Source: Rhodobiaceae bacterium | GTDB taxonomy: Bacteria; Pseudomonadota; Alphaproteobacteria; Rhizobiales; Tepidamorphaceae | Assembly: GCA_020441995.1 (NCBI GenBank) | Contig: JAGRLC010000028.1 | Span: 57,337-118,066 of the forward strand | Direction of reading: 5' to 3' | DNA: 60,730 nucleotides | Shown: positions 1-60,730 of the stretch, one piece after another | How the letters are laid out: the number at the start of each line of letters is the position of its first letter | How positions within the stretch are numbered: position 1 is the stretch's first letter | The notes under the pieces: generated by a model | What the model saw: only the letters and a program-made list of their open reading frames with translations | Database searches by the model: none | What the model was told of the DNA's origin: nothing | Position numbers and translations under genes: made by a program

Positions 1-647
1 AGCGCCTCGGCCAGCGAGTTCATGGTGGTGGCCGTGCCCATGGTGTTGCAATAGCCGGTGGAGGGGGCTGAGGAGGCGACGAGTTCGGCAAAGCCCTCGT
101 CGTCGATCAGGCCGGCGGCATGGAGTTCGCGCGCCTTCCAGACAATGGTGCCGGAGCCCGTGCGCTGGCCGCGATACCAGCCGTTGAGCATGGGGCCGAC
201 GGAAAAGGCGATGGCGGGGATGTTGACGGTGGCGGCGGCCATGAGCAGGGCCGGGGTGGTCTTGTCGCAGCCGATTGTCAGCACCACGCCGTCGATGGGG
301 TAGCCGTACAGCGATTCGACCAGCGACAGGTAGGCCAGGTTGCGGTCCAGCATGGCGGTCGGGCGCTTGCCGGTTTCCTGGATCGGGTGAACGGGGAATT
401 CCAGCGCGATGCCGCCAGCTTCGCGGATGCCCTCGCGGGTGCGCAGGGCGAGTTCCACAAGCGGACGGTTACAGGGCGACAGGTCCGATCCGGTCTGCGC
501 GATGCCGATGATCGGCTTCCCGGATTGCAGCTCCTCGCGCGTCAGGCCGTAGTTCAGGTAACGCTCCAGATAGAGCGCGGTCATGTCCGGGTTGTCCGGA
601 TTGTTGAACCACGCGGCGGAACGCAATCTCGTTGGTCGCTTTTTCAT
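1..647 (-). CDS. IlvD/Edd-family dehydratase (3' part missing)
   Basis: N-terminal 215 residues of a dihydroxy-acid/sugar-acid dehydratase, a family that uses an Fe-S cluster and Mg2+ to convert 2,3-dihydroxy acids (branched-chain intermediates or aldonic acids) to 2-keto-3-deoxy products. The three family cysteines are visible in [19 protein letters not shown] and [10 protein letters not shown], with the GPMLNG stretch between the last two. The protein starts [14 protein letters not shown], and the following NNPDNPDM is typical of the sugar-acid branch (L-arabinonate/xylonate type) rather than biosynthetic IlvD, but the C-terminal two thirds lie outside the window so substrate assignment is a guess. 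A short palindrome sits 20 bases upstream of the start codon. Confidence 0.93.
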
Positions 648-666
648 CCCATACCCACGCTCAAGA

Positions 667-680
667 CCCGCACATGCGGG
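667..680. promoter_or_regulatory. palindrome upstream of dehydratase gene
   Basis: CCCGCA-CA-TGCGGG, perfect 6-base arms with a 2-base centre, 20 bases before the dehydratase start codon. It could be an operator or the stem of a leader hairpin; no regulator gene for it is in the window. Confidence 0.35.
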
Positions 681-715
681 CCAAGCGTAGCAGAGCGCCG
701 GGATGCAGGCGCAAT

Positions 716-752
716 AAAATCGCCGGCGGCACGTGAGGCATGCCGCCGGCGA
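716..752 (-). terminator. rho-independent terminator of the surface-protein gene
   Basis: Eleven-base-pair GC-rich stem (720-730 with 742-752, loop of 11) lying 22 bases after the stop codon of the gene at 774-3155. Read on the minus strand it is followed directly by TTTTATT, the U-tract expected of an intrinsic terminator. Confidence 0.8.
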
Positions 753-773
753 ACATGGTCGATCAAGTGCGGA

Positions 774-3155
774 TCAGAACTGGCGGCGCAGCCTCAGTTC
801 CAGCCGGGTCCGCGCCTTGTCGTTGAGGTAGTCCATGCCAACCTTGCCGCTGACAAGGCTCATGCCGTTGGCCGACTTGCCCGTCAGTCCGACCTCCGCG
901 CCGCCGCCACAATAGTCGTCGGCGGCGGAGGAAGAGGACTGGACGCTCTCGCAGATCAGCTCAGGAGCGAGCGAGAAGAACAGGTCATGTCCCGAGCCCA
1001 GATCGTTTTTCAGCGGCACGACGAATTCCGGGCTCAGCTTCATGTTCGCCACCGAGACCTCGCCAGCATTGAGGTAGAGGTCGGGATTGACGAGACCGTA
1101 GGCCTTACCGAGGAAGCGCACCGAGCCGATATCGCTCCAGCCGTAGCTGAAGGACAGTTCGGGGCGGACTTCGTACCAGCCACGGTCGATAATGCCGGAG
1201 AGAGACCCGCCCAAGGTGATGGAGGGCGCGCTGTAGTCGCCGGAGAGATCGAGCACTCCGTTGTTCAGATCAAGATCGGTCCAGTCGTAGCCGGCTGAAA
1301 TGAAACCGTCGGCGAACAGATTGTTCTGCAGCGCGGCCACGAAATATGCACCCGTGGATGCGCCATAGCTGTTGATTGTGCCTTTGAAGCTTTCGCTGAT
1401 ATCAGACGTGCCGAGATCGGCGCCGAGAAAATAGCCCAGCATGAAGCGGTCGGAGATGTCGTTCTCCCAGGCCACCTTGCCGCTGAACGACCCGGTGACG
1501 GTCCCGCCTTCGTCGATCTGGACGTTGAAGTCGCCGAACACGATGCGGCGGCCCCACTCGCCCATGGTCGACTGCTGCAGGAAGGAGCCGTTGGCGCCAA
1601 GGTAATCGTCGCTGCCCGTCGGCGCCATGCTGAGCGTGAATGGCACGTAGCCGCTCGCCGAGCTGCCCTCGCCACCCTGCTTGCTGGAGATGAAACGGGA
1701 TTTCGCGTCGTCGAGCAGATGATTGTTCGCCTCGATCGAAAGCTGCAGCGAGGTCTTGGTCTTGTTGACGATGATCTGCTTGATCTCTTCCTTCGCCTTC
1801 TCGAATTCATATTCGACGGAGGCGGCCTGGACCTCGTAAGTGTTGGATACCGCGTTGCCGTTGCCGGCCTCGTCATTGGCGACATCCGCGGCAACGGAAA
1901 CTGTCACAACCTGGCCCAGAACGGGATCGATTGCGACGCTGTATTTACCGCCGCTGCCATTGAAGGACGACGGAATGATCGTGCCGTTGGCCACCTGAAT
2001 ATCCGAGGCCTCGAACCCGGTCACGTCCTCGGAGAAGGAGATGTGTATTCCGAACTCCTCGACCACCGCCACGGAAGGCCCGGTAATCGTCACGACCGGC
2101 TTAGTGTTGTCGGCGGTGACGGTTAGCTGGCTTGCCGCCAGGTTCTGGTTTCCGCCGGCATCCTCCGCCACGTTGGCGGGGATGTCGATGGAAACCGCGC
2201 CATCGGCACCTGGCCCGACATCGAAGGTATAGACGCTACCACTCGTCGCATGGAAGTTGGACTTCGAGCCGTTGACAACCATGACATCGCCAATAGTGAA
2301 CCCTGTCACGTCCTCGCTGAAGGTGGCCGTAACCTTGATCGTGCCAGAATGCGGCGACGTGGCCGATGTGCTCAGCGTAACGGTCGGTGGCGGGTCGTAG
2401 GTGACGTTGAGCGTATTCGATTCTTTGCTCGTGCCTTCATCGGCGTCGTTCAGCGCCGCGCCCGCAGGCAGGACGATCGTCACGGTGCCCGCGGCATCCG
2501 GAGTAATCTGGACGTCGTAGCTGCTGCCACTGCCGTCGAGATTGGAGGCCGTGCCGTTGGTTACGTTGAAATCGCCCGCCGTCAGGTCATGTACGGGATC
2601 GGAGAAATCCACGCTGATGTAGAACGGCCCCGCGACCTGCGTCTTGGTCGAGGCAAGCGTCACGGTCGGGTGGACGGCAGCTTCCTCAATTGTGGTAGGC
2701 GTGACCGGGCATGCGCCTTCGGCAACAAGCATGGCCGAAATAGAGCTGTCCGCCATCTCATACCCAACATTACTACCGCCTTCATCTGTCCCATAAGCTT
2801 TTACACTGGTTTCTGTAACATTATATCCTATGTCGAAAACTGGGAAACCATCGTAATTCTCATTGATATAATTGACCATCGCAACTGCGTCGCCATAACC
2901 AATGCCATTCCATGGCGCGGAGATAATTTGAGTCTTGATTTCCGACGGTTTTTTTTCGCAAACCTCTCCTCGATAGGTTGTGCTGCCGACCGTTATCTCC
3001 ATGACTGTATCCGCCTGCGCGATAGAAGGCGACAACGCCACAAACGACAGCATCAAAGCTGCCCCGGCACCCCGTTTGAATGCGCTGCGCAAGGTCCCTG
3101 CGCCCGAATGAAAAACGTTTGAATCGCGAAGTGTCCGCAAAGATGGTGATGCCAT
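774..3155 (-). CDS. Ig-like-repeat surface protein with autotransporter-like beta-barrel
   Basis: 793 residues. Positively charged N-region and hydrophobic stretch at about 30-48 end in SIAQA, a credible signal peptide. Residues 50-150 are a non-repetitive domain with two cysteines (66 and 149). Three bacterial Ig-like repeats follow at about 163-253, 256-349 and 353-442, the last two sharing FSEDVTGF. A helical, charged linker (448-492) leads to a C-terminal region (about 530-793) of alternating polar/hydrophobic strands ending in LRRQF; a terminal Phe is typical of outer-membrane barrels. Inference: secreted adhesin or surface protein anchored by its own barrel. The start has GGGGG eight bases upstream. 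DNA for residues 66-135 (about 2750-2960) is clearly more AT-rich than the rest. A good terminator follows; the AraC-type gene is divergent. Confidence 0.8.
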   Translation of the reverse strand: MASPSLRTLRDSNVFHSGAGTLRSAFKRGAGAALMLSFVALSPSIAQADTVMEITVGSTTYRGEVCEKKPSEIKTQIISAPWNGIGYGDAVAMVNYINENYDGFPVFDIGYNVTETSVKAYGTDEGGSNVGYEMADSSISAMLVAEGACPVTPTTIEEAAVHPTVTLASTKTQVAGPFYISVDFSDPVHDLTAGDFNVTNGTASNLDGSGSSYDVQITPDAAGTVTIVLPAGAALNDADEGTSKESNTLNVTYDPPPTVTLSTSATSPHSGTIKVTATFSEDVTGFTIGDVMVVNGSKSNFHATSGSVYTFDVGPGADGAVSIDIPANVAEDAGGNQNLAASQLTVTADNTKPVVTITGPSVAVVEEFGIHISFSEDVTGFEASDIQVANGTIIPSSFNGSGGKYSVAIDPVLGQVVTVSVAADVANDEAGNGNAVSNTYEVQAASVEYEFEKAKEEIKQIIVNKTKTSLQLSIEANNHLLDDAKSRFISSKQGGEGSSASGYVPFTLSMAPTGSDDYLGANGSFLQQSTMGEWGRRIVFGDFNVQIDEGGTVTGSFSGKVAWENDISDRFMLGYFLGADLGTSDISESFKGTINSYGASTGAYFVAALQNNLFADGFISAGYDWTDLDLNNGVLDLSGDYSAPSITLGGSLSGIIDRGWYEVRPELSFSYGWSDIGSVRFLGKAYGLVNPDLYLNAGEVSVANMKLSPEFVVPLKNDLGSGHDLFFSLAPELICESVQSSSSAADDYCGGGAEVGLTGKSANGMSLVSGKVGMDYLNDKARTRLELRLRRQF

Positions 3156-3489
3156 CTCTCATGCCCCCTCATATGCAGCTACATCCAGCGACTGAGCGCC
3201 GGTCCGTTCACCGCCACGAGTAGAAAAACGCGCACCTGGTTGCGCGCAGCAAAGCTGCGCCAGCAACCCATTCACCCTGTGACGGCCCCGTCGCGAAAAC
3301 GAATCCGTTTTGCGATCCCGTCCCCTGAGAGAGCAAAAACCGGGGCAAATTGATCTAGCAGGACATTTGAAAATTCTAGCAAAAGACGACAGTGCCGTTG
3401 AATGTGTCCGGCCTTTTTCCTATGCCGGAAAAATCGACGGTTCGGCCTCACGCAACCTGCCATTACGGCAAAAAAACCAGAGACGTCTT
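3156..3489. other. intergenic region between surface protein and AraC-type gene
   Basis: 334 bases without a convincing gene. It must hold the divergent promoters. The clearest element is an imperfect 13-bp stem at 3238-3268 (GGTTGC, GCGCAGC, loop AAA, GCTGCGC, two-base bulge, GCAACC), with no U-tract on either side, which could be a leader structure of the surface-protein mRNA. If the AraC-type protein starts upstream at 3310 instead of 3490, half of this region is coding. Confidence 0.4.
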
Positions 3490-4434
3490 GTGAAGCATAC
3501 GATCGAGACCCTTATAAACATCTTCGGTCTGGACCCGGACAAACTGCTTGCCGCATCGCTGCTGCCCGCCGATTTTCTTGAGATGGAATCCCCTCCGGCA
3601 TTGACGCCGGAACAGCATCACGCCTTCGATGTCGCGCTGGAGGCGCAGACCGGCAGCGAGACCCTCGCCCGCGATATCGGGCTGTACAAAGCGCGCACGT
3701 CCTGTTCATCGGGGAACATCTCTTTCTCGATGAGTTCGAACGTGGAACACGGACTTGACTGTCTGGCGCGCGAAAGACGTCCGTCCGACGGGCCGCACTA
3801 TCTGGTGACTCGGATGGAAGACCGTGTGCGCGTCAGCGTACTGCCTCGCGGGCCGGGGCTGCCGCCGCTGCACTGGGTCAGCTTGACCGAAATCCTGTTT
3901 TTGCTGGAAATTTCACGCACCCATACCGGCAAAACCATCCAGCCGATGGCTGTGGGTATTCCCGATGTCCACCGGCTGAACCGACAGGACATTGACTATC
4001 TGGGCATCGAGCCGGTCGAGACGTCGGAACCGTTCGTGGATTTTTCTCTGGCCGACGCGGCCCAGAAAATCCTGGGCGCGGGCCGTTTGCTGAGCGAGCA
4101 TCAGGAAGCCGCAAACCCGGACCCTGTCGTCGACAAGGTCAAACACGCACTGATCGAGTTGATGCCGGAAGGGCAGCACAGCATCGAAGAGACAAGCAAG
4201 GCGCTCGACACGAATGTCCGCAGCCTGCAGAGGCAATTAAAGGCGCGCGACTACAGTTTCCGCACTATTTTGGATGAGACCCGCAAGGAACTGGCGCTGC
4301 GCCACCTCGTCAAGGACGGGCTCAGCGCCAGCGAGGTTTCCTATCGCCTTGGCTACAAGGACCAGAACTCATTCTACCGCGCCTTCAAGAGCTGGACCGG
4401 CAAGACGACCGGAGAATTCGTCGCCGGGGAATGA
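3490..4434 (+). CDS. AraC-family transcriptional regulator
   Basis: 314 residues from a GTG start (M-KHTIETL). The N-terminal two thirds resemble the ligand-binding domain of the OruR/ArgR-like AraC branch, and the C-terminal 85 residues contain the two helix-turn-helices, with the recognisable second HTH LSASEVSYRLGYKDQNSFYRAFK near the end (broken here as SYRLGYKDQ and SFYRAFK). The frame is open up to 3310, but the upstream residues have no family character and the region is intergenic in composition, so GTG 3490 is preferred; the ribosome-binding site is weak. Divergent from the Ig-repeat surface protein, which it may control (inference). Confidence 0.8.
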   Translation: MKHTIETLINIFGLDPDKLLAASLLPADFLEMESPPALTPEQHHAFDVALEAQTGSETLARDIGLYKARTSCSSGNISFSMSSNVEHGLDCLARERRPSDGPHYLVTRMEDRVRVSVLPRGPGLPPLHWVSLTEILFLLEISRTHTGKTIQPMAVGIPDVHRLNRQDIDYLGIEPVETSEPFVDFSLADAAQKILGAGRLLSEHQEAANPDPVVDKVKHALIELMPEGQHSIEETSKALDTNVRSLQRQLKARDYSFRTILDETRKELALRHLVKDGLSASEVSYRLGYKDQNSFYRAFKSWTGKTTGEFVAGE

Positions 4435-4459
4435 TCACGCCGGTGCGTGGCCGGCGTGA
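4435..4459. terminator. hairpin between convergent genes
   Basis: Perfect 9-bp inverted repeat TCACGCCGG / CCGGCGTGA with a 7-base loop, starting right after the AraC-type stop codon and before the convergent amidohydrolase stop at 4480. No U-tract on either strand, so a bidirectional terminator or 3'-end stabiliser is inferred. Confidence 0.5.
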
Positions 4460-4479
4460 CGTAGGCGACGGGATGCCGG

Positions 4480-5706
4480 TTACGCTTCGACGAGGACCGA
4501 GCCTTCCTTCATCACCATCTTGAGATGCTTTTCGGACTCGCACAGCACGCCGATGTCATCGAGCGGATTGCCGTCGACGAGGATGAGGTCGGCGCTCATG
4601 CCGGGTTCCACCTTGCCGATTTCGCTTTCCATGCGAAACAGCTGCGCGGCATTGACGGTCGCCTGGCGAATCAGGTCGGCGTTTGAGCAGACTTCGGAGC
4701 GGATGCGGAACTCCTCAAGCTGGCGGCGGTGCATCAGGCCGAGAAGATCTGTTCCGTAAACGATCTTCACACCGCCCTTGTAGGCCATCTCAAGCCCGCG
4801 GATACCGGCATCGAGAACCTCGTGCGTCTGGGCCACGAGATGCGCGGCCATACCGGCCTCAACCCCTTCCTTCACCAGCGACTGATAAATGATCAGTGTG
4901 GGCACCAGCCAGGCGTCATACTCCTTGAACAGCTTGACGCTCTCTTCGTCGATCAGGTTGCCGTGCTCGATCGAGGCGACGCCGCAGCGGATCGCGCGGT
5001 TGACTGCACGCGCGGTATAGGCATGGGCCATGACGGGGATGAGCGCGGCGTTCGCCTCGCCGACGATGGCGCGCAACTCGTCCTCGCTGAACTGTGTCGA
5101 GGTGATGCGGTCGGTGGGCGATGACACGCCGCCCGACGCCATGATTTTCAGGTGCGTCGCGCCACGGCGGATTTCCTCGCGCGCGGCCTTCAACACCTTG
5201 CTGACACCATCGCAGACATGACCAAGACCCGCGCAGCAGAAGCACTGATGCAGGCCTTCGTCGCCGGGGCCGCGCATGTCGCCATGGCCGCCGGTCTGCG
5301 ACAGCGCATGACCGCAGAACAGGAGGCGCGGCCCCTTGATGCGCCCCTCCGCGACAGCGCGGGCAAGGCCCCAGTCGGCACCGCCGGCATCGCGCACGGT
5401 GGTGAAGCCGCGCTTCAGCATCGCGTTCATGATCTCGCCCGCGCGGATGCCGACATAGAAGGGAGAGGTTGCCTTGAGCGTCGGGAAATCGGCGGTGAAG
5501 GCGGTGACGTGAACGTGGGCATCGCACAGGCCCGGCATCAGCGTCTTGCCGCCGGCATCGATCACGCGCGCCTCCGCCGGAGCTTTCAGACCCTTGCCCA
5601 TCTCCGCGATGCGGCCTTTGGCGATGACGACATCGCACGCATCGCGCAGCGATCCGGCTTCGGTATCGAGCACCACCGCGTTCTGGATCAACACCGTATC
5701 GCTCAT
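4480..5706 (-). CDS. metal-dependent amidohydrolase (imidazolonepropionase/prolidase-like)
   Basis: 408 residues of the amidohydrolase superfamily that hydrolyses amide or ring C-N bonds. Metal-binding features are CDAHVHVTAF near the start of the barrel, VMAHAYTARAVN, IEHGNL and VYGTDLLG; the C-terminal beta-sandwich ends ADLILVDGNPLDD. Closest in style to the Xaa-Pro dipeptidase/imidazolonepropionase-like group. Start chosen at the ATG preceded by GGAGAA six bases upstream rather than the ATG 21 bases earlier. Last gene of the TetR-Liv operon, 17 bases after livF; the transporter probably delivers its amide or peptide-like substrate (inference). Confidence 0.85.
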   Translation of the reverse strand: MSDTVLIQNAVVLDTEAGSLRDACDVVIAKGRIAEMGKGLKAPAEARVIDAGGKTLMPGLCDAHVHVTAFTADFPTLKATSPFYVGIRAGEIMNAMLKRGFTTVRDAGGADWGLARAVAEGRIKGPRLLFCGHALSQTGGHGDMRGPGDEGLHQCFCCAGLGHVCDGVSKVLKAAREEIRRGATHLKIMASGGVSSPTDRITSTQFSEDELRAIVGEANAALIPVMAHAYTARAVNRAIRCGVASIEHGNLIDEESVKLFKEYDAWLVPTLIIYQSLVKEGVEAGMAAHLVAQTHEVLDAGIRGLEMAYKGGVKIVYGTDLLGLMHRRQLEEFRIRSEVCSNADLIRQATVNAAQLFRMESEIGKVEPGMSADLILVDGNPLDDIGVLCESEKHLKMVMKEGSVLVEA

Positions 5707-5723
5707 GTTTTTTTCTCCGTTTC

Positions 5724-6428
5724 TCATGTTGGCGCGTGACCGAGATAAAGCTCGGCCATACGATTGTCTTCAAGCAGTTCAGCCGCCGGCCCGGCCATGA
5801 CTTCGCTGCCCTGATCGAGAATGATCCCGTCATCGGCGATTTCCAGCGCCAGCCGCGCGCGCTGCTCGACAAGCAGCACGCCGATGCCGAGTTGCGGCAG
5901 TTCGCGGATCAGCGTGAACACCTGCTCGACAAGCGCCACGGACAGGGCTGCGGTCGGCTCATCGAGGATCAGGTATTTCGGTTCCAGCATCAGTGCGCGC
6001 GCGAATGCCAGTTGCTGGCGTTCGCCGCCGGACAAATGCCCCGCCGCCATGGCCTTGCGTTCGGCCAGCGCCGGAAAGCGTTCGAACATCTGTGCGATGC
6101 GCGCCTTGCGGTCGCCGCCGCATTCAACGACGGCGAGGTTTTCCCAGACGCTCAGCGTGGTGAAGACGTTGGCAACCTGCGGCACATAACCAAGACCATG
6201 GGCCACGCGGGCTTCGGCGGGCAGCGCAAGCAGATTGGTTCCGTCGAGATCGACCTTGCCCTCGACCTTGGGGACCAGCCCCATGACGGCCTTGACCAGC
6301 GTCGACTTCCCCGACCCGTTGGTGCCGGCGATGGCAACGATGCGGCCCGGCTCAACGGAAAGGCCTACGCCCTTGACGATGGCCGCGCCGCCGTAACCGG
6401 CAACCAGATCGGAGATGATCAGCGCCAT
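5724..6428 (-). CDS. livF: branched-chain-type ABC transporter ATPase LivF-like
   Basis: 234 residues with Walker A GTNGSGKST (35-43), signature LSGGERQQLAFARAL and Walker B YLILDEPTAAL, the short LivF form. It pairs with LivG to energise the LivH/LivM permeases in the inner membrane. Its ATG overlaps the livG stop by one base (TGATG), so translation is coupled. Substrate cannot be read from the ATPase; the family takes up branched-chain amino acids, amides, urea and aromatic acids. Confidence 0.92.
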   Translation of the reverse strand: MALIISDLVAGYGGAAIVKGVGLSVEPGRIVAIAGTNGSGKSTLVKAVMGLVPKVEGKVDLDGTNLLALPAEARVAHGLGYVPQVANVFTTLSVWENLAVVECGGDRKARIAQMFERFPALAERKAMAAGHLSGGERQQLAFARALMLEPKYLILDEPTAALSVALVEQVFTLIRELPQLGIGVLLVEQRARLALEIADDGIILDQGSEVMAGPAAELLEDNRMAELYLGHAPT

Positions 6429-7189
6429 CAGGCCACACCTCCCATATAGGCTTCGCGCACGATGTCGCTGGCGAGCACCTCGTCAGGCTTGCCTTCGGCC
6501 ATGATGCGACCGCGATCCATGACGTAAAGCCGGTCCACCAACTGCGAGAGCGCATTGAGATTGTGCTCGACGATCAGCACGGAAATGCCCTGCCCCGACA
6601 GTTCGCGTATCCGGTCGGAGATCTCACCAATCAGGACCGGGTTGACGCCGGCGAAAGGCTCATCGAGCAGGATCAGTTTCGGGCCCGTCATCAGCACGCG
6701 GCCAAGCTCGAGCAGTTTCTTCTGACCGCCGGACAGCCGGACCGCGGATTCATTCGCCACATGGGCGATGTTGAGGAATTCCAGATGCGAGTCGGCCTCG
6801 GCCCCGATTTCCTTTTCCTGACGGGCAACGCGGGAAGCGGCGAACAGCAGCGACAGCAAGCTCTCGCCGGCCTGCGACGGGGCAGCCGTCATCAGGTTTT
6901 CGCGCACGCTCAAATGGGCGAATTCCTTCGGCACCTGGAAGGTACGGCCAAGGCCCGCCCTTGCACGCCGCACCGGGCCGTATCCGGTCACGTCACGCCC
7001 GTTGAAGCGGATCGTGCCGCCGCCGGCATCCTCAAAGCCCGAAAGCGCCGCGAAGAGCGAACTCTTTCCCGCGCCGTTGGGACCGATCAGCCCGACGCGT
7101 TCTCCCGGCCCCACATTCACCGAAACCTTGTCGACGGCGGTGAACGATCCGAAACGGACGGAGACATCGCGGGCTTCCAGCAGGTTCAT
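6428..7189 (-). CDS. livG: branched-chain-type ABC transporter ATPase LivG-like
   Basis: 253 residues: Walker A GPNGAGKSS (36-44), signature RLSGGQKKLLELGRVL, Walker B LILLDEPFAGVNP and the C-terminal LNALSQLVDRLYVMDRG typical of LivG. Overlaps the livM stop by four bases (ATGA) and livF by one. Second ATPase of the transporter. Confidence 0.92.
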   Translation of the reverse strand: MNLLEARDVSVRFGSFTAVDKVSVNVGPGERVGLIGPNGAGKSSLFAALSGFEDAGGGTIRFNGRDVTGYGPVRRARAGLGRTFQVPKEFAHLSVRENLMTAAPSQAGESLLSLLFAASRVARQEKEIGAEADSHLEFLNIAHVANESAVRLSGGQKKLLELGRVLMTGPKLILLDEPFAGVNPVLIGEISDRIRELSGQGISVLIVEHNLNALSQLVDRLYVMDRGRIMAEGKPDEVLASDIVREAYMGGVA

Positions 7190-8085
7190 CGCTGCGTCCC
7201 TCCGCTGGTCCAGTCGCCCATGATGCCGCTGGGACGGAACCGCACCAGAAGGATCAGGGCAAGGCCGATGACGAACAGCCGCACACTCGCCATTTCGACT
7301 TCGGAAACGCCGGGCAGCAGATCGCGCAGGAAGCGCGACCCTTCCAGGAAGGTCATCAGCGCGAGTGTGCCGACGATGGTGCCGGAGACCTTGCCCGCGC
7401 CGCCGAGAATGATCGCCACCCAGACGTAGAAGGTGACCAGCGGCAGGAACTGTTCCGGCGTGATGTAGGTGATGTAATGGCCGTAGATCGCGCCGGCGAG
7501 GCCGGCGAGCGAGGCGCCGATCATGAACACCCTGATCTTGAAACTGCCGGGGTCCTTGCCGAGCGCGCGCACCGCCTCCTCGTCATCGCGGATCGCCTGG
7601 ATGGCGCGTCCGAAGGGCGAACGCGTCAGCCGGTAGACGAGCGCGATTGCCAGAGCATTGGCGATCAGCAGCACGATGAGCGCCGCGACCGAACCGGAGA
7701 CCGGCAGGCCGAAACCCTGCGCGACATCGGGGATGCCGGGGACGCCCTGGACCCCATTGGTAAGCCACTTCTCGTTGATGATGGCGAGCCGGACGACCTC
7801 GGAGAAGCCAAGCGTGACGATGGCGAGATAGTCGGAGCGCAAGCGCAAGCTGAGATAGCCGATGGGAATGGCAGCCAGCGCCGGCAGCAGCAGCGCCAGC
7901 GCAAAGCCCAGCGGCATCGGGTAGCCGGCCAGCGTCAGCAGGCACGAGGCATAGGCGCCTATGGCGAAGAAACCGACATGGCCGAAATTGATCAGTCCGG
8001 TGAAGCCGTAATGCAGGTTCAGCCCGAGGCCCATCAACAGATAGACCAGCGCGTAGACGGCGATTGCGATGAGATAGGCTTCCAT
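7186..8085 (-). CDS. livM: branched-chain-type ABC permease LivM-like
   Basis: 299-residue integral membrane protein starting MEAYLIAIAVYALVYLLMGL, with the family signature NLHYGFTGLINFGHVGFFA in the first helices and a cytoplasmic coupling loop containing RSPFGRAIQAIRDDEEAVRALG. About eight to ten transmembrane segments. The frame is open further upstream but the ATG at 8085 overlaps the livH stop (ATGA), which fixes the start. Confidence 0.92.
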   Translation of the reverse strand: MEAYLIAIAVYALVYLLMGLGLNLHYGFTGLINFGHVGFFAIGAYASCLLTLAGYPMPLGFALALLLPALAAIPIGYLSLRLRSDYLAIVTLGFSEVVRLAIINEKWLTNGVQGVPGIPDVAQGFGLPVSGSVAALIVLLIANALAIALVYRLTRSPFGRAIQAIRDDEEAVRALGKDPGSFKIRVFMIGASLAGLAGAIYGHYITYITPEQFLPLVTFYVWVAIILGGAGKVSGTIVGTLALMTFLEGSRFLRDLLPGVSEVEMASVRLFVIGLALILLVRFRPSGIMGDWTSGGTQR

Positions 8086-8972
8086 CAGCGCACCCTCGCC
8101 CGCGCCACGAACAACCCTTCGGGACGCACCAGAAGGACAAGCAGCATCACCACGAAGCCGATGGCGATCTTGTAGGTAAAGCCGACGAAGGGGGTCGAAA
8201 CCTCCTGCGCGATGCCGATGATGACACCGCCGATCACCGCGCCAAGCGGATTGCCGACGGAACCGAGGATCGTCGCGGCGAAGGCCGGCAGCAGCAGATC
8301 CCAGCCCATTTCTGGCGCGATCACCGTCTTGAGGCCAAGGAGGCATCCGGCAAGCCCTGAAAGAGCACCGGCCATCAGCCAGAGGCCGGACATGGTGCGC
8401 GCGGCGGGAATGCCGGAGACCATGGCAAGCTGGGGATTGTCGGCGATGGCGCGCATGCGCCGGCCCATGGCCGTCATGCGCAGGATCACGAACACGCAGA
8501 CCATCGCGGCAAGCGCGATAGCCCCGACCCAAAGATCGATGGGGAGGACGCGCAACGGCCCGATAGACAGGGCGCGCGTCAGCGGGACGGCGAAGACCTG
8601 CTGATCATGTCCGAGAAAGAAGGTGACGACAGACCGAAGCACGAAGGCCGCGCCAATCGAGGCGATCAGCGCATAGACCCCGACGCGGCCGGACAGCGCC
8701 CGGAACACAAGCCAGTAGAGCGCCAGGGAAACAAGCGCCGCCGAAGCCATCGCCGTCACGCCGGCAAAGACCAGCGACAGCGGGCCGAGCGATACAATGG
8801 CCGATTGCAGCAACCAGCCCGAATAGGCGCCGACCATGGCCACGTCGCCGGCGGACGCATTGGGGAACCGCGCCACGCCGAACACGAGCGTAACGGCAAG
8901 CGCGAGAAGCCCGACGAGCAGGCCTTCCACGGCTCCGTTCACCGCGAGGTTCATGAGATAGGCGACGGTCAT
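8085..8972 (-). CDS. livH: branched-chain-type ABC permease LivH-like
   Basis: 295 residues, about eight transmembrane segments. Family marks are GLLALAVTLVFGVARFPNAS at the first helix pair and the coupling loop MGRRMRAIADNPQLAMVSG. Forms the translocation pore with LivM. Separated from the upstream binding-protein gene by 71 bases containing a strong hairpin, then coupled downstream to livM. Confidence 0.92.
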   Translation of the reverse strand: MTVAYLMNLAVNGAVEGLLVGLLALAVTLVFGVARFPNASAGDVAMVGAYSGWLLQSAIVSLGPLSLVFAGVTAMASAALVSLALYWLVFRALSGRVGVYALIASIGAAFVLRSVVTFFLGHDQQVFAVPLTRALSIGPLRVLPIDLWVGAIALAAMVCVFVILRMTAMGRRMRAIADNPQLAMVSGIPAARTMSGLWLMAGALSGLAGCLLGLKTVIAPEMGWDLLLPAFAATILGSVGNPLGAVIGGVIIGIAQEVSTPFVGFTYKIAIGFVVMLLVLLVRPEGLFVARARVR

Positions 8973-8990
8973 GCGCGAAAACCCGGCTGG

Positions 8991-9018
8991 CGGGCGGGCC
9001 GCATTGGCAGCCCGCCCG
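8991..9018 (-). other. intercistronic hairpin after the binding-protein gene
   Basis: Perfect 9-bp GC stem CGGGCGGGC / GCCCGCCCG with a 10-base loop, between the stop of the solute-binding protein (9044) and the livH start. No U-tract. Expected to protect the upstream mRNA or cause partial termination, giving more binding protein than permease. Confidence 0.65.
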
Positions 9019-9043
9019 TTTGTTGTCCGCTCTATGCGTTACG

Positions 9044-10267
9044 TCAGATGGAGACGACCGCTACGCGCTCGATCTTGCCATCCTTGATGACCGACATGCC
9101 GAAGTCGGGCGTCACGTCGCCGTATTCGTCGAAGTCGAGGCGCGAGGATGCGCCCTGATAGTTGATCGGACCCGACTTCAGCGCTTCGACGCCATCGGCG
9201 AAGGTGTAGACCTCGGCGCCGTCAGGATTGCCGACATCGCGGAGCTTGGCGTTGACGGCGGCGCTGTCGGCGCCCTCACCCGCCGCAGCCATGGCAAGGC
9301 CCCAGACGATCATCATGTCGTAGGTCATCGCGGCATAGACATTCGAGGAGGCCGGGCTGCCGGTCGCCGCCTGGTAGCCCTTGTCGAAATGGGCATAGGA
9401 TTCGGCGCTCTCGTTGGACACGGATTCCACCGAAATGACGCCTTCGCAGACTTCCGCGCCAAGCGCCTCGACCAGCTTATCGTTGGCCGCCCAGCCGGGA
9501 ATGATCCACTTGTTCTTGCCGCCGAGCTGGAACCACTCGCGCAGGATGATGGTCGTGTCGGGCAGATAGGAGCCCATCACGATCACGTCCGGATTGGAGG
9601 CCATGACCTGCTGCAGTTCCGAACGGTAGGACGGACGCTTGGGCTCATAGACGACATCGCCGACGATCTCGCCGCCCCAGGATTTCTTGAAGCCTTCGGT
9701 GTTGCCGATGCCCGACGCATTGTTGAACGCCATGGTGGCGGCGGTCTTGTAGCCCTCACGGTCGGCGATCTTGGCAAAGGCGCGTCCGAAGCGGTCGTTG
9801 GTCGCCTGGAAGCGCCAGACGAGATCGGCCTTATCCTCGGTCGAGATGGCGGGCGCGCCGGAGGTGCACATCAGCGGCACACCGGCTGCCGTGGTGATCG
9901 GCATGACGGCCAGCGTCACGCCCGAAGACCAGGTGCCGAGGATGGCGCCGACATTATTGACCTCGACCAGCTTCTTGGCCGCGTTGACGGCGGCTTCCGG
10001 AGAGGTCTGCGTGTCCTCGCCAATCACCTCGATCATCTGACCGGCAGCACCGCCGGCGGCATTGATCTCCTCGGCGGCCATGATGATCGCCTTCTGCATC
10101 CCGGAGCCGTATGCCGAGCCTGCGCCCGACACCGGATTGAGCGCGCCGATCATGGCCGGCGAACCGGCGGCACGCGCATGTTTAACGGGAAGCCCCACAG
10201 TTGCGAGAGCAGCCGTGGTTCCCAATCCCGCCAGGACATGGCGGCGATTCATCTGCAAGTTTTTCAT
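9044..10267 (-). CDS. ABC transporter substrate-binding protein (LivK/Peripla_BP_6 type)
   Basis: 407 residues. N-terminal MNRRHVLAGLGTTAALATVG is a hydrophobic leader with twin arginines, compatible with Tat or Sec export, ending near KHARAAG. The mature part shows the type I periplasmic fold of amino-acid/amide receptors: IGALNPVSGAGSAYG at the start and VGAILGTWSSGVTLAVMPI in the first lobe. Delivers ligand to LivHMGF. Its start overlaps the stop of the TetR gene by four bases, so regulator and receptor are co-translated. Confidence 0.9.
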   Translation of the reverse strand: MKNLQMNRRHVLAGLGTTAALATVGLPVKHARAAGSPAMIGALNPVSGAGSAYGSGMQKAIIMAAEEINAAGGAAGQMIEVIGEDTQTSPEAAVNAAKKLVEVNNVGAILGTWSSGVTLAVMPITTAAGVPLMCTSGAPAISTEDKADLVWRFQATNDRFGRAFAKIADREGYKTAATMAFNNASGIGNTEGFKKSWGGEIVGDVVYEPKRPSYRSELQQVMASNPDVIVMGSYLPDTTIILREWFQLGGKNKWIIPGWAANDKLVEALGAEVCEGVISVESVSNESAESYAHFDKGYQAATGSPASSNVYAAMTYDMMIVWGLAMAAAGEGADSAAVNAKLRDVGNPDGAEVYTFADGVEALKSGPINYQGASSRLDFDEYGDVTPDFGMSVIKDGKIERVAVVSI

Positions 10268-10932
10268 CCCTGTTCCCTCTGCTTATGGCTGGTGAAAAGT
10301 TCGAGGATCTGTGCCGGCGCGCTGTTGGCGGCCACCATCAGGCGCACATGCGTTTTCCACGCATTGAGCAACCGCTGGTAATAGTCGGGGTCGTCGCGCA
10401 GGACGGTCTGGACGCCCATGCCGCGGAACATGCAAAGCGTCATGTTCAGGATCGTCTCGGCATCGGCGCTGGAAAGCTCCGTGCGCGAGAAGAACTCGCG
10501 CCAGATATTGTCCAGCTCGGCATGGAATTCGCGTACGACGACCACAAGGCGCGCGCGCAGATGCTCGTTGTGGCGCGCCTCGGTAACGTGCTCCAGCGTG
10601 ATCTGGAGCAGCCTTCCCAGATACATCTCGCAGACGCGATCGAGGAACCCGTCGAGGTCAAGTCGGGCGGCGCGAACGTCCTCGGCAAGCCCTCTGATGT
10701 CGCGGCTTGCCTCTTTCAGCAGATGCTCGACGGCATCCACGAGAAGCTCTTCCTTCGATGCGTAATGATGGGTCAGCGCGCCGCGCGACACTCCAGCGCG
10801 TTCAGCCACCATGTTGGTGCTGGTCCGGGCGGCGCCAACTTCCTGCAAGCAGTCGAGCATTGCCGCAACCAGTTTGGCGCGGGTCTCCGCGCTGCGCTCT
10901 TCCTGGGTTCGCGACCTGGGTTTCTCGACCAT
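10264..10932 (-). CDS. TetR-family transcriptional regulator
   Basis: 222 residues. Helix-turn-helix at about 30-65 (MVAERAGVSRGALTHHYASK), then an all-helical ligand-binding domain. First gene of the minus-strand operon with the Liv transporter and amidohydrolase, so it is probably autoregulatory and responds to the imported compound or a derivative (inference). ATG 10932 is preferred over the GTG six bases earlier because AAGG lies five bases upstream of it. A perfect inverted repeat lies about 40 bases upstream. Confidence 0.9.
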   Translation of the reverse strand: MVEKPRSRTQEERSAETRAKLVAAMLDCLQEVGAARTSTNMVAERAGVSRGALTHHYASKEELLVDAVEHLLKEASRDIRGLAEDVRAARLDLDGFLDRVCEMYLGRLLQITLEHVTEARHNEHLRARLVVVVREFHAELDNIWREFFSRTELSSADAETILNMTLCMFRGMGVQTVLRDDPDYYQRLLNAWKTHVRLMVAANSAPAQILELFTSHKQREQG

Positions 10933-10971
10933 CCACACCTTCCCTCTTCACCTCAACGCTGGAACGGATTT

Positions 10972-10995
10972 AACAAACAGTCAAGCCTGTTTGTT
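10972..10995. promoter_or_regulatory. candidate TetR operator
   Basis: Perfect inverted repeat AACAAACAG-TCAAGC-CTGTTTGTT (9-base arms, 6-base spacer, 24 bp in all), 40 bases upstream of the TetR start codon. Size and symmetry suit a TetR dimer and the position suits autorepression of the operon. Assignment to this TetR is inferred from position. Confidence 0.7.
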
Positions 10996-11116
10996 TCTTG
11001 GAGGAGCTTATGATCGGCTTCCTGAAGCCCTTGGCAGCACTGAAGCGCTTCGCATAACGGATATTGGTAATCAGGCGCCCGGTGATAGCGGGCAAACGTC
11101 CCGCTTTCAGCTAAAA

Positions 11117-11809
11117 TCAGCCGTTACGCGCGCCATTCTCCTGCGCGATCAGCCACTTGCGCACGCTGTTGAACTTGTTCTGCAGGTGCGATTTCAGGAT
11201 TGCGGCCAGCGCCTCGCCATTGCGGCTTTCGAGTGCCGCGATAATATCCTCATGTTCGCCGACGGCCTGTTTCCAGCGCTCATCCGACATGTTGGCCATG
11301 AAACGCGCGCGCCGGACGCGCTGGGCAAGCGAGGAGTAATGCGTGCTGAGCGTGCGGTTGCCCGCCGCTTCCAGGATCAGCTCGTGGATTTTCTGGTTGA
11401 GCTGGAAATATTCAGGCAGATTGCGCGCCTCGTAACAGACGACCATCTTGCGATGCACGCCCTTGATCTCGGCAATCTTCTTGTCAGTGATGTTGCGGCA
11501 GGCCAGTTCACCGGCCAACGCCTCCAGCGCGCCCATGACCGGGAAAACGTCTTCCAGATCTTCCACCGTAAGGCGGGCGACGGTGGCGCCGCGATTGGGC
11601 GTCAGTTGCACCAGCCCGTCGGAGGCGAGAACTTTCAGCGCTTCGCGCAAGGGTGTGCGCGAGACACCGAAACGCTCGCACAATTCGCGTTCGGGGATTT
11701 TCTCGCCGGGCTTGAGCGCCCCTTCGACAACGAGGCCGCGCATGCGCTCGACGAGTTCGTCATGCAGCGTGCGCCGCTCGATGGGCCGGGCCTGTTCCAC
11801 GAGGCTCAT
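11117..11809 (-). CDS. GntR-family (FadR/FCD) transcriptional regulator
   Basis: 230 residues: winged helix (about 12-75) with ERFGVSRTPLREALKVLASDGL, then an FCD-type effector domain; H-x-x-I and acidic residues around ISLNQKIHEL-like stretch (QLNQKIHELILEAAGN) and VGEHEDIIAALESRN provide the usual metal or carboxylate site. Start overlaps the stop of the FAD/Fe-S dehydrogenase by four bases, so it is the second gene of that operon. FCD regulators commonly sense organic acids such as glycolate, lactate or glucarate, which fits its neighbours. Confidence 0.9.
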   Translation of the reverse strand: MSLVEQARPIERRTLHDELVERMRGLVVEGALKPGEKIPERELCERFGVSRTPLREALKVLASDGLVQLTPNRGATVARLTVEDLEDVFPVMGALEALAGELACRNITDKKIAEIKGVHRKMVVCYEARNLPEYFQLNQKIHELILEAAGNRTLSTHYSSLAQRVRRARFMANMSDERWKQAVGEHEDIIAALESRNGEALAAILKSHLQNKFNSVRKWLIAQENGARNG

Positions 11810-14757
11810 GGGGCTTTCTCTCCTTCAAGTGACCGGGCAAGTATACACGCAACATGCTCGGCATTCCGATCCGCACCATAGGCAATCTGGTGGCGGCAGG
11901 ATGTTCCGTCGGCGACGATCAGCGTTGCCGCATCCGCCTCACGCACTTTCGGCAGCAGCGACAGTTCACCCATGGCCAGCGACACCTCGGCCGTTTCGGC
12001 CTGATAACCGAACGCGCCCGCCATACCACAACATGAAGATGCGATCATTTCGACCTTCAGCTCAGGCACGCGCCCGAGCAACCGCTGCACCGGCCCTACG
12101 GCATTGAACGCCTTCTGATGGCAATGACCGTGCAGCAGCGCTTTTTTCTCGGGCAGAGGTTTCAGGTCGAGCGAGATTGCGCGGTCGCGCAGCATTGAAT
12201 CGAGATACTCCTCCAGCATCAGGAACTGGTCCGACCATTCCGGCTTCCACACGGAGGGCAGCATGGCAGGCGCTTCATCCCTGAATGTCATCATGCAGGA
12301 AGGTTCGAGCCCGACAATGGGCTTGCCGCTTTCCAGCGCCGGGCGCAGAGCCTCGATTGTGCGCATCATTTCCGCGCGCGCCTCATCGGCGAGACCCGCG
12401 GACAGGAACGTGCGCCCACAGCACAAGGGCCGACCAGAGGGTGCGGCCGCATAACCGATTTCAAGCCCCGCCGCCGTCAGCACGCGCACGGCGGCATGAA
12501 GGTTTTCCGGTTCGAAATAGCGGTTGAACGTGTCGGCGAAGAGAACGACATCGGCGTCTTCCGGCCGAACGGTCAGGTCCGGCGCGCAGAAGCTGTCGCG
12601 CCGCCATTGCGGCAGTTTGCGCTTAGCGGAGAGCCCCGCGACGCGTTCCGAAAGCCGCGCCAGGGCCGGAACACGGTCGCGCAGATTGGCGAGCCAGGAC
12701 AGGCGGCTTGCCAGAGGCGCATAGCGCGGCATGAAAGCGACAAGCGCCTCACGCAATCCGATGCGCTTTTCCTTTGCGCGCGCGGCCAGCACCTCGATCT
12801 TCATCTTCGCCATGTCGACGCCGGTTGGGCATTCGCGCCGGCATGCCTTGCACGAGACGCACAGCTTCATCGTGTCCGCCATCTCGTCGCTGGTGAAAGC
12901 ATCCGGACCGAGTTGCCCCGAAAGTGCCAGCCGCAGCGTGTTGGCGCGTCCACGCGTAAGGTCGCGCTCGTTACGGGTCGCGCGGTAGGACGGGCACATG
13001 ACGCCATCGCCTATTTTGCGGCAGGCGCCGTTGTTGTTGCACATCTCAACCGCGCCCTGGAGGCCGCCGGATGCGCCGGTGAAGGCCGACCAGTCGAACA
13101 CCGTCTCGCGGTCCTGAGGCTTATAGTCCTCGTGGTAGCGGAAGTAATTTCTGTCATCCATTTTCGGTGGATGGACGATACGGCACGGGTTGAAGGTGCC
13201 GGCGGGATCGAGCCGGTTCTTCACCCACTCGAAGTTCTCCACCATGCGGTCGCCGAACATGGTGCGATGGAACTCCGAACGCACGATGCCGTCACCATGC
13301 TCACCGGAATGCGAACCCTTGTAGCTGCGCACCAGTTCGAAGGCTTCCTCGGCAATGGCGCGCATCGCCTTCACATCGGTGTCGAGCTTCAGGTTCAGAA
13401 CGGGGCGCACATGCAGCGTGCCGACGGACGCATGCGCGTACCACGTTCCCGTCGTGCCGTGTTTTGCGAAGATGCCGGTCAGCTTGTCGGTATATTCGGC
13501 AAGGTCCGGCAGCCGCACGGCGCAGTCCTCGACGAAGGAGATCGGCTTTCCCGCCGACTTCATCGACATCATGATGTTGAGGCCCTGCTTGCGCACATCG
13601 ATGATCTGCGCCTGAAGTTCGGGATCGGTCGCCTCAACGACACCACCCTCCTTCTTGCCGGGATCGCCCCACTTGAAGCCTAGATCGGCCATCAGGTCGC
13701 CAAGAGCTTTCAACCGGCGCAGATTTTCCTTCATGTCGGGCTCGGCGAATTCAACGATCAGCAGCGCCGCCGGATTACCGACCACGAAACGTTCGATAAC
13801 CGGTTTGAATATCGGAATATCGCGGGCGAGCGCGATCATCGTCTCGTCGACCAGTTCGACCTGTGTCGGCTCCAGCGTCACCAGATGCTGGGCCGCGTCC
13901 ATCGCCTCGTAGAAGCTCGGAAAGTGGCATACGCCCAGAACCTTGCCGCCAAGCGCCGGGGAGAGCTTCAGCGTGATCTTCTCGCTCAGCGCGAGCGTGC
14001 CTTCCGACCCGACGAGCAGATGCGCAAGGTTGTAGGCCGCGCCGTTGGGCACCAGTGCGTCGATGTTGTAGCCGCCGACGCGGCGGATGATATCGGGGAA
14101 CTTGTCGCGGATTTCGTCCGCCTCGCGCGCGCCCATGTCGAGCAGGTCGCGGAACAGTTTGGCGCGGGCATCATTGCCACCTGCCGGATTGGGGGTCACA
14201 TCCTCGAAGCGCATGCGCGTGCCGTCGGCCATCAGCGCGTCGATGGCGGCGACGTTGTCGCGCATCGTGCCGTAGCGGATCGAACGCGAACCGCAGGAAT
14301 TGTTCGCCGTCATGCCGCCGATCGTGGCGCGCGATGCGGTCGATACATCGACCGGGCACCAGACCTTGCGGCTCTTCAGTTGCGCGTTGAGATGGTCGAG
14401 CACGATGCCCGGCTCGACGGTCGCGGTCATCGCGTCCGTATCGATGTCGATAACGGAGTTCAGGTGGTGGCTGAAGTCGATGACGATGGACTGATTGACC
14501 GTCTGCCCGCATTGCGAGGTGCCGCCGCCGCGCGGCAATACGCTGACGCCTGCGTCGCGGGCAATCGCCAGCGTTGCCTCCACATCCGCGAATGTCTTCG
14601 GGATGACAACGGCCAGCGGCATAACCTGATAAACCGACGCATCGGTCGCATAACGGCCGCGGCTGAAGGCGTCGAACATGACGTCCCCCTCGACCGCGGC
14701 TGAAAGCGTTTCCCTGGTGCGGGCATCCAGTCCGTTGCTGGATTGGGCCATTGACAC
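11806..14757 (-). CDS. FAD- and Fe-S-containing 2-hydroxyacid dehydrogenase (YdiJ-like)
   Basis: 983 residues in three parts. PCMH-type FAD-binding domain (about 45-265) with PRGGGTSQCGQ at 75-85 and ATIGGMTANNSCGSRS; FAD-linked oxidase C-terminal domain to about 530 with HSGEHGDGIVRSE (483-495); then a GlcF/LdhA-like Fe-S part with cysteines 573, 579, 588 and a 4Fe-4S motif C633-x2-C-x2-C-x3-C643, and a C-terminal pair of CCG-type motifs (PLCCGRT, SSCCGMAG). This fused layout is known for D-2-hydroxyacid dehydrogenases such as YdiJ, which feed electrons to the respiratory chain. With an aminotransferase and TRAP transporter opposite, the substrate may be glycolate, D-lactate or another short hydroxyacid (inference). 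Confidence 0.87.
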   Translation of the reverse strand: MSMAQSSNGLDARTRETLSAAVEGDVMFDAFSRGRYATDASVYQVMPLAVVIPKTFADVEATLAIARDAGVSVLPRGGGTSQCGQTVNQSIVIDFSHHLNSVIDIDTDAMTATVEPGIVLDHLNAQLKSRKVWCPVDVSTASRATIGGMTANNSCGSRSIRYGTMRDNVAAIDALMADGTRMRFEDVTPNPAGGNDARAKLFRDLLDMGAREADEIRDKFPDIIRRVGGYNIDALVPNGAAYNLAHLLVGSEGTLALSEKITLKLSPALGGKVLGVCHFPSFYEAMDAAQHLVTLEPTQVELVDETMIALARDIPIFKPVIERFVVGNPAALLIVEFAEPDMKENLRRLKALGDLMADLGFKWGDPGKKEGGVVEATDPELQAQIIDVRKQGLNIMMSMKSAGKPISFVEDCAVRLPDLAEYTDKLTGIFAKHGTTGTWYAHASVGTLHVRPVLNLKLDTDVKAMRAIAEEAFELVRSYKGSHSGEHGDGIVRSEFHRTMFGDRMVENFEWVKNRLDPAGTFNPCRIVHPPKMDDRNYFRYHEDYKPQDRETVFDWSAFTGASGGLQGAVEMCNNNGACRKIGDGVMCPSYRATRNERDLTRGRANTLRLALSGQLGPDAFTSDEMADTMKLCVSCKACRRECPTGVDMAKMKIEVLAARAKEKRIGLREALVAFMPRYAPLASRLSWLANLRDRVPALARLSERVAGLSAKRKLPQWRRDSFCAPDLTVRPEDADVVLFADTFNRYFEPENLHAAVRVLTAAGLEIGYAAAPSGRPLCCGRTFLSAGLADEARAEMMRTIEALRPALESGKPIVGLEPSCMMTFRDEAPAMLPSVWKPEWSDQFLMLEEYLDSMLRDRAISLDLKPLPEKKALLHGHCHQKAFNAVGPVQRLLGRVPELKVEMIASSCCGMAGAFGYQAETAEVSLAMGELSLLPKVREADAATLIVADGTSCRHQIAYGADRNAEHVACILARSLEGEKAP

Positions 14758-14772
14758 CGATCCCCATTATGT

Positions 14773-14788
14773 ATTTTGTATTCAAAAT
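14773..14788. promoter_or_regulatory. candidate GntR operator between divergent operons
   Basis: Perfect palindrome ATTTTG-TATT-CAAAAT, 16 bases before the FAD/Fe-S dehydrogenase start and in the divergent promoter region shared with the aminotransferase. AT-rich short palindromes of this kind are usual FadR/GntR sites, so the GntR protein of this operon is the natural candidate. Confidence 0.6.
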
Positions 14789-14880
14789 TCGATTATCCGG
14801 TTTAAGCGCCGGACGCAAGAATGAGGACCGCTGAAAACAGACCCGTCAAGGGCGCGGTTCCGATCAAGGGAGGGTGAAAC

Positions 14881-16083
14881 ATGGCGCCACCGCGCACAGG
14901 TAACGGTCGTCATTTCCTGCAGATTCCAGGTCCAACGAACGTGCCTGACCGCGTGCTGCGCGCCATGGACTTCCCGACCATGGACCATCGCGGGCCGCAA
15001 TTTTCCGAAGTCGGCAACAAAGCCCTCGAGGGCATGCGCTCCATCTTCAAGACCGATGGCCAGGTGGTGATCTACCCCGCCTCGGGCACCGGCGCCTGGG
15101 AAGCGGCCCTGGTCAACACGTTGTCGCCGGGCGACACCGTACTGATGTATGAAACCGGGCATTTCGCCACGCTGTGGAAGACGCTTGCGGAAAACCTTGG
15201 CCTCAAGCCTGAATTCATCGCCGGAGACTGGCGTCACGGCGCCGATCCGCAGGCGATCGAGGACAGGCTGCGCAAGGACACTTCGGCCGAGATCAAGGCG
15301 GTCTGCGTCGTCCACAACGAAACCTCGACCGGCAGTGTCACGCAAATCCCCGAAATCCGCGCGGCGATCGATGCCGCGGGTCATGACGCGCTGCTGCTGG
15401 TCGACACGATTTCCTCGCTCGCCTCGCTCGATTATCGCCATGACGAATGGGGCGTCGATGTCACCGTGTCGGGGTCGCAGAAGGGCCTGATGCTGCCGCC
15501 CGGCCTGTCGTTCAACGCGGTATCGGAGAAGGCCGTTGCCGCCTCGAAATCGGCGAAGCTCTCCAAGTCCTACTGGTCCTGGGCCGAAATGAAGGGGCCG
15601 AACGAGACCGGATACTTCCCCTACACGCCTGCTACCAACCTTCTCTACGGCCTGGTGGAAGCAATCGACATGCTGCACGAGGAAGGCCTCGACAATGTCT
15701 TCGTCCGGCACCAGCGCCACGGAGCCGCCACCCGCGCGGCGGTCAAGGCCTGGGGGCTGGAGGTGCTGTGCGCCGAACCGCGCCACTATTCCGGCGTGCT
15801 GACAGCAGTGCTGATGCCCGAGGGTGTCAGCGCCGACAATTTCCGCAAAGTGACGCTGGAGAACTTCAACATGTCGCTCGGCAACGGCCTGTCGAAGGTT
15901 GCCGACAGGGTTTTCCGCATCGGCCATCTCGGCGATTTCAACGACCTGATGCTTATGGGCACCTTGTGCGGCGTTGAAATGGGGCTGGAACGCGCCGGCG
16001 TGACGCACAAGAGCGGCGGGGCGCAAGCCGCACTCGACCACCTTGCGGGACGGACCAAATCCGCCGCCTCGCAAGCTGCCTGA
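14881..16083 (+). CDS. class V aminotransferase (serine/alanine/aspartate-glyoxylate type)
   Basis: 400 residues, PLP enzyme of the alanine-glyoxylate/serine-glyoxylate family. Starts with the family motif LQIPGPTNVPDRVL; glycine-rich phosphate loop ASGTGAWEAAL (67-77); DTISSLASLDY after the PLP-contacting Asp175; PLP lysine K201 in SGSQKGLMLPPG. It moves the amino group of serine, alanine or aspartate to glyoxylate. AGGGAGG stands eight bases before the ATG. First plus-strand gene, divergent from the dehydrogenase that could supply glyoxylate, so the pair may detoxify or assimilate C2 units (inference). BhcA of the beta-hydroxyaspartate cycle belongs to the same family, but bhcBCD are absent here. 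Confidence 0.87.
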   Translation: MAPPRTGNGRHFLQIPGPTNVPDRVLRAMDFPTMDHRGPQFSEVGNKALEGMRSIFKTDGQVVIYPASGTGAWEAALVNTLSPGDTVLMYETGHFATLWKTLAENLGLKPEFIAGDWRHGADPQAIEDRLRKDTSAEIKAVCVVHNETSTGSVTQIPEIRAAIDAAGHDALLLVDTISSLASLDYRHDEWGVDVTVSGSQKGLMLPPGLSFNAVSEKAVAASKSAKLSKSYWSWAEMKGPNETGYFPYTPATNLLYGLVEAIDMLHEEGLDNVFVRHQRHGAATRAAVKAWGLEVLCAEPRHYSGVLTAVLMPEGVSADNFRKVTLENFNMSLGNGLSKVADRVFRIGHLGDFNDLMLMGTLCGVEMGLERAGVTHKSGGAQAALDHLAGRTKSAASQAA

Positions 16084-16084
16084 A

Positions 16085-16104
16085 CCGCGCGCCAAAAAGC
16101 GCGG
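16085..16104 (+). other. short hairpin downstream of aminotransferase gene
   Basis: CCGCGC / GCGCGG with an 8-base A-rich loop, directly after the aminotransferase stop and 54 bases before the TRAP receptor. No U-tract; a weak attenuator or stabiliser at most. Confidence 0.4.
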
Positions 16105-16157
16105 CCAGAAAAAGAAGACGAACAAAAACCAAACCGGATCTTCGGGAGGAAGGAATC

Positions 16158-17138
16158 ATGAAACTCAAGACACTTTTAGCCAGTGCCGCCATGTCGGCGC
16201 TTCTCGTCAGCGGCGCATCGGCCGCCGACATGGTGATGAAGTTCGGCCACGTCGGTGCGCCGGGCTCGCTGTTTGAGTCCAGCGCCAACGCCTTCGCGGC
16301 CTGCGTCAACGACAAGCTTTCCGGCAAGGTCGAGGTGCAGACCTTCGGGTCCTCGCAGCTCGGCAAGGATCAGGAACTGCTGCAAAAGCTGAAGCTGGGC
16401 CAGGTTGACTTCGCCCTGCCCTCATCGGTGATGTCATCGGTGGCCGATGTCTTCGGCGTCTTCGAGATGCCTTACATCATCCAGGACCGCGAACACATGA
16501 AGCGCGTCCAGGCCGAGCTTGGCGCCACCTTCCAGGAAGCGGCCGCCTCGAAGGGCTACAAGATCATCGGCTATTTCGAGAACGGTTTCCGCCACATCAC
16601 CAACAATGTCCGTCCGATCAACATGCCGGCGGACCTTGACGGCATCAAGCTGCGCACACCCAAGGGCGCATGGCGCGTGAAGATGTTCAAGCTCTATGGC
16701 GCGAACCCGACGCCGATGGCCTTCTCGGAAGTCTTCACCGCGCTGCAGACCGGCGTGATCGACGGGCAGGAAAACCCCTACGCCCAGATCGCCTCGGCGA
16801 AATTCCAGGAAGTCCAGAAGTATCTCTCGATCACCGGCCACGTGTACACGCCGGCCTATGTGCTGGTTTCCAAGTCGCATTTCGACAAGCTGCCTGAAGA
16901 CGTGCAGGCGGGTATCGAGGCATGCGGCAGTGAAACCCAGGCCAAGGTCTACGAGACCGCGGCGCAGCTTGAAACCGATCTTCTCAAGGTCATCAAGGAC
17001 GCCGGTGTCGAGGTCAACGAGGCCGACAAGGCCGCCTTCGTCGAGGCGTCCAAGCCGATCTACGACGAGTTCGGCAGTTCGGTCGAGGGCGGACAGGCCC
17101 TGATCGACAAGGTGCTCAGCCTGGCCAAGCAGTCCTGA
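16158..17138 (+). CDS. dctP: TRAP transporter substrate-binding protein (DctP family)
   Basis: 326 residues. Signal peptide about 1-22 (MKLKTLLASAAMSALLVSG, cleavage near ASA-AD). The mature protein shows the DctP fold, including IKLRTPKGAWRVKMF with the arginine that clamps the ligand carboxylate, and LQTGVIDGQENPYAQI. It captures an organic acid in the periplasm for the DctQM permease. Strong ribosome-binding site GGGAGGAAGG. The carboxylate-type site and the neighbouring hydroxyacid enzymes suggest a small hydroxy- or keto-acid ligand. Confidence 0.93.
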   Translation: MKLKTLLASAAMSALLVSGASAADMVMKFGHVGAPGSLFESSANAFAACVNDKLSGKVEVQTFGSSQLGKDQELLQKLKLGQVDFALPSSVMSSVADVFGVFEMPYIIQDREHMKRVQAELGATFQEAAASKGYKIIGYFENGFRHITNNVRPINMPADLDGIKLRTPKGAWRVKMFKLYGANPTPMAFSEVFTALQTGVIDGQENPYAQIASAKFQEVQKYLSITGHVYTPAYVLVSKSHFDKLPEDVQAGIEACGSETQAKVYETAAQLETDLLKVIKDAGVEVNEADKAAFVEASKPIYDEFGSSVEGGQALIDKVLSLAKQS

Positions 17139-17152
17139 CGCTTTCACGCCAG

Positions 17153-17184
17153 CGGTGTTCGGGCCCTCCAAAGCCCGGACACCG
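17153..17184 (+). other. intercistronic hairpin between TRAP receptor and permease genes
   Basis: Twelve-base-pair stem CGGTGTTCGGGC / GCCCGGACACCG (one U-G pair) with an 8-base loop, 14 bases after the dctP stop; the gap to dctQ is 145 bases. Likely a stabiliser or partial terminator that keeps the receptor in excess over the permease. Confidence 0.65.
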
Positions 17185-17283
17185 GTTTCCCCGCATTGTC
17201 TTGCCTGTGGCGCCGCGTTTGGCCTTGAGTTACGCGCGGCTTGAAGACTGCCTGCTCTCTCAAACCGATCCGGGTTTCTGGAC

Positions 17284-17826
17284 ATGATCGAAACGCTGCG
17301 GAAGACGATCGAGTGGCTGCTCGAATGGTTCCTGATCTTCCTTATGGTCGCGCTGACCTTTGTCGTGGTGATCTCCGTGATCTGGCGTCTCGCCGGAGAA
17401 TCCTTCTCCTGGTATGACGAGATCGCCTCGATCCAGCTGTCATGGATCACCTATTATGGCGCCGCCCTTGCCGCGCTGAAACGCCGGCATATTGGCTTCG
17501 ATACCCTTTTGCTGACCTTGTCGCCGGGTTTGCGCGCGGCCGGACTGATTGTCGCCGAGATCACCGTGATCGGTTTCTTCGCGATCATGGCGTGGACCGG
17601 CATGCAGGTGCTGCAGGTTCTTGAAGGCACCTATCTGATTTCTCTGACCTGGATACCGGTGCAACTGACCCAATCGGTTATCCCGATCGGAGCCGTTCTG
17701 TTCATCATCTGCGAGCTTCTCAGCCTGCCCGAATACTGGCGCATGACCATGGCCGGCAAATCCCTCGAACATGCCGAAATCGAGGAAGAAGTGGAATCCG
17801 AAATGAAGAAAGCGGGGAACGTGTGA
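17284..17826 (+). CDS. dctQ: TRAP transporter small permease (DctQ family)
   Basis: 180 residues with four transmembrane segments (about 14-36, 53-70, 92-114, 128-150) and the family-typical WYDEIASIQLSWITYYGAA around the second helix. It supports the large permease in sodium-driven uptake. Charged C-terminal tail (EIEEEVESEMKKAG). Five bases separate it from dctM. Confidence 0.9.
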   Translation: MIETLRKTIEWLLEWFLIFLMVALTFVVVISVIWRLAGESFSWYDEIASIQLSWITYYGAALAALKRRHIGFDTLLLTLSPGLRAAGLIVAEITVIGFFAIMAWTGMQVLQVLEGTYLISLTWIPVQLTQSVIPIGAVLFIICELLSLPEYWRMTMAGKSLEHAEIEEEVESEMKKAGNV

Positions 17827-17830
17827 CGCC

Positions 17831-19111
17831 ATGCTGATGCTCTCCCTCTTCGCCGTTCTCGTCGTTCTCATCTGCCTCAATGTGCCGATCGCCGTGGCGC
17901 TGGCCGTCGCGGGCATCGTCGGTCTTCTGGTGACCGAAGGCACCAACAGCATCGTCACGGTCGCGCTCGACATGTATGACGGCTCGACCAAATTCTCGCT
18001 GATCGCCATCCCGATGTTCGTGCTGGCGGGCGCCATCATGAACGCCGGCGGCATCACCGACCGGCTGATCAACTTCGTCACCGCGATCATCGGCTTCGTG
18101 CGCGGCGGACTGGCCATGGTGAATATCGGCGTTTCGCTGTTCTTCGCCGAGATCTCGGGTTCCGCCGTCGCCGATGTCGCGGCGCTCGGCTCGATCCTCA
18201 TTCCGCAGATGAAGAAGCGCGGCTACTCCGGGCCGCTGTCGGCGGCCGTCACGTCGTCATCGGCATCGCTTGCGATCATCATCCCGCCATCGATACCGAT
18301 GATCCTTTACGCGACTTCGGCCAACACTTCGGTCGAACAGCTCTTCGTCGCCGGCGTCGTGCCCGGCCTGATCGGGGCGGCGGGCCTGATGGGTGTCGCC
18401 TATTACTTCGCCCGCAAATATGACCTCCCCGTCGAAGAAGCCTTCAACATGAAGCGCCTGAGGGAAACATTCGTCGATGCGCTGCCGGCATTCTCGCTGC
18501 CGGTGATCATCCTCGGCGGCATTTTCGGCGGATACGTCACGGCGACCGAGGCCGCCGGGCTGGCGGTGCTTGCCGCGCTTGTGGTGGGCGCCTGGTACGG
18601 TCAGATCAACCTCAAGCACCTCAGGCGCGCCATGCTCGACGGCGGCATGCAGACGGCGGTTGTCATGGTGCTTGTTGCCGCATCCGTGCTCATGGGCGGC
18701 TTTCTGACCCGCGCGCAGGTGCCGCAGGAAATCGCCCAGAGCATTCTCGACTTCACCGACAGCAAGTGGGTGATCCTGCTCATTCTGAACGTCTTCTTCC
18801 TGATCATCGGTTTCTTCCTGCATTCGGCGGCCGCGATCATTCTCGTCGTGCCGATCGTCATTCCTCTGATCAACGCAGCCGGGATCGACCCCGTTCATTT
18901 CGGCCTGGTCGTGACACTGAACCTCGCCATCGGCCAGCAAACACCGCCGGTTGCCAGCGTGCTGATCACGGCCTGCGCGGTGGCGCGCGCCAACATCTGG
19001 CAGGTAACCAAGGTCAACGTCTATTTCGTCGCCGTGCTGCTGGCGGTGCTGCTAATCTGCACCTACGTGCCGCAAGTGCCATTGTTCCTGGTCGACTATT
19101 TCTACAGGTAA
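17831..19111 (+). CDS. dctM: TRAP transporter large permease (DctM family)
   Basis: 426 residues, about eleven to twelve transmembrane segments, the Na+-coupled translocation subunit. Family landmarks: IPMFVLAGAIMNAGGIT, SVAAVGSI-like SAVADVAALGSILIPQM, SSASLAIIIPPSIPMILYA, and GQQTPPVASVL near the C-terminus. Starts MLMLSLFAVLVVL immediately after dctQ. Confidence 0.93.
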   Translation: MLMLSLFAVLVVLICLNVPIAVALAVAGIVGLLVTEGTNSIVTVALDMYDGSTKFSLIAIPMFVLAGAIMNAGGITDRLINFVTAIIGFVRGGLAMVNIGVSLFFAEISGSAVADVAALGSILIPQMKKRGYSGPLSAAVTSSSASLAIIIPPSIPMILYATSANTSVEQLFVAGVVPGLIGAAGLMGVAYYFARKYDLPVEEAFNMKRLRETFVDALPAFSLPVIILGGIFGGYVTATEAAGLAVLAALVVGAWYGQINLKHLRRAMLDGGMQTAVVMVLVAASVLMGGFLTRAQVPQEIAQSILDFTDSKWVILLILNVFFLIIGFFLHSAAAIILVVPIVIPLINAAGIDPVHFGLVVTLNLAIGQQTPPVASVLITACAVARANIWQVTKVNVYFVAVLLAVLLICTYVPQVPLFLVDYFYR

Positions 19112-19145
19112 GCCGCTCCTCATCAGAACCCGAAGGAGACGAACG

Positions 19146-20213
19146 ATGAAAGACAAGCTCGACATCCTGCTCATGGGGGCCTCATACGGGTCGCTGCTGG
19201 GGGCGAAACTGATGATGGCGGGCCACAATGTGACCTTCGTCTGTCTGCCGGCGGAAGCGGATCTGATCAATTCGGACGGCATCCGCGTACGATTGCCTGT
19301 GCGCGACCGCGACGCGCCGGTGGAAATCCATTCCGCGAAGCTGGCCGGCGCATGCGGCGCGGCGGGGCCGGACGATGTCGATCCGGCAAAGTTCGATCTG
19401 GTCGGTCTGGCCATGCAGGAGCCTCAATACGGCAGCCCCGGCGTGGTGGAACTGCTGGACAGAATCGCCAAGGCGGGTGTGCCGTGCATGTCGATCATGA
19501 ACATGCCGCCCCTGCCCTATCTCAAGCGCATCCCCGGTCTCGATACATCAAGCTTGGACGATTGTTTTACCGCGCCGGCAGCCTGGCAGAACTTCGACCC
19601 AGCGCTGGTGACACTGTGCAGCCCCGACCCGCAAGCGGTTCGCCCGCCGGACGAGCCGGCCAACGTCCTTCGCGTCGGCCTGCCGACGAACTTCAAGGTC
19701 GCCCGCTTCGACGACGATGCTCATACCGCCATCCTCAAGCGCCTCGAGGACGATATCCTTGCAGCGCGCTACGAGATCGACGGCAAGATGACCGAGCTTC
19801 CGGTGAAGCTGAAGCTTCACGACTCCCTCTTTGTCCCCTTCGCCAAGTGGAGCATGCTGCTGACCGGCAACTATCGCTGCGTGCAAGCGGATGGCGCTGT
19901 TTCCATTCACGACGCGGTACACGCCGATCTGGAAAAGTCGCGCGCGATCTACGAATGGGTCGACGAACTCGTCCAGTCGCTCGGCGCCTCTCCGGACGAC
20001 AAGGTTCCGTTCGAGAAATACGCCAATGCCGCGCTGAGTCTGCTCAATCCCTCGTCGGCGGCGCGGGCGCTCAACAACGGCGCGAAGAATATCGAGCGGG
20101 TCGACAAGCTGGTTCAGAAGATCGCCGCGCAGCGCGGCATGACGCTGGACGCCGTTGACGAGACCGTTGCCATCGTCGATGCGCGCCTTGAAGCAAACCG
20201 CGCTGCAAACTGA
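19146..20213 (+). CDS. ketopantoate reductase (PanE/ApbA)-like protein
   Basis: 355 residues. N-terminal Rossmann region with glycine pattern MGASYGSLLGAKLMMAGHNV and a following strand TFVCLPAEA, as in the PanE/ApbA N-terminal domain; C-terminal helical part. True PanE is about 300 residues, so this is an enlarged paralogue whose substrate is unknown. Ribosome-binding site GAAGGAGA. Position in the TRAP/aminotransferase operon suggests NAD(P)-dependent reduction of a keto-acid made or imported there (inference). Confidence 0.7.
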   Translation: MKDKLDILLMGASYGSLLGAKLMMAGHNVTFVCLPAEADLINSDGIRVRLPVRDRDAPVEIHSAKLAGACGAAGPDDVDPAKFDLVGLAMQEPQYGSPGVVELLDRIAKAGVPCMSIMNMPPLPYLKRIPGLDTSSLDDCFTAPAAWQNFDPALVTLCSPDPQAVRPPDEPANVLRVGLPTNFKVARFDDDAHTAILKRLEDDILAARYEIDGKMTELPVKLKLHDSLFVPFAKWSMLLTGNYRCVQADGAVSIHDAVHADLEKSRAIYEWVDELVQSLGASPDDKVPFEKYANAALSLLNPSSAARALNNGAKNIERVDKLVQKIAAQRGMTLDAVDETVAIVDARLEANRAAN

Positions 20214-20244
20214 CGCCACGCGGGGCTTCGGGCTGGATAACACC

Positions 20245-20670
20245 ATGACGCTGACACTCAACAAGGCCCGCGAAATTCTCGATACCGCGCTCAATGGCGC
20301 GCGCGAACGCGGCATGAAGCCGGTGACGGTTGCCGTTCTCGATGCAGCCGGATCGCTCAAGGCGATGGCGCGCGAGGACGAGACCTCGCCCATGCGCCCT
20401 GACATCGCGCACGGCAAGGCCTATGGCGCAATCGCCATGGGGCTGGGATCTCGCGCCATCTTCAACCGCGCGCAGGAGCAGCCCTATTTCGTGCAGGCGA
20501 TGAATTCGCTTGCCGGCGGCAAGCTGGTACCCGTGCCCGGCGGCGTTCTCATACGAAAAGATGGGGTGATCATCGGCGCGGTGGGGATCACCGGCGACAG
20601 TTCGGACAATGACGAGGCCTGCGCGATTGCCGCCATCGAAGCGGCGGGCTTTACGGCTGACGGAGGCTGA
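20245..20670 (+). CDS. glcG: GlcG/HbpS-family protein
   Basis: 142 residues with the GlcG signature: KPVTVAVLDAAGSLKAM, then PMRPDIAHGKAYGAIAMG and GGVLIRKDGVIIGAVGITG. GlcG is encoded in glycolate-utilisation operons (glcDEFGB), where its role is unclear; relatives bind haem or cobalamin. Start taken at ATG 20245, 31 bases after the upstream stop; an in-frame start overlapping the upstream gene is less likely. It supports a glycolate-like or other short-hydroxyacid role for this operon. A strong terminator follows. Confidence 0.87.
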   Translation: MTLTLNKAREILDTALNGARERGMKPVTVAVLDAAGSLKAMAREDETSPMRPDIAHGKAYGAIAMGLGSRAIFNRAQEQPYFVQAMNSLAGGKLVPVPGGVLIRKDGVIIGAVGITGDSSDNDEACAIAAIEAAGFTADGG

Positions 20671-20677
20671 TCGCGCC

Positions 20678-20713
20678 CCCGCCGCAGGGTATCATTCCTG
20701 TCCGGCGGGTTTT
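20678..20713 (+). terminator. rho-independent terminator of the TRAP/glcG operon
   Basis: CCCGCCG CAGG, 8-base loop, CCTG, two-base bulge, CGGCGGG, then TTTT. It sits 8 bases after the glcG stop, in the gap between convergent operons. Confidence 0.8.
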
Positions 20714-20727
20714 CGAATTACGGTTCG

Positions 20728-22185
20728 TCACGCCGCCTTGCGCTGGTTGCCGTCAGCGTTCTCGACCACGAGTCCATGCAGCGCGCGGACCGCATTATCT
20801 AGATCGTCCTTGCGCACGATGAACTGCACATCGACGTTGCGCGTGATCTGGTGTGCCGCGACGATCTCGATGTCCGCACGCTCAAGGCAATCGAGCCCGC
20901 GCGACAGTGCACGCTGGCCGCTGAGGTCGCGGCCGATCACGGAAGCGATCGACAGCGCGCGCACATTGATCTCGGCATGCGGGTAAGCCTTGCTCAGGTC
21001 GCTCTCGACACGGCGTATGGTCTTCAGCGGTGCGTTCACATAGTGCGTGATCGTATTGGCGTTCGAGACCTTCGAAACGATGGACGCGTTATGACGGGTT
21101 AGCGCGTCGAGGATCGTGGCGTCATAGCCCTTCACGCCGACCATGTCCTGTTCCATCAGCTCGAGCGCGTAGACGTCGAGCCCGGCAACGATCTCGCAAC
21201 CCGCCTTTTCGGCAGGAGCCTCGTCGATGAGCGTGCCCGGGTCTTCCGGTTCGAACGCGTTGGTGACGCGTAGCGGCACGCCGGCCTGGCGCAGCATCTT
21301 CGCCGCGGAGGGATGGATCGCCTCCATACCCATGTTCGACAACTGGTCGGCGACATCGTAGCTGGTGTGCCCCAGCTTGCGGACGTCTTCGACGCGCTTC
21401 GGATCTGCCGAAGACAGATGGAACTCCTTGTGGATGATCGCTTCGCGCGCCTTCGTCAGGGCGGCAAGCCTGCTGAACGTGACCTCCGAGTACCCCCTGT
21501 CGAATTCGCGCATCAGGCCTTCGGTGCACTGCGCGTAGCCTGTGACGATCGGCATCTCGCTTGACAGGTCGACACCTTCCAGACAACCCCGGATGCGCTC
21601 GTCGAGCGACATTTCGGCTTCATCGCACCAGCCGGAAAGATCGACGAAGCGGGCGGCGATATCGGCCCTGCGCAACAGTACGGAGGTGACGAAGGCGGAA
21701 TGCGCCTCGCCGAGCCCCGACAGCAGCTCGCGGATGATCGCCATGTGATGGGATAGCCTGAAATGGCCATAGGAGCAGATGCGCTGCAGGTCGATCAGGC
21801 AGTTGCGCGCACCTTCGATACGCTCGCGGACGAAATCGTCGGCAAGCGTACGGTCTCCGGGATTGTCCAGCACCGCGCAATGGGCTTCGCGCATCGCCGC
21901 GGCAACGCGGCTGAGATGGTCGGACCAGCCGTGACCGCTCTCCGCATTGGCAAAGGCGGCGTAGACACCGGGTTCGCCGGACTTCTTGTGCTCAAGCAGC
22001 ATGTCGGTGATGCCGCCGAATGCGGAGACCACGAAGATGCGATTGTAGAGACCGCCTCCGGCGCGGCCGCCCTTGAAGAGCGTGCCCACAAGCTCGGAGA
22101 CGCGGGACATGGATGTGCCGCCGATCTTCTCGACCGTGTGCCCGTTATCAGCCGTATTGACGGATTCAAGCATCTGCTGGGGCAT
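20728..22185 (-). CDS. ask: aspartate kinase of the ectoine type (Ask_Ect)
   Basis: 485 residues. Phosphorylates aspartate, the first step toward aspartate semialdehyde, the EctB substrate. Kinase N-terminus [14 protein letters not shown] is typical of ectoine-cluster aspartokinases; [12 protein letters not shown]-like [13 protein letters not shown] and [12 protein letters not shown] are later kinase motifs; ACT domains at the C-terminus ([29 protein letters not shown]). Its start overlaps the ectC end by 20 bases, making it the last gene of ectABC-ask. A dedicated kinase of this type is taken to escape feedback control by lysine and threonine. Confidence 0.93.
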
Positions 22186-22552
22186 AGCTTCCGTCCTCCT
22201 GGTGGACTTCGTTCCCGGTTACGGGCGGATTGAAACAGCACGCCATGACGAGGTCCTCCTCAGCACGCAGCGTATGCCGGTCGTGCAGATTCAGCGCATA
22301 CATGACGCCGGGCCGGATCTGGTGCGTCTCTCCGGTGGCAAGGTCGGTGATGGACCCCTTGCCCGCCATGCAGTAGACGCTTTCGAAGTGGTGCTTGTAT
22401 TCGAAGGTGTGTTCCGAACCGGCCTCGAGCGTCGTGATGTGGAACGAGAAACCCATTCCGTCATCGGCGAGCAACATCCGGACCGACGTCCAGCGTGCGT
22501 CCTGGACCGCGCGGCTGGTGTTCTTGAGTTCGTTGAAATCTCTGACAATCAT
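22166..22552 (-). CDS. ectC: L-ectoine synthase
   Basis: 128 residues, the usual EctC size. Cupin enzyme that cyclises N-gamma-acetyl-diaminobutyrate to ectoine. Motifs: [19 protein letters not shown], the metal-site region [16 protein letters not shown] and [16 protein letters not shown]. Six bases downstream of ectB. Confidence 0.97.
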
Positions 22553-22558
22553 CTCGGG

Positions 22559-23851
22559 TTACTCCGCTGCTATCGGTTTGGCGACGCAGAAGCCGACCGC
22601 GGCTTCCAGCATGGCAAGGCCGGTCTTGAACTGCTCCATAGGCGTGGTCAGCGGCGCGAGAACCTTGACCACTTCGTCATGGCCGCCGGAGGTCTCGATA
22701 ACGAGCCCGTTACGGAACGCTTCGGCGCAAATCTGTCCGGCAAGCTCGCCGGACCCGACGTCAATGCCCTGCATCATGCCGCGCCCTTTTAGCTTCGCTC
22801 CGGGGATGTAGCCGGCAATGCGCGTCAGCGCCCCGGTCAGGACCTCGGCCTTTTCGGCGATTTCCCGCTTGAAGCGGTCGCCGTCCCAGAACTTCTCCAG
22901 CGCCACGCGCGCGGTTACAAAGGCATGGGTGTTGCCGCGGAAGGTGCCATTGTGCTCGGCCGGCTTCCAGATGTCGTGTTCGGGACGAACCAGCAATGCG
23001 GCAAAGGGCAAGCCCATGCCCGACAGCGATTTCGCCAATGTGATCATGTCCGGCTCGATGCCCATCTCGTCGAAGCTGAAGAACGAGCCCGAGCGGCCAA
23101 TGCCAGCCTGGATGTCGTCGACAATCAGCATGATGCCGTGCTTCTTCGCGAGCGCCGCGATGCCCCGCGTCCATTTGGGGCTGGCGGCATTGAGCCCGCC
23201 CTCGCCCTGCACGAGTTCGACGATGAAGGCCGCCGGCATATCGATGCCGGAGGACGGATTTTCGATCATCGCCCCGATCTGCTTGAGCGTATCGACATCC
23301 TCGCCGAATGCGCCTTCATAGGGCATATGCGAGACGTCGCTGAGCGCCGCCCCGCCGGCGCCGGCGCGCTTGCCATCGTTGGTGGTGCAAGCGAGCGCGC
23401 CCAGGGTCATGCCATGGAAGCCGTTGGTGAAGGCGATCACATTGCGGCGGCCGGTGACCTTGCGCGCCAGCTTGATAGCCGCCTCGACGGCGTTGGTGCC
23501 CGTCGGACCGGTCATCATGACCTTGTGGTCCATACCGCGCGGCTTCAGCACGATCCGCTCGAAGGCTTCGAGAAACGAAGCCTTGGTGTCAGTGTACATG
23601 TCGAGACCATGCGCGATGCCGTCATTGGCAATGTGCTCGATCAGCGCCGCCTTCATGTCCGGGTCGTTGTGCCCGTAGTTCAGCGACGAGCAGCCGGCGA
23701 GAAAATCCGTGTAGGTGCGGCCGTCGGCGTCATGGAGGGTCGAGCCCTGCGCCTTGACGAAGACCGTGTCGAACGAGCGGCAGTAGCTGCGCACTTCGCT
23801 CTCACGACGGTCAAAAATAGCTTTGTGTTCGGCTGTCGAAACAGTCGACAT
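22559..23851 (-). CDS. ectB: diaminobutyrate-2-oxoglutarate transaminase
   Basis: 430 residues, class III aminotransferase that turns aspartate semialdehyde and glutamate into diaminobutyrate. Features: TDFLAGCSSLNYGHNDPDMK near the N-terminus, MMTGPTGTNAVEAAIKLAR for the PLP phosphate, IVDDIQAGIGRSG with the PLP-contacting Asp, and MITLAKSLSGMGLP with the Schiff-base lysine. Second gene of the ectoine operon. Confidence 0.97.
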   Translation of the reverse strand: MSTVSTAEHKAIFDRRESEVRSYCRSFDTVFVKAQGSTLHDADGRTYTDFLAGCSSLNYGHNDPDMKAALIEHIANDGIAHGLDMYTDTKASFLEAFERIVLKPRGMDHKVMMTGPTGTNAVEAAIKLARKVTGRRNVIAFTNGFHGMTLGALACTTNDGKRAGAGGAALSDVSHMPYEGAFGEDVDTLKQIGAMIENPSSGIDMPAAFIVELVQGEGGLNAASPKWTRGIAALAKKHGIMLIVDDIQAGIGRSGSFFSFDEMGIEPDMITLAKSLSGMGLPFAALLVRPEHDIWKPAEHNGTFRGNTHAFVTARVALEKFWDGDRFKREIAEKAEVLTGALTRIAGYIPGAKLKGRGMMQGIDVGSGELAGQICAEAFRNGLVIETSGGHDEVVKVLAPLTTPMEQFKTGLAMLEAAVGFCVAKPIAAE

Positions 23852-23901
23852 AACAATACCTCTTGGTTGTTTTTCGGATTTTCGGGGCGCGGACCGCGGC
23901 T

Positions 23902-24450
23902 TTAAGCGGCGGCGCTCATCGCCTCGGCAAAGGTGATGGTGACCATATGCTCGGTCGCGCTGCGCCCCTCGAAATGCTCGTCGCGCTTGAAGTGCGCTTC
24001 GCTGTCGAGGTCGGCGCCCTGGCGCTCGGCAAACCGGCTGAACAGAGCCCAGGATGCTTCGTTGCTCTTGGTGATCGTGGTCTTGAGCTGCTGAATACCT
24101 TCACAGGCATCCCGCGTCAGAAGCTCCTTCAGCATCCGTCCGCCGAGGCCGCAGCCACGGGCATTTTCGGATACAGCCACCTGCCAAACGAACAGGGTGT
24201 CGGGCTCTTCAGGCAGGATGTAAGCTGAAATCCAGCCGAGAACCTCGTCACCGGATTCGGCGACAACGCAGGTTTCGGCAAAATGGTCGCACTGGATAAG
24301 GTTGCAGTACATCGAATTCACATCGAGCGGCCTGCATTCCTTGATAAGCGCCCAAACCGCCGCGCCGTCGGAATCGACGGGCTTGCGCAGCGTGATGGGC
24401 TTGGGATCTGGCGTCATGGATACCGGATTATAATTCACGTCTATTCCCAT
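23902..24450 (-). CDS. ectA: L-2,4-diaminobutyrate N-acetyltransferase
   Basis: 182 residues, GNAT enzyme that acetylates diaminobutyrate. LIKECRPLDVNSMYCNLIQC and the acetyl-CoA loop ARGCGLGGRMLKELL are characteristic. First gene of ectABC-ask. The start is uncertain: ATG 24450 or ATG 24417; neither has a strong ribosome-binding site. A TTAGA/TCTAA palindrome lies 12 bases upstream of the longer start. Expression is expected to rise at high salinity. Confidence 0.95.
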   Translation of the reverse strand: MGIDVNYNPVSMTPDPKPITLRKPVDSDGAAVWALIKECRPLDVNSMYCNLIQCDHFAETCVVAESGDEVLGWISAYILPEEPDTLFVWQVAVSENARGCGLGGRMLKELLTRDACEGIQQLKTTITKSNEASWALFSRFAERQGADLDSEAHFKRDEHFEGRSATEHMVTITFAEAMSAAA

Positions 24451-24461
24451 TCTTTTAATTC

Positions 24462-24476
24462 GTTAGACGATCTAAC
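24462..24476. promoter_or_regulatory. candidate EctR site 1
   Basis: Perfect inverted repeat GTTAGA-CGA-TCTAAC immediately upstream of ectA. The same TTAGA/TCTAA half-sites recur at 24603-24620, near the divergent regulator gene. The intergenic region is markedly AT-rich. Confidence 0.6.
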
Positions 24477-24601
24477 TATCATCTGAGGACATAGCGTCAA
24501 GAGGGCTCAAAAACTGCCGCGACGGGTGTTAAAGTCGGCTTTATCCCTTTAATAACGCGAAATTCGCGCTAATTTCTCACCTGCAATCCTCAAGTGCATT
24601 A

Positions 24602-24620
24602 ATTAGAATGACTAATCTAA
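24602..24620. promoter_or_regulatory. candidate EctR site 2
   Basis: Overlapping repeats: ATTAG-AATGA-CTAAT (24602-24616), and TTAGA (24603-24607) with TCTAA (24616-24620). It lies 47 bases upstream of the ectR start and could mediate autorepression. Confidence 0.5.
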
Positions 24621-24666
24621 AATATAGTTCCCGGAATTTTCTGGATAGAATCGAAGGACTGGTTGA

Positions 24667-25143
24667 ATGGAACTCGACCGCACCGACCAAAGCCTGATCG
24701 CAATCCGGCGCATTCTGCGCTCGACAGAGATCTATGGCCGCGAGATCGCCAAACGCGCCGGCGTTACGCCGGCCCAGATACGCGTGCTTCAGATCGTGGC
24801 GGAAACAGGCAGCGCGACGCCCAAGGCAATCGCCAAGCGCATGGGCGTATCCCAGCCGACCATGACATCGCTGGTGGACAGGCTCGCCGCAAAGAAGCTA
24901 GTCGAGCGGCACCCGTCCGAAGTGGACCGCCGGCAGACCGACATTGTCATAACGGCGCTGGGTCACTCCGCAGTGGACCAGGCGCCGGACGCCCTGCAGC
25001 AGAGATACGTCCAGCAGTTCGAATCCCTGGAAGATTGGGAGCAGTCGATGATCATCGCCGCGCTGGAACGCGTGGCGGGAATGCTCGATGCCCAGGACAT
25101 CGATGCCTCGCCTGTCCTGGATATCGGCGAGTTGGGCAAATGA
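24667..25143 (+). CDS. ectR: MarR-family regulator of ectoine synthesis
   Basis: 158 residues. Winged helix with KRAGVTPAQIRVLQIVAETG, KRMGVSQPTMTSLVDRL as recognition helix, and EVDRRQTDIVITALG for the wing. It is divergent from ectA, the arrangement known for EctR repressors. Stops 41 bases from the convergent LysR gene. Confidence 0.92.
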   Translation: MELDRTDQSLIAIRRILRSTEIYGREIAKRAGVTPAQIRVLQIVAETGSATPKAIAKRMGVSQPTMTSLVDRLAAKKLVERHPSEVDRRQTDIVITALGHSAVDQAPDALQQRYVQQFESLEDWEQSMIIAALERVAGMLDAQDIDASPVLDIGELGK

Positions 25144-25184
25144 TTTACCGGGGGCAAACGCCCGGCAGTCAGCCTGCCCAGAGA

Positions 25185-26132
25185 TCAAGCGTCAAAGCGC
25201 TTTCTTACAGCTTCGGAAATTTCCATGTAGGGGTTCTCCGCCAGCATCGGCAGCAATAGTTTCATGAAGCTGCCAAAAAACAGTGGCTCTGTGCGATTGA
25301 GCGGCAGCAGCAGCGAAACGAAATAGGGAATCGAGGGTTCGAAGGGCCGGATCTCCAGGCCCCGGTCGGCCATTTCAAATGCCGTCGCGGGTTCGACCAG
25401 CCCGACGCCCGCGCCGTCAGCGACGAACTCGCAAACGACCTGTGCAAGCTGGACTTCGATCCGGCTGATGAACGGCACACCCGCCAGGGCAAAGGCTTCC
25501 ATCGTGCGCTGCCTGATACTGTACTCGGAACCAAGCGAGACCAGCCTCTCCCCAGCCAGTTTCTCTGGCGTGAGCACCTTTTCTTTCGTCAGCCTGTGGC
25601 CCGCAGGAAGCACGGCGACGAGCGCGCCCGAATAGAGTGTTAGCTGCTCGATGCCCGGATAGGCCGATTGCAGCGCGGCGAAGCCCGCATCGATTTGCTG
25701 CGAGGCGACCCATTCGCTGACCCGCACAGAACTGCGCACATGCAGCGAGATATTGATGCCGGGATTGGCGTCGGAAAATGCGGTGATAACGCGCGGCAGA
25801 AACCGCAGGGACATTGCGGGCAATGCCGCAATCTGCAGGTAACCGGCCCTGAAATTGCGAATTTCGGACGCCGCCGAAACGATCTTCTCAAGGCCGACAT
25901 AGGAACGCCGGACCTCCTCGAACAGCGCCTTGGCCTCGATCGTCGGCATGATGCGGCCCTTGGCGCGCTCGAACAGCGGAAAGCCGACATTGAATTGCAA
26001 GTCGCGGATGAGACGCGACACAGCGGGCTGCGTCACATGCATCATCTCCGCGGCGCCAGTCACCGAGCCTGCTTCCATCACCGCGTTAAACGCCTCGATC
26101 TGGCGCAGGCTGATATCACGCGATGCGGGCAA
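25185..26132 (-). CDS. LysR-family transcriptional regulator
   Basis: 315 residues. N-terminal HTH (LRQIEAFNAVMEAGSVTGAA, then VTQPAVSRLIRDLQ) and a LysR substrate-binding domain. The frame continues upstream with no ATG near the HTH; a TTG at 26132 preceded by GAGGA eight bases earlier gives M-PASRDISLRQIEAF, the expected N-terminus, and overlaps the preceding oxidase gene by 17 bases. It is therefore the last gene of the polyamine/opine-type operon and probably controls it. Similar to NocR/OccR-type regulators of opine operons in position (inference). Confidence 0.87.
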   Translation of the reverse strand: MPASRDISLRQIEAFNAVMEAGSVTGAAEMMHVTQPAVSRLIRDLQFNVGFPLFERAKGRIMPTIEAKALFEEVRRSYVGLEKIVSAASEIRNFRAGYLQIAALPAMSLRFLPRVITAFSDANPGINISLHVRSSVRVSEWVASQQIDAGFAALQSAYPGIEQLTLYSGALVAVLPAGHRLTKEKVLTPEKLAGERLVSLGSEYSIRQRTMEAFALAGVPFISRIEVQLAQVVCEFVADGAGVGLVEPATAFEMADRGLEIRPFEPSIPYFVSLLLPLNRTEPLFFGSFMKLLLPMLAENPYMEISEAVRKRFDA

Positions 26133-27276
26133 TGCCGGTGTCCTCGCTGCTGTTGAAGCGGTCGGCGCGGAAGGCCTCGATAGGCAAATCCGTTTCACCG
26201 TGCATGACGAGATCGGCAATGATGCGCCCGGTGACCGGGCTCAACTGGAAGCCATGGGCGGAGTAACCGAAGGAATGATACAGCCCTTCCGCGTTGGGGC
26301 TCTTGCCGAGAACAGGAATTTCATCGGGCATGATGGCTTCGATCCCGGCCCAGAAACGCACGATGCGCGCATCCGACATTTGCGGAAACAGCGCACCGAC
26401 AGTCTGCGCGCTCGTACGCATGGCGGCAAGCTTGATGGTCGTAATGTTGCGTTCGGGAAACGCTTTTCCGCGCAAGCCGCCGCCGATCAACACCGTACCG
26501 TTGTCGAACTGCTTGAAGGAGAGCGTCCTTCCGGTGGCGCCGACAACGGGCTTGATAAAGGGCGCGACGCGTTCGGTGATCATCAGCATCGGCGCCTGGG
26601 GCTGAAGCGGAACCGGATCACCGGCCAGGGCGGCCAGATGCCCTGCCCAGGCCCCCGCCGCGTTGACCAGCAGCGGGGCCTCGAATTGCCGGCCCGCAGC
26701 GGTGACATGCCATTGGCCCGCGTCGCGGCGTATGGCGGTGACGGGATGCGACTCGAGAATTTCAACGCCAAGCGAACGCGCGCGGTAAGCGAATGCCGCG
26801 GTCGTGCGGAATGGCAATGCCGCGCCGTCGTCGCGGCAGATCATGGCGCCGACGCAATGACGCGCGATTGCGGGAATGTGTTCGCGCAATTCGTCCTGAC
26901 CGATGATCTCCTCGTGATCGTAGCCGATCGCCTGCACCTCACGGGCGCGCTTCTTCAACTTGGCGAGTTCGTCTTCCGTCTCGGCGATCTTGATCTGACC
27001 ACAGCGCACAAAGCCGCAATCGTCACCAACGAGATCGGCAATGTTGTGCCACATGGTCATGGCAACGGCGGACAGCGGCACTTCGGCAAGATGACGTCCG
27101 AGGCGGCGTACGCCGCCGGCATTGACACCGGACGCATGGCGCCCGGGATAGTCTTTTTCCAGCACAAGCGGTTTCAGCCCGGCCCTGGCCAGATGCAGCG
27201 CGGCGGACAGCCCATGCAGTCCGGCACCGACGACGATAACGTCAGGCCGCCGGTCGTTCATCTGCATCATCGTCAA
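26116..27276 (-). CDS. FAD-dependent oxidoreductase, DAO family (HcnC/OoxB-like subunit)
   Basis: 386 residues. FAD Rossmann motif VIVVGAGLHGLSAALHLARAG near residues 13-33, then HASGVNAGGVRRLG, and a C-terminal HSFGYSAHGFQLSPVTGRI closing the DAO fold. With the two genes upstream it gives the catalytic (beta) subunit of a membrane-associated three-subunit dehydrogenase of the opine/D-hydroxyproline/HCN-synthase type, oxidising the C-N bond of an amino acid or opine. Overlaps the upstream gene by 35 bases if the first ATG is used; ATG 27261 is an alternative. Confidence 0.87.
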   Translation of the reverse strand: MTMMQMNDRRPDVIVVGAGLHGLSAALHLARAGLKPLVLEKDYPGRHASGVNAGGVRRLGRHLAEVPLSAVAMTMWHNIADLVGDDCGFVRCGQIKIAETEDELAKLKKRAREVQAIGYDHEEIIGQDELREHIPAIARHCVGAMICRDDGAALPFRTTAAFAYRARSLGVEILESHPVTAIRRDAGQWHVTAAGRQFEAPLLVNAAGAWAGHLAALAGDPVPLQPQAPMLMITERVAPFIKPVVGATGRTLSFKQFDNGTVLIGGGLRGKAFPERNITTIKLAAMRTSAQTVGALFPQMSDARIVRFWAGIEAIMPDEIPVLGKSPNAEGLYHSFGYSAHGFQLSPVTGRIIADLVMHGETDLPIEAFRADRFNSSEDTGIARIA

Positions 27277-28651
27277 GGTCCATGGACGCCAGCTCGCGCA
27301 AGGTGATCGGCTTCAGCGGCGGGCGGATGCGGTAATAGCCAACCTCGTCCATCTCCTTGCCAAGCTTGGCTGCAATAACGGAAGAGACCGTGAGGCCGCA
27401 GTAACGCCCCTGACACGGGCCCATACCGGCACGCCCGAAGGACTTGGCCTGATTGGGGCCAAGACAACCCAAATCCACGAACTCGCGGATCTTGCCCGCC
27501 GTCACCTCCTCGCAACGGCAGACGATGGTGCTGTCCGCCGGTTCGAGAAATTCCCTGGCCGGAGCATAAAGCGCGTCAAGAAAAGGCCGCGCCCGCCCAT
27601 GCCATTTGAGCGCGGCGCTGTCGTCACTGGAGCGTGCTTGCCGCTCGCCGCCTGTGATCTTGCCAAGGTCTTCAAGGATGGCGAGCGCGGCGAGCCTGCC
27701 GCCATGGGCGGCGGCTTCGGCGCCCGCGATCCCGCCGCCATCGCCCGCAACACGGAATCCCGCAAGCGAGGTCGCGCCACTTGCATCGGTGACGGGATGC
27801 CAGCAGTGTTGAAGGCTGTCCCATGCGTGATCGAGGTTGAGCGAACGGCTGATCTGGACATTCGGAACCACGCCGTTGTGGATCAGCAGCGACGCGCAGG
27901 CCAACCGGTGCGGTTTGCCGCCGGAGGTAAACTTGAGCGCCTCAACCTGCCCGTCGCCTTCCGCAACCAGCGATGTTGACGCCTTGTAGTGCGGGATACC
28001 GGCCTTGCGCAGACTGGCGAGCATGGCGAGGCCCTTGCGCAGGTACTTGTTGTTGAGCAGCGCGCCCGGCAGATGCGGCAGCGCCTTGGCAAGATTGCCG
28101 CGCGGCGTCGTTTCGACAATCGCGTCGATCTTGAAGCCCGCCGCCAGATATTGCGCGGCGATCAGGAACAGCAGCGGCCCGGAGCCTGCCAGCACGCAAG
28201 GACTTGGCGGCAGCATGCCTGCCGTCTTGAGCAGGATCTGCCCCGCGCCGGCCGTCATCACGCCCGGCAACGTCCAGCCTGGAAACGGCATCGGACGCTC
28301 GGTCGCGCCGGTTGCCACAAGCACGTGTTCCGCCTTGAGACCGGAGGCTTTGCCGGCCTGCGAATAATAAATGTCGCGCTCCGGCGTCACCTCCCAGACC
28401 GTGGCGCCGGCAATGTGTGTGACGCTGTCATGGGCCAGCGACGGCAACAGTGAAGCGCCTGCCGCGTAGTCCGCGCCCAGAACCGATTTCCGCGGCCCGC
28501 TGGCAGAACCGATGCCGCGATAGATCTGGCCGCCCGGTTCAGCCTGCTCATCGAGCAGCGTCACGGAACAACCCGCCTGTCCGAGAACGCCGGCTGCCGC
28601 AAGGCCGGCCGGACCGGCGCCGATGATGGCGACATCGAAACGCTCGCTCAT
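27242..28651 (-). CDS. FAD/NAD oxidoreductase with BFD-type [2Fe-2S] site (HcnB/OoxA-like subunit)
   Basis: 469 residues. N-terminal FAD motif AIIGAGPAGLAAAGVLGQAG, a second nucleotide motif CVLAGSGPLLFLIAAQ (152-167), ATG motif LVATGATERP, and C-terminal cysteines C378, C380, C413 and C418 spaced as in BFD-like [2Fe-2S] domains. This is the alpha subunit of three-component amino-acid/opine dehydrogenases; it relays electrons from the DAO-type subunit. Overlaps the small ferredoxin-like gene by four bases. Confidence 0.88.
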   Translation of the reverse strand: MSERFDVAIIGAGPAGLAAAGVLGQAGCSVTLLDEQAEPGGQIYRGIGSASGPRKSVLGADYAAGASLLPSLAHDSVTHIAGATVWEVTPERDIYYSQAGKASGLKAEHVLVATGATERPMPFPGWTLPGVMTAGAGQILLKTAGMLPPSPCVLAGSGPLLFLIAAQYLAAGFKIDAIVETTPRGNLAKALPHLPGALLNNKYLRKGLAMLASLRKAGIPHYKASTSLVAEGDGQVEALKFTSGGKPHRLACASLLIHNGVVPNVQISRSLNLDHAWDSLQHCWHPVTDASGATSLAGFRVAGDGGGIAGAEAAAHGGRLAALAILEDLGKITGGERQARSSDDSAALKWHGRARPFLDALYAPAREFLEPADSTIVCRCEEVTAGKIREFVDLGCLGPNQAKSFGRAGMGPCQGRYCGLTVSSVIAAKLGKEMDEVGYYRIRPPLKPITLRELASMDLDDDADERPAA

Positions 28652-28971
28652 GCCGCGCTCCCCCGGTCGACATCGCGCGCACCGGTCATACGCCTAACCA
28701 CCATGCCGTCGCGGACCTGTGTCATGCATCCCTGCCTGTTGGCCTCGCCATCGATTTCGACGAGGCAATCGAAACAGGCGCCCATCATGCAGTAGGGCCC
28801 GCGCGGGCTGCCCGAGACCGGTGTCTGACGCCCCGAGATATGACCCGCGGCAAGCAGGGCGGCGGCAACCGTTTCGCCCGCGCGCGCCGTGACCGGCTCC
28901 CCCTCGAAGGTCAGCTCGACCGTATCGCCGGACGCCTCATCCAGCCTTTTGAAGTGCAAAACGTTGCGCAC
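28648..28971 (-). CDS. small (2Fe-2S)-binding subunit (HcnA-like)
   Basis: 107 residues from a GTG start with an excellent ribosome-binding site, GGAGGT five bases upstream, lying inside the end of the preceding oxidase gene (35-base overlap). Fer2_4-type domain: ARAGETVAAALLAAG, then GPYCMMGACFDCLVEID with the first three cluster cysteines and the fourth in RQGCMTQV. An ATG 27 bases upstream is in frame but lacks such a site. Third subunit of the heteromeric dehydrogenase. Confidence 0.9.
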   Translation of the reverse strand: MRNVLHFKRLDEASGDTVELTFEGEPVTARAGETVAAALLAAGHISGRQTPVSGSPRGPYCMMGACFDCLVEIDGEANRQGCMTQVRDGMVVRRMTGARDVDRGSAA

Positions 28972-30049
28972 CGAACACCTCCATGTAATCGGGTGCATCC
29001 TCGCCGCAGATCCACCCGGCGAGCACCTTGGCGTGCGCCGCTGCCAGCGTGACGCCGGAATGGCATGTCACAAGCGAAGCGCCCGGACAGGTTTGCGACT
29101 TGTCGTAAATCGGATGGCCATCAGGGCTCATGACACGAAGCGCGCCCCAGGTGCGCACGACACGGACGTTTTCCAGCAGCGGGAAGTAACGCGTCGCCCG
29201 GTGGGCGATTTTCGCGATCACATTCTTGCTGGTTGAATCGTCGAAGCCGGCGGCCTCCTTGGAGTCGCCGATCTGCACCGCCCCCTCCCCGACCTGGCGC
29301 ACATGCGCCGTGGGCACATTCAGGAACGGACGCACACGCTCGGTAATGATCACCTGGCCGCGATTGGGCACAACCGGCGCATCCAGCCCGATCATCGGCG
29401 CAAGGCGCGCGTTGCCGAGCCCCGCGCAGAGCACTACGTTATCCGCCGACCACACACCATCCTCGCGGTGTATGCGGAAGCCATCCTTCGTGTGGGTAAT
29501 GCGCTCGACGCGCGGCCCATGCAGAACCTTCGCCCCGGCATCGCGCACGCCGGTATGCAGGGCGCGCAGCAGGTAGAGCGGATTCACGTGGCCGTCCATC
29601 GGGCTATGCAGCGCGCCGACCACTTCGGGACCGATTTCGGGAATGATCCGTTTGACCGCGTTATGCCCGAGATATTCGAACGGATAGTCGCCACCGAGCG
29701 CGGCACGCAGTTTCTCCATGTCGGCGACGGCTTTCTCGGCCTCGTCCTCGTCGAGAAAGAGGTGAATGCCGCCTGGCTGGGAGAGTTCGAGATCGGTGCC
29801 GGATACGTTACCCAGTTCTTCACTCAGCTTCGGCCAGAGCTGCGCCGACAGCCTGCTCCAGCGCGAATAGTCCGGCATGTTGAGGCCCTTGCTCTGGACC
29901 CAGACCAGACCAAAATTGCCGCGCGAGGCGCGGAAGCCCCTGTCGCCCTCGTCGAAGACGGTGACTTGCTTGCCGCGGTTTGCCAGCCCCCAGGCGATTG
30001 CCATTCCGACCAGCCCGCCGCCGATCACAGCATATGCGCTGTCCGCCAT
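28937..30049 (-). CDS. DadA-like FAD-dependent amino-acid oxidase
   Basis: 370 residues, DAO family. N-terminal VIGGGLVGMAIAWGLANRGK for FAD, then FRASRGNFGLVWVQSKG, and C-terminal TCHSGVTLAAAHAKVLAGWI. A stand-alone oxidase or dehydrogenase for an amine or D-amino acid, distinct from the DAO subunit at 26116-27276. ATG 30049, four bases after the permease stop, is preferred to the TTG at 30070 that would overlap the permease gene. Confidence 0.87.
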   Translation of the reverse strand: MADSAYAVIGGGLVGMAIAWGLANRGKQVTVFDEGDRGFRASRGNFGLVWVQSKGLNMPDYSRWSRLSAQLWPKLSEELGNVSGTDLELSQPGGIHLFLDEDEAEKAVADMEKLRAALGGDYPFEYLGHNAVKRIIPEIGPEVVGALHSPMDGHVNPLYLLRALHTGVRDAGAKVLHGPRVERITHTKDGFRIHREDGVWSADNVVLCAGLGNARLAPMIGLDAPVVPNRGQVIITERVRPFLNVPTAHVRQVGEGAVQIGDSKEAAGFDDSTSKNVIAKIAHRATRYFPLLENVRVVRTWGALRVMSPDGHPIYDKSQTCPGASLVTCHSGVTLAAAHAKVLAGWICGEDAPDYMEVFGAQRFALQKAG

Positions 30050-30053
30050 CGCC

Positions 30054-30848
30054 TCAGCCCTTGCCGACAAGAACCCGGTCGAGACCGTAGAGCCGGTCCA
30101 GCAACACGAGCAGCAGCACGGTCGCGCCCATCAGCAGCGTCGAGATCGCAGCGATCAGAGGATCGATGGTCTGGGCGATGTGGTGATACATGCGAACGGG
30201 GAGCGTCATCGTCTCCGGAGACGCGACGAAGATGCTCATGGTGACTTCGTCGAAACTGGTGATGAAAGCGAGCAGCCAGCCGCCTGCGATGCCGGGCAGG
30301 ATCAGCGGCAGGGTGATGCGGCGGAACACGGTCCAGTTCGATGCGCCGAGCGTCGCGGCGGCCTGTTCCGCATCGCGCGGCATGCCCGTCACCGAGGCCA
30401 GCACAAGGCGGACCGCATAGGGCATAACCATGATGACGTGGGCCAGTGTAATGCCGATGAAGGTGCCAGAGATGCCGACCTGGTTGAAGAAACGCAGGAA
30501 CGACACGCCAAGCACCACCGAGGGGATCATCAGTGGTGACAGAAACACCGCCATGACGCCCTCGCGGCCACGGAAGTCATACCGCCCGATGGCAATCGCC
30601 GCAGGAACCGCGACGGCGACCGCGATAGTCGAGGCAGCGATGCCGAGATAGAGGCTCATCCAGAAAGCATCGATGAAGCCGGGATATTCCCAGATCGTGC
30701 GGAACCAGCGCAGCGACAGACCGTCCGTCGGCAAGGAAAGATAGCCCTTGCCGGTGAAGGACACCGCCACCACCGCGAGCAATGGCGCGACGATGAAGAT
30801 AATGAACAGAGTGTGGAAGATGAGCGAGATGAGACCGTTTCTGCGCAT
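30054..30848 (-). CDS. ABC transporter permease (PotC-like)
   Basis: 264 residues, six transmembrane segments, with the coupling motif EQAAATLGASNWTVFRRITLPLILPG of polyamine/iron/opine-type permeases. Partner of the next gene. Eight bases separate it from the upstream permease. Confidence 0.92.
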   Translation of the reverse strand: MRRNGLISLIFHTLFIIFIVAPLLAVVAVSFTGKGYLSLPTDGLSLRWFRTIWEYPGFIDAFWMSLYLGIAASTIAVAVAVPAAIAIGRYDFRGREGVMAVFLSPLMIPSVVLGVSFLRFFNQVGISGTFIGITLAHVIMVMPYAVRLVLASVTGMPRDAEQAAATLGASNWTVFRRITLPLILPGIAGGWLLAFITSFDEVTMSIFVASPETMTLPVRMYHHIAQTIDPLIAAISTLLMGATVLLLVLLDRLYGLDRVLVGKG

Positions 30849-30856
30849 GTGTCACC

Positions 30857-31723
30857 TCACTCGAAAACGCGCGCATAGCGCCGTTCGATGAGCCGGTTGT
30901 AGCTCATGATAATGATGGCGGTCGCGATCAGCAGCACAATGGCGATGGCTGCGCCCAACGGCCAGTTCAGCGTCGAGAGATATTCGTCATAGGCCGTGGT
31001 CGAGACGACCTTCATGCGCCGCCCGCCGATGATCGAGGGGGTCGCGAAAGCGCTCGCCGTGAGCGAAAAGACGATCAGGCTTCCCGACAGAATGCCCGGC
31101 ATGATCTGCGGCAGAACGATGCGGCGCAGGACGGTTGCCTGACTCGCACCAAGAGAGAGGGCGGCATCCTCCACCTGCGGGTCGAGCCGCTGCAGCGAGG
31201 CCCAGACGGCCAGCACCATGAAGGGCACCAGTACGTGCACCAGCGCGATGGTCATGCCGGTCATCGTGAACATCAGGCTGACGGGTTCATCGACGATGCC
31301 GAGCCATTGCAGCACGGTTGAAATGCCGCCCTGCCCGCCGAACAGCAGAGCCCATCCAAGCGTGCGCACGATGACCGAAATCAGCAACGGCCCGATCACC
31401 ACCAGCAGGAAGAGCGACTTCCACGGGTTGCGCATCCGGTTGAGGATGTAGGCCTCCGGCGCGCCGATCAGCACACAGAAGACGGTGACTATCAGCGATA
31501 CGCCGAAGGTGCGCCCGAAGATCTTGTGGAAATACGGGTCGGTGAGAACGTCGCGGTAGTTCTCGAAGCTGAAGGCCGGCTTGATGCCGCCGATGGAATA
31601 ATCGAACTGGTAAAAGCTCAGGATTACCGTGAGGATCAGCGGTGTGCCGAGCAATGCGGCAAACAGCACCAGTCCCGGCCCGCTCAACAGCCACGGCGCG
31701 TTGCTGCGGCTCGCTTCAGCCAT
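30857..31723 (-). CDS. ABC transporter permease (PotB-like)
   Basis: 288 residues, six transmembrane segments; coupling motif VEDAALSLGASQATVLRRIV. First permease of the polyamine/opine-type importer; overlaps the ATPase gene by eight bases. Confidence 0.92.
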   Translation of the reverse strand: MAEASRSNAPWLLSGPGLVLFAALLGTPLILTVILSFYQFDYSIGGIKPAFSFENYRDVLTDPYFHKIFGRTFGVSLIVTVFCVLIGAPEAYILNRMRNPWKSLFLLVVIGPLLISVIVRTLGWALLFGGQGGISTVLQWLGIVDEPVSLMFTMTGMTIALVHVLVPFMVLAVWASLQRLDPQVEDAALSLGASQATVLRRIVLPQIMPGILSGSLIVFSLTASAFATPSIIGGRRMKVVSTTAYDEYLSTLNWPLGAAIAIVLLIATAIIIMSYNRLIERRYARVFE

Positions 31724-32768
31724 TGCCCGCCTCCACCGGCAGTACGCGCAAGGCCCCGTCCGGCCATGACAACGACACGCTGGAGCCGGATTTCCACGGC
31801 GCTTCCCCGGTGTTCGGCGTAACCGCGATCATGTCGCCGAGCGGTGTATCCAGCGTGTAAAGCCAGTGGCTTCCATGGAACACGGCGGCGCCGATCTTGC
31901 CCGTCAGGCCGCGCGATGGCTTGCCCAGAATAAGTTTTTCCGGCCGCAGCGAAACGCGCACCGACGTGCCCTTGGACAGCCCGCCGTGGCCGGCGGTCAA
32001 GCGTTTGCCATTCACCGTCACGGCCTTGGGGCCGGAGACCTCGCCTTCCATCAGATTCGTCTTGCCGACGAAGCCGGAGACGAAGGCATCGCCCGGCGCT
32101 TCATAGAGCGAAAGCGGGGAGTCGATCTGGATCGCCTTGCCCCGGTTCATGACCACGATCCGGTCGCTCATGGAAAGCGCCTCGGACTGGTCGTGGGTCA
32201 CGAGAATGGTGGTGACGCCGATGTTCTGCTGCAGGATGCGCAGTTCAAGCTGCATCTCCTCGCGAAGCTTGGCGTCGAGGTTGGACAGCGGCTCGTCAAG
32301 CAGGAGCACAGGCGGCTCGATGACAAGCGCGCGCGCCAGCGCAACACGCTGGCGCTGGCCGCCCGACAGCGCCTTGGGGTGGCGGTCGGCGAAAGCCGAC
32401 AGGCGCACCTGATCGAGGGCGCGCCTGACGCGTTCGTCGCGCTCACCTGGCGAGACGCCGCGCATCTCCAGCCCGAACGCGATATTCTCGAAGGCCGTCA
32501 GATGCGGAAACAGCGCATAGCTCTGAAACACGATGCCAAGGCCGCGCTTGTTCGGCGGCACATGGGTCAGATCCCTGCCTTCAAGCTCGATGGAGCCGGC
32601 GGACGGATCGTGCAGCCCGGCGATCATTTGCAGGGTCGTCGTCTTGCCGCAGCCCGATGGCCCGAGCAGCGAAACGAACTCGCCCTTTTCGATATCCAGG
32701 GACAGGTCGTCGACAGCGACGAAGTCACCAAAACGTTTGGTCAGGTTCTTGAGCCTGAGAAAAGACAT
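31716..32768 (-). CDS. ABC transporter ATPase (PotA-like)
   Basis: 350 residues starting MSFLRLKNLTKRFG, with GGGGCG about six bases upstream. Walker A GPSGCGKTT (36-44), signature LSGGQRQRVALARAL, Walker B VLLLDEPLSNLD, and a C-terminal TOBE domain (VRVSLRPEKLILG). The longer open frame to 32831 has no family content. Energises uptake through the PotBC-like pair. Confidence 0.93.
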   Translation of the reverse strand: MSFLRLKNLTKRFGDFVAVDDLSLDIEKGEFVSLLGPSGCGKTTTLQMIAGLHDPSAGSIELEGRDLTHVPPNKRGLGIVFQSYALFPHLTAFENIAFGLEMRGVSPGERDERVRRALDQVRLSAFADRHPKALSGGQRQRVALARALVIEPPVLLLDEPLSNLDAKLREEMQLELRILQQNIGVTTILVTHDQSEALSMSDRIVVMNRGKAIQIDSPLSLYEAPGDAFVSGFVGKTNLMEGEVSGPKAVTVNGKRLTAGHGGLSKGTSVRVSLRPEKLILGKPSRGLTGKIGAAVFHGSHWLYTLDTPLGDMIAVTPNTGEAPWKSGSSVSLSWPDGALRVLPVEAGNG

Positions 32769-32795
32769 GGAGCGCCCCGTTGCAGCCGGTTGGGA

Positions 32796-32823
32796 ACGGG
32801 GCAGCGACTTGATGCTGCCCCGT
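32796..32823 (-). other. intercistronic hairpin after the PotD-like gene
   Basis: Perfect 10-bp stem ACGGGGCAGC / GCTGCCCCGT with an 8-base loop, 19 bases after the binding-protein stop and before the PotA-like ATPase. No U-tract. Confidence 0.65.
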
Positions 32824-32841
32824 CCGATCATGTTGATGCTT

Positions 32842-33876
32842 CTACTGCTCGACGCGGCGCGTCCACTGCTTGGTCCACTCGCCGCGCGCCGGGTTCACAA
32901 TCGTCCAGTCGATCGCGTTCATGGCTTCGATGCGCTCGGTGCCATAGGGCAGCACTTCGGCCAGTTCCGGCGGAAGCTCGGCCTTGGTGTTGACCGGACC
33001 GAAGCCGACGGTCTCCGCCAGAAGGACCTGATTTTCGGGTTTGAGGAAATGCTGCACCAGCTTCTGGGACAGCTCCGGCACATCGCTGTCCACGACCGGA
33101 CAGACGGCAACCATCAGTGCGACAGCGCCTTCCTTGGGATAGGCGAACTTGCCCGGGAAGCCGGTATCGGCCAGAGACTTGAGACGCCCCGAACCCCAGA
33201 CCGAAAGCACGATTTCGCCGTTCTGGAACAGTTCGGACATCTTGCCCGAGGACGGCTCGAAGGCGAGCACGTTCTTCGCGATTGTATCCTCGAAGACCTT
33301 GAAGCCCGGCTCGATGTTTTTCTCGTCGCCGCCGTTGAGCTTGGCCATCATCCAAAGCGCATGCAGGCCATAGGTATTGGTGATCGGCGGAACGACGAGC
33401 TTGCCGGCGTATTTGGGGTCGGTGAGATCGTTCCACGAGCTTGGCGGGTCCCAGCCCTCCTTCTCGAAATATTCGGCGTTGTACGCAAAGCCGGTCGCAA
33501 CGAAGCCGGCGCCAATCGCCTTGTCGGTGTTCATCCTGGCAATGTCGTAGACGTCGTCGAAAATCGCGGCGTCCTCGATCTTGGTGCAGAAGCCGAAGTC
33601 GATGGCCTGGAACATCGGACCGTCATCGAGGATGGCGACATCCAGTTCCTGAGCGCCTTTCTGGGCCTGAAGCTTGGCGAGCGTATCTGTCGAGTTGCCT
33701 GGCACGTAGACGATTTTCGCGCCGGTCTCCGCTTCGAACGGCGGCAGAATTTTCTCTTTCAAGAGCGTTTCAAACGAGCCGCCATAGCCGCCCAGATAAA
33801 TCGTCTTTTCCTGCGCCTGCGCCGTGCCGAGCGCCAGGCACGAGGCGAGAGCAGTCAAAGTCAATAAGCGTTTCAT
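32842..33876 (-). CDS. ABC transporter substrate-binding protein (PotD-like)
   Basis: 344 residues. Signal peptide MKRLLTLTALASCLALGTAQA; mature start QEKTIYLGGYGGSFETLL. Type II periplasmic fold of the polyamine/spermidine group (LPPFEAETGAKIVYVPGNS). Start at ATG 33876 has GGAGG nine bases upstream. First gene of the operon with permeases, oxidases and LysR. Because the downstream enzymes oxidise amino acids or opines, the ligand is more likely an opine, betaine or modified amino acid than spermidine (inference). Confidence 0.9.
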   Translation of the reverse strand: MKRLLTLTALASCLALGTAQAQEKTIYLGGYGGSFETLLKEKILPPFEAETGAKIVYVPGNSTDTLAKLQAQKGAQELDVAILDDGPMFQAIDFGFCTKIEDAAIFDDVYDIARMNTDKAIGAGFVATGFAYNAEYFEKEGWDPPSSWNDLTDPKYAGKLVVPPITNTYGLHALWMMAKLNGGDEKNIEPGFKVFEDTIAKNVLAFEPSSGKMSELFQNGEIVLSVWGSGRLKSLADTGFPGKFAYPKEGAVALMVAVCPVVDSDVPELSQKLVQHFLKPENQVLLAETVGFGPVNTKAELPPELAEVLPYGTERIEAMNAIDWTIVNPARGEWTKQWTRRVEQ

Positions 33877-34130
33877 TGCAGGGAACCTCCACTTTCTTTC
33901 CATCACCCTGAAGAAAGCATGCGGTGCAGCAATCGCACGGTCAAATGCCGTTTTCGCTTATATGTATAATCCTATGTTATGTTCATTCCGGAGATGAAAA
34001 CGCTCATGTCAGGGCCCGGACGCAAGCCGCCCTAAAGCCCCAACACTGCAAACAGAATCCGCAATAGCGATTATATATCAACAGGATGATCTACACACAC
34101 AGCGCAAGAAACGCTCTTACCGATCTATCC
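33877..34130. other. AT-rich promoter region of the polyamine/opine-type operon
   Basis: 254 bases with no gene. The stretch 33957-33990 is strongly AT-rich (TTATATGTATAATCC), suitable for a -10 region of the minus-strand operon. No convincing terminator for the convergent-facing end of the semialdehyde dehydrogenase was found. Confidence 0.4.
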
Positions 34131-35582
34131 TTATATGCTCATGCAGACGTATTTGATCTCCAGGAACTCATCCATTCCGTATTTCGAGCCCTCGCGCCCG
34201 AGGCCGGATGACTTGATGCCCCCGAAGGGAGCTTCGGCGGTTGAGATCAGGCCGGTGTTGACGCCGACCATGCCGCTTTCAATCTCCTCGGAGACCTTCC
34301 ACACGGTCGACAGATCGCGGCTGTAGAAATAGGCCGCAAGCCCGAACTCGGTGGAATTGGCCATCGATATCGCCTCGTCCACAGTGTCGAAGGAGATGAT
34401 CGGAGCGACGGGACCGAAGGTCTCTTCGCTGAGGACTTTCATGCCTTCCTTCACGCCCTTCAACACCGTCGGCTGGTAGAAGGTGCCGCCAAGCTCCGAG
34501 CGCTTGCCGCCAGTGAGAACGGTCGCGCCCTTCGACGTCGCGTCCTTGACGTGATCCTCGACTTTGGCAAGGCCCTCCTCGTCGATCAGCGGACCGATGT
34601 TGACGCCCTCGGCCGTGCCGTCGCCGACTTTGAGCTTCTCGGTCGCCTTGACCAGTTTCTCCGCGAACTCATCGACCACGCCACTCTGAACATAGATGCG
34701 GTTGGCGCAGACGCAGGTCTGGCCGGAGTTGCGGTACTTGGCGATCAGCGCGCCCTCGACCGCCTTGTCTATATCGGCGTCGTTGAAAACCAGGAACGGC
34801 GCATTGCCGCCAAGTTCCAGCGACAGCTTCTTGATGTCGTGGGCGCACTGCTTCATCAGGATGCGCCCCACCTCGGTCGACCCCGTGAAGGTCAGCTTGC
34901 GCACTTTCGGGTTGGTGCAAAGTTCCAGCCCCATGCCCCTGGAATCCGATCCCGGCACGATGCTGAAGATGCCGGCGGGAACGCCGGCGCGCTCCGCCAG
35001 CTTGGCCATGGCGAGTGCCGACAGCGGGGTCTTTTCCGCAGGCCTGCCGACGAAGGCGCAGCCGGACGCCAGCGCCGGCCCTGCCTTGCGGGCAATCATC
35101 GCATTGGGGAAGTTCCACGGCGTGATCGAGCCGACAACGCCGATGGGCTGTTTCAAGACGACGATGCGCTTGTCTGTCTGGTGACCGGGAATGATGTCGC
35201 CATAAACGCGGCGCGCCTCTTCGGCGAACCACTGCACGAAGCTCGCACCATAGGCGATCTCGCCCTTCGCCTCGGCGAGGGGCTTGCCCATCTCGGCCGT
35301 CAGGATGAGAGCGAGATCATCGGCGTTCTCAAGCATCAGATCGTTCCACTTGAGCAGGATCGCGCAGCGCTCCTTGGCGGTCATGGCGCGCCAGCTCTTC
35401 TGCGCCTCATAGGCCGCATCGATCGCCTCGCGCACATCCTCGGCGCCGAGATCGGCGACGCGGGTCACCTCCTCGCCATTGGCGGGATTGATGACGGGAA
35501 ACGTTTTCTTGCCATCTTTCCACTTGCCACCGACCAGGCCACGCGACTCCAGCAGCTCGGGATCCTTCAGATTTAGCGACAT
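34131..35582 (-). CDS. gabD: succinate-semialdehyde dehydrogenase (GabD/BlcA-like)
   Basis: 483 residues, aldehyde dehydrogenase superfamily, GabD length. Catalytic E256 in LSLELGGNAP and C290 in NSGQTCVCANR; cofactor loop FTGSTEVGR. Oxidises succinate semialdehyde to succinate. The cofactor motif usually reading KPA-x-x-TP is GRPAEKTP here, so the conserved lysine is R180. Last gene of the minus-strand array, 33 bases after the iron alcohol dehydrogenase, together giving 4-hydroxybutyrate to succinate. Confidence 0.9.
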   Translation of the reverse strand: MSLNLKDPELLESRGLVGGKWKDGKKTFPVINPANGEEVTRVADLGAEDVREAIDAAYEAQKSWRAMTAKERCAILLKWNDLMLENADDLALILTAEMGKPLAEAKGEIAYGASFVQWFAEEARRVYGDIIPGHQTDKRIVVLKQPIGVVGSITPWNFPNAMIARKAGPALASGCAFVGRPAEKTPLSALAMAKLAERAGVPAGIFSIVPGSDSRGMGLELCTNPKVRKLTFTGSTEVGRILMKQCAHDIKKLSLELGGNAPFLVFNDADIDKAVEGALIAKYRNSGQTCVCANRIYVQSGVVDEFAEKLVKATEKLKVGDGTAEGVNIGPLIDEEGLAKVEDHVKDATSKGATVLTGGKRSELGGTFYQPTVLKGVKEGMKVLSEETFGPVAPIISFDTVDEAISMANSTEFGLAAYFYSRDLSTVWKVSEEIESGMVGVNTGLISTAEAPFGGIKSSGLGREGSKYGMDEFLEIKYVCMSI

Positions 35583-35615
35583 GATGCCTCTCCATTGTAC
35601 TTTTTTGTGTTTGTC

Positions 35616-36773
35616 TCAGTATGCGGCCTGATAGATCGCGAGCGCGTCGGCTTCTGTAACAGGCCGGGGATTGTTTACAAGCAGGCGCGTCTGGTTCATC
35701 GCATCCGACGCGAGCCTGGGCAGGAAGTCTTCTGCAATATTCATCTCCCGCAGGCTTTGCTGAAGCCCGCAGGCCTTCGACAGGTCCGCCAGCGCATCGC
35801 AGAAAGCCGCCGCTCTTTCCTGCCCCTCATATTTGGCAAGCTCCGGGAAAGCAAAAGGCGCGATTTCGGCATAGGGCTGCGGCGTCGTCGCGGCGTTGAA
35901 CCGCAAAACATGGGGCAGCACCAGCGCGTTGGAAAGCCCGTGCGGGATATGGAAATGCCCGCCGAGCGGATAAGCCAGCGCATGAACGGCGGCGACGGGC
36001 GAATTGGCGAAGGCCTGCCCCGCCAGCATGGAGCCGAGCAGCATGTCGGAACGCGCGTCCATGTCCGAACCTTCATGCACGGCCTTCAGCACCGAACGGC
36101 CCATCAGCGTCAGCGCCTGGCCGGCCAGTATGCGCGAGACGGGATTGTTGTTGGGGCTCGCGGAAGCATAGGCTTCGATCGCATGCACCATGGCATCTAT
36201 GCCGGTTGCCGCGGTGATGTGCGGCGGCAGGCCAAGCGTCAGTTCGGGATCAAGCAACGCGATGTCCGGCAGGATGACCGGCGACACCACGCCCATCTTC
36301 TCGTTGGTGCCCGTCGTGACAATCGAAATCGGCGTTACTTCCGAGCCTGTGCCCGAGGTTGTCGGCACCAGGATCAGCGGCAGGCGCGGCCCCTTGGCAT
36401 TGCCGACACCGTAGATGTCTTTCAGGTTTTCCTTGCCCATGGCGAGCACGGCAACGAGCTTGGCCACATCGAGCGACGAGCCGCCGCCGAGGCCGACGAT
36501 ACCTTCAACGTCCGCGCCCTTGGCCTGCTCCGCCGCCGTAAGGATAATGTGTTCCGGCGGGTCGGCCTCAACATCGCTGAAAACCTCGACGGCGACACCG
36601 GCGGCCTTGAGCGCCTCGAGCGCGCGGTCGACGATACCGGTCTTCACCATGCCCGGATCGGTCACCAGCATCACCCGCTCGCCGATGCTGCCGCGCACCA
36701 GTTCACCGATCTTGCCGAGCAGGCCGGGACCGAACTGGATGCTCTTCGAGGTATTGAATGTGAACGGCTGCAT
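35616..36773 (-). CDS. iron-containing alcohol dehydrogenase (4-hydroxybutyrate dehydrogenase-like)
   Basis: 385 residues. NAD motif GLGGGSSLDVAKL, PTTSGTGSEVTP, metal ligands in GIDAMVHAIEAY and AVHALAYPLGGHFHIPHG. Family members reduce or oxidise short primary alcohols, including 4-hydroxybutyrate. Pairing with succinate-semialdehyde dehydrogenase and a BlcC-like lactonase supports 4-hydroxybutyrate to succinate semialdehyde (inference). Ribosome-binding site AAAGGAGG. Confidence 0.88.
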   Translation of the reverse strand: MQPFTFNTSKSIQFGPGLLGKIGELVRGSIGERVMLVTDPGMVKTGIVDRALEALKAAGVAVEVFSDVEADPPEHIILTAAEQAKGADVEGIVGLGGGSSLDVAKLVAVLAMGKENLKDIYGVGNAKGPRLPLILVPTTSGTGSEVTPISIVTTGTNEKMGVVSPVILPDIALLDPELTLGLPPHITAATGIDAMVHAIEAYASASPNNNPVSRILAGQALTLMGRSVLKAVHEGSDMDARSDMLLGSMLAGQAFANSPVAAVHALAYPLGGHFHIPHGLSNALVLPHVLRFNAATTPQPYAEIAPFAFPELAKYEGQERAAAFCDALADLSKACGLQQSLREMNIAEDFLPRLASDAMNQTRLLVNNPRPVTEADALAIYQAAY

Positions 36774-36805
36774 GTGGCCCTCCTTTTAATTTGCTTCGCT
36801 CCGGC

Positions 36806-38758
36806 CTATCCGCCGAAGCTGAATGCGATGAGCACGATCAGCACGAAGGCTGCCGCACCTGTGATGACAAGAATGCGCAAGCGCTCCTGCTCCGTGGCGC
36901 TCTGGTCGCGGCGCAGGCGCGGCGGCGGCTCGTAGGCGGGTATCGCGTGCCGGTACGGGCTTGCCATTTCCATCTTGTAGGCAAGAAACCAGACCAGCCC
37001 GACCCCGGTGACCCACGAAGCCAGCGCCCAGGCCCATAGCGACGGCATTCCGACCAGCCAGACCGCACCTTCCGCGCCTGCCTTGCCGAAAGCCGCGTTA
37101 CCGAAAATGAGGCCGGGCCCAAGCGCCAGAAACAGCCAGATCAGCGCCGCGGACCACGCCGTTGAACGCAGGCCATGAGAGCGTTTGGAAGTCCGCAGCG
37201 TATTGTACAGGAAGTCCCGCGCCTCGCGCGCTTCCGCGCCGAAGGCGTCGCGGTTGGTGATCGCCGAGATGATCAGCACGGCTGCGAGGTTCGCCGCCAT
37301 GCCCCAGGCCGCAGAGTGTATTGTCCACGGCCAGCGTCCCCAGGGCAGTTCCAGCCCGAGGAAGGACAGAACCTGATAGCCGAACGGTTCGGTCAGCAGC
37401 ACACCGGCAAGCCCGAACCCGACACCGGTTGCGGCGGCCGGCCGCGTGATCCAGCGCAGCCACGTGACGCCGAGCAGCGGCGTCCAGAGCTGAAAAGCGC
37501 ATGGCAGCGCCAACGCGGCGATGGCCGACAGCGCCACCGGCGTCAGCGATTGCATCAGCACCGTAACGAGGATCAGGACCGCGATGGCTACGCGCGTCAG
37601 GGTCACGGTCGCGCGCCGCGACAGCGTGCTGTGGAAGTACGGCTTGTAGACATGGCGCACCGCGCTTTCGGCGGCCGTCAGCAGCGCAAGGCCGGCCAGC
37701 AACTGCACACCGGCGGCTATGCCGATGAAAACGGTTGCTGCAAACCACGGCGAACCTTCCTGCAATCGCGCCAGCATGGCCTCGACCGACAGCGCGGGAT
37801 GGATCAGGCCCATGGCGCCGATGATGGCGACCGCAAAAGCGATCAGCCCGCCGAAGGCGCCGGCAAGCACCCAGGTCTGACCTGCGCCGAAGCCGTTGGC
37901 ATTGCGCGTCGACAGCACGATCTTGAGCGCCAGCGGGCTTGCCTGGAACCCCATGAAGGCGAGCGCAAGGCTCAGGTTCGCAACGGCGGTATTGGCGGTT
38001 GCCAGTTCCCCGCCCCGGCCAAGTCCGGCGGTGAAATGAATGACGCCGGAAACGAGGAACTTCGCCGCGCCCTCCGGCGTTGCGGCAAGCGCGGACAGTC
38101 CGTTGTTGAGCGCCGCGAAGCCGCCGCTCCAGAACAGCACGAAGCCCGCCAGCGTGACGGTTGCGGCATAGGCGCAGACGGTCTGGATGACGCCGAAATA
38201 GCCGATGGCGCGCATGCCGCCAATGGCGCTTCCCGCAAACAGGATGAAGCCGAGCACGACGCTTGCGGACAGCACCGACACCGTTCCGCCGGTGAGCGTT
38301 TCGATGATCTGCGACAACGCCCGCATCTGCAGGCCGGCAAAACCAACCGCGAAGACCAGGGCAATCAGCGTCGAGACGACAACCAGGAAATGGCTCTCGT
38401 AATAGCTGCGGAAAACCTCGGCCTGCGACGACAGCCGCAGCCGCTGTCCGACGAACCAGATGCGCTTGAAGAAGAACACGCCCGGCAGCGCCAGCGAAAC
38501 GCCGGCGACCAGAACCGATGGAAAAGAGAAGCCATGGGCCGCAACGATGCCGCTGCCGCCGAGCACAAACCAGCCAGACAGGCTGGCGCCCGCAAGTACC
38601 AGCACCGACACCCACGGCGCCAGCGAGTGGCCTGCTGAAAAGAAGGTCTGATAGTCGCCGTTCTCGCGCGCCGCCACGCGTGCCCAGTGGAGCATGACGG
38701 CGACATAGAACAGCCCGTAGAGCGGGAGCCATGCCGATGAAGCTGTCCCGCTCATCAT
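36806..38758 (-). CDS. sodium:solute symporter family permease
   Basis: 650 residues starting MMSGTASSAWLPLYG; about 13-15 transmembrane segments. SSS-family appearance: GHSLAPWVSVLVLAGASLSGW and FAGSAIGGMRAIGYFGVIQT, and a long C-terminal part after residue 450. Longer than typical symporters of about 500 residues. The ATG overlaps the stop of the small membrane protein gene (ATGATGA), so the two are translationally coupled. Substrate unknown; a short organic acid would fit the pathway. Confidence 0.83.
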   Translation of the reverse strand: MMSGTASSAWLPLYGLFYVAVMLHWARVAARENGDYQTFFSAGHSLAPWVSVLVLAGASLSGWFVLGGSGIVAAHGFSFPSVLVAGVSLALPGVFFFKRIWFVGQRLRLSSQAEVFRSYYESHFLVVVSTLIALVFAVGFAGLQMRALSQIIETLTGGTVSVLSASVVLGFILFAGSAIGGMRAIGYFGVIQTVCAYAATVTLAGFVLFWSGGFAALNNGLSALAATPEGAAKFLVSGVIHFTAGLGRGGELATANTAVANLSLALAFMGFQASPLALKIVLSTRNANGFGAGQTWVLAGAFGGLIAFAVAIIGAMGLIHPALSVEAMLARLQEGSPWFAATVFIGIAAGVQLLAGLALLTAAESAVRHVYKPYFHSTLSRRATVTLTRVAIAVLILVTVLMQSLTPVALSAIAALALPCAFQLWTPLLGVTWLRWITRPAAATGVGFGLAGVLLTEPFGYQVLSFLGLELPWGRWPWTIHSAAWGMAANLAAVLIISAITNRDAFGAEAREARDFLYNTLRTSKRSHGLRSTAWSAALIWLFLALGPGLIFGNAAFGKAGAEGAVWLVGMPSLWAWALASWVTGVGLVWFLAYKMEMASPYRHAIPAYEPPPRLRRDQSATEQERLRILVITGAAAFVLIVLIAFSFGG

Positions 38759-39168
38759 GCACCATCGCTCGGCTTGATATGAAACTTGGAGAAGGCGCCG
38801 CGCAGACCGTGCCGTGTCGACAGGTAGATGAACAATCCGGCGGCAAGCACCGAGAACAGTGTCAGGCCCGACCAGAAATCCGCCATGGACATGCCGCCGG
38901 TGAACCAGCTTGCGATGAACACGAAGGCGAGCAGCCCGAAGCCGCCGATACCAAGCGCAACCTCGCCGTTGGCAAACCCGGTATCGAAGACCGCGTTGAC
39001 GATGATGTGGGCAATGAAGGCGGCGACAATGATCGCGATGCCGATAAGCGAGACCCAATAGGCGTCCCGGGTCAGGCCTTCCAGAAGAAAGCCCGCCCCC
39101 AGGAAACCCAACACGGCCCATATCGAAAAGACGAGCAGGTCGCGATCAACGGTCTTCGGCGACGACAT
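38755..39168 (-). CDS. small four-helix membrane protein coupled to the symporter
   Basis: 137 residues with four predicted transmembrane segments (about 11-30, 38-62, 71-90, 97-114) and a basic C-terminus (STRHGLRGAFSKFHIK). No family recognised. Overlap with the symporter gene suggests a small accessory subunit, by analogy with other two-component sodium symporters (inference). Confidence 0.75.
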   Translation of the reverse strand: MSSPKTVDRDLLVFSIWAVLGFLGAGFLLEGLTRDAYWVSLIGIAIIVAAFIAHIIVNAVFDTGFANGEVALGIGGFGLLAFVFIASWFTGGMSMADFWSGLTLFSVLAAGLFIYLSTRHGLRGAFSKFHIKPSDGA

Positions 39169-39189
39169 CTATTGGTCCTAGATCCATTC

Positions 39190-39242
39190 CTAAACGCAAA
39201 TCCGGACGGAAAACCGGCACCCACTTTTCCTGGATTTGCTTA
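39190..39242. repeat. dispersed palindromic intergenic element
   Basis: 8-base perfect arms GCAAATCC (39196-39203) and GGATTTGC (39232-39239) enclosing GGACGGAAAACCGG and CACTTTTCCT. The CGGAAAACCG...CACTTTTCC core resembles, from memory, a dispersed repeat common in Hyphomicrobiales intergenic regions. Only one copy is in this window. It lies between the SPFH gene and the small membrane protein gene and may act as an mRNA processing or stabilising stem. Confidence 0.55.
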
Positions 39243-39275
39243 AGGCCAGACGGGCCGGCCTTGCGCGTCATCTAC

Positions 39276-40976
39276 TCAGCTATCGCTCTTGCTCTTTCCG
39301 GCCTTCGGCTTTGCTTTCGGCTCGGGCGACGGCGGATTGGGCTCCGAATAGACCACCTTGGACAAATCCTGCAGCGTGTGCGTGCGGTGGATGCTGTCGG
39401 GGCTGAGGCCGATCTCGCCGAGCAACTGATCGACGAAGGGCGCCTGCGAGCGATAGCGCAGCGCGGATGACACGACCTGATCGGCGAGATTGCCGTCGCG
39501 CGGCCCCTTGCCGTCCTCGCCGCCATTTCCACCGCCCCTGCCGTCCGTCCCGCCGGCACCGGAGAAGCCCGGCATGCCGTCGACATGGAGGATCTTGATG
39601 CCGTCGATCTTCTCCATCGGCTTGACGCTTTCGCGGATGATGTCGGGCAGCTTCTCCACCAGCGAGCGATGCAGGGCGCTGCGGCGGCTTGCGTCGGAAC
39701 GCAGGTTCTCCGCCTCGTTGAGCTTCTGCTTGCCCTCGGCCTCAACCTTGTAGCGTTCGGCAAGGGCCGCCACCGCAATGCGGTCGGCATCGGCCTTGTC
39801 CTTGGACGCGACCTTCTCGGCCTCGGCAAGGATGCGCAGGCGCGTCGCCTCGGATTCGGCCGCCTTCTGCGCCTCGATCAGTTCGATCGACTTCTGGCGG
39901 TTGGCGATCTCGGTATCGCGGATCGTCTGCACGCGCTCCTGCGCCTCGATCATCTTGGCGCGGGCCGCTTCCGCAATCGCCTGCGCGTCCGAGCGCTCCT
40001 TCGATTTCATCGAGACGGCGATCTCGCGTTCCTGCTCGTCGATCTGAAGCGCTTCCCTGCGCTTGATCTCGAGGCGCTCGATCTCGCGCTCCATGTCGAT
40101 GCGGGTCTTCTCGACCTCCTCGCGCTCCTTCAGCTTGATTGCCTCGATCTCGCGCTCGCGCGCGGCGTTCTCGCTTGCGATCTCCGACTTGCGCTGCGCC
40201 CGGTGGATCGACACCTCGGCCTCGTGAGCAAGGCGTGCGTATTCTGTATCGCGGTCGATTTCCAGGGCGCGCTTTTCCGCCTCCAGGTTCTTGGTGCGCA
40301 TCGAGATCATCGTGTCCTTCTCGATGTCGTTGCGCTTCTTCTTGCGGCTTTCGATCTGCTCGGTGAGGATCGTCAGGCCTTCCGCGTCGAAGGTATTGGA
40401 GGGATCGAACAGGGAAATGTCGGTCTGGTCGAGCGAGGTCAGCGACACCGACTCCAGCTCCAGACCATCAAGAGCAAGGCTCTCGGCGACTTCCTTCTTC
40501 ACTTCCTTGACGAAATCCTGACGGTGCTCATGGATGTGCTCCAGCGTCATCTTCGCGGCCGCACCGCCCATGGCATCGACAAAACGGCCCTGGATCAACT
40601 CCTTGAGCTGTTCGGCATGCATGGTCCGGTTGCCGAGCGAGCGCGCCGCCGTTGCGACGGCCGCATCATCGGGCGAGACGCGGACATAGAACTCGACGGT
40701 GAGTTCGATGCGCATGCGATCCTTGGTGATGAGCGACTTCTCGCGCGCCCGGATCACCTCCAGACGCAGCGTGTTCATGTTCACTTCGGTGATGTCGTGC
40801 AAGATCGGCAGCACGAACGCGCCCCCACCCATGACGACCTTTTCGCCGCCGAAGCCGGTGCGCACGAACGAAATATCCTTCGTCGACCTGCGGTAGAGCC
40901 AATGCAGCAGATAGGCGCAAACCGCGATGACGATCGCCGCAAGGATGATGATGGCAATGATATCCGCACCCGTCAT
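39276..40976 (-). CDS. flotillin-like SPFH/band 7 protein
   Basis: 566 residues. One N-terminal membrane helix (about 5-27), SPFH domain (about 30-200, with VVMGGGAFVLPILHDITEVN and LTVEFYVRVSPDDA), a long charged coiled coil (about 215-440) rich in E, K and R, and a C-terminal tail with a Gly-rich stretch (about 475-495) and a Pro/Lys-rich end. Layout of YqiK/flotillin proteins, which form ring-shaped scaffolds in ordered membrane patches. Ribosome-binding site GAAGGA. Next to the rhodopsin-like gene. Confidence 0.9.
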   Translation of the reverse strand: MTGADIIAIIILAAIVIAVCAYLLHWLYRRSTKDISFVRTGFGGEKVVMGGGAFVLPILHDITEVNMNTLRLEVIRAREKSLITKDRMRIELTVEFYVRVSPDDAAVATAARSLGNRTMHAEQLKELIQGRFVDAMGGAAAKMTLEHIHEHRQDFVKEVKKEVAESLALDGLELESVSLTSLDQTDISLFDPSNTFDAEGLTILTEQIESRKKKRNDIEKDTMISMRTKNLEAEKRALEIDRDTEYARLAHEAEVSIHRAQRKSEIASENAAREREIEAIKLKEREEVEKTRIDMEREIERLEIKRREALQIDEQEREIAVSMKSKERSDAQAIAEAARAKMIEAQERVQTIRDTEIANRQKSIELIEAQKAAESEATRLRILAEAEKVASKDKADADRIAVAALAERYKVEAEGKQKLNEAENLRSDASRRSALHRSLVEKLPDIIRESVKPMEKIDGIKILHVDGMPGFSGAGGTDGRGGGNGGEDGKGPRDGNLADQVVSSALRYRSQAPFVDQLLGEIGLSPDSIHRTHTLQDLSKVVYSEPNPPSPEPKAKPKAGKSKSDS

Positions 40977-41033
40977 TGGAGTGTTCCTTCACTGGTCGGC
41001 TGGTTGGAGGGCGTAAGCGTGCTTGAGCGGAGA

Positions 41034-41735
41034 TCAGCCATCTTTCCGCTCCTCGCCATCGAGCATCGCGGCGGCAAGCACCGCGACGCCGAACGCCATC
41101 CGGTTGAGAAAATCGGCGATATTGTAGGCGACACTCAAAGCACCGGTGTCGACATAACCACCGAAGGAGGTGATGAAATTGCCGAGCGGGTAGATCGCCC
41201 ACCCGACGGTGACGATGAGGCGCAGCCAGAAGTAGCCGCGCTTTACGGGATCGCTCATCGAGGCGCGAACCGCCTCGTCCATGCGCCCGAAGAACAGCTC
41301 GCCGAGAATGTAGAGCCAGAACACGAGCCCGATCAGGAAGGCGAGCGTTGCGTGCATGTAGGCGGCTTCGCCCAGATAGCGCACGAAGACCATCAGGATG
41401 GAGACGACGACCAGGCGCCAGAACAGCCCGATCCCGAGTTTTCCTTCCCGGCCCGCATAGAAATAGAGTGCCAGCACCTGTAGCGGCATCGACACCGCCC
41501 AGCCGACATAGTGATAGACGATGGGTACCTTGCCAGCGGCAAGCCAGGCAGCCCGCGCCTCATAAACGGCGCCGACGCCGACGAGCGCGGCAAGGGCGCA
41601 GAGCGCCACCGTCACCTTCCACGTGCGCCCGACCCAGGCGGTACCCAGCAGCAGGAAGGCGGCTGTTGCCGCGAGGCCGAATACGGCTGTCGAATAGCTC
41701 GCCGCGGTCAGGTCCGCTGTCTCATACACGGCCAT
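41034..41735 (-). CDS. microbial-rhodopsin homologue lacking the retinal lysine
   Basis: 233 residues, seven transmembrane segments. Helix F carries VGWAIYPLGN (177-186) and helix G YNIADFLNRMAFG (204-216), matching proteorhodopsin GWAIYP and YNLADFVNK; helix C reads YHYVGWAVSMPLQ (74-86). Aligned to proteorhodopsin numbering, Lys231 is R212 (codon CGG), the proton acceptor Asp97 is G78, Arg94 is H75, Glu108 is A89, while Asp227 remains as D208 and Trp98 as W79. It therefore cannot form the retinal Schiff base and has lost the proton-pump path; a sensor, scaffold or small-molecule-binding role is possible. 57 bases separate it from the SPFH gene. GGGGGA stands before the ATG. Confidence 0.85.
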   Translation of the reverse strand: MAVYETADLTAASYSTAVFGLAATAAFLLLGTAWVGRTWKVTVALCALAALVGVGAVYEARAAWLAAGKVPIVYHYVGWAVSMPLQVLALYFYAGREGKLGIGLFWRLVVVSILMVFVRYLGEAAYMHATLAFLIGLVFWLYILGELFFGRMDEAVRASMSDPVKRGYFWLRLIVTVGWAIYPLGNFITSFGGYVDTGALSVAYNIADFLNRMAFGVAVLAAAMLDGEERKDG

Positions 41736-41783
41736 CTCAGGCGTCCCCCATGGTCAATCGGAAATCGTTCATGCTCAGTTCCA

Positions 41784-43163
41784 TTAGATTTGCGTCCTGA
41801 TGTGCGGGGAGCGCGCGTAGAGCGCCACCATCGGCAGGATCAGAAGTCCGAAGATGAATTGCTGCCATTCGAAATCGAGCCCGATGCCGATCAGGAACGA
41901 GGACAGGACCTGAAGCACCAGCACGCCGATGACGGTGAAGCCGTAGCCGCCCTGGCCGCCGAGCAGCGAGGTGCCGCCGACGACGACAGCGGCAAGCGTC
42001 AGGAACAGGTATTGGTCGCCGACACCGATGAAGCCGCCACCGGACCAGCCGAGCAGCAGGCTGCCGGTCATCGCAGCGAAAAAGCCGGAGATCGCATACA
42101 TCATCACCCAGTAGGCGAGCTCGGAAATCATCACGCGCTTTGCAGAGGTCCGGTTTACGCCCAGCGCATAGAGGTAGCGGCCATACAGCGTGTAACGCAT
42201 GCCGAGGATCAGGATCATCGCCAGCGCCCCCCAGATGGCGATGACCGGCGGGAATGGCAGCCCGAAGGTGGAGCCGTTCATCGCGGCGAGGTTCGACAGC
42301 CAGGGCGGCACGGTGCCGAACACGTTGCCGCTATAGGCGGAGCCGATGGAGGTGAGGATCTGCACGCCGCCGGAAATCGCAAAGCCTGTTCCAAGCGTCA
42401 CGATCAGCGCCTGCCCCTGAAGCCGGTAGCTGAGAAAACCGTTGATGACGCCGAGCAGCGCACCGATGGCAAGCACCAGGATCACCGCAAGCCAGGGCGG
42501 CACGCCAAGGCCGATGAGATAGAGCAGCCCGACATTGGCGGCGCCGATGATGAAGGGAATGGACAGGTCCAGCCCGCCAAGCAGCGCGACAAGGGTCTGG
42601 CCAACCGAGGCGATGCCGAGGAAGGATGCAAACAGCAGCATCGACTTGATGTTGATGGCTGATGCGAAACCCTCGATGTTCATCGCGCCGATGGAGAACA
42701 GTCCCGACAGCACCATGATGCCGATGAAGGCGGAGCGGTTTTCCTGAAACTGCCGGCCAAGCGTGCGGGTCAGCACGATGATGGTCAGCAGGATCAGTAG
42801 CGAGACAACGTTCCAGACATTGAAAAAGCCTTCGATCGTCAGCGACAGCGCAAGGAAGGCGAGCAGGATCACGATCAGCCCGTAGATCGCGGGCCGGAAC
42901 TGCAGCCATGTCTTGCGCGCTTCGCTGATCTCGCCTTCGGCAACGGGCGGGCCTTCGCTGATGAACTGGCCGAGCACGAAACGCCAGCCCCAGGTAAAAG
43001 CGGCCAGCGTCGCGATTGCCGACAGGATGATGAGCTGGACGCTCAGTCCCTGAACGAAGCCGAAGATCACGCCGATCGCGGTCAGCGCGATACCCGCCGC
43101 AAGGCCGATGATGGTTGCCGGCAAGCCGAGTTTCGGGGTCTGTGTTTCGAAGGCGGCGGTCAT
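41784..43163 (-). CDS. ribose-type ABC transporter permease, enlarged
   Basis: 459 residues, BPD_transp_2 (RbsC) family. The core, with IGLGVPPWLAVILVLAIGALLG, LGTGFAISGG and LGGQGGYGFTVIGV near the end, occupies roughly residues 120-455. About 110 extra N-terminal residues include two or three additional membrane segments and a cytoplasmic or periplasmic loop (SEGPPVAEGEISEARKTW). Partner of the second permease upstream; overlaps it by four bases. Confidence 0.88.
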   Translation of the reverse strand: MTAAFETQTPKLGLPATIIGLAAGIALTAIGVIFGFVQGLSVQLIILSAIATLAAFTWGWRFVLGQFISEGPPVAEGEISEARKTWLQFRPAIYGLIVILLAFLALSLTIEGFFNVWNVVSLLILLTIIVLTRTLGRQFQENRSAFIGIMVLSGLFSIGAMNIEGFASAINIKSMLLFASFLGIASVGQTLVALLGGLDLSIPFIIGAANVGLLYLIGLGVPPWLAVILVLAIGALLGVINGFLSYRLQGQALIVTLGTGFAISGGVQILTSIGSAYSGNVFGTVPPWLSNLAAMNGSTFGLPFPPVIAIWGALAMILILGMRYTLYGRYLYALGVNRTSAKRVMISELAYWVMMYAISGFFAAMTGSLLLGWSGGGFIGVGDQYLFLTLAAVVVGGTSLLGGQGGYGFTVIGVLVLQVLSSFLIGIGLDFEWQQFIFGLLILPMVALYARSPHIRTQI

Positions 43164-44593
43164 ACGGGCGCCTCCTGAAGCGCGGGCCGAGCCGGCGGCG
43201 TTTCAACGTTTGCCTGCCGCATCATGTAAGCACCCAGCAGCACCAGCGCGGAGATCACCACCACGACGGCGGGCGCAATCGTTTTCCGGTCGGACTGCGA
43301 GACGGCAACGCGGACGAAGACGGCGATGACGACGAGCAGTATCGACGACAGGACGAACGGTGCCGCGAAGCTGCGGAGGGCCTTCTCCTCCTCACCTACG
43401 GCAGGAACTTCAAGCGGCGCGACATAGAGGTTCTGCGGCGGGATCGGTTCCAGCCTGACGAAGGCTTGCGGCGTCGGCGTCTCGGCGGGCGCGCGGTTCT
43501 GATAGTCGTTCGTCGCGTGCAGGATGACGCCGAGCGCGATCACCGACAGGGAAACGAAGTAGAGCACCGGCGAGAAGTTGCGGATATGGCGCTGGATGAA
43601 GGGGATCAGCAGCGTCAGCAGCAACGAGGCAACCAGGATCGTGCCATAGGCAAGGCTGGTGACGAAGCTCTGCACCGCGCCGAAGTTGAACGTCGCCAGC
43701 ACGAAGGTGATCAGGTAGAGATTGACCGCGCCGAGGAAGGAGCCGAACGCCCCGCCCCGCCCGCCGGCGAGCGATGCCCCGCCCAGCACCAGCGCGGTGA
43801 CCGCGATCAGCGTATAGGTCGTGCCCTGCGAGGGATCGCCCGACGAAATCAGCGCTGTGAAGGTGATCGCTGCAAGGCCCGCGAAGCAGCCCGAAATCAG
43901 ATGTGCGCCGATGCGCACGAGGTAGATCGGCACGCCGCTGGTATAGGCGGCGCGCTCGTCCGATCCCATCAGCCGCAGGTGCGTGAAAAACGCGGTCTGG
44001 GTGAACAGCAGCCAGCCAATGGTCGCCAGAACAAGGATCAGCAATACCGGCGAGAAGATCGTCGTGCCCAGGCCCCATTCCGACATCCATTGCGGCGCAA
44101 GGCCGCCGGGGCGCGGCAGGATGACAAGGTTGATGCCCGAAAGCGCCAGATAGCCCGATAGCGAAACGATGATCGGCTGTACCCGGATATAGATAACCAC
44201 CAGCGCGAACAGGAACTGGTACAGCGCGCCGACGGCAATCGCGTAGCCGAAGACAGCAAAGGGATTTTCCAGGATACCAGCGCCGTGCAGCTGAATCAGC
44301 GTTACGTTGACGAAGCCGATCAGCGGGCCGATGGAGAGATCGACCGTGCCCCGCCCGGCGATGACCGAGGCCATCAGCGCATAGGTCGCAAGTACCAGCG
44401 GCGTCGCGACGATGATCGCGCTGCCGATGCCGTTGCTCGTCATCAGGCTCGGCGAACGCAGCACCGCCAGTCCGAGCAGGCCGAAGAACAGCGTGATCGG
44501 CACCAACAGGAACGGGTTCGCCCGTCCGCCCTGCGCCGGTTCGGCCTCTTTCGTTTCCGCCCCTATGGCGATGTTGGCGGTTACGTCGCTCAT
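43160..44593 (-). CDS. ribose-type ABC transporter permease, enlarged
   Basis: 477 residues, RbsC family core at about 30-330 with GRGTVDLSIGPLIGFVNV, LSGYLALSGINLVIL and ALVLGGASLAGGRGGAFG. A C-terminal extension of about 130 residues has further membrane segments flanking a Pro/Glu-rich soluble loop (NRAPAETPTPQAFVRLEPIP). Overlaps the ATPase gene and the next permease gene by four bases each. Confidence 0.88.
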   Translation of the reverse strand: MSDVTANIAIGAETKEAEPAQGGRANPFLLVPITLFFGLLGLAVLRSPSLMTSNGIGSAIIVATPLVLATYALMASVIAGRGTVDLSIGPLIGFVNVTLIQLHGAGILENPFAVFGYAIAVGALYQFLFALVVIYIRVQPIIVSLSGYLALSGINLVILPRPGGLAPQWMSEWGLGTTIFSPVLLILVLATIGWLLFTQTAFFTHLRLMGSDERAAYTSGVPIYLVRIGAHLISGCFAGLAAITFTALISSGDPSQGTTYTLIAVTALVLGGASLAGGRGGAFGSFLGAVNLYLITFVLATFNFGAVQSFVTSLAYGTILVASLLLTLLIPFIQRHIRNFSPVLYFVSLSVIALGVILHATNDYQNRAPAETPTPQAFVRLEPIPPQNLYVAPLEVPAVGEEEKALRSFAAPFVLSSILLVVIAVFVRVAVSQSDRKTIAPAVVVVISALVLLGAYMMRQANVETPPARPALQEAPV

Positions 44594-46419
44594 CGCCCGA
44601 TACTCTTCGCCGCGCCGGTCTTCGCATCGAACTCGACAATGCGGATCAGTTTGGCCGCCGCCGGTGTGCGCGGCCGCTGCATGGGGACAATGGCGCCGTG
44701 TTCTTCGGGAACGGTAATTCCGCTGGCAGCGGCCTGCGTGCGTGCCTTCATTTCCGCGCGGATGTCTTCGGGCACCTCGACCGCGACCTTGACGCCATCT
44801 GTGGTCCGGCCTGAAACCTCATTATCCACATCCGCCGCGATGCCCTGCCCGTTGCTCAAACCGCTGCCGTCGGTCTGGCCGAACATGGCTTCGAGGATCG
44901 CCTTGGGGTCGAGCTTGCGCCCGTCGAACGCATCGAAGGGCGCGCCGTCGCGGAACACGATGACGCGGCTGGCAAAGCCAATGAATTCCTCAAGTTCCGA
45001 CGACATGTAGACGACCGACTTGCCCTCTTCGGCAAAGGTGCGCAGGTGCTTGTAAAGCTCGTTCTTTGCGCCGACGTCGATGCCGCGCGCGGGATCGTTC
45101 AGCACGATGATGTCGGGGCGCATGGCGAAGCCGCGCCCGATCAGCACCTTTTGCTGGTTACCGCCCGACAGCGAGGTGATCAGGTCTTCCTTCATGCCGA
45201 ACTTGATGAGGAGATTGTCGGCCTCGCGCTTGAACAGCGTAGACAGTGTCGCGCGGTCGATGATGCCCAGAATCCCGGCCCGCTTCTTCTCGCGGTAGAG
45301 CGGCATGACCATGTTCTCGAAGATCGAGAGAGAGGCGAAGATGCCCTCACGCTTGCGGTCGCCGGAAACATAGACGACGCGGTTCGCGACCGCATCGGCA
45401 AGGCTGCGTACCGGGTTCAGTTCGCCGTGGCGGTCGGCAACCTGAACCAGCCCGGCCTGCGCCGGCTCGACACCGGCAATGACCCGCACGAAGGCATCCT
45501 GCCCCTGCCCGTCGAGACCGGCAATGCCGACAATCTCGCCATGGCGCAGGTTGAAATCGAACGTCTTGCCGCCCGGCCAGACCGCGATGCCGCTGGCCTT
45601 CATGGCGAGCGCATCATCCGTCGGCTGGGGACCATGCTGATCGTGATGGGCGCCGGCTTCCTCGTCACCGGTCATCAGCGCCAGCAGGTTCTTTTCGGTG
45701 ATCTCTTCCTTTTCCAATACACCGACATCTCGCCCGTCGCGCAGCACGGTCGCGCGGTCGGAAATGCGGATCAGTTCGGCAATCCGGTGCGTGACGATCA
45801 GCACGGTTGTACCCGCATCTCGCATCGCGCGCATACGCGCGAACAGCCGCTCGGTGCTGTCGAAATCGAGCGCGGCGGAGCTTTCATCGAGGATCAGGAT
45901 CTTCGGATCACTGAGCATGGCGCGGGCAATTGTGATCCACTGCTTGATACCAAGCGGCAGGGTTCCGACAATCGCGTGCGGGTCGATCGGCTCGCCGCAC
46001 AGTTCGCGCATCAGTTCGCTGGCCCGCGCCACCTTGCGCTCGTAGGACAGCGTCTTGGAGAACAGCGCGTCAGCACCCATGAAAATGTTGTCGACGACCG
46101 AACTCTCGTCGGCGACGAGCACCTCCTGATAGACGGTGGAGATGCCGAGAGCCCGGCTCTCCGCCGGCGTTGAAGGTGTTTCCCCCAGGATGGAGACAGA
46201 ACCGCTGTCGATTGGAAGAATGCCGGAAACCACCTTGGCCAGCGTGCTCTTGCCGCAGCCATTGCCGCCCACCACCGCGTGAATCTCGCCGGCGCGCGCG
46301 GAAAAGCTCACGCCATCAAGCGCACGGGTCGGCCCGAAGTATTTCTTCACATTGCGCACGACGATCGTCTCGCGACGCGGTGCGGCCTGTGTTTTTTCTT
46401 CAGGTTGCGGCGACATCAA
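44590..46419 (-). CDS. ribose-type ABC transporter ATPase (two NBDs) with C-terminal tail
   Basis: 609 residues, against about 500 in RbsA-type proteins. NBD1: Walker A GGNGCGKST, Walker B ILILDESSAALD, with a degenerate signature LPLGIKQW. NBD2: intact signature SLSGGNQQKVLIGRG but Walker B IIVLNDPARGIDVGAK, where DE of the usual LDEPTRG is ND. Residues 518-609 form an extra tail ending RIVEFDAKTGAAKSIGR, which resembles the first residues of the lactonase of the same operon (KIVEFDDKG). Drives import with the two enlarged permeases. Confidence 0.9.
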   Translation of the reverse strand: MMSPQPEEKTQAAPRRETIVVRNVKKYFGPTRALDGVSFSARAGEIHAVVGGNGCGKSTLAKVVSGILPIDSGSVSILGETPSTPAESRALGISTVYQEVLVADESSVVDNIFMGADALFSKTLSYERKVARASELMRELCGEPIDPHAIVGTLPLGIKQWITIARAMLSDPKILILDESSAALDFDSTERLFARMRAMRDAGTTVLIVTHRIAELIRISDRATVLRDGRDVGVLEKEEITEKNLLALMTGDEEAGAHHDQHGPQPTDDALAMKASGIAVWPGGKTFDFNLRHGEIVGIAGLDGQGQDAFVRVIAGVEPAQAGLVQVADRHGELNPVRSLADAVANRVVYVSGDRKREGIFASLSIFENMVMPLYREKKRAGILGIIDRATLSTLFKREADNLLIKFGMKEDLITSLSGGNQQKVLIGRGFAMRPDIIVLNDPARGIDVGAKNELYKHLRTFAEEGKSVVYMSSELEEFIGFASRVIVFRDGAPFDAFDGRKLDPKAILEAMFGQTDGSGLSNGQGIAADVDNEVSGRTTDGVKVAVEVPEDIRAEMKARTQAAASGITVPEEHGAIVPMQRPRTPAAAKLIRIVEFDAKTGAAKSIGR

Positions 46420-46446
46420 ACGCTAAATCCGGGTTTCAGATGTTGA

Positions 46447-46471
46447 GGCCGCCGGGAAGCTCCCGGCGGCC
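46447..46471 (-). other. intercistronic hairpin after the binding-protein gene
   Basis: Perfect 11-bp stem GGCCGCCGGGA / TCCCGGCGGCC with a 3-base loop, 10 bases after the binding-protein stop (46482) and before the ATPase start. No U-tract. Confidence 0.7.
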
Positions 46472-46481
46472 CGTATCGCGA

Positions 46482-47651
46482 TTATTTCTTGTAGTCGGCC
46501 GGGTCGGCCGGGTTGACGAAGAACTGGTCGAGGTAAGCCGACGAACCCCACTTGTCCTTGCCGACATTGAGCCAGTCCTGAGCATTCTCGTCGCAGTCTT
46601 CCGCCAGCAGCGCCTTGACGTCGTCATGGGTGATGATCACCGGATCGACGAGGACCGACTGCACCTTCGGACCCTGGCCGAGCAGTGTACGCATCATGAT
46701 GTCCCAGATCAGCGCGATGTCGTCGCCGGGGGGCCATGTCTGCACGGCGCTGTCGATCAGGTCGGGGTTCTTGCGCCAGGTGCACAGCGCACCGCGCTCA
46801 CCGCCGACGGTGACCTTCACGCCCTGACGGCCCGACTGCTGCAGCGCGCGCAGCACGCCCATTTCGGCCGCCGACTGCACGGCGATGCCGTCGAGTTTGC
46901 CGGGGTGCGTTGCAAGCCACTTCTGGACTTCGCCCTGGGCGACCTGATCGGTCCACATGCCGGCGATGGAGCCGACGACCTTGATGCCGGGCGCGGTGGC
47001 AAGACCGGCCTTCACACCACGGTCCTGACTGTCGGAGCCGGACGTGCCGGGGATGCCCTCGACCACGAGGACGTTACCTTCGCCGCCGAGTTCCTCGGCG
47101 AGGCGCTTGCCGATCTCGAAGCCGGCAACCTGATAGTTGACCGAGGAATTGATCGCGGTCGGCGCGGTCAGATAACCGGTCAGCGAGAACGTCGGCACGC
47201 CCTTGTCATAAGCGTACTGGACGGTCTGGTTCAGCGCCGTCGGGTTGGAACAGCACACGAAGATCGCATCGACGCCCTGATCGACAAGCTGGCGCATCTG
47301 CTGGATCTGTGTGGAGTCGTTGAGGTTCGACTGGGTGATGACGACCTCGCTGATCAGCCCGAGCTCCTTGTACTTCGGGATAATGACGTTCTGCAGGTAA
47401 TCCATGGCGTTGGCGCGCCAGGTGTTGCCGGCATAGGACGAGGCGTAGCCGATCTTCCACGGCGGCGGATTCTTGGCCTTGAAGTCACGCAGCGGGCTGG
47501 GCTCGACCGGCTGCGCGGGATCGAGCATGTCCGGGTTGTAAAGCCTTTCGGCTACCGCCGGATCGAGTTCATCCACGCCCTCGGCGCTGGATGCTATGGC
47601 GCCCGACAGCAGGATACCTGCCGCGGCCGCCAATGTGGCTAATACTCTCAT
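46482..47651 (-). CDS. ABC transporter substrate-binding protein (sugar-type, Peripla_BP_4)
   Basis: 389 residues. Signal peptide MRVLATLAAAAGILLSG, cleavage near ASS-AEG. A roughly 45-residue Pro-rich segment precedes the fold, which begins KIGYASSYAGNTWRANAMDY; QLVDQGVDAIFVCCSNPTA and VVEGIPGTSGSDSQDRG are RbsB/XylF-like features. The start is the second ATG, because GGGAGG touches the first and lies nine bases before the second. Supplies ligand to the ABC transporter downstream; with the lactonase upstream, a lactone or sugar lactone is a candidate (inference). Confidence 0.9.
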   Translation of the reverse strand: MRVLATLAAAAGILLSGAIASSAEGVDELDPAVAERLYNPDMLDPAQPVEPSPLRDFKAKNPPPWKIGYASSYAGNTWRANAMDYLQNVIIPKYKELGLISEVVITQSNLNDSTQIQQMRQLVDQGVDAIFVCCSNPTALNQTVQYAYDKGVPTFSLTGYLTAPTAINSSVNYQVAGFEIGKRLAEELGGEGNVLVVEGIPGTSGSDSQDRGVKAGLATAPGIKVVGSIAGMWTDQVAQGEVQKWLATHPGKLDGIAVQSAAEMGVLRALQQSGRQGVKVTVGGERGALCTWRKNPDLIDSAVQTWPPGDDIALIWDIMMRTLLGQGPKVQSVLVDPVIITHDDVKALLAEDCDENAQDWLNVGKDKWGSSAYLDQFFVNPADPADYKK

Positions 47652-47781
47652 TGAGTTCATCCTCCCTTGTGATTTCAGTGTGGGACGTCGCGGGCGTTCC
47701 CGTTTGCATCCCGGTTTCGTTTCAGGCTCCCCTCGCCTTTTCGTCCTCCCCTGCCTTGCTTGGCCGGCTGAAGCTGCCGCC

Positions 47782-48717
47782 TCAGTCGTAGAAATCGTGC
47801 GGCGCCTTCAGGAACGTCTTCCAGTTGTCCGGGTCGTGGCCGGTGACGACCATGGCGCCTGTGTCCTTCGCGACCTGCCGCAACTTGGCGACGGAATCGG
47901 CCGCCTCCGCAGACGACACGACGAGACCCGGCAGTGCCTTGTTCTCCCAGTGATCGAGCGTGTAGGCGGCATCGATGGTCAGCAGCACCGGCCCGGTCTT
48001 GGGCAGGTTGATCAGGAACGACTGGTGTCCCGGCGCGTGACCCGGCGTGAAGATCGTGCGGATGACGCCATCGCCGAACAGGTCATAGAAGTCGGTGTAT
48101 TCGCCGCCGAGGAACTTCCAGTTGAGGCCGGGGCGGTCGAAATCGGCCCGGATGTAGGCACCGGAGGAGAACCAGTGCGGATCGTAGGCGTATTCATACT
48201 CGCGCCGCTGCACGACGATCTGCGCGTTGGGGAAATGACCGATCGCACCGGTGTGATCGAGGTGCAGATGCGACTGCAGAACGTAGCGCACCGAATGCGG
48301 ATCGACGCCGACCATCTTGCACTGGTCTACGCAATTGTCGGCGACATCCATGACCGGATCGTAGGCATCGACCACCGCCCCCCAGTGACCGCGCTTGTCG
48401 ATGGCCACCTCGATGGCATTGCCGCCGTCTATGACGACGTTGCCCATCGGGTGCTTGATCAGGAACCAGGGAACCGGGATCTCGAAGTCGCTCTCGCCCT
48501 GGTTCATCTTGATGTATTTGAGCTTGGTCCGCAGCGTTCCGGTCTGGAACATGTAAAGCTCGATGCCCGACGAGTTGCGGCCCCGGCGTGAGGCTTCGGG
48601 CGCCCGCGACGGCCTTTCCGGGCGCGGCGCAAGGCTGCTCGAACCAAGGCTCGAGGATACCGAACCCGCATCGGTTTCGACGCGCTGGCCCTTGTCGTCG
48701 AATTCCACGATCTTCAT
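47782..48717 (-). CDS. metallo-beta-lactamase-fold lactonase (BlcC/AttM-like)
   Basis: 311 residues. Dinuclear metal site H150-x-H152-x-D154-H155 (SHLHLDHTG), H227 (TPGHAPGH), D249 (TIDAAY), H294 (VTGHDPDN), the pattern of the AttM/BlcC and AiiA lactonases that open gamma-butyrolactone or acyl-homoserine lactones. The first 50 residues are a Ser/Arg/Pro-rich extension (SSSLGSSSLAPRPERPSRAP) without known function. In the same array as a 4-hydroxybutyrate-type dehydrogenase and succinate-semialdehyde dehydrogenase. Confidence 0.87.
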   Translation of the reverse strand: MKIVEFDDKGQRVETDAGSVSSSLGSSSLAPRPERPSRAPEASRRGRNSSGIELYMFQTGTLRTKLKYIKMNQGESDFEIPVPWFLIKHPMGNVVIDGGNAIEVAIDKRGHWGAVVDAYDPVMDVADNCVDQCKMVGVDPHSVRYVLQSHLHLDHTGAIGHFPNAQIVVQRREYEYAYDPHWFSSGAYIRADFDRPGLNWKFLGGEYTDFYDLFGDGVIRTIFTPGHAPGHQSFLINLPKTGPVLLTIDAAYTLDHWENKALPGLVVSSAEAADSVAKLRQVAKDTGAMVVTGHDPDNWKTFLKAPHDFYD

Positions 48718-48766
48718 GAAGTCATTCCCCGGATTTCATGTCTGCCGACGCGTTTAATGCGCGCGT

Positions 48767-49615
48767 TCACGTGCGCTCCCCGATGAGGCGCAGGGCCTCC
48801 TTCAGGTAGACCGCGAACAGCGGATAGTTCTCCGACATCGGGAAGTGCCCGATGTCTTCCATCTCGATGTAGATGCCGCCGGGGATCTGCCGGGCCGTGG
48901 CCTCGGTCGCTTCCGGCGGTGTCAGGTAATCGTAGGTTCCGGTCATCATCACGACAGGGCAGCGCCGGGTGTCGATGCCGCCCAGCTTGCCGCGCAGGTC
49001 GTGATCGACCGAGTAGAAGAAGAGATCGCCTTTGAAGACCTCGGAGCCCTGCGTGTAGTAGTGCCAGGTCAGCCAGCGGTCCATGTCCGGGCTTTGCGGC
49101 GCCATCAGATCCCAGACGCCCGAGGCGCAGACCTGGGCCGCGTTGGCATGGGGGTGGCGCCACCAGTCGAGGAAGAAACCCGGCGCATGCTCGGCCGCCT
49201 CGACGGGAATTACGGCCTTGAAGCGGTCCGGATGATGCAGCGCCAGCTGGAGGGCGACATTGCCGCCAAAAGAGGAGCCCATGAAAATCGGGTCTTCGAG
49301 CTCCAGCGCGTCGCAGAAGGCGACGATGAAATTCATGTAGTGATCGGCGGTCAACCGGTACTCTTCCTTCCACCACTCCTTGTTGAGCGGGGGATCGGAC
49401 TTGCCGTGGCGGGCAAGGTCATAGGCGATGACGTCGTAATTCGCGGTGATCTCGGGGTCTTCCAGCAGGTCGCGCCACTGGTGATTATGGCAGCCCGCCG
49501 TGTGCTGGCAGACCAGCGGAATGCCCGAACCGTTGCGCAGATAGAAAACCTTGTACTCGCAGCCGTCGACCTCGATGGTCACATAGCGGCCGACTACGGG
49601 CGAATGCTTGGCCAT
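48767..49615 (-). CDS. alpha/beta hydrolase
   Basis: 282 residues. Oxyanion region LVCQHTAGCHNHQW, nucleophile elbow GSSFGG, acid TGTYDYLT and catalytic histidine IGHFPMSE near the C-terminus. An esterase, lactonase or C-C hydrolase acting on a small molecule; it may prepare the substrate of the lactonase 50 bases downstream (inference). GGAG seven bases before the ATG. Confidence 0.88.
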   Translation of the reverse strand: MAKHSPVVGRYVTIEVDGCEYKVFYLRNGSGIPLVCQHTAGCHNHQWRDLLEDPEITANYDVIAYDLARHGKSDPPLNKEWWKEEYRLTADHYMNFIVAFCDALELEDPIFMGSSFGGNVALQLALHHPDRFKAVIPVEAAEHAPGFFLDWWRHPHANAAQVCASGVWDLMAPQSPDMDRWLTWHYYTQGSEVFKGDLFFYSVDHDLRGKLGGIDTRRCPVVMMTGTYDYLTPPEATEATARQIPGGIYIEMEDIGHFPMSENYPLFAVYLKEALRLIGERT

Positions 49616-49673
49616 GCGGCACTCCGTGAGATTTCAGTAAGGCGGCAAATGCCCGCGCAATGCCGGCGGCGGC

Positions 49674-50063
49674 TCATACCGGCACACCAACCTTGCGCAG
49701 CAGTTCGAACTGGACGGTGAAATTGCGCAGGTTCTGCATCAGGACGAGAACGTTGCCCTCGATCTTGAGATCGCGGCGGAAGCTGGCCGACCAGATGCCG
49801 TGATACATCGGATCGGGAACGGGACGGGCGAACTCGCGCCATGTCTGGGGGCTTGCCCTCAGCGCGAAGTCGTAGGAGTCCATGGGAGCCGGGTCGATGT
49901 TGACCTCGTGCACCTTGCCGTCAACCATCCGCACGATGACCTTGGCGTTGCCCATGTCCCACAGGTAGGTGCAGGTGAAATACCGCGCCATGGCGCCGAT
50001 CGTCTGATCGCGATCGGATGCCTCGCTGAACCGGACGGCCCAATCCCTGACTGTCATCGCCAA
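49674..50063 (-). CDS. small SCP2-like protein
   Basis: 129 residues. The C-terminal half (YDFALRASPQTWREFARP, then RRDLKIEGNVLVLMQNLRNF) has the spacing of SCP2 sterol-carrier-like domains, which bind hydrophobic small molecules; this is a weak resemblance by eye. A TTG start at 50063 with GGAGGA seven bases upstream is better placed than the ATG six bases later. First gene of the lactonase array and divergent from the IclR regulator. Confidence 0.65.
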   Translation of the reverse strand: MAMTVRDWAVRFSEASDRDQTIGAMARYFTCTYLWDMGNAKVIVRMVDGKVHEVNIDPAPMDSYDFALRASPQTWREFARPVPDPMYHGIWSASFRRDLKIEGNVLVLMQNLRNFTVQFELLRKVGVPV

Positions 50064-50152
50064 TGTGTCTTCCTCCCAAAAGCCACATATGCTGAGACCC
50101 CGAGTCGTTCCGGGACGGTCACGCTATTGTTTCTTATTCTGAGACGTGGCCG

Positions 50153-50172
50153 CTGTTCAATATGCTGAACAG
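50153..50172. promoter_or_regulatory. candidate IclR operator
   Basis: Perfect inverted repeat CTGTTCA-ATATGC-TGAACAG (7-base arms, 6-base spacer) in the divergent promoter region between the SCP2-like gene and the IclR gene, with a further loose half-site (TTTCAGTGGACAG) just after it. Placement suits IclR control of both directions. Confidence 0.65.
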
Positions 50173-50238
50173 TTTTCAGTGGACAGAACGGTAGGCAATG
50201 AGTTAGACGGCTGTCAAGGACTAATTCGGAAACCGTAA

Positions 50239-51036
50239 ATGAACAGGCCCGAGGCAAATCTGAAGCTCGTACCCGCCGTTGAGCGGGCAACACGCATCCT
50301 CGATCTGGTGGCGCGGACGAAGTCTTATCTCAGTCTTTCGGAGCTCTCGCGCGAGCTTGGCATCGCCAAAAGCTCGGTCCACACGTTGTGCAATACGCTG
50401 GTCCAGCTCGAGCTGCTGATCCGCCGCCCGGACCAGACTTTCCAGCTCGGGCCGCATGTCATGCGCTGGTCCAACGCGTTCACCCAACAGTCTGACGTGG
50501 CGGCGGAATTCGCGACGATCTGGGATCAGGAAACCGAATTGCCCGGCGCCACGATCACCCTCACCGTGCTTGATGGTTCCGAGGTTGTATATCTTGCCGC
50601 GCGCAACTCCGCCGTGAGCCATTCGCTAATGGATTTCAAGGCCGGCATGCGCCTGCCCGCTGCTTTCACGGCAACCGGGAAAGCCTTCCTTAGCCACATG
50701 AGCGATTTCGAGGTGAAACGCCTGTACGCGGATGGGCTCCCCCCGCCACGCACACCCTACAGCGTGCAATCAGTCGAAAAACTGCTGGGAGAATTGAGCG
50801 AGACACGCGCCAGAGGGTACTCGGTCGATGACCAGCAGGTTGCCGAAGGCATCGTCTGCTACGGCTCGCCGGTGCTGGATTCACGCAACCGGCCCATGGC
50901 CGGCATAGCCGTCAGTGTTCTCGCCGAACAGGTTTCGGAGGAGGAAAAGGCACGCATTATTTCAAACGTGCAGCGCATCGCCGTGCGCCTCTCGGTGCGC
51001 ATGGGCGCCGATCTTGGCGGTGACGCCGCCAAGTGA
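50239..51036 (+). CDS. IclR-family transcriptional regulator
   Basis: 265 residues. Winged helix at about 12-65 (VERATRILDLVARTKSYLSL, ELGIAKSSVHTLCNTL), then the GAF-like effector domain with LPAAFTATGKAFLSHM and GIVCYGSPVLDSRNRPMAGIAVSV. BlcR, which represses the Agrobacterium butyrolactone operon, belongs to this family, and the gene is divergent from the lactonase array, so the same role is inferred. Confidence 0.9.
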   Translation: MNRPEANLKLVPAVERATRILDLVARTKSYLSLSELSRELGIAKSSVHTLCNTLVQLELLIRRPDQTFQLGPHVMRWSNAFTQQSDVAAEFATIWDQETELPGATITLTVLDGSEVVYLAARNSAVSHSLMDFKAGMRLPAAFTATGKAFLSHMSDFEVKRLYADGLPPPRTPYSVQSVEKLLGELSETRARGYSVDDQQVAEGIVCYGSPVLDSRNRPMAGIAVSVLAEQVSEEEKARIISNVQRIAVRLSVRMGADLGGDAAK

Positions 51037-51055
51037 TGCCGCGCGCCTGCGAGGC

Positions 51056-52039
51056 TCACGGCCAACCGGCGATTTCGTAGATTCGGTCGACAAGCCTCAA
51101 TGTTTTCAGAGCCTCTTGCGGAGGCGTCTCGAAAGGTGTGCCCGCCGCCAGACAATCGATGAAATGCGAGATGGTGCTCGTATAACTCGCCTGATAGGCA
51201 TCTTCAGGATTCCAGCGGCGCGCGTTTGCGCCGGGCAGATTCAATTCCCAGCCATCGACAACAGGTTTTCCGCCAGCATCGATGAAAAGCAAATCCTTGG
51301 GAGCGGCCGGTTGTCCCTCAACACAAAAATCGGCCGTCAGGACGCCGGGCATGCCGCCCGCCATCAGCTCGATCCGCGCGCGATCCTCGCCAATCACCGC
51401 CGGACATCGACGCGAGAGTTCCGCCGCCAGTATTTCGACATCCCCGAACAGAAACGCCAGCACATCGAGATGATGGACCAGCAGCTCGAACACAAGCAGA
51501 CGCGGCATGGTGGCGAAAAATGGCTGGCGCTGCAGCGCAGGATAGAGACCGCTCGCGTCTTTCAGGAGACCGGCGCTTTCAACGCGGAATTCGAAACGGC
51601 CCGGCGCAGCGATCCGGCTTTCTTTCAGCGCCGTCCGCAACGCTCTGTAGGTCGCACGCCAGCGCCAGTTTTCGTGCACCATGACCCGGCTGGATGAAGA
51701 CAGGGCGTCGACGATAGCGGCAGCCCGCGCGGCATCACCCGCCAACGGCTTCTGGCAAATAACGTGCAAGCCCGCCGCCTGCGCGCGCCCGACAAGTCCG
51801 GCATGAGTTGCGGGCGGGGTCGCGATATCGATGACATCAAGATCAACCGCTGCAATCATCTCGTCCAGAGTCGAAAAGACTTGCGCTCCGGGAACGCGCG
51901 CGGCTCTCCCGGCGGCCCTGGCGGGATCAGGGTCGGCGATGGCCACCAGGGCCGCGCCTTCGGCAGCCTGCCATCCGGCGACATGATAGGCCGAGACCAT
52001 TCCGGCCCCGACCAGACCAACACGTAAACCGGAGCTCAA
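51056..52039 (-). CDS. Gfo/Idh/MocA-family oxidoreductase
   Basis: 327 residues. NAD(P) Rossmann motif LRVGLVGAGMVSAYHVAGW, then IATPPATHAGLV and the catalytic-lysine motif CQKPLAGD (normally EKPL). Typical sugar dehydrogenase making a lactone. A TTG start overlaps the stop of the upstream amidohydrolase (TTGA) and has GGAG six bases before it; no ATG fits the N-terminus. Last gene of the sugar-type operon. Confidence 0.87.
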   Translation of the reverse strand: MSSGLRVGLVGAGMVSAYHVAGWQAAEGAALVAIADPDPARAAGRAARVPGAQVFSTLDEMIAAVDLDVIDIATPPATHAGLVGRAQAAGLHVICQKPLAGDAARAAAIVDALSSSSRVMVHENWRWRATYRALRTALKESRIAAPGRFEFRVESAGLLKDASGLYPALQRQPFFATMPRLLVFELLVHHLDVLAFLFGDVEILAAELSRRCPAVIGEDRARIELMAGGMPGVLTADFCVEGQPAAPKDLLFIDAGGKPVVDGWELNLPGANARRWNPEDAYQASYTSTISHFIDCLAAGTPFETPPQEALKTLRLVDRIYEIAGWP

Positions 52040-52815
52040 GTCCGGCTCCAGAACAAGGATTGCGCATTTGCGGCAAAGTCCGCGCCGCTCAATGCCCGGC
52101 CCCACGCTAGGCAGTCCTGGTAGGATGGCCTGGGAGCTCCGCCGAGATTGATGAAGGGCCAGTCCGACCCCCACAGGAGACGATTGGCGGGGAACGCTTC
52201 CACCACCTGAGACAACTTGGAACCGGGATGTGTCCAGTCTGGACCGCGCGAGATCCGGAAACCGCCGGAGAGCTTGAGCCAGGTGTTGGGCCGCCGCGAC
52301 AACTCCCGCAGAGCCGGCAGGCCGCCATCGAGATCCGGACGCCCCATGTGGTCGAGAACAACGCGGGCCCGGTCATTTTCGCCCAGGATATGCAACACGG
52401 CAGAGGGCGGCCCCAGCAGGCACACGGCCAGCCCGGCATCCGTTGCCCCGCGCAACAGGCGTTTGACCTTATCCGGGTCGTCCCGGAATCGCTTGTCGTC
52501 CTTGAGGTTGAAACGGATGCCGACAACGCCCGGCAGCGCCGCAACGCGCTCCACCGATGCATCGTCATCGGGATCGGGACTCGCAACAATGCCAAGCCGA
52601 TCCGGATGAACCGTGGCCGCGGCAATCATGCTGGCGTTGTCGGCGCCGTAAACGCTGGCCGCCACGAGAATTGCTTTCGAGACACCGTTTGCCGCCATGA
52701 CATCCAGCAATTGCTCAAGCGTGCCGGTTTCATCACGCTTTGGCACATAGCCTTCGGAGCCGGGCGGAAACGGAAACCGCCGGGGATCGATCAGATGCAC
52801 GTGGGTATCGATCAT
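52036..52815 (-). CDS. amidohydrolase-2 family hydrolase (lactonase-like)
   Basis: 259 residues, TIM barrel starting MIDTHVHLIDPRRFPFP with the H-x-H metal pair, VVLDHMGRPD and LLWGSDWPF near the end. This branch includes L-fuconolactonase, 2-pyrone-4,6-dicarboxylate lactonase and 4-sulfomuconolactone hydrolase. Beside a Gfo/Idh dehydrogenase it would open the lactone formed from an imported sugar (inference). Overlaps neighbours on both sides by four bases. Confidence 0.87.
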   Translation of the reverse strand: MIDTHVHLIDPRRFPFPPGSEGYVPKRDETGTLEQLLDVMAANGVSKAILVAASVYGADNASMIAAATVHPDRLGIVASPDPDDDASVERVAALPGVVGIRFNLKDDKRFRDDPDKVKRLLRGATDAGLAVCLLGPPSAVLHILGENDRARVVLDHMGRPDLDGGLPALRELSRRPNTWLKLSGGFRISRGPDWTHPGSKLSQVVEAFPANRLLWGSDWPFINLGGAPRPSYQDCLAWGRALSGADFAANAQSLFWSRT

Positions 52816-53783
52816 ATCCGCGCCAGATCGACTTCATTGCTCATCGGCCGGCCGTTTTGAAAGCGTGCGATATTGGCAAAGAGCGCAGTCATCTTGTGTC
52901 CCATGGCATCGCGGGTTCCCGCCGATATGTGCGGTGTCAGCATGACGTTTGGCAAACCGCAAAAGGGGTGGTCCGCATCGATCGGCTCATTTTCAAAAAC
53001 ATCGAGACCGGCAGCCAGCAGACGGCCATCGGCGAGCGCTTGCGCCAGAGCCGCATCGTCGACAACGCCGCCGCGCGCTGTGTTGACCAGGATCGCATCC
53101 TGTTTCATCCGGCTTATCACATCGGCGGAAATCAGATGGCGCGTTCCATCCGATAGCGGAACGTGCAGACTGATCACATCGCATGTGCTTATCAGCTCGT
53201 CGAACCCCATTGCGCGCGCGAGAGTGCCGGGAAACGAATCGATGCCGGGATCGAAATAGACGCATGTCATGCCGAAAGCGGCGAACCGCCTCGCCGCCTC
53301 CTGCCCTATCCTGCCGAAGCCGACAAAGCCGATGGTCTTGCCGTAAAGCTCGACAGAAACCGGTCTCAACGCGTTGACGTGCCACCGGCCCCGGCGCAGT
53401 TCCGCATCGGCATAGGCGGCGCGGCGGGCCGCGCCGAGCGCCAGCAGAACGGCATGCTCGGCCACGCCAATCGTCGTGCCTTCGGGCGTGAGAGCGAGCC
53501 TGATGCCCCGTTGCGCCAGTGTGCGCGTGGCCACAGTGTCGTGATACCCAACCCCTTGATGGTGAACCAGTTCGAGCCGGTCCGCGGCGGCGATCACGTC
53601 TTCCGTCAGCGGTTTGGCCGCCACGATGGCAACCTCGCAGTCGCGGATCCTCGCCTTTCGCTCCGCATCGTCATCTGTCTCGAGCGTGACGAGGGTAAGC
53701 TCCGTCCCCATGCGAGACCTGATCAGGTCATACATGTCTGGCGTTCCCAGCGAGTTGTAGAAGACGCGGAGAGGACGGTTCAT
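52812..53783 (-). CDS. D-isomer-specific 2-hydroxyacid dehydrogenase
   Basis: 323 residues. NAD motif GFVGFGRIGQEAARRF, substrate/catalytic R in LVNTARGGVVDD, E in FENEPID and H in LTPHISAGT. Interconverts a 2-keto acid and D-2-hydroxyacid, in the style of phosphoglycerate or glyoxylate reductase. Second enzyme of the operon, six bases after the RraA-like gene. Confidence 0.92.
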   Translation of the reverse strand: MNRPLRVFYNSLGTPDMYDLIRSRMGTELTLVTLETDDDAERKARIRDCEVAIVAAKPLTEDVIAAADRLELVHHQGVGYHDTVATRTLAQRGIRLALTPEGTTIGVAEHAVLLALGAARRAAYADAELRRGRWHVNALRPVSVELYGKTIGFVGFGRIGQEAARRFAAFGMTCVYFDPGIDSFPGTLARAMGFDELISTCDVISLHVPLSDGTRHLISADVISRMKQDAILVNTARGGVVDDAALAQALADGRLLAAGLDVFENEPIDADHPFCGLPNVMLTPHISAGTRDAMGHKMTALFANIARFQNGRPMSNEVDLARI

Positions 53784-53789
53784 GCCGGC

Positions 53790-54473
53790 TCAGTCCGCGA
53801 ATTCGAAGATCTGTTCAAGCGGAAGGTCGGCAAGCCAAGAGGGCGCCACAGCACCGCCGGCCACGGCTTTTTCGATAGCGGCCTCCTTGCTGCGCACGGC
53901 AGCCAAAGCCGCCCTGGCCTCTTCCAGCCGCCAGGCCGGAACCACGACAACTCCGTCCTCGTCTCCGCAGACGATATCGCCCGATGATACCGCGATGCCG
54001 CCAGCCACGATGGGAAAACCGACCGATCCCGGACCGTTCTTCTGCGGGGAATTGGGGCTCACACCTGCCGCAAAAACCGGGATACCAACCGCATCGGTGC
54101 CGGAGATATCGCGGACCACGCCATCGGTGACGATGGCGACGATGCTGGCATTGCGCGCCATGCCGACAAGCAGGTCACCGCAGACCGAGGCTTCCATGTG
54201 GCCGCCGGTGGCAATGACCATGACGTCGCCCGGTTTCGCCAGCCGAAGAGCGGCCCAGGGCGCAAGATTGTCACGCGGCCCGGCATTCACTGTCAGCGCG
54301 GAACCGGCGAATTTTGCGGCCTTGGTGATCGGCTTGATCTGCGCATCCATCGCACCGGCGCGCCCGAGCGCATCCACAATATTGCCGACCGGAGCATCGG
54401 CGAAAAACGCGATGTCCTGCGCCTTCGCGCGCGCGATCTGTCTGGGTGCGTTCAGTTGCTGCGAATAGGTCAT
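53790..54473 (-). CDS. RraA-like protein (HMG aldolase/decarboxylase family)
   Basis: 227 residues. VGNIVDALGRAGAMD near the N-terminus, TNAGPRDN-like VNAGPRDNLAPW, IVTDGVVRD with the metal/substrate Arg-Asp, and GDIVCGDEDGVVVVP. Members act as 4-hydroxy-4-methyl-2-oxoglutarate or 4-hydroxy-2-oxoadipate aldolases, or oxaloacetate decarboxylases, or inhibit RNase E. In a catabolic operon an aldolase or keto-acid decarboxylase is the likelier role. Confidence 0.9.
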   Translation of the reverse strand: MTYSQQLNAPRQIARAKAQDIAFFADAPVGNIVDALGRAGAMDAQIKPITKAAKFAGSALTVNAGPRDNLAPWAALRLAKPGDVMVIATGGHMEASVCGDLLVGMARNASIVAIVTDGVVRDISGTDAVGIPVFAAGVSPNSPQKNGPGSVGFPIVAGGIAVSSGDIVCGDEDGVVVVPAWRLEEARAALAAVRSKEAAIEKAVAGGAVAPSWLADLPLEQIFEFAD

Positions 54474-55543
54474 TGGGTGTCTCCCGGTGTTATTGCCAGC
54501 CCCGTTTCAGCGTCGAAGAACCGCGCCATATGCGGCTTGCAGGTCAGATGAAGAACGTCGTCGAGACGCGCCGGCGTCTCCCTCCCGCCACGCAGGATGA
54601 CGGGCTTCCCGCTACCGGCATCGATGTGGACAAGGGTTTCCGCGCCAAGCGCCTCTAGAGAAATCACGCGGCCGGACAGCACCGCATCATTGGCGTCGCC
54701 GGTAATTGCCAGATCTTCCGGCCGCAGCCCGAGGATGACCTTGCTGCCGGACATCAATCCGCTGCGGGCAAGCTTCCCGCTGCCGCTATCGACAACGCCT
54801 TCGCTCACCGTCGCCGGTATCAGGTTCATCTGGGGATTGCCGAGAAATGACGCGACGAAGGTGGAGGCCGGATTGAGATAGACATCCATCGGTTTGCCGA
54901 TTTGCGCCACCTCGCCATGAGACATGATGCAGACGCGGTCACCCATGGTCATGGCTTCGACCTGGTCGTGGGTCACATAGATCATCGTGGCGCTCAGTTC
55001 GCGGTGCAGACGCGTCAGTTCTGCACGGGTGGAGACACGCAGAGCGGCATCGAGGTTCGACAGCGGCTCATCGAACAGGAAGACTTTTGGGTCGCGCACG
55101 ATGGCGCGGCCAAGCGCAACGCGCTGGCGCTGGCCGCCGGACAACGCATGGGGTTTACGGTCCAGATATTCTGTCAGCCCGATCGAGGCGGCGACCTCGT
55201 TCACGCGCCTGGCGACCACCGCCTTGTCTTTCTGACGGCGCCGCAGACCGAAGCCCATGTTGTCGCGCACGGTCATGTGCGGATAGAGCGCGTATGACTG
55301 GAACACCATTGCGATGTCGCGGTTCTTGGCAGGCACCGCGTTCATCCGCTCGCCGTCGATGCGCAGCGTGCCGCTGGAGATGGTCTCAAGGCCGGCGATC
55401 ATCCTGAGCGTGGTGGACTTGCCGCAGCCTGAGGGCCCAAGCAGAACCATGAACTCACCGTCCGCCACCGAGATGTTCACATCCCTGACAGCGGACACAT
55501 TTCCGTAGTTCTTGCAGATATCTTCCAGAGTTACCGTTGCCAT
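54470..55543 (-). CDS. ugpC: sugar ABC transporter ATPase (UgpC/MalK-like)
   Basis: 357 residues. Walker A GPSGCGKST (36-44), signature LSGGQRQRVALGRAIV, Walker B VFLFDEPLSNLDAALR, and a C-terminal regulatory domain with VILGLRPEDLAI. Energises the two permeases upstream. Start overlaps nothing upstream (12-base gap); its stop overlaps the RraA-like start. Confidence 0.93.
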   Translation of the reverse strand: MATVTLEDICKNYGNVSAVRDVNISVADGEFMVLLGPSGCGKSTTLRMIAGLETISSGTLRIDGERMNAVPAKNRDIAMVFQSYALYPHMTVRDNMGFGLRRRQKDKAVVARRVNEVAASIGLTEYLDRKPHALSGGQRQRVALGRAIVRDPKVFLFDEPLSNLDAALRVSTRAELTRLHRELSATMIYVTHDQVEAMTMGDRVCIMSHGEVAQIGKPMDVYLNPASTFVASFLGNPQMNLIPATVSEGVVDSGSGKLARSGLMSGSKVILGLRPEDLAITGDANDAVLSGRVISLEALGAETLVHIDAGSGKPVILRGGRETPARLDDVLHLTCKPHMARFFDAETGLAITPGDTQ

Positions 55544-55555
55544 ATACGCGCCGTC

Positions 55556-56407
55556 CTATTTTACAGCTCCGGCGGTCATCCCCTGGATGAGGCGCTCGGA
55601 AAAAAATACGTAGATGAGCACAACGGGAACGATCGCGATCATCAGACCGGTGGCGATCATGCCGACATCCTCCAACTGATCGCCCAGGAAGCGCAGGACG
55701 CCCAACGGCAGAGTCCGCTTGTCGTCTTCGGTGATCAGCACCACCGCATAGAGGAACTCGTTCCAAAGCAGGATCGTGTTGAGGATGACGGTGGTCGCGA
55801 TCGCCGGCATGGCCACCGGCAGAGAGATGCGCCAGAAGATCGACCACTCCGAGTAGCCGTCGATACGGGCCGCCTCGAAGAGATCCTTCGGGATGCGCGC
55901 GAAAAAAGCTTCCAGAATGTAGATGGTGATCGGGAGCTGGATCGATACGTAGACCAGAACCAGCCCCACACGTGTGTTGTACAGGCCGTAGTCGACCATG
56001 ATCTGGAAAAGGCCGATGACCGTGACCTGCGGGGGAAAGATGATGGTGGAGAAAATCAGGAAGTAGAGCGCGCTCTTGAAGCGAAAACGGTAGCGCGCGA
56101 AGCAATGCGCCGCCATCCCGCCGATGATGGTCAGCAACGCAACCGCCGACAGGACAATCGTCACCGAGTTGAGGAAATAGGTGTCGTAATTGCTGTCGAA
56201 CCAGGCGCTTGCGAACTTCTCGAAGTGCGCCGGCCAGGGCATGCCATAGGGGTTGGCGGCGATCTCGGTTGTGGTTCTGAGCGACATGGCCGCCACCCAG
56301 ACGAACGGCCCGGTCGAGTAAAGCGTGTAGACCACGATGAGCAGCAGCAAAGCCGCCATACGCAACCCTGCGCCGGATACCGGAACCGCGATGGTGCGCG
56401 CGCTCAT
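55556..56407 (-). CDS. sugar ABC transporter permease (UgpE/MalG-like)
   Basis: 283 residues, six transmembrane segments; coupling motif EAARIDGYSEWSIFWRISLPVAMP. Second permease of the binding-protein-dependent importer; two bases separate it from the preceding permease gene. Confidence 0.92.
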   Translation of the reverse strand: MSARTIAVPVSGAGLRMAALLLLIVVYTLYSTGPFVWVAAMSLRTTTEIAANPYGMPWPAHFEKFASAWFDSNYDTYFLNSVTIVLSAVALLTIIGGMAAHCFARYRFRFKSALYFLIFSTIIFPPQVTVIGLFQIMVDYGLYNTRVGLVLVYVSIQLPITIYILEAFFARIPKDLFEAARIDGYSEWSIFWRISLPVAMPAIATTVILNTILLWNEFLYAVVLITEDDKRTLPLGVLRFLGDQLEDVGMIATGLMIAIVPVVLIYVFFSERLIQGMTAGAVK

Positions 56408-56409
56408 TC

Positions 56410-57330
56410 TCAGTACTCCAGCTTGTCTTGCTGGCGAAACAGGGCGGTCAGGCCCAGCACGCCGGCCAGCACGATGAAGAACCAGATGACGGCAATCGCC
56501 GAGGGGTAGCCGAGGTCAAAGGTGCTCCACTGAAAGGCACGTTTGTAGACGTAGGTGGAGACGGTTTCGGTCGCCCACAGCGGATTGCCCTGCGTCGTAA
56601 CCCATACGAGATCGAATATCTTCATCTTGCCGATGAAGCTGAGAACGATGAGGTTGAGCAGTGTCGGGCGGATCAGCGGCAGGATGACGTACCAAAGCTT
56701 GGCGAGCCAGCCGCAATTATCGAGTTCGGCGGCCTCCAGAACTTCGGAGGGAAGCGACGACATCGCCGCCAGGATCACGACCATGTTGAAGCCGGTCCAC
56801 ATCCAGGTCGTAACCGCGATCAGCGAGGCCAGCGCCGTGTCGGGATGCCCCAGCCACGGCTGCGCCAGACTGCCGAGCCCCACCGCGCGCAGCATCGTGT
56901 TGAGCGCGCCCCACTCGTAGTTATAGATCCACATCCACAGGATGCCGACCACGACATAAGACATCAGAACAGGGGTGAACCAGGCGACGCGCAGAAAGCG
57001 CGAGAACGGCACCTTGGCATAGAGGCAAAGCGCCAGCAGCGTGGCAACCGCAACTTCCAGAACGGGCGCCACCGCCGCCCAGGTGAGCGTATTCCAGATC
57101 GCTTTCCAGAAGATGGCGTCCGTCCACAGCTTGGCGTAGTGGGTAAAGCCTATCCATTCCGACGGCCTGTTCGGCACCACCAGATGGGTGGAATTGTAAA
57201 AGGTCCGGAGCACCGGAAGCGCCGTCAGCGCGGCATAGACCAGAAGCGCGGGAAAGAGAAAAGCGGCAATGACGCCAGGCGGATTGGCGTGATCGCGGTC
57301 TTGACCGGTGTTGGCGGGATGGCTTGCCAC
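56410..57330 (-). CDS. sugar ABC transporter permease (UgpA/MalF-like)
   Basis: 306 residues if started at GTG 57330 (M-ASHPANTG), six transmembrane segments, coupling motif EAAELDNCGWLAKLWYVILPLI. There is no ATG before the first membrane helix; TTG at 57336 or 57369 are the other options, none with a clear ribosome-binding site, so the N-terminus is uncertain by up to 13 residues. Confidence 0.87.
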   Translation of the reverse strand: MASHPANTGQDRDHANPPGVIAAFLFPALLVYAALTALPVLRTFYNSTHLVVPNRPSEWIGFTHYAKLWTDAIFWKAIWNTLTWAAVAPVLEVAVATLLALCLYAKVPFSRFLRVAWFTPVLMSYVVVGILWMWIYNYEWGALNTMLRAVGLGSLAQPWLGHPDTALASLIAVTTWMWTGFNMVVILAAMSSLPSEVLEAAELDNCGWLAKLWYVILPLIRPTLLNLIVLSFIGKMKIFDLVWVTTQGNPLWATETVSTYVYKRAFQWSTFDLGYPSAIAVIWFFIVLAGVLGLTALFRQQDKLEY

Positions 57331-57390
57331 GTGCAACCGCTTTCGTGTCTGTGAATTCGAGCCGGCCAAATCCGACGCGGAAAGAGCAGC

Positions 57391-57419
57391 GGACGCCGGA
57401 CCAGGACAGGCCCGGCGCC
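57391..57419 (-). other. intercistronic hairpin after the binding-protein gene
   Basis: Stem GG(A)CGCCGG / CCGGCGCC, eight pairs with one bulged base and a 12-base loop, 13 bases after the binding-protein stop. Weaker than the equivalent stems in the other transport operons. Confidence 0.45.
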
Positions 57420-57432
57420 ACGTGTTCCACGC

Positions 57433-58698
57433 TCAGTATGCGCCATTCATCATATCGATGACCTCATCGACCCCGATAATACCGGAGGGAAAGGCCTGAT
57501 TGACGGTTTGGGTAAAGACCTCCCGCGGATTTCCCTGCATCTGCTGAACCGGGATCCCGAAGGTATAGGACGCGCCCTCGTTTGCGGCCTGCAGCATCTG
57601 CAGATACGCGGCCTTGTCGCCGGTGATCTGCGAGGGGTCCGCCTTGATGCCGGTCTGCACCAGGTTCGCCTCGAGCCACTTGTTGCCCATTTCCGGTGTC
57701 GCCATGGAATTGAGGAAAGCGGCAGCCAGATCGGCATGCTCGCTTGCCGCGTTCACGACAAAGGACCCGCCGACGGCGATGGTCTTGCATTTCGGGCAAG
57801 CCGCGCCCTCGGGAACCGGGCCGTTTGAAATCGACAGACGGAAGTCCTTCGGTTGCCCGCCTTCATCGGGAGAGGCAAATGCGCGCGAAGGATAGAAGCT
57901 GCCCATCTGCAGCATCACCGCCCCCGGAGAGGTATGAAAATAGCGGTGGGCCTCACCCAGCTTGATAGACGAGATGGATGGCGGGAAGGCTCCGGCATCG
58001 ATGATCTGTTTGGCATAGTCGAGCGCCTCGCGGACACGCGGGTCGGTCCACTTCACATCGCCGCCCTTCAGCAGGCTTGCATAGTCGTCAACGCCCAGCT
58101 TCTTGACCAGGATTTCGTGCGTGAGGAACGCGCCGGGATAGGGCCGGTCGGCCACACCCTGCGCCATTGGCGTAATGCCTGCGGCGGCGATCTTTTTCAC
58201 CGCATCGACGAAAGCGGCTCCCTCGACGCCCTCGACCGGGATTTCCACGCCGGCTTTCTCCGCCAGCGCAAGGTTGACGTAGGTTTCCACGGTCCACGCT
58301 TCGAGCGGAAAGCCGTAAACGCCGTCTTCATAACCCCAGACCTTGATGGCCCACGGCTCGATGTTGTTCCAGTCGAGCTTGCTCTTCAAATCGAGGACGA
58401 GACCGTTCTCCATGTATTCCGTCTGGTTGGGCTCGGCGTAGAAAATATCGGGCCCCTGCCCCGCCGTCAGCGCGGTTTTCAGGGCCGCGTAGAGCGGCTC
58501 CTTCTGATACCAGTTGATCTTGATCGTAACGCCGGGATTGGCTTGCTCGAAAGCGCGCGCGGCGCTTTCGACGAATTCCACCTTGGCTGTCTGGTCGGCC
58601 CAATGCGACCATAACGTCAATTCCTGTGCCTGCACCGCCGGCGCTGCACATACTCCGGCGGCAAGAGCAAGCGCTCCCACAGTCCTGCTAAGCGTCAT
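57433..58698 (-). CDS. extracellular sugar-binding protein (SBP_bac_1, UgpB/MalE type)
   Basis: 421 residues. Signal peptide MTLSRTVGALALAAGVCAAP, cleavage near VQA-QE; mature start LTLWSHWADQTAKVEF. Family features: FEQANPGVTIKINWYQKE, DIFYAEPNQTEYMENG, and a C-terminal AAAFLNSMATPEMGNKWLEAN. Two cysteines in GAACPKCKTIAVGG may form a disulfide. First gene of the operon; GGGAGGG ribosome-binding site. Confidence 0.93.
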   Translation of the reverse strand: MTLSRTVGALALAAGVCAAPAVQAQELTLWSHWADQTAKVEFVESAARAFEQANPGVTIKINWYQKEPLYAALKTALTAGQGPDIFYAEPNQTEYMENGLVLDLKSKLDWNNIEPWAIKVWGYEDGVYGFPLEAWTVETYVNLALAEKAGVEIPVEGVEGAAFVDAVKKIAAAGITPMAQGVADRPYPGAFLTHEILVKKLGVDDYASLLKGGDVKWTDPRVREALDYAKQIIDAGAFPPSISSIKLGEAHRYFHTSPGAVMLQMGSFYPSRAFASPDEGGQPKDFRLSISNGPVPEGAACPKCKTIAVGGSFVVNAASEHADLAAAFLNSMATPEMGNKWLEANLVQTGIKADPSQITGDKAAYLQMLQAANEGASYTFGIPVQQMQGNPREVFTQTVNQAFPSGIIGVDEVIDMMNGAY

Positions 58699-58747
58699 TT
58701 TTCCCTCCCTTTATTTATTTCGCCAAGTTCTGCGCGACATGCTATTG

Positions 58748-58771
58748 ATTGTCAATAATATTATTGATAAT
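58748..58771. promoter_or_regulatory. 24-bp near-perfect palindrome upstream of sugar operon
   Basis: ATTGTCAATAAT followed directly by ATTATTGATAAT: 12-base arms with no spacer and a single mismatch (the G). It lies 50 bases upstream of the binding-protein start in an AT-rich stretch (58745-58805). A GntR-type dimer site is the natural reading; the GntR gene at 59362 is the candidate regulator. Confidence 0.6.
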
Positions 58772-58929
58772 TTGAGCTCAACATATCCATCTATATGTAA
58801 TAACAAGCGATTTTTTGGGAAACTTCGCTTCCATAATGCCCTCCGCCCTACCGTCATCAGGCAGAGCAGATGCATCAGGAAGAGGACGCGGCGCACTGAG
58901 CCCGCACGCAACTTGATTGGGAAAACATA

Positions 58930-59220
58930 ATGTACGTGGTGACTGTCCTGTTCGCCGTGAAACCAGAATGCGCCGCGCTGTTCCGCGCGGCCATTCTGGA
59001 GCAGGCGCGGATTTCCCTCGACGAAGAACCGGGATGCCGGCAGTTCGACATCTGCCTCCCCGCCGAAGCGCCGGACGAAATATTCCTCTATGAGGTTTAT
59101 CGGACGCAAAAGGACTTCGAGCGTCATCTCGCATCGGATCATTTCAAAACCTTCGATGCAAAGGTGACCCCTTGGGTTGAGGGTAAACACGTCCGGTGTT
59201 TTGAAAAAATCGGACCATGA
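58930..59220 (+). CDS. antibiotic-biosynthesis-monooxygenase (ABM) domain protein
   Basis: 96 residues, a single ferredoxin-like ABM domain: YVVTVLFAVKPECAALFRAA, EPGCRQFDICLP, FLYEVYRTQKDFERHLAS, and the closing FKTFDAKVTPWVEG. YgiN-type quinol monooxygenases and LsrG-type isomerases have this size and fold. Divergent from the sugar operon and upstream of the GntR gene. Confidence 0.88.
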   Translation: MYVVTVLFAVKPECAALFRAAILEQARISLDEEPGCRQFDICLPAEAPDEIFLYEVYRTQKDFERHLASDHFKTFDAKVTPWVEGKHVRCFEKIGP

Positions 59221-59361
59221 CCATGCAGAAATCCCCTTCCCGGCGGGTATTCCGCTTCACCCGATTGCTTTACACGCAAGCGGTGAACGTCAAAACATGC
59301 TTGCCGGTGCGCAAGCGGTTGGCGAAACTTGATCAACGCCCCAACCCGGAGACATGACCGG

Positions 59362-60024
59362 ATGCCACGAACGAACGCCAAAAGCGCGCCGTCCGCGAGC
59401 TTCGACAATGTTGTCCACGATCTCGAACTCGACATCGTCCTGGGACGCATGCGCCCCCGTGAACGTCTGATCGAGGATGAGTTGATGCTCCGGTTCGGGG
59501 CGAAGCGCCATGTCGTGCGGAGCGCTATTGTTGAAATGGAGCGCCGCGGCCTCGTCGAACGCAGGCAGAACCAGGGCGCCCGCGTACGGGATTATTCCAA
59601 GGACGAAGTGCGAGCCCTGTATGCCTTCAGGGCGGATCTGCACAAACTTGCCGTGTCGAGGATGACGCTGCCCCTGCCCGAGACCGTCACGCGCGAGCTC
59701 ACGGCGCTTGCCGAAGCGCATGAATCGGCCTGCCAGAGAGCCGACCTGGCGCAAGTGATCGAATTCAACAATGCGTTCCACGACTTGCTTTTCGACCAAT
59801 GCGGCAATCCGTTCATATCCGAAACCGTGCGCCGGATGGCGGCCGCCTCAAACGCGATCCGCTCCTACAGGATTGGCGATGCCGACCTCCTGCATCAAGC
59901 AGCCCAGGAACACCGCGAAATGATCGCGGCGTCGCGCGCAGGAAATCGCGACGTCCTGTCGTCGCTGTGCGTGGCTCACATCCTGCCGTCACTCGAACTG
60001 TACCTCCGGGACAATACGCGCTGA
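59362..60024 (+). CDS. GntR-family transcriptional regulator (FCD type)
   Basis: 220 residues from ATG 59362 (MPRTNAKSAPSASF), with GGAG ten bases upstream; a TTG at 59329 is in frame but unlikely. Winged helix IVLGRMRPRERLIEDELMLR with RHVVRSAIVEMERRGLV as recognition helix, then an FCD-like helical domain (VIEFNNAFHDLLFDQCGN; AAQEHREMIAASRAGN). Probably controls the sugar operon and/or the ABM gene. A short stem (60035-60053) follows the stop codon without a U-tract. Confidence 0.9.
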   Translation: MPRTNAKSAPSASFDNVVHDLELDIVLGRMRPRERLIEDELMLRFGAKRHVVRSAIVEMERRGLVERRQNQGARVRDYSKDEVRALYAFRADLHKLAVSRMTLPLPETVTRELTALAEAHESACQRADLAQVIEFNNAFHDLLFDQCGNPFISETVRRMAAASNAIRSYRIGDADLLHQAAQEHREMIAASRAGNRDVLSSLCVAHILPSLELYLRDNTR

Positions 60025-60203
60025 CTAAACGGACGCAGGCGGCGAAAGCCTGCCGCAGCCCGGTCAGCCAGAAATTGCGCCCGCTGCAGAGATGACGATC
60101 CTGGTTGAAGTGGTTATCGACCCAAAAGGAACTGCGGCGGTTTCCTTGGATTTTGCATCCGGCGGAACCGGTCAAGCAGAGGATTCCACCCGGTCTTCGT
60201 GAA

Positions 60204-60730
60204 TCACCGACCGGATGAGCCGGAAATTTTCTCACCGGCGCGATAGCAGGCGACCTGAGCTTCGCCATGCGACTCCAGTTCCGGCATGTCCCGCGTGCAT
60301 TTCTCGATGACCAGGGGACAGCGCGGATTGAAGGCGCAGCCGGGCGGCGGATTTATCGGCGACGGCAACTCGCCCTCAAGCCTTATGCGCTGTTTGACGC
60401 GGGCCGGATCGGCAACCGGCGTCGCCGACAGCAATGCGCGTGTGTAGGGATGTCGCGGATACTCGAAAAGCTCATCGCGCGACGCCGCTTCCACGGTGCG
60501 CCCGAGATACATCACCAGCACATCGTCGGCGACATGACGCACCACCGAGAGATTGTGGGAAATGAAGATGTAGGCGAGCTGTAGTTTCTCCTGCAGCTTG
60601 GCCAGCAGGTTAAGGATCTGCGCCTGGGTCGACACGTCGCGCGCCGAGACAGGTTCGTCGAGGACGAGGATCTTCGGGTTGCGCATGAGCGCGGGGGGAA
60701 TCGCGATGCGCTGGCGCTGGCGGGCGGAGC
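60204..60730 (-). CDS. oligopeptide-type ABC ATPase (OppF/DppF-like), 5' end missing
   Basis: C-terminal 175 residues; the Walker A part lies outside. Walker B ILVLDEPVSA, switch histidine FISHNLSVVRHVADDV, and the family-specific C-terminal GELPSPINPPPGCAFNPRCP with the cysteine cluster. In frame up to the window edge the signature reads SARQRQRIAIPPAL where SGGQRQRIAIARAL is expected, and SARD replaces SALD. These changes cluster within 90 bases of the end and may be sequencing errors. Confidence 0.88.
   Translation of the reverse strand, partial: SARQRQRIAIPPALMRNPKILVLDEPVSARDVSTQAQILNLLAKLQEKLQLAYIFISHNLSVVRHVADDVLVMYLGRTVEAASRDELFEYPRHPYTRALLSATPVADPARVKQRIRLEGELPSPINPPPGCAFNPRCPLVIEKCTRDMPELESHGEAQVACYRAGEKISGSSGR

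Follow-up and report, generated by a model that had tools for sequence, protein, structure and literature searches.

Within the window, by which we mean the whole 60,730-nucleotide stretch of DNA that was analysed, four consecutive membrane protein genes were found on the minus strand. From 41735 down to 36806 they ran in the order rhodopsin, flotillin, four-helix protein and SSF symporter:

41034..41735, minus strand: FArhodopsin, a lysine-less type-1 rhodopsin homologue of 233 aa (Pfam Bac_rhodopsin, PDB match, alignment)
39276..40976, minus strand: flotillin with SPFH/Band_7 and Flot domains, 566 aa (Pfam, adjacency to the rhodopsin)
38755..39168, minus strand: small four-helix membrane protein, 137 aa (AlphaFold2 model)
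36806..38755, minus strand: SSF-family symporter, 649 aa (Pfam SSF, sequence)

The gene content given in a preliminary description was thus confirmed by the coordinates, the Pfam matches and the AlphaFold2 model. The rhodopsin matched Bac_rhodopsin (PF01036) with 80.5 bits (Pfam cut-off 24.6) and was followed after 57 bp, on the same strand, by the flotillin, which matched Band_7 with 61.6 bits (cut-off 23.6) and Flot with 121.5 bits (cut-off 27); the symporter matched SSF with 29.4 bits (cut-off 22.8). The start of a listed 771-aa open reading frame (36806-39121) was judged too early: the symporter begins with the ATG at 38755, where it overlaps the end of the small four-helix gene at the stop codon. 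The small protein had no family above cut-off in Pfam or NCBIfam. Its model was a four-helix bundle (mean pLDDT 87.9), for which no PDB fold match was found at E ≤ 0.001. The earlier proposal of a coupled small subunit found incomplete support at most: the gene overlaps that of the symporter and accompanies it in loci of groups A and C, but it is absent from group B, and an identity as a DUF4212 symporter subunit was rejected as neither database gave a DUF4212 match. The idea that the small protein is hidden in permease 1 of group B, which is longer, gained nothing from BLAST, in which two of the group B permease 1 extensions (see below) did not match it.

The four genes were located inside a conserved 13-gene operon, a placement that is new. 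The operon reads SCP2-like protein, alpha/beta hydrolase, AttM-type lactonase, CUT2 importer, the four genes, iron-containing alcohol dehydrogenase (Fe-ADH) and succinate-semialdehyde dehydrogenase (SSADH). The view of the four genes as a module of their own between importer and dehydrogenases was therefore abandoned, since importer and dehydrogenases form one conserved unit with them:

50239..51036, plus strand: divergent IclR-family regulator, BlcR-like (IclR_C 92.1 bits)
49674..50063, minus strand: SCP2-like small protein, first operon gene (TTG at 50063 or ATG at 50057)
48767..49615, minus strand: alpha/beta hydrolase (Abhydrolase_1 79.9 bits)
47782..48717, minus strand: AttM-type lactonase with N-terminal tagged extension (NF045700, BlcC identity)
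46482..47660, minus strand: CUT2-type substrate-binding protein (Peripla_BP_4 123.5 bits; PDB CUT2 binding proteins)
44590..46419, minus strand: ABC ATPase with two ABC_tran domains, a variable linker and a C-terminal tag (Pfam, tail comparison)
43160..44593, minus strand: ABC permease 1, extended at its C-terminus by a 3-helix segment at about residues 334-477 (Pfam, locus comparison)
41784..43163, minus strand: ABC permease 2, extended at its N-terminus by a 4-helix segment at about residues 1-138 (BPD_transp_2 at 172-443)
35616..36773, minus strand: Fe-ADH, BlcB-like (Pfam, BlcB identity)
34131..35582, minus strand: SSADH, BlcA-like (TIGR01780 714.5 bits, cut-off 646)

The SCP2-like protein matched SCP2 with 15.5 bits, below the cut-off of 21.3, and showed 64-83% to its homologues in tblastn. 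Within the block the alpha/beta hydrolase was the best conserved gene, with 78-94% identity to those of groups A and B, and the IclR-family regulator was kept beside the block in group A. The lactonase passed the AttM family model NF045700 (427.7 bits, cut-off 390) and shares its operon with SSADH and Fe-ADH (34131-36773), as expected of the BlcABC/AttKLM pathway. In Agrobacterium, blcABC/attKLM leads from gamma-butyrolactone to succinate under an IclR repressor, and all four proteins have counterparts here, with identities to those of pAtC58 of 62.6% (BlcA), 53.5% (BlcB), 64.6% (BlcC) and 42.7% (BlcR); the lactonase and the SSADH pass curated cut-offs as well. The identities of SSADH, Fe-ADH and the regulator to BlcA, BlcB and BlcR (43-63%) are no proof of substrate. 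The layout differs from blcABC in that the lactonase stands ahead and the dehydrogenases come last in a long operon that includes importer, opsin and flotillin, and the lactonase carries an N-terminal tag that BlcC of pAtC58 lacks. The stretches of the four Rhizobium-type loci (L015, L016, L019 and L020) yielded neither Fe-ADH nor SSADH, and the same held for group C and for the first group B stretches; the 4-hydroxybutyrate route is thus not shared by all loci.

The importer has the BPD_transp_2 permeases, double ABC ATPase and Peripla_BP_4 binding protein of the CUT2 type. The permease 1 extension was present in 36/36 FArhodopsin loci and that of permease 2 in 36 of 37 by script, the 37th (L067) having the extension with a non-ATG start. 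Both were absent from eight related genomes without a linked rhodopsin. These extra helices, which relatives from rhodopsin-free genomes lack, are new. The permease 2 model (mean pLDDT 66.2) is good only for helix positions.

The window rhodopsin matched the PDB entries 9r21/9r23 best, which are named 'flotillin-associated rhodopsin' (E 1e-45); they scored 159 bits, whereas the top proteorhodopsin reached 122. With the adjacent flotillin, this places it by sequence in the FArhodopsin family. In the alignment, Arg212 occupied the position of the retinal lysine, and His, Gly, Ser and Ala stood at the positions that we take to be proteorhodopsin Arg94, Asp97, Thr101 and Glu108; the helix C Asp was replaced by Gly78. 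The window protein thus has neither the helix G lysine nor the helix C Asp of retinal-binding microbial rhodopsins. Across 30 aligned rows, the helix G lysine position held Arg in 19, Lys in 6 and Leu in 5, and the helix F retinal-pocket residues (GWA.YP) and Asp208 were invariant or nearly so despite the lysine loss. On the residues and the genome content, a light-driven or sensory role was rejected for the window protein.

FArhodopsin was found in named cultured Hyphomicrobiales, which is a new occurrence, and was the sole type-1 rhodopsin in 34 distinct genomes. The retinal-making enzyme Blh (PF15461) was detected in none of these 34 and in 8/8 genomes with a canonical rhodopsin. The lycopene cyclase model, as a retinal test, also catches general FAD enzymes (10/14 control genomes), so we counted only full-length strong matches, which were present in one of the 34 genomes (G044) and in seven of the eight canonical-rhodopsin genomes. 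The genome of the window, 75% complete, yielded one rhodopsin and no accompanying proteorhodopsin; such a companion is an observed correlate in marine hosts, not a sequence criterion. The description of the rhodopsin as chromophore-less was supported by its residues and strengthened by the absence of Blh.

The pair of a lysine-less rhodopsin and an SPFH protein, which the preliminary description had proposed to search for in other genomes, is already known, with solved structures, and was published in 2023 as flotillin-associated rhodopsin (Haro-Moreno et al., PMC10308929). In 38/38 FArhodopsin loci examined, which had been picked as such, the flotillin lay directly downstream of the rhodopsin on the same strand at 27-128 bp. 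An unselected survey of the order found a rhodopsin in 34/397 genomes. Contexts of 20 kb, or limited by the contig, were read for 20 of these: 12 had an adjoining flotillin, and the eight without it were proteorhodopsin or another type. The window and G013 are two further survey genomes with an adjacent flotillin, and the remaining 12 of the 34 were unread. The adjacency is not by chance. The block was kept where rhodopsin identity fell to 33-42%, so the pair is conserved beyond close relatives; synteny across the FArhodopsin loci thus bears out the earlier reading of a membrane assembly, which is real and conserved, against that of a chance grouping. In the 'phylum' sample, matches came solely from the window's own order.

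A short peptide, [KR]I[IV]EFD, was observed at the ends of both the ABC ATPase and the lactonase:

48697..48717, minus strand: MKIVEFD, lactonase N-terminal tag, with a GGGGA-like sequence ahead of its ATG
44626..44643, minus strand: RIVEFD, C-terminal tag of the ABC ATPase (tail comparison)

It occurred in 26/32 lactonases and 26/37 ATPases, in the same 26 loci, and in none of 12 other gene families; the flotillin is without it. Shuffled ATPase tails gave an expectation of 0.002 of 37. The tag residues were conserved at 0.81-1.0, compared with about 0.15-0.4 in the ATPase linker. In whole genomes, 16/17 pattern matches fell inside the FArhodopsin cluster, and the reversed pattern gave 0; a wider C-terminal search of 385 genomes gave 14 matches, three of them real by inspection, and seven for the reversed pattern. 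In other lineages, variants of the tag stand at the ends of a biotin carboxylase, PxpC and HyuB. The tag on ATPase, lactonase and these other enzymes is new. Group C (5 loci) kept rhodopsin, flotillin, importer and symporter and had neither tag nor AttM lactonase; the tag is therefore not essential to the membrane core. The shared tag probably gathers unrelated operon proteins at the membrane, and, by the conservation pattern, the SCP2-like protein and the alpha/beta hydrolase are better candidate partners than the flotillin.

Gene content, conservation, the loss of Lys and Asp, the absence of Blh, the permease extensions and the shared tags were read from the sequences. With somewhat more confidence than doubt, we favour an uptake metabolon that is tethered to the membrane and has flotillin and a blind opsin as its base, with a blc-like lactone route and docking by the tag. 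The four genes would form the membrane part of this uptake-and-catabolism unit. The helix-extended CUT2-type importer and the adjoining SSF symporter would import a small ester- or lactone-like compound, and flotillin and opsin would build or stabilise the patch that holds the importer. As ATPase and lactonase carry the same terminal peptide, they are proposed to dock on a common partner and would be tethered there; in other lineages the place of the lactonase may be taken by a biotin carboxylase, a 5-oxoprolinase subunit or HyuB. The most likely route in the window would be ring opening by lactonase and alpha/beta hydrolase, after which Fe-ADH would turn 4-hydroxybutyrate into succinate semialdehyde and SSADH would turn this into succinate, with control by an IclR-type regulator as in blcABC. 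Slightly short of even chances, we tentatively propose more generally that FArhodopsin clusters are a new kind of membrane-bound metabolon, in which undescribed peptides ([KR]I[IV]EFD and bipartite C-terminal variants) recruit interchangeable enzymes to an opsin/flotillin-organised importer, with a five-copy protein as multivalent bridge in one lineage.

A less likely explanation, which we still give about one chance in four, is that the opsin scrambles lipids independently of light within the flotillin patch and is tied to the importer via lipid supply and not by direct contact. Actinorhodopsin scrambles phospholipids as a retinal-independent pentamer, and scrambling was proposed to explain opsins in genomes without the last retinal-synthesis gene, as far as described in PMC12805836; that opsin still binds retinal, whereas the window opsin has lost lysine and counter-ion. 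Entries 9r21/9r23 contain five chains, the operon has an SCP2-like gene, and group C has PEBP domains fused to the ATPase. However, scrambling leaves the constant link to one extended importer and the tags unexplained, and the activity has no sequence signature. It is compatible with the metabolon, as the biochemical activity of the opsin; we infer co-assembly, tag docking, the substrate and a structural, possibly lipid-scrambling, opsin role.

That the fold is a chemosensor or a small-molecule-binding importer subunit, with another ligand replacing retinal, appears improbable: the retained GWA.YP residues and Asp208 would suit a ligand, but the block has no transducer gene, and the marine FArhodopsin models described in PMC10308929 have a reduced or absent pocket. 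We regard it as similarly doubtful that the peptides are another signal (e.g. stability or folding peptides) or chance inheritance: the same peptide sits at either terminus of proteins that are unrelated, separated from them by variable linkers, its copies are lost together in group C, and it is present five times in one 111-residue protein. The published proposal that FArhodopsin aids a proteorhodopsin pump in dim light is very improbable here and, unless retinal and pump come from outside PF01036 and PF15461, refuted: marine hosts in PMC10308929 always had a proteorhodopsin, and two SAR11-like genomes in our sample carry a second rhodopsin and Blh, but the 34 FArhodopsin-only genomes have neither, so the light-pump partner is not general.

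The window shares with the clusters described in PMC10308929 the rhodopsin family, the flotillin directly downstream, the lysine loss known from freshwater FArhodopsins (Arg being among the published variants), a sodium symporter, an inner-membrane translocator and Fe-ADH. Unlike them, the present systems come from cultured Hyphomicrobiales, whose genomes are larger and contain neither proteorhodopsin nor Blh, and they include Blc-like catabolic genes, extended permeases and terminal tags; the words lactonase, Hoeflea, Rhizobi-, C-terminal and metabolon are absent from the main text of PMC10308929. These lineages part the opsin from light, with no pump partner and no retinal enzyme, and their cultured hosts, definite metabolic setting and named pathway offer ways to test the role of a retinal-less rhodopsin. 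If the tags dock, bacteria would have a way to link the uptake of nutrients with their breakdown on a flotillin patch, and the portable peptide could be reused for recruiting enzymes to membranes.

In bacterial microcompartments, unrelated enzymes carry encapsulation peptides, short conserved sequences attached to a terminus through variable linkers. The tag resembles them, by analogy only, in terminal position, unrelated carriers and variable linkers; it differs in its peptide sequence and membrane importer setting, and shell proteins were not found among the genes read. A search with the tag alone found a tagged PxpC adjoining an Fe-ADH and a lactonase like the window's.

The rhodopsin-flotillin pair itself is already known. 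According to the available part of PMC10308929, flotillin-associated rhodopsins (FArhodopsins), with lysine-less freshwater members among them, have been described in clusters where a translocator, a sodium symporter and an iron-containing alcohol dehydrogenase (Fe-ADH) are among the genes. In the same part, rhodopsin paralogues were sought in cultivated marine genomes and none was reported besides known exceptions, and FArhodopsin was proposed to act as an aid to proteorhodopsin. A search of open-access journal papers with FArhodopsin and related terms returned no further study; PMC10308909, as available, also names FArhodopsin. In the window, we found the FArhodopsin within the following arrangement:

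50063 to 34131, minus strand: 13-gene run, from the start of the SCP2-like gene to the end of the succinate-semialdehyde dehydrogenase (SSADH) gene
50239 to 51036, divergent from the run: IclR-family regulator

The order was SCP2-like protein, alpha/beta hydrolase, AttM-type lactonase, substrate-binding protein, ABC ATPase, permease 1, permease 2, rhodopsin, flotillin, four-helix protein, SSF symporter, Fe-ADH and SSADH, and most adjacent pairs overlapped or were separated by no more than about 120 bp. Downstream (27242-33906), a separate operon encoded two FAD oxidoreductases together with an ABC importer of the polyamine type; a polyamine-type importer also lay within about 20 kb of two SAR11-like FArhodopsin clusters.

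In the window rhodopsin, the retinal lysine was replaced by Arg212 and the helix C aspartate by Gly78, and the closest solved structures were FArhodopsins. Among 30 aligned FArhodopsins, the lysine position was occupied by Arg in 19, Lys in 6 and Leu in 5. Since four genomes (G016, G165, G598 and G768) retained the lysine despite having neither the retinal-making enzyme Blh nor a second rhodopsin, the lysine alone was not proof of retinal use. A first search revealed one rhodopsin per genome (21 handles, 20 of them distinct, as G013 and G077 are the same place). A second search of 17 genomes revealed a single rhodopsin in 14, in each case the FArhodopsin, two each in G671 and G748, and only a sub-threshold match in G659. 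Blh (PF15461) was found in G671, G748 and six proteorhodopsin genomes and in 0 of the 34 genomes with FArhodopsin as sole rhodopsin, some of which were incomplete (75% completeness for the window genome, 61% for G165). With a single rhodopsin and without Blh, these lineages are predicted to be blind; neither this blindness nor the setting of the pair had an earlier description in the literature searched.

The clusters fell into three lineages in the tag analysis: group A (the window plus 25 further loci that carry an AttM lactonase and an IclR regulator), group B (L061 and L097-L101) and group C (L064, L066, L071, L074 and L113); the contigs of L060 and L068 were too short for ATPase plus lactonase, and these loci stayed ungrouped. 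Fe-ADH was present in every group A locus except four Rhizobium-type ones, and some SSADH absences fell at contig or stretch ends. The AttKLM operon of Agrobacterium converts gamma-butyrolactone to succinate (PMC4086400, available part). The window lactonase and SSADH exceeded curated cut-offs, and, compared with Agrobacterium Blc proteins, the Fe-ADH was BlcB-like (53%) and the regulator BlcR-like (43%). The SAR11-like clusters of group B had added PxpA, biotin carboxylase and an N,N-dimethylformamidase-like gene, followed by carboxyltransferase and biotin-carrier genes, and L061 carried HyuA and HyuB. The next 20 kb in G748 held an Fe-ADH and an aldehyde dehydrogenase 54% and 62% identical to their window counterparts. 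The lactam-opening genes of group B (PxpA, HyuA/B and PxpC) suggest that a link to small cyclic esters or amides may be what the lineages have in common. In group C, a phosphatidylethanolamine-binding protein domain (PF01161) and the ABC ATPase formed a single fusion protein (L064:14739-16925, L071:3210-5399 and L113:5571-7700).

With the window rhodopsin as query, a scan that reaches close relatives only yielded 18 FArhodopsin loci among 84,980 species genomes, including Hoeflea alexandrii, Zhengella mangrovi and Rhizobium and Stappia isolates. FArhodopsin also occurred on sequences recorded as plasmids from Martelella, Hoeflea, Pararhizobium gei and Shinella, one such plasmid being predicted conjugative. 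The record CP070278.1 (H26, 246,192 bases), labelled 'Dysgonomonadaceae bacterium zrk40', resembled the Martelella lutilitoris plasmid NZ_CP066788 (246,197 bases); its host label is doubtful, since identity and source match that plasmid. In five genomes of one genus (L049, L050, L051, L056 and L057), the rhodopsin lay inside a 370-394 aa open frame, and the three contexts read for this genus (L062, L065 and L070) contained no flotillin.

The strict terminal tag, [KR]I[IV]EFD, was detected in 26 of 32 lactonases, every time with only the start Met ahead of it, and in the ATPases of the same 26 loci (of 37), 16-22 residues before the C-terminus; 12 other cluster families (19-38 proteins each) had none. 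The six lactonases lacking the strict tag were all from group B, and the 11 ATPases lacking it were from groups B and C, L100 being truncated by a contig end and the L074 match being a different ATPase. Looser tags ended the ATPases of L061, L097, L098, L099 and L101. A bipartite tag was C-terminal on biotin carboxylase (L100, L101) and on HyuB and a 231-aa ORF (L061), and a 111-aa protein consisted of five tag copies in L097 and L099, with a similar frame in L098. Tag and linker were absent from BlcC of pAtC58 and from comparison ATPases. In whole-genome searches, the start-anchored tag matched in 16 of 24 FArhodopsin genomes versus 0 of 8 others (17 matches, 16 inside the cluster and one in a 31-residue frame). 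The unanchored tag gave 21 matches in 6 FArhodopsin genomes, 16 in the cluster and 5 elsewhere, internal to frames. A blind search of 385 genomes for the C-terminal form gave 14 matches versus 7 for the reversed pattern; three of the 14 bore the bipartite tag, two of them in the SAR11-like clusters already known and the third on PxpC of G568. The G568 contig, 4.5 kb long, also carried an Fe-ADH and a lactonase with 55% and 64% identity to the window's. The tag strings occurred in one unrelated paper only, and no earlier description of the terminal tags came up in the searches. From these sequence patterns, we infer a putative docking function. The otherwise variable linker of tagged lactonases held a second conserved patch, approximately SLAPRP (window 48619-48639, minus strand, residues 27-33). 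Another shared motif, [YF][KTE]xxDxxxFx[KR][ILVM], occurred in four copies in the 231-aa L061 ORF (L061:1378-2073), and N-terminally on SAR11-like lactonases (L100, L101) and a PxpB-like protein (L169:2707-3966), against 0.0 in shuffled sequence.

Groups B and C were about equally close to the window in most proteins (percent identity, B/C: permease 2 core 70/74, permease 1 core 66/67, binding protein 60/62, rhodopsin 36/40, flotillin 53/50, symporter 31/29; ATPase core 57/47, one group C row being the wrong ATPase). The SCP2-like protein (66% vs 27%) and the alpha/beta hydrolase (82% vs 46%) differed. As these two are shared by the tag-bearing lineages, they are candidate tag receptors by correlation, and the contrast may merely reflect different paralogues in group C.

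Permease 2 of the FArhodopsin loci was extended at its N-terminus by about 140 residues, predicted to form 3-4 helices; a script detected the extension in 36 of 37, and the 37th, L067, has it with a non-ATG start. Permease 1 had 125-487 additional C-terminal residues in 36 of 36, and the L098 and L097 lengths may include frame breaks. In the comparison set (nine rows from eight genomes, L092 and L105 being one genome), permease 1 ran just 2-13 residues past the core and permease 2 began 25-42 residues ahead of it, except in L102, where the frame extends on its upstream side into permease 1 and stops at a contig edge. No rhodopsin was found in the comparison permease loci; seven of these genomes were outside the 34 rhodopsin genomes of the order survey, and G659 had none above the cut-off. 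Curated models of related sugar permeases span 321-375 positions. In group B (L061, L097-L101), the lineages without the small four-helix gene, the permease 1 extension was far longer than elsewhere, at about 414-487 residues with mostly 9-10 predicted helices.

Follow-up and report, generated by a model that had tools for sequence, protein, structure and literature searches.

What can a rhodopsin do that has lost the lysine of the Schiff base and lies among the genes of a catabolic operon? This question is raised by a gene (41034–41735, reverse strand) in a 60,730-nucleotide stretch of a Rhodobiaceae contig (JAGRLC010000028.1), henceforth referred to as the window. The product of this reading frame matched the Pfam Bac_rhodopsin profile well past the cut-off (1.6e-22). 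Residues were numbered by alignment with 4jq6, 9r21 and 33 pumps, in which proteorhodopsin positions 94, 97, 101, 105, 108, 227 and 231 correspond to H75, G78, S82, Q86, A89, D208 and R212. The Schiff-base lysine of proteorhodopsin pumps (K231) is absent, with R212 in its place, and the counterion D97 and the donor E108 that characterize these pumps have become G78 and A89. An initial annotation made from the letters alone had listed R212 (codon CGG), G78, H75, A89, Q86 and D208, all of which are borne out by the alignment and by the reading of helix G (GAT TTT CTC AAC CGG, D208-F-L-N-R212). It had also allowed for another lysine at the retinal position, and the alignment shows none on helix G. 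What it overlooked were the downstream flotillin gene, the substitution R119 and the fact that the family already has a name. RefSeq calls the FAR protein "bacteriorhodopsin".

The protein is a light-blind member of the flotillin-associated rhodopsins (FArhodopsins or FARs), a proteorhodopsin subclade with an altered DTE motif described in 2023 (Haro-Moreno et al., PMC10308929). Marine FArhodopsins keep the lysine, yet seemingly have no room for retinal, and in freshwater metagenomic ones the lysine is replaced by Q, T, L or R (PMC10308929). The closest solved structures are those of PsFAR, 9r21 and 9r23 (1.1e-45 for 9r21; the best-scoring pump reached 2.9e-34). The same two gave the best superposition with the AlphaFold model (pLDDT 91; TM 0.95, Z 32), a structure prediction of the kind the initial annotation had proposed. 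A tree of 77 rhodopsins recovered a FAR clade of 37 (support 100/97), among them PsFAR and the HIMB59-like FARs. The lysine-less FARs form a part supported at 100/100, on a long branch (1.2) that invites some caution, and divide into an Arg clade with 26 rows and support 100/99 and a Leu clade with four rows (100/100); homologues with Arg at this site do form a clade, a point on which the annotation had wanted a tree. The DTE motif reads G-S-A here and DTT, DTL or DNI in marine FARs. A flotillin gene adjoins on the same strand, and the genes typical of FArhodopsin clusters (SCP2-like protein, permease, sodium symporter and alpha/beta hydrolase) are all present (Table 1). The earlier view that a bacterial opsin without the lysine is unexplained therefore has to be given up: the family, Arg variants included, was described in 2023 (PMC10308929), and Rh-noK is a second bacterial case. 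In the literature searched we found no established function for FArhodopsins.

Table 1. Genes of the FArhodopsin operon and its flanks, with positions in the window.
Feature	Position	Strand	Evidence or remark
Succinate-semialdehyde-type dehydrogenase (SSADH)	34131..35582	-	TIGR01780 over cut-off; 63% to C58 BlcA
Iron-containing alcohol dehydrogenase (Fe-ADH)	35616..36773	-	53% to C58 BlcB
Sodium:solute symporter family protein, ~650 aa	36806..38758	-	Pfam SSF 5.5e-07; start overlaps as in Martelella
Small hydrophobic protein, 137 aa	38755..39168	-	no family match
Flotillin, 566 aa (Band_7 + Flot)	39276..40976	-	Pfam Flot 2.9e-35, Band_7 1.3e-16
FArhodopsin, 233 aa, lysine-less (R212), pocket residue R119	41034..41735	-	Pfam Bac_rhodopsin, nearest PDB 9r21, tree
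ABC permease 2, 459 aa, BPD_transp_2 at 172-443, N-terminal TM extension ~139 aa	41784..43163	-	
ABC permease 1, 477 aa, BPD_transp_2 at 63-319, C-terminal TM extension ~150 aa	43160..44593	-	
ABC ATPase, sugar type, two ABC domains, C-terminal extension ~99 aa	44590..46419	-	Pfam ABC_tran
Periplasmic substrate-binding protein (SBP)	46482..47660	-	Pfam Peripla_BP_4 1.4e-35
AttM/BlcC-type lactonase	47782..48717	-	NCBIfam NF045700 427.7 bits, cut-off 390; 63% to C58 AttM
Alpha/beta hydrolase	48767..49615	-	Pfam Abhydrolase_1
SCP2-like 129-aa protein (weak)	49674..50063	-	SCP2 E=0.022, below cut-off
IclR-family regulator, divergent	50239..51036	+	43% to BlcR of C58; same place in L001-L018

Permease 2, FAR and flotillin follow each other in this order at 34/34 loci, and homologues with Arg share the wider surroundings too, as the initial annotation had wondered: in L001–L018 the order is the divergent IclR gene, then SCP2-like protein, hydrolase, AttM, SBP, ATPase, permease 1, permease 2, FAR, flotillin, 137-aa protein, symporter and finally Fe-ADH and SSADH, the last two not being seen after the symporter in four Rhizobium-type loci. 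All three FAR groups (Arg, Leu and lysine-bearing) share a core of SBP, ATPase, both permeases, FAR, flotillin, SCP2-like protein, hydrolase and symporter; individual loci can be partly rearranged or have gaps. Of the cluster's genes the alpha/beta hydrolase is the most conserved (79–94% in Arg-type and lysine-bearing clusters), and the SCP2-like protein is kept in all FAR groups. Flotillin homologues without any rhodopsin are common. Neither the permease extensions nor the 137-aa protein could be given a Pfam family, scans for promoters and terminators stayed at shuffle level, and the window holds no Rfam families or tRNAs. The operon also occurs on accessory plasmids of Martelella, Hoeflea and Pararhizobium (NZ_CP014276.1, NZ_CP011481.1, NZ_CP119410.1). 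One further plasmid record, CP070278.1, is labelled Dysgonomonadaceae (Bacteroidota); its length is almost that of a plasmid from Martelella lutilitoris, and both carry the operon with equal identities, so that its organism label is probably wrong.

Sister operons on rhizobial plasmids, ordered SCP2-like protein, hydrolase, SBP, ATPase, permease, permease and SSADH, are devoid of FAR, flotillin, 137-aa protein and symporter. Their permeases measure 323–324 and 338–339 aa, versus 477 and 459 aa in the window, and their ATPase has a C-terminal extension of 19–21 residues versus ~99. Almost every measured FAR locus has the N-terminal extension of permease 2 (~133–153 aa, 3–5 hydrophobic segments); two are atypical owing to start-codon choice. 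The C-terminal extension of permease 1 spans ~133–207 aa (3–4 segments) in the lysine-less FAR groups and reaches 436–484 aa with ~10 hydrophobic segments in lysine-bearing clusters (L080, L084, L096); the L080 permease 1 matched no further Pfam family. Among 72,556 plasmid records, a full-length extended permease 2 occurred in just the six that also hold FAR; 59 others matched the core only. The pair of SCP2-like protein and hydrolase also occurs beside other genes in FAR-less settings, and in nine such sampled regions no permease, flotillin or FAR was found near it (0/9). From the permease lengths and the co-occurrence on plasmids it appears that FAR comes with an enlarged importer and flotillin, an association seen in sequence comparisons and partly among related records.

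The catabolic genes point to the substrate. A blcABC-type set (lactonase, iron alcohol dehydrogenase, SSADH and IclR regulator) is present, with homologues of BlcC/AttM, BlcB, BlcA and BlcR of Agrobacterium C58 (identities in Table 1), in agreement with the earlier description of the operon as lactone-type. The blc operon breaks down gamma-butyrolactone via GHB and succinic semialdehyde (PMC5924552). Judging by these homologies, the substrate here is probably a related lactone or ester. The enzymes differ in lysine-bearing FAR clusters, i.e. the catabolic part varies and the membrane part stays. In the SSADH-type enzyme the VKPAE motif near the NAD(P) site has Arg where Lys is usual (FVGRPAEKT). 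Of the 17 relatives checked, 11 have this Arg, and a search for the pattern in the remaining six found no match. The cofactor or substrate may differ from those of a true SSADH.

We put at roughly 0.5 the probability that this lysine-less FArhodopsin uses neither retinal nor light and serves, with flotillin, as a scaffold of the importer. It would form a pentamer like PsFAR and act as a light-independent scaffold or regulatory subunit, holding or tuning, together with flotillin, both the importer (extended permeases, ATPase and SBP) and the sodium symporter within a single patch of membrane. The imported ester or lactone would be opened by the alpha/beta hydrolase and BlcC, and the BlcB/BlcA-type dehydrogenases would then oxidise the product towards succinate. 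Operon neighbours can be co-regulated without touching, which counts against a reading in terms of contact. The frequency of flotillin homologues in rhodopsin-free settings and the incompleteness (75%) of the window's genome weigh on the same side. A bolder version, offered as tentative, has a rhodopsin become a structural or regulatory ABC-importer subunit: one light-independent membrane complex would comprise FAR, flotillin and the added transmembrane segments of both permeases, and an ordinary catabolic operon would have gained it as a unit.

Among the alternatives, a proton pump in decay might be suspected from the joint loss of lysine, counterion and donor. Arg stands at position 212 in 26/26 members of the Arg clade, distinct relatives that are 61–100% identical, and the loss is thus not peculiar to this copy, the one circumstance that the initial annotation had seen as damaging; a lone mutation or a sequencing error is ruled out by the same count. 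Over the 25 members in the codon analysis this Arg is written with five different codons, 68 positions are invariant, and dN/dS is 0.03–0.17 in the closest pairs, with a median of 0.14 across the pairs whose dS is finite. These figures and the fixed operon position refute decay, to which we grant next to no probability, and uphold the earlier view of a repurposed fold. An intact gene under purifying selection likewise rules out a pseudogene. Assistance to a pump in the same cell would need a second rhodopsin, and there is a single one in the window's genome (75% complete), in each of 18/18 homologue genomes and in each of the 31 rhodopsin-bearing genomes among 397 sampled from the order. Retinal is formed by the enzyme Blh, which was found in all eight sampled genomes with a canonical lysine pump and in 0/30 of those with a lysine-less FAR. 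Even a lysine-bearing FAR can be the sole rhodopsin, again without Blh, as in G598, G691 and G768. These genomes (~4 Mb each) have four flotillin matches apiece, some being pieces of one gene. It is true that HIMB59-like genomes (G748 and G671) hold pump and FAR together, and that marine FARs, which coexist with a proteorhodopsin pump, have been proposed to assist it (PMC10308929). Such coexistence, which does not define a FAR, is not seen here, and with neither second rhodopsin nor Blh in these genomes the published idea does not fit this lineage; for the Arg clade it is strongly disfavoured. Only slightly better can be said of light sensing through retinal or a carotenoid bound non-covalently, which we consider very improbable: the aromatic box (W79, W140, W179, Y182) is retained, but R119 sits at the beta-ionone end of the pocket, and besides the missing Blh no RPE65-type oxygenase was found in the 13 Arg-clade genomes searched. 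RPE65 matches were obtained in G096 and in G598, the one of the three genomes with only a lysine-bearing FAR in which they were sought. Other rhodopsin-like proteins came up in these surveys. Five genomes of one genus of the order (G103, G155, G216, G234 and G068; loci L034–L036, L043 and L044) have Bac_rhodopsin-like open frames of 370–394 aa, with Blh absent in both genomes searched, and a 1.2-Mb genome (G785) encodes at L082:9259-10008 a second, divergent rhodopsin that retains the lysine and reads T-A-T at 97/101/108.

The former pocket bears on the main rival, by which FAR would be a chemoreceptor whose ex-retinal site binds a small molecule, perhaps the operon substrate or a fatty acid, and signals in a GPCR-like manner to importer or flotillin. 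Arg119 is present in 30/30 lysine-less FARs of both clades, where DTE pumps have Gly in the alignment; E120 of PsFAR aligns with R119 and H84 with M83, and PDB 9r23 is the PsFAR double mutant H84V/E120G. We infer from these correspondences that position 119/120 would be a pocket-blocking site. In the Arg clade 15 of 20 retinal-pocket positions are invariant, and the pocket is far more conserved than the other transmembrane positions (entropy 0.10 vs 0.66). The core now combines H75, R119 and R212 with D208, and retinal-free proteoopsin binds decanoate by its carboxylate (PMC11322631). An invariant aromatic pocket would suit a ligand-binding sensor equally well, which counts against the scaffold. 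The same pocket is, however, as conserved in pumps, and its conservation leaves room for a ligand or for packing only; the cluster has no transducer gene, and R212 is lost in the Leu clade, so that a cationic site is not common to all lysine-less FARs. Taken together, a chemoreceptor seems unlikely, though worth keeping in mind. Less likely again is a transporter, channel or lipid/fatty-acid carrier working alongside the ABC importer and the SSS symporter: the gene lies among transporter genes, the fold descends from seven-helix ion pumps and the cluster includes an SCP2-like protein, but the residues of the proton path (D97, E108, R94) have all gone and the sequence gives no sign of another path.

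What is new here is an Arg clade of FARs in cultured Hyphomicrobiales and relatives. FArhodopsins are widespread, and their study has been slowed by the lack of cultured hosts; with Hoeflea, Martelella, Rhizobium, Stappia and Zhengella, in which FAR is the only rhodopsin found, their function becomes testable, the FAR-less sister operons providing natural controls. The Arg clade argues against light use as the core role of FARs and makes the importer with extra permease segments a likely partner. Database names such as 'bacteriorhodopsin' are misleading for the lysine-less members.

Compared with known systems, the locus most resembles the freshwater lysine-less FArhodopsins of PMC10308929 in clade, flotillin neighbour, altered DTE motif and replaced lysine (Arg being among their variants), and the published clusters also share the SCP2-like protein, the permease (an 'inner membrane translocator'), the sodium symporter and the alpha/beta hydrolase. 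They differ in having dimethylformamidase and PxpA genes where blc-type catabolic genes are found here, and in their hosts, which here are cultured Hyphomicrobiales and relatives (also plasmids) in which pump and Blh were undetected. Marine FARs keep the lysine that is R212 in our protein. PsFAR (9r21/9r23) is 37% identical, superposes over its full length and likewise has a bulky charged residue at 120/119, but keeps K, D97 and T101 and has E120, as opposed to R212, G78 and R119 here. Rh-noK of betaproteobacteria (Yamauchi et al. 2019, as cited in PMC10308929) is also a rhodopsin without the retinal lysine; according to that citation it is related to xanthorhodopsin and forms a tandem with a functional pump, an arrangement that has no counterpart in the single-rhodopsin genome of the window. 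The rhizobial FAR-less ABC operon (e.g. pRtrCIAT899a) matches in gene order and at 38–63% identity (the SCP2-like protein by profile only), with permeases of normal length and without FAR, flotillin or symporter. Finally, blcABC (attKLM) of Agrobacterium C58 shares the homologous lactonase, iron alcohol dehydrogenase, SSADH and IclR regulator, but its genes are ordered differently and lack an adjacent dedicated importer, flotillin or rhodopsin.
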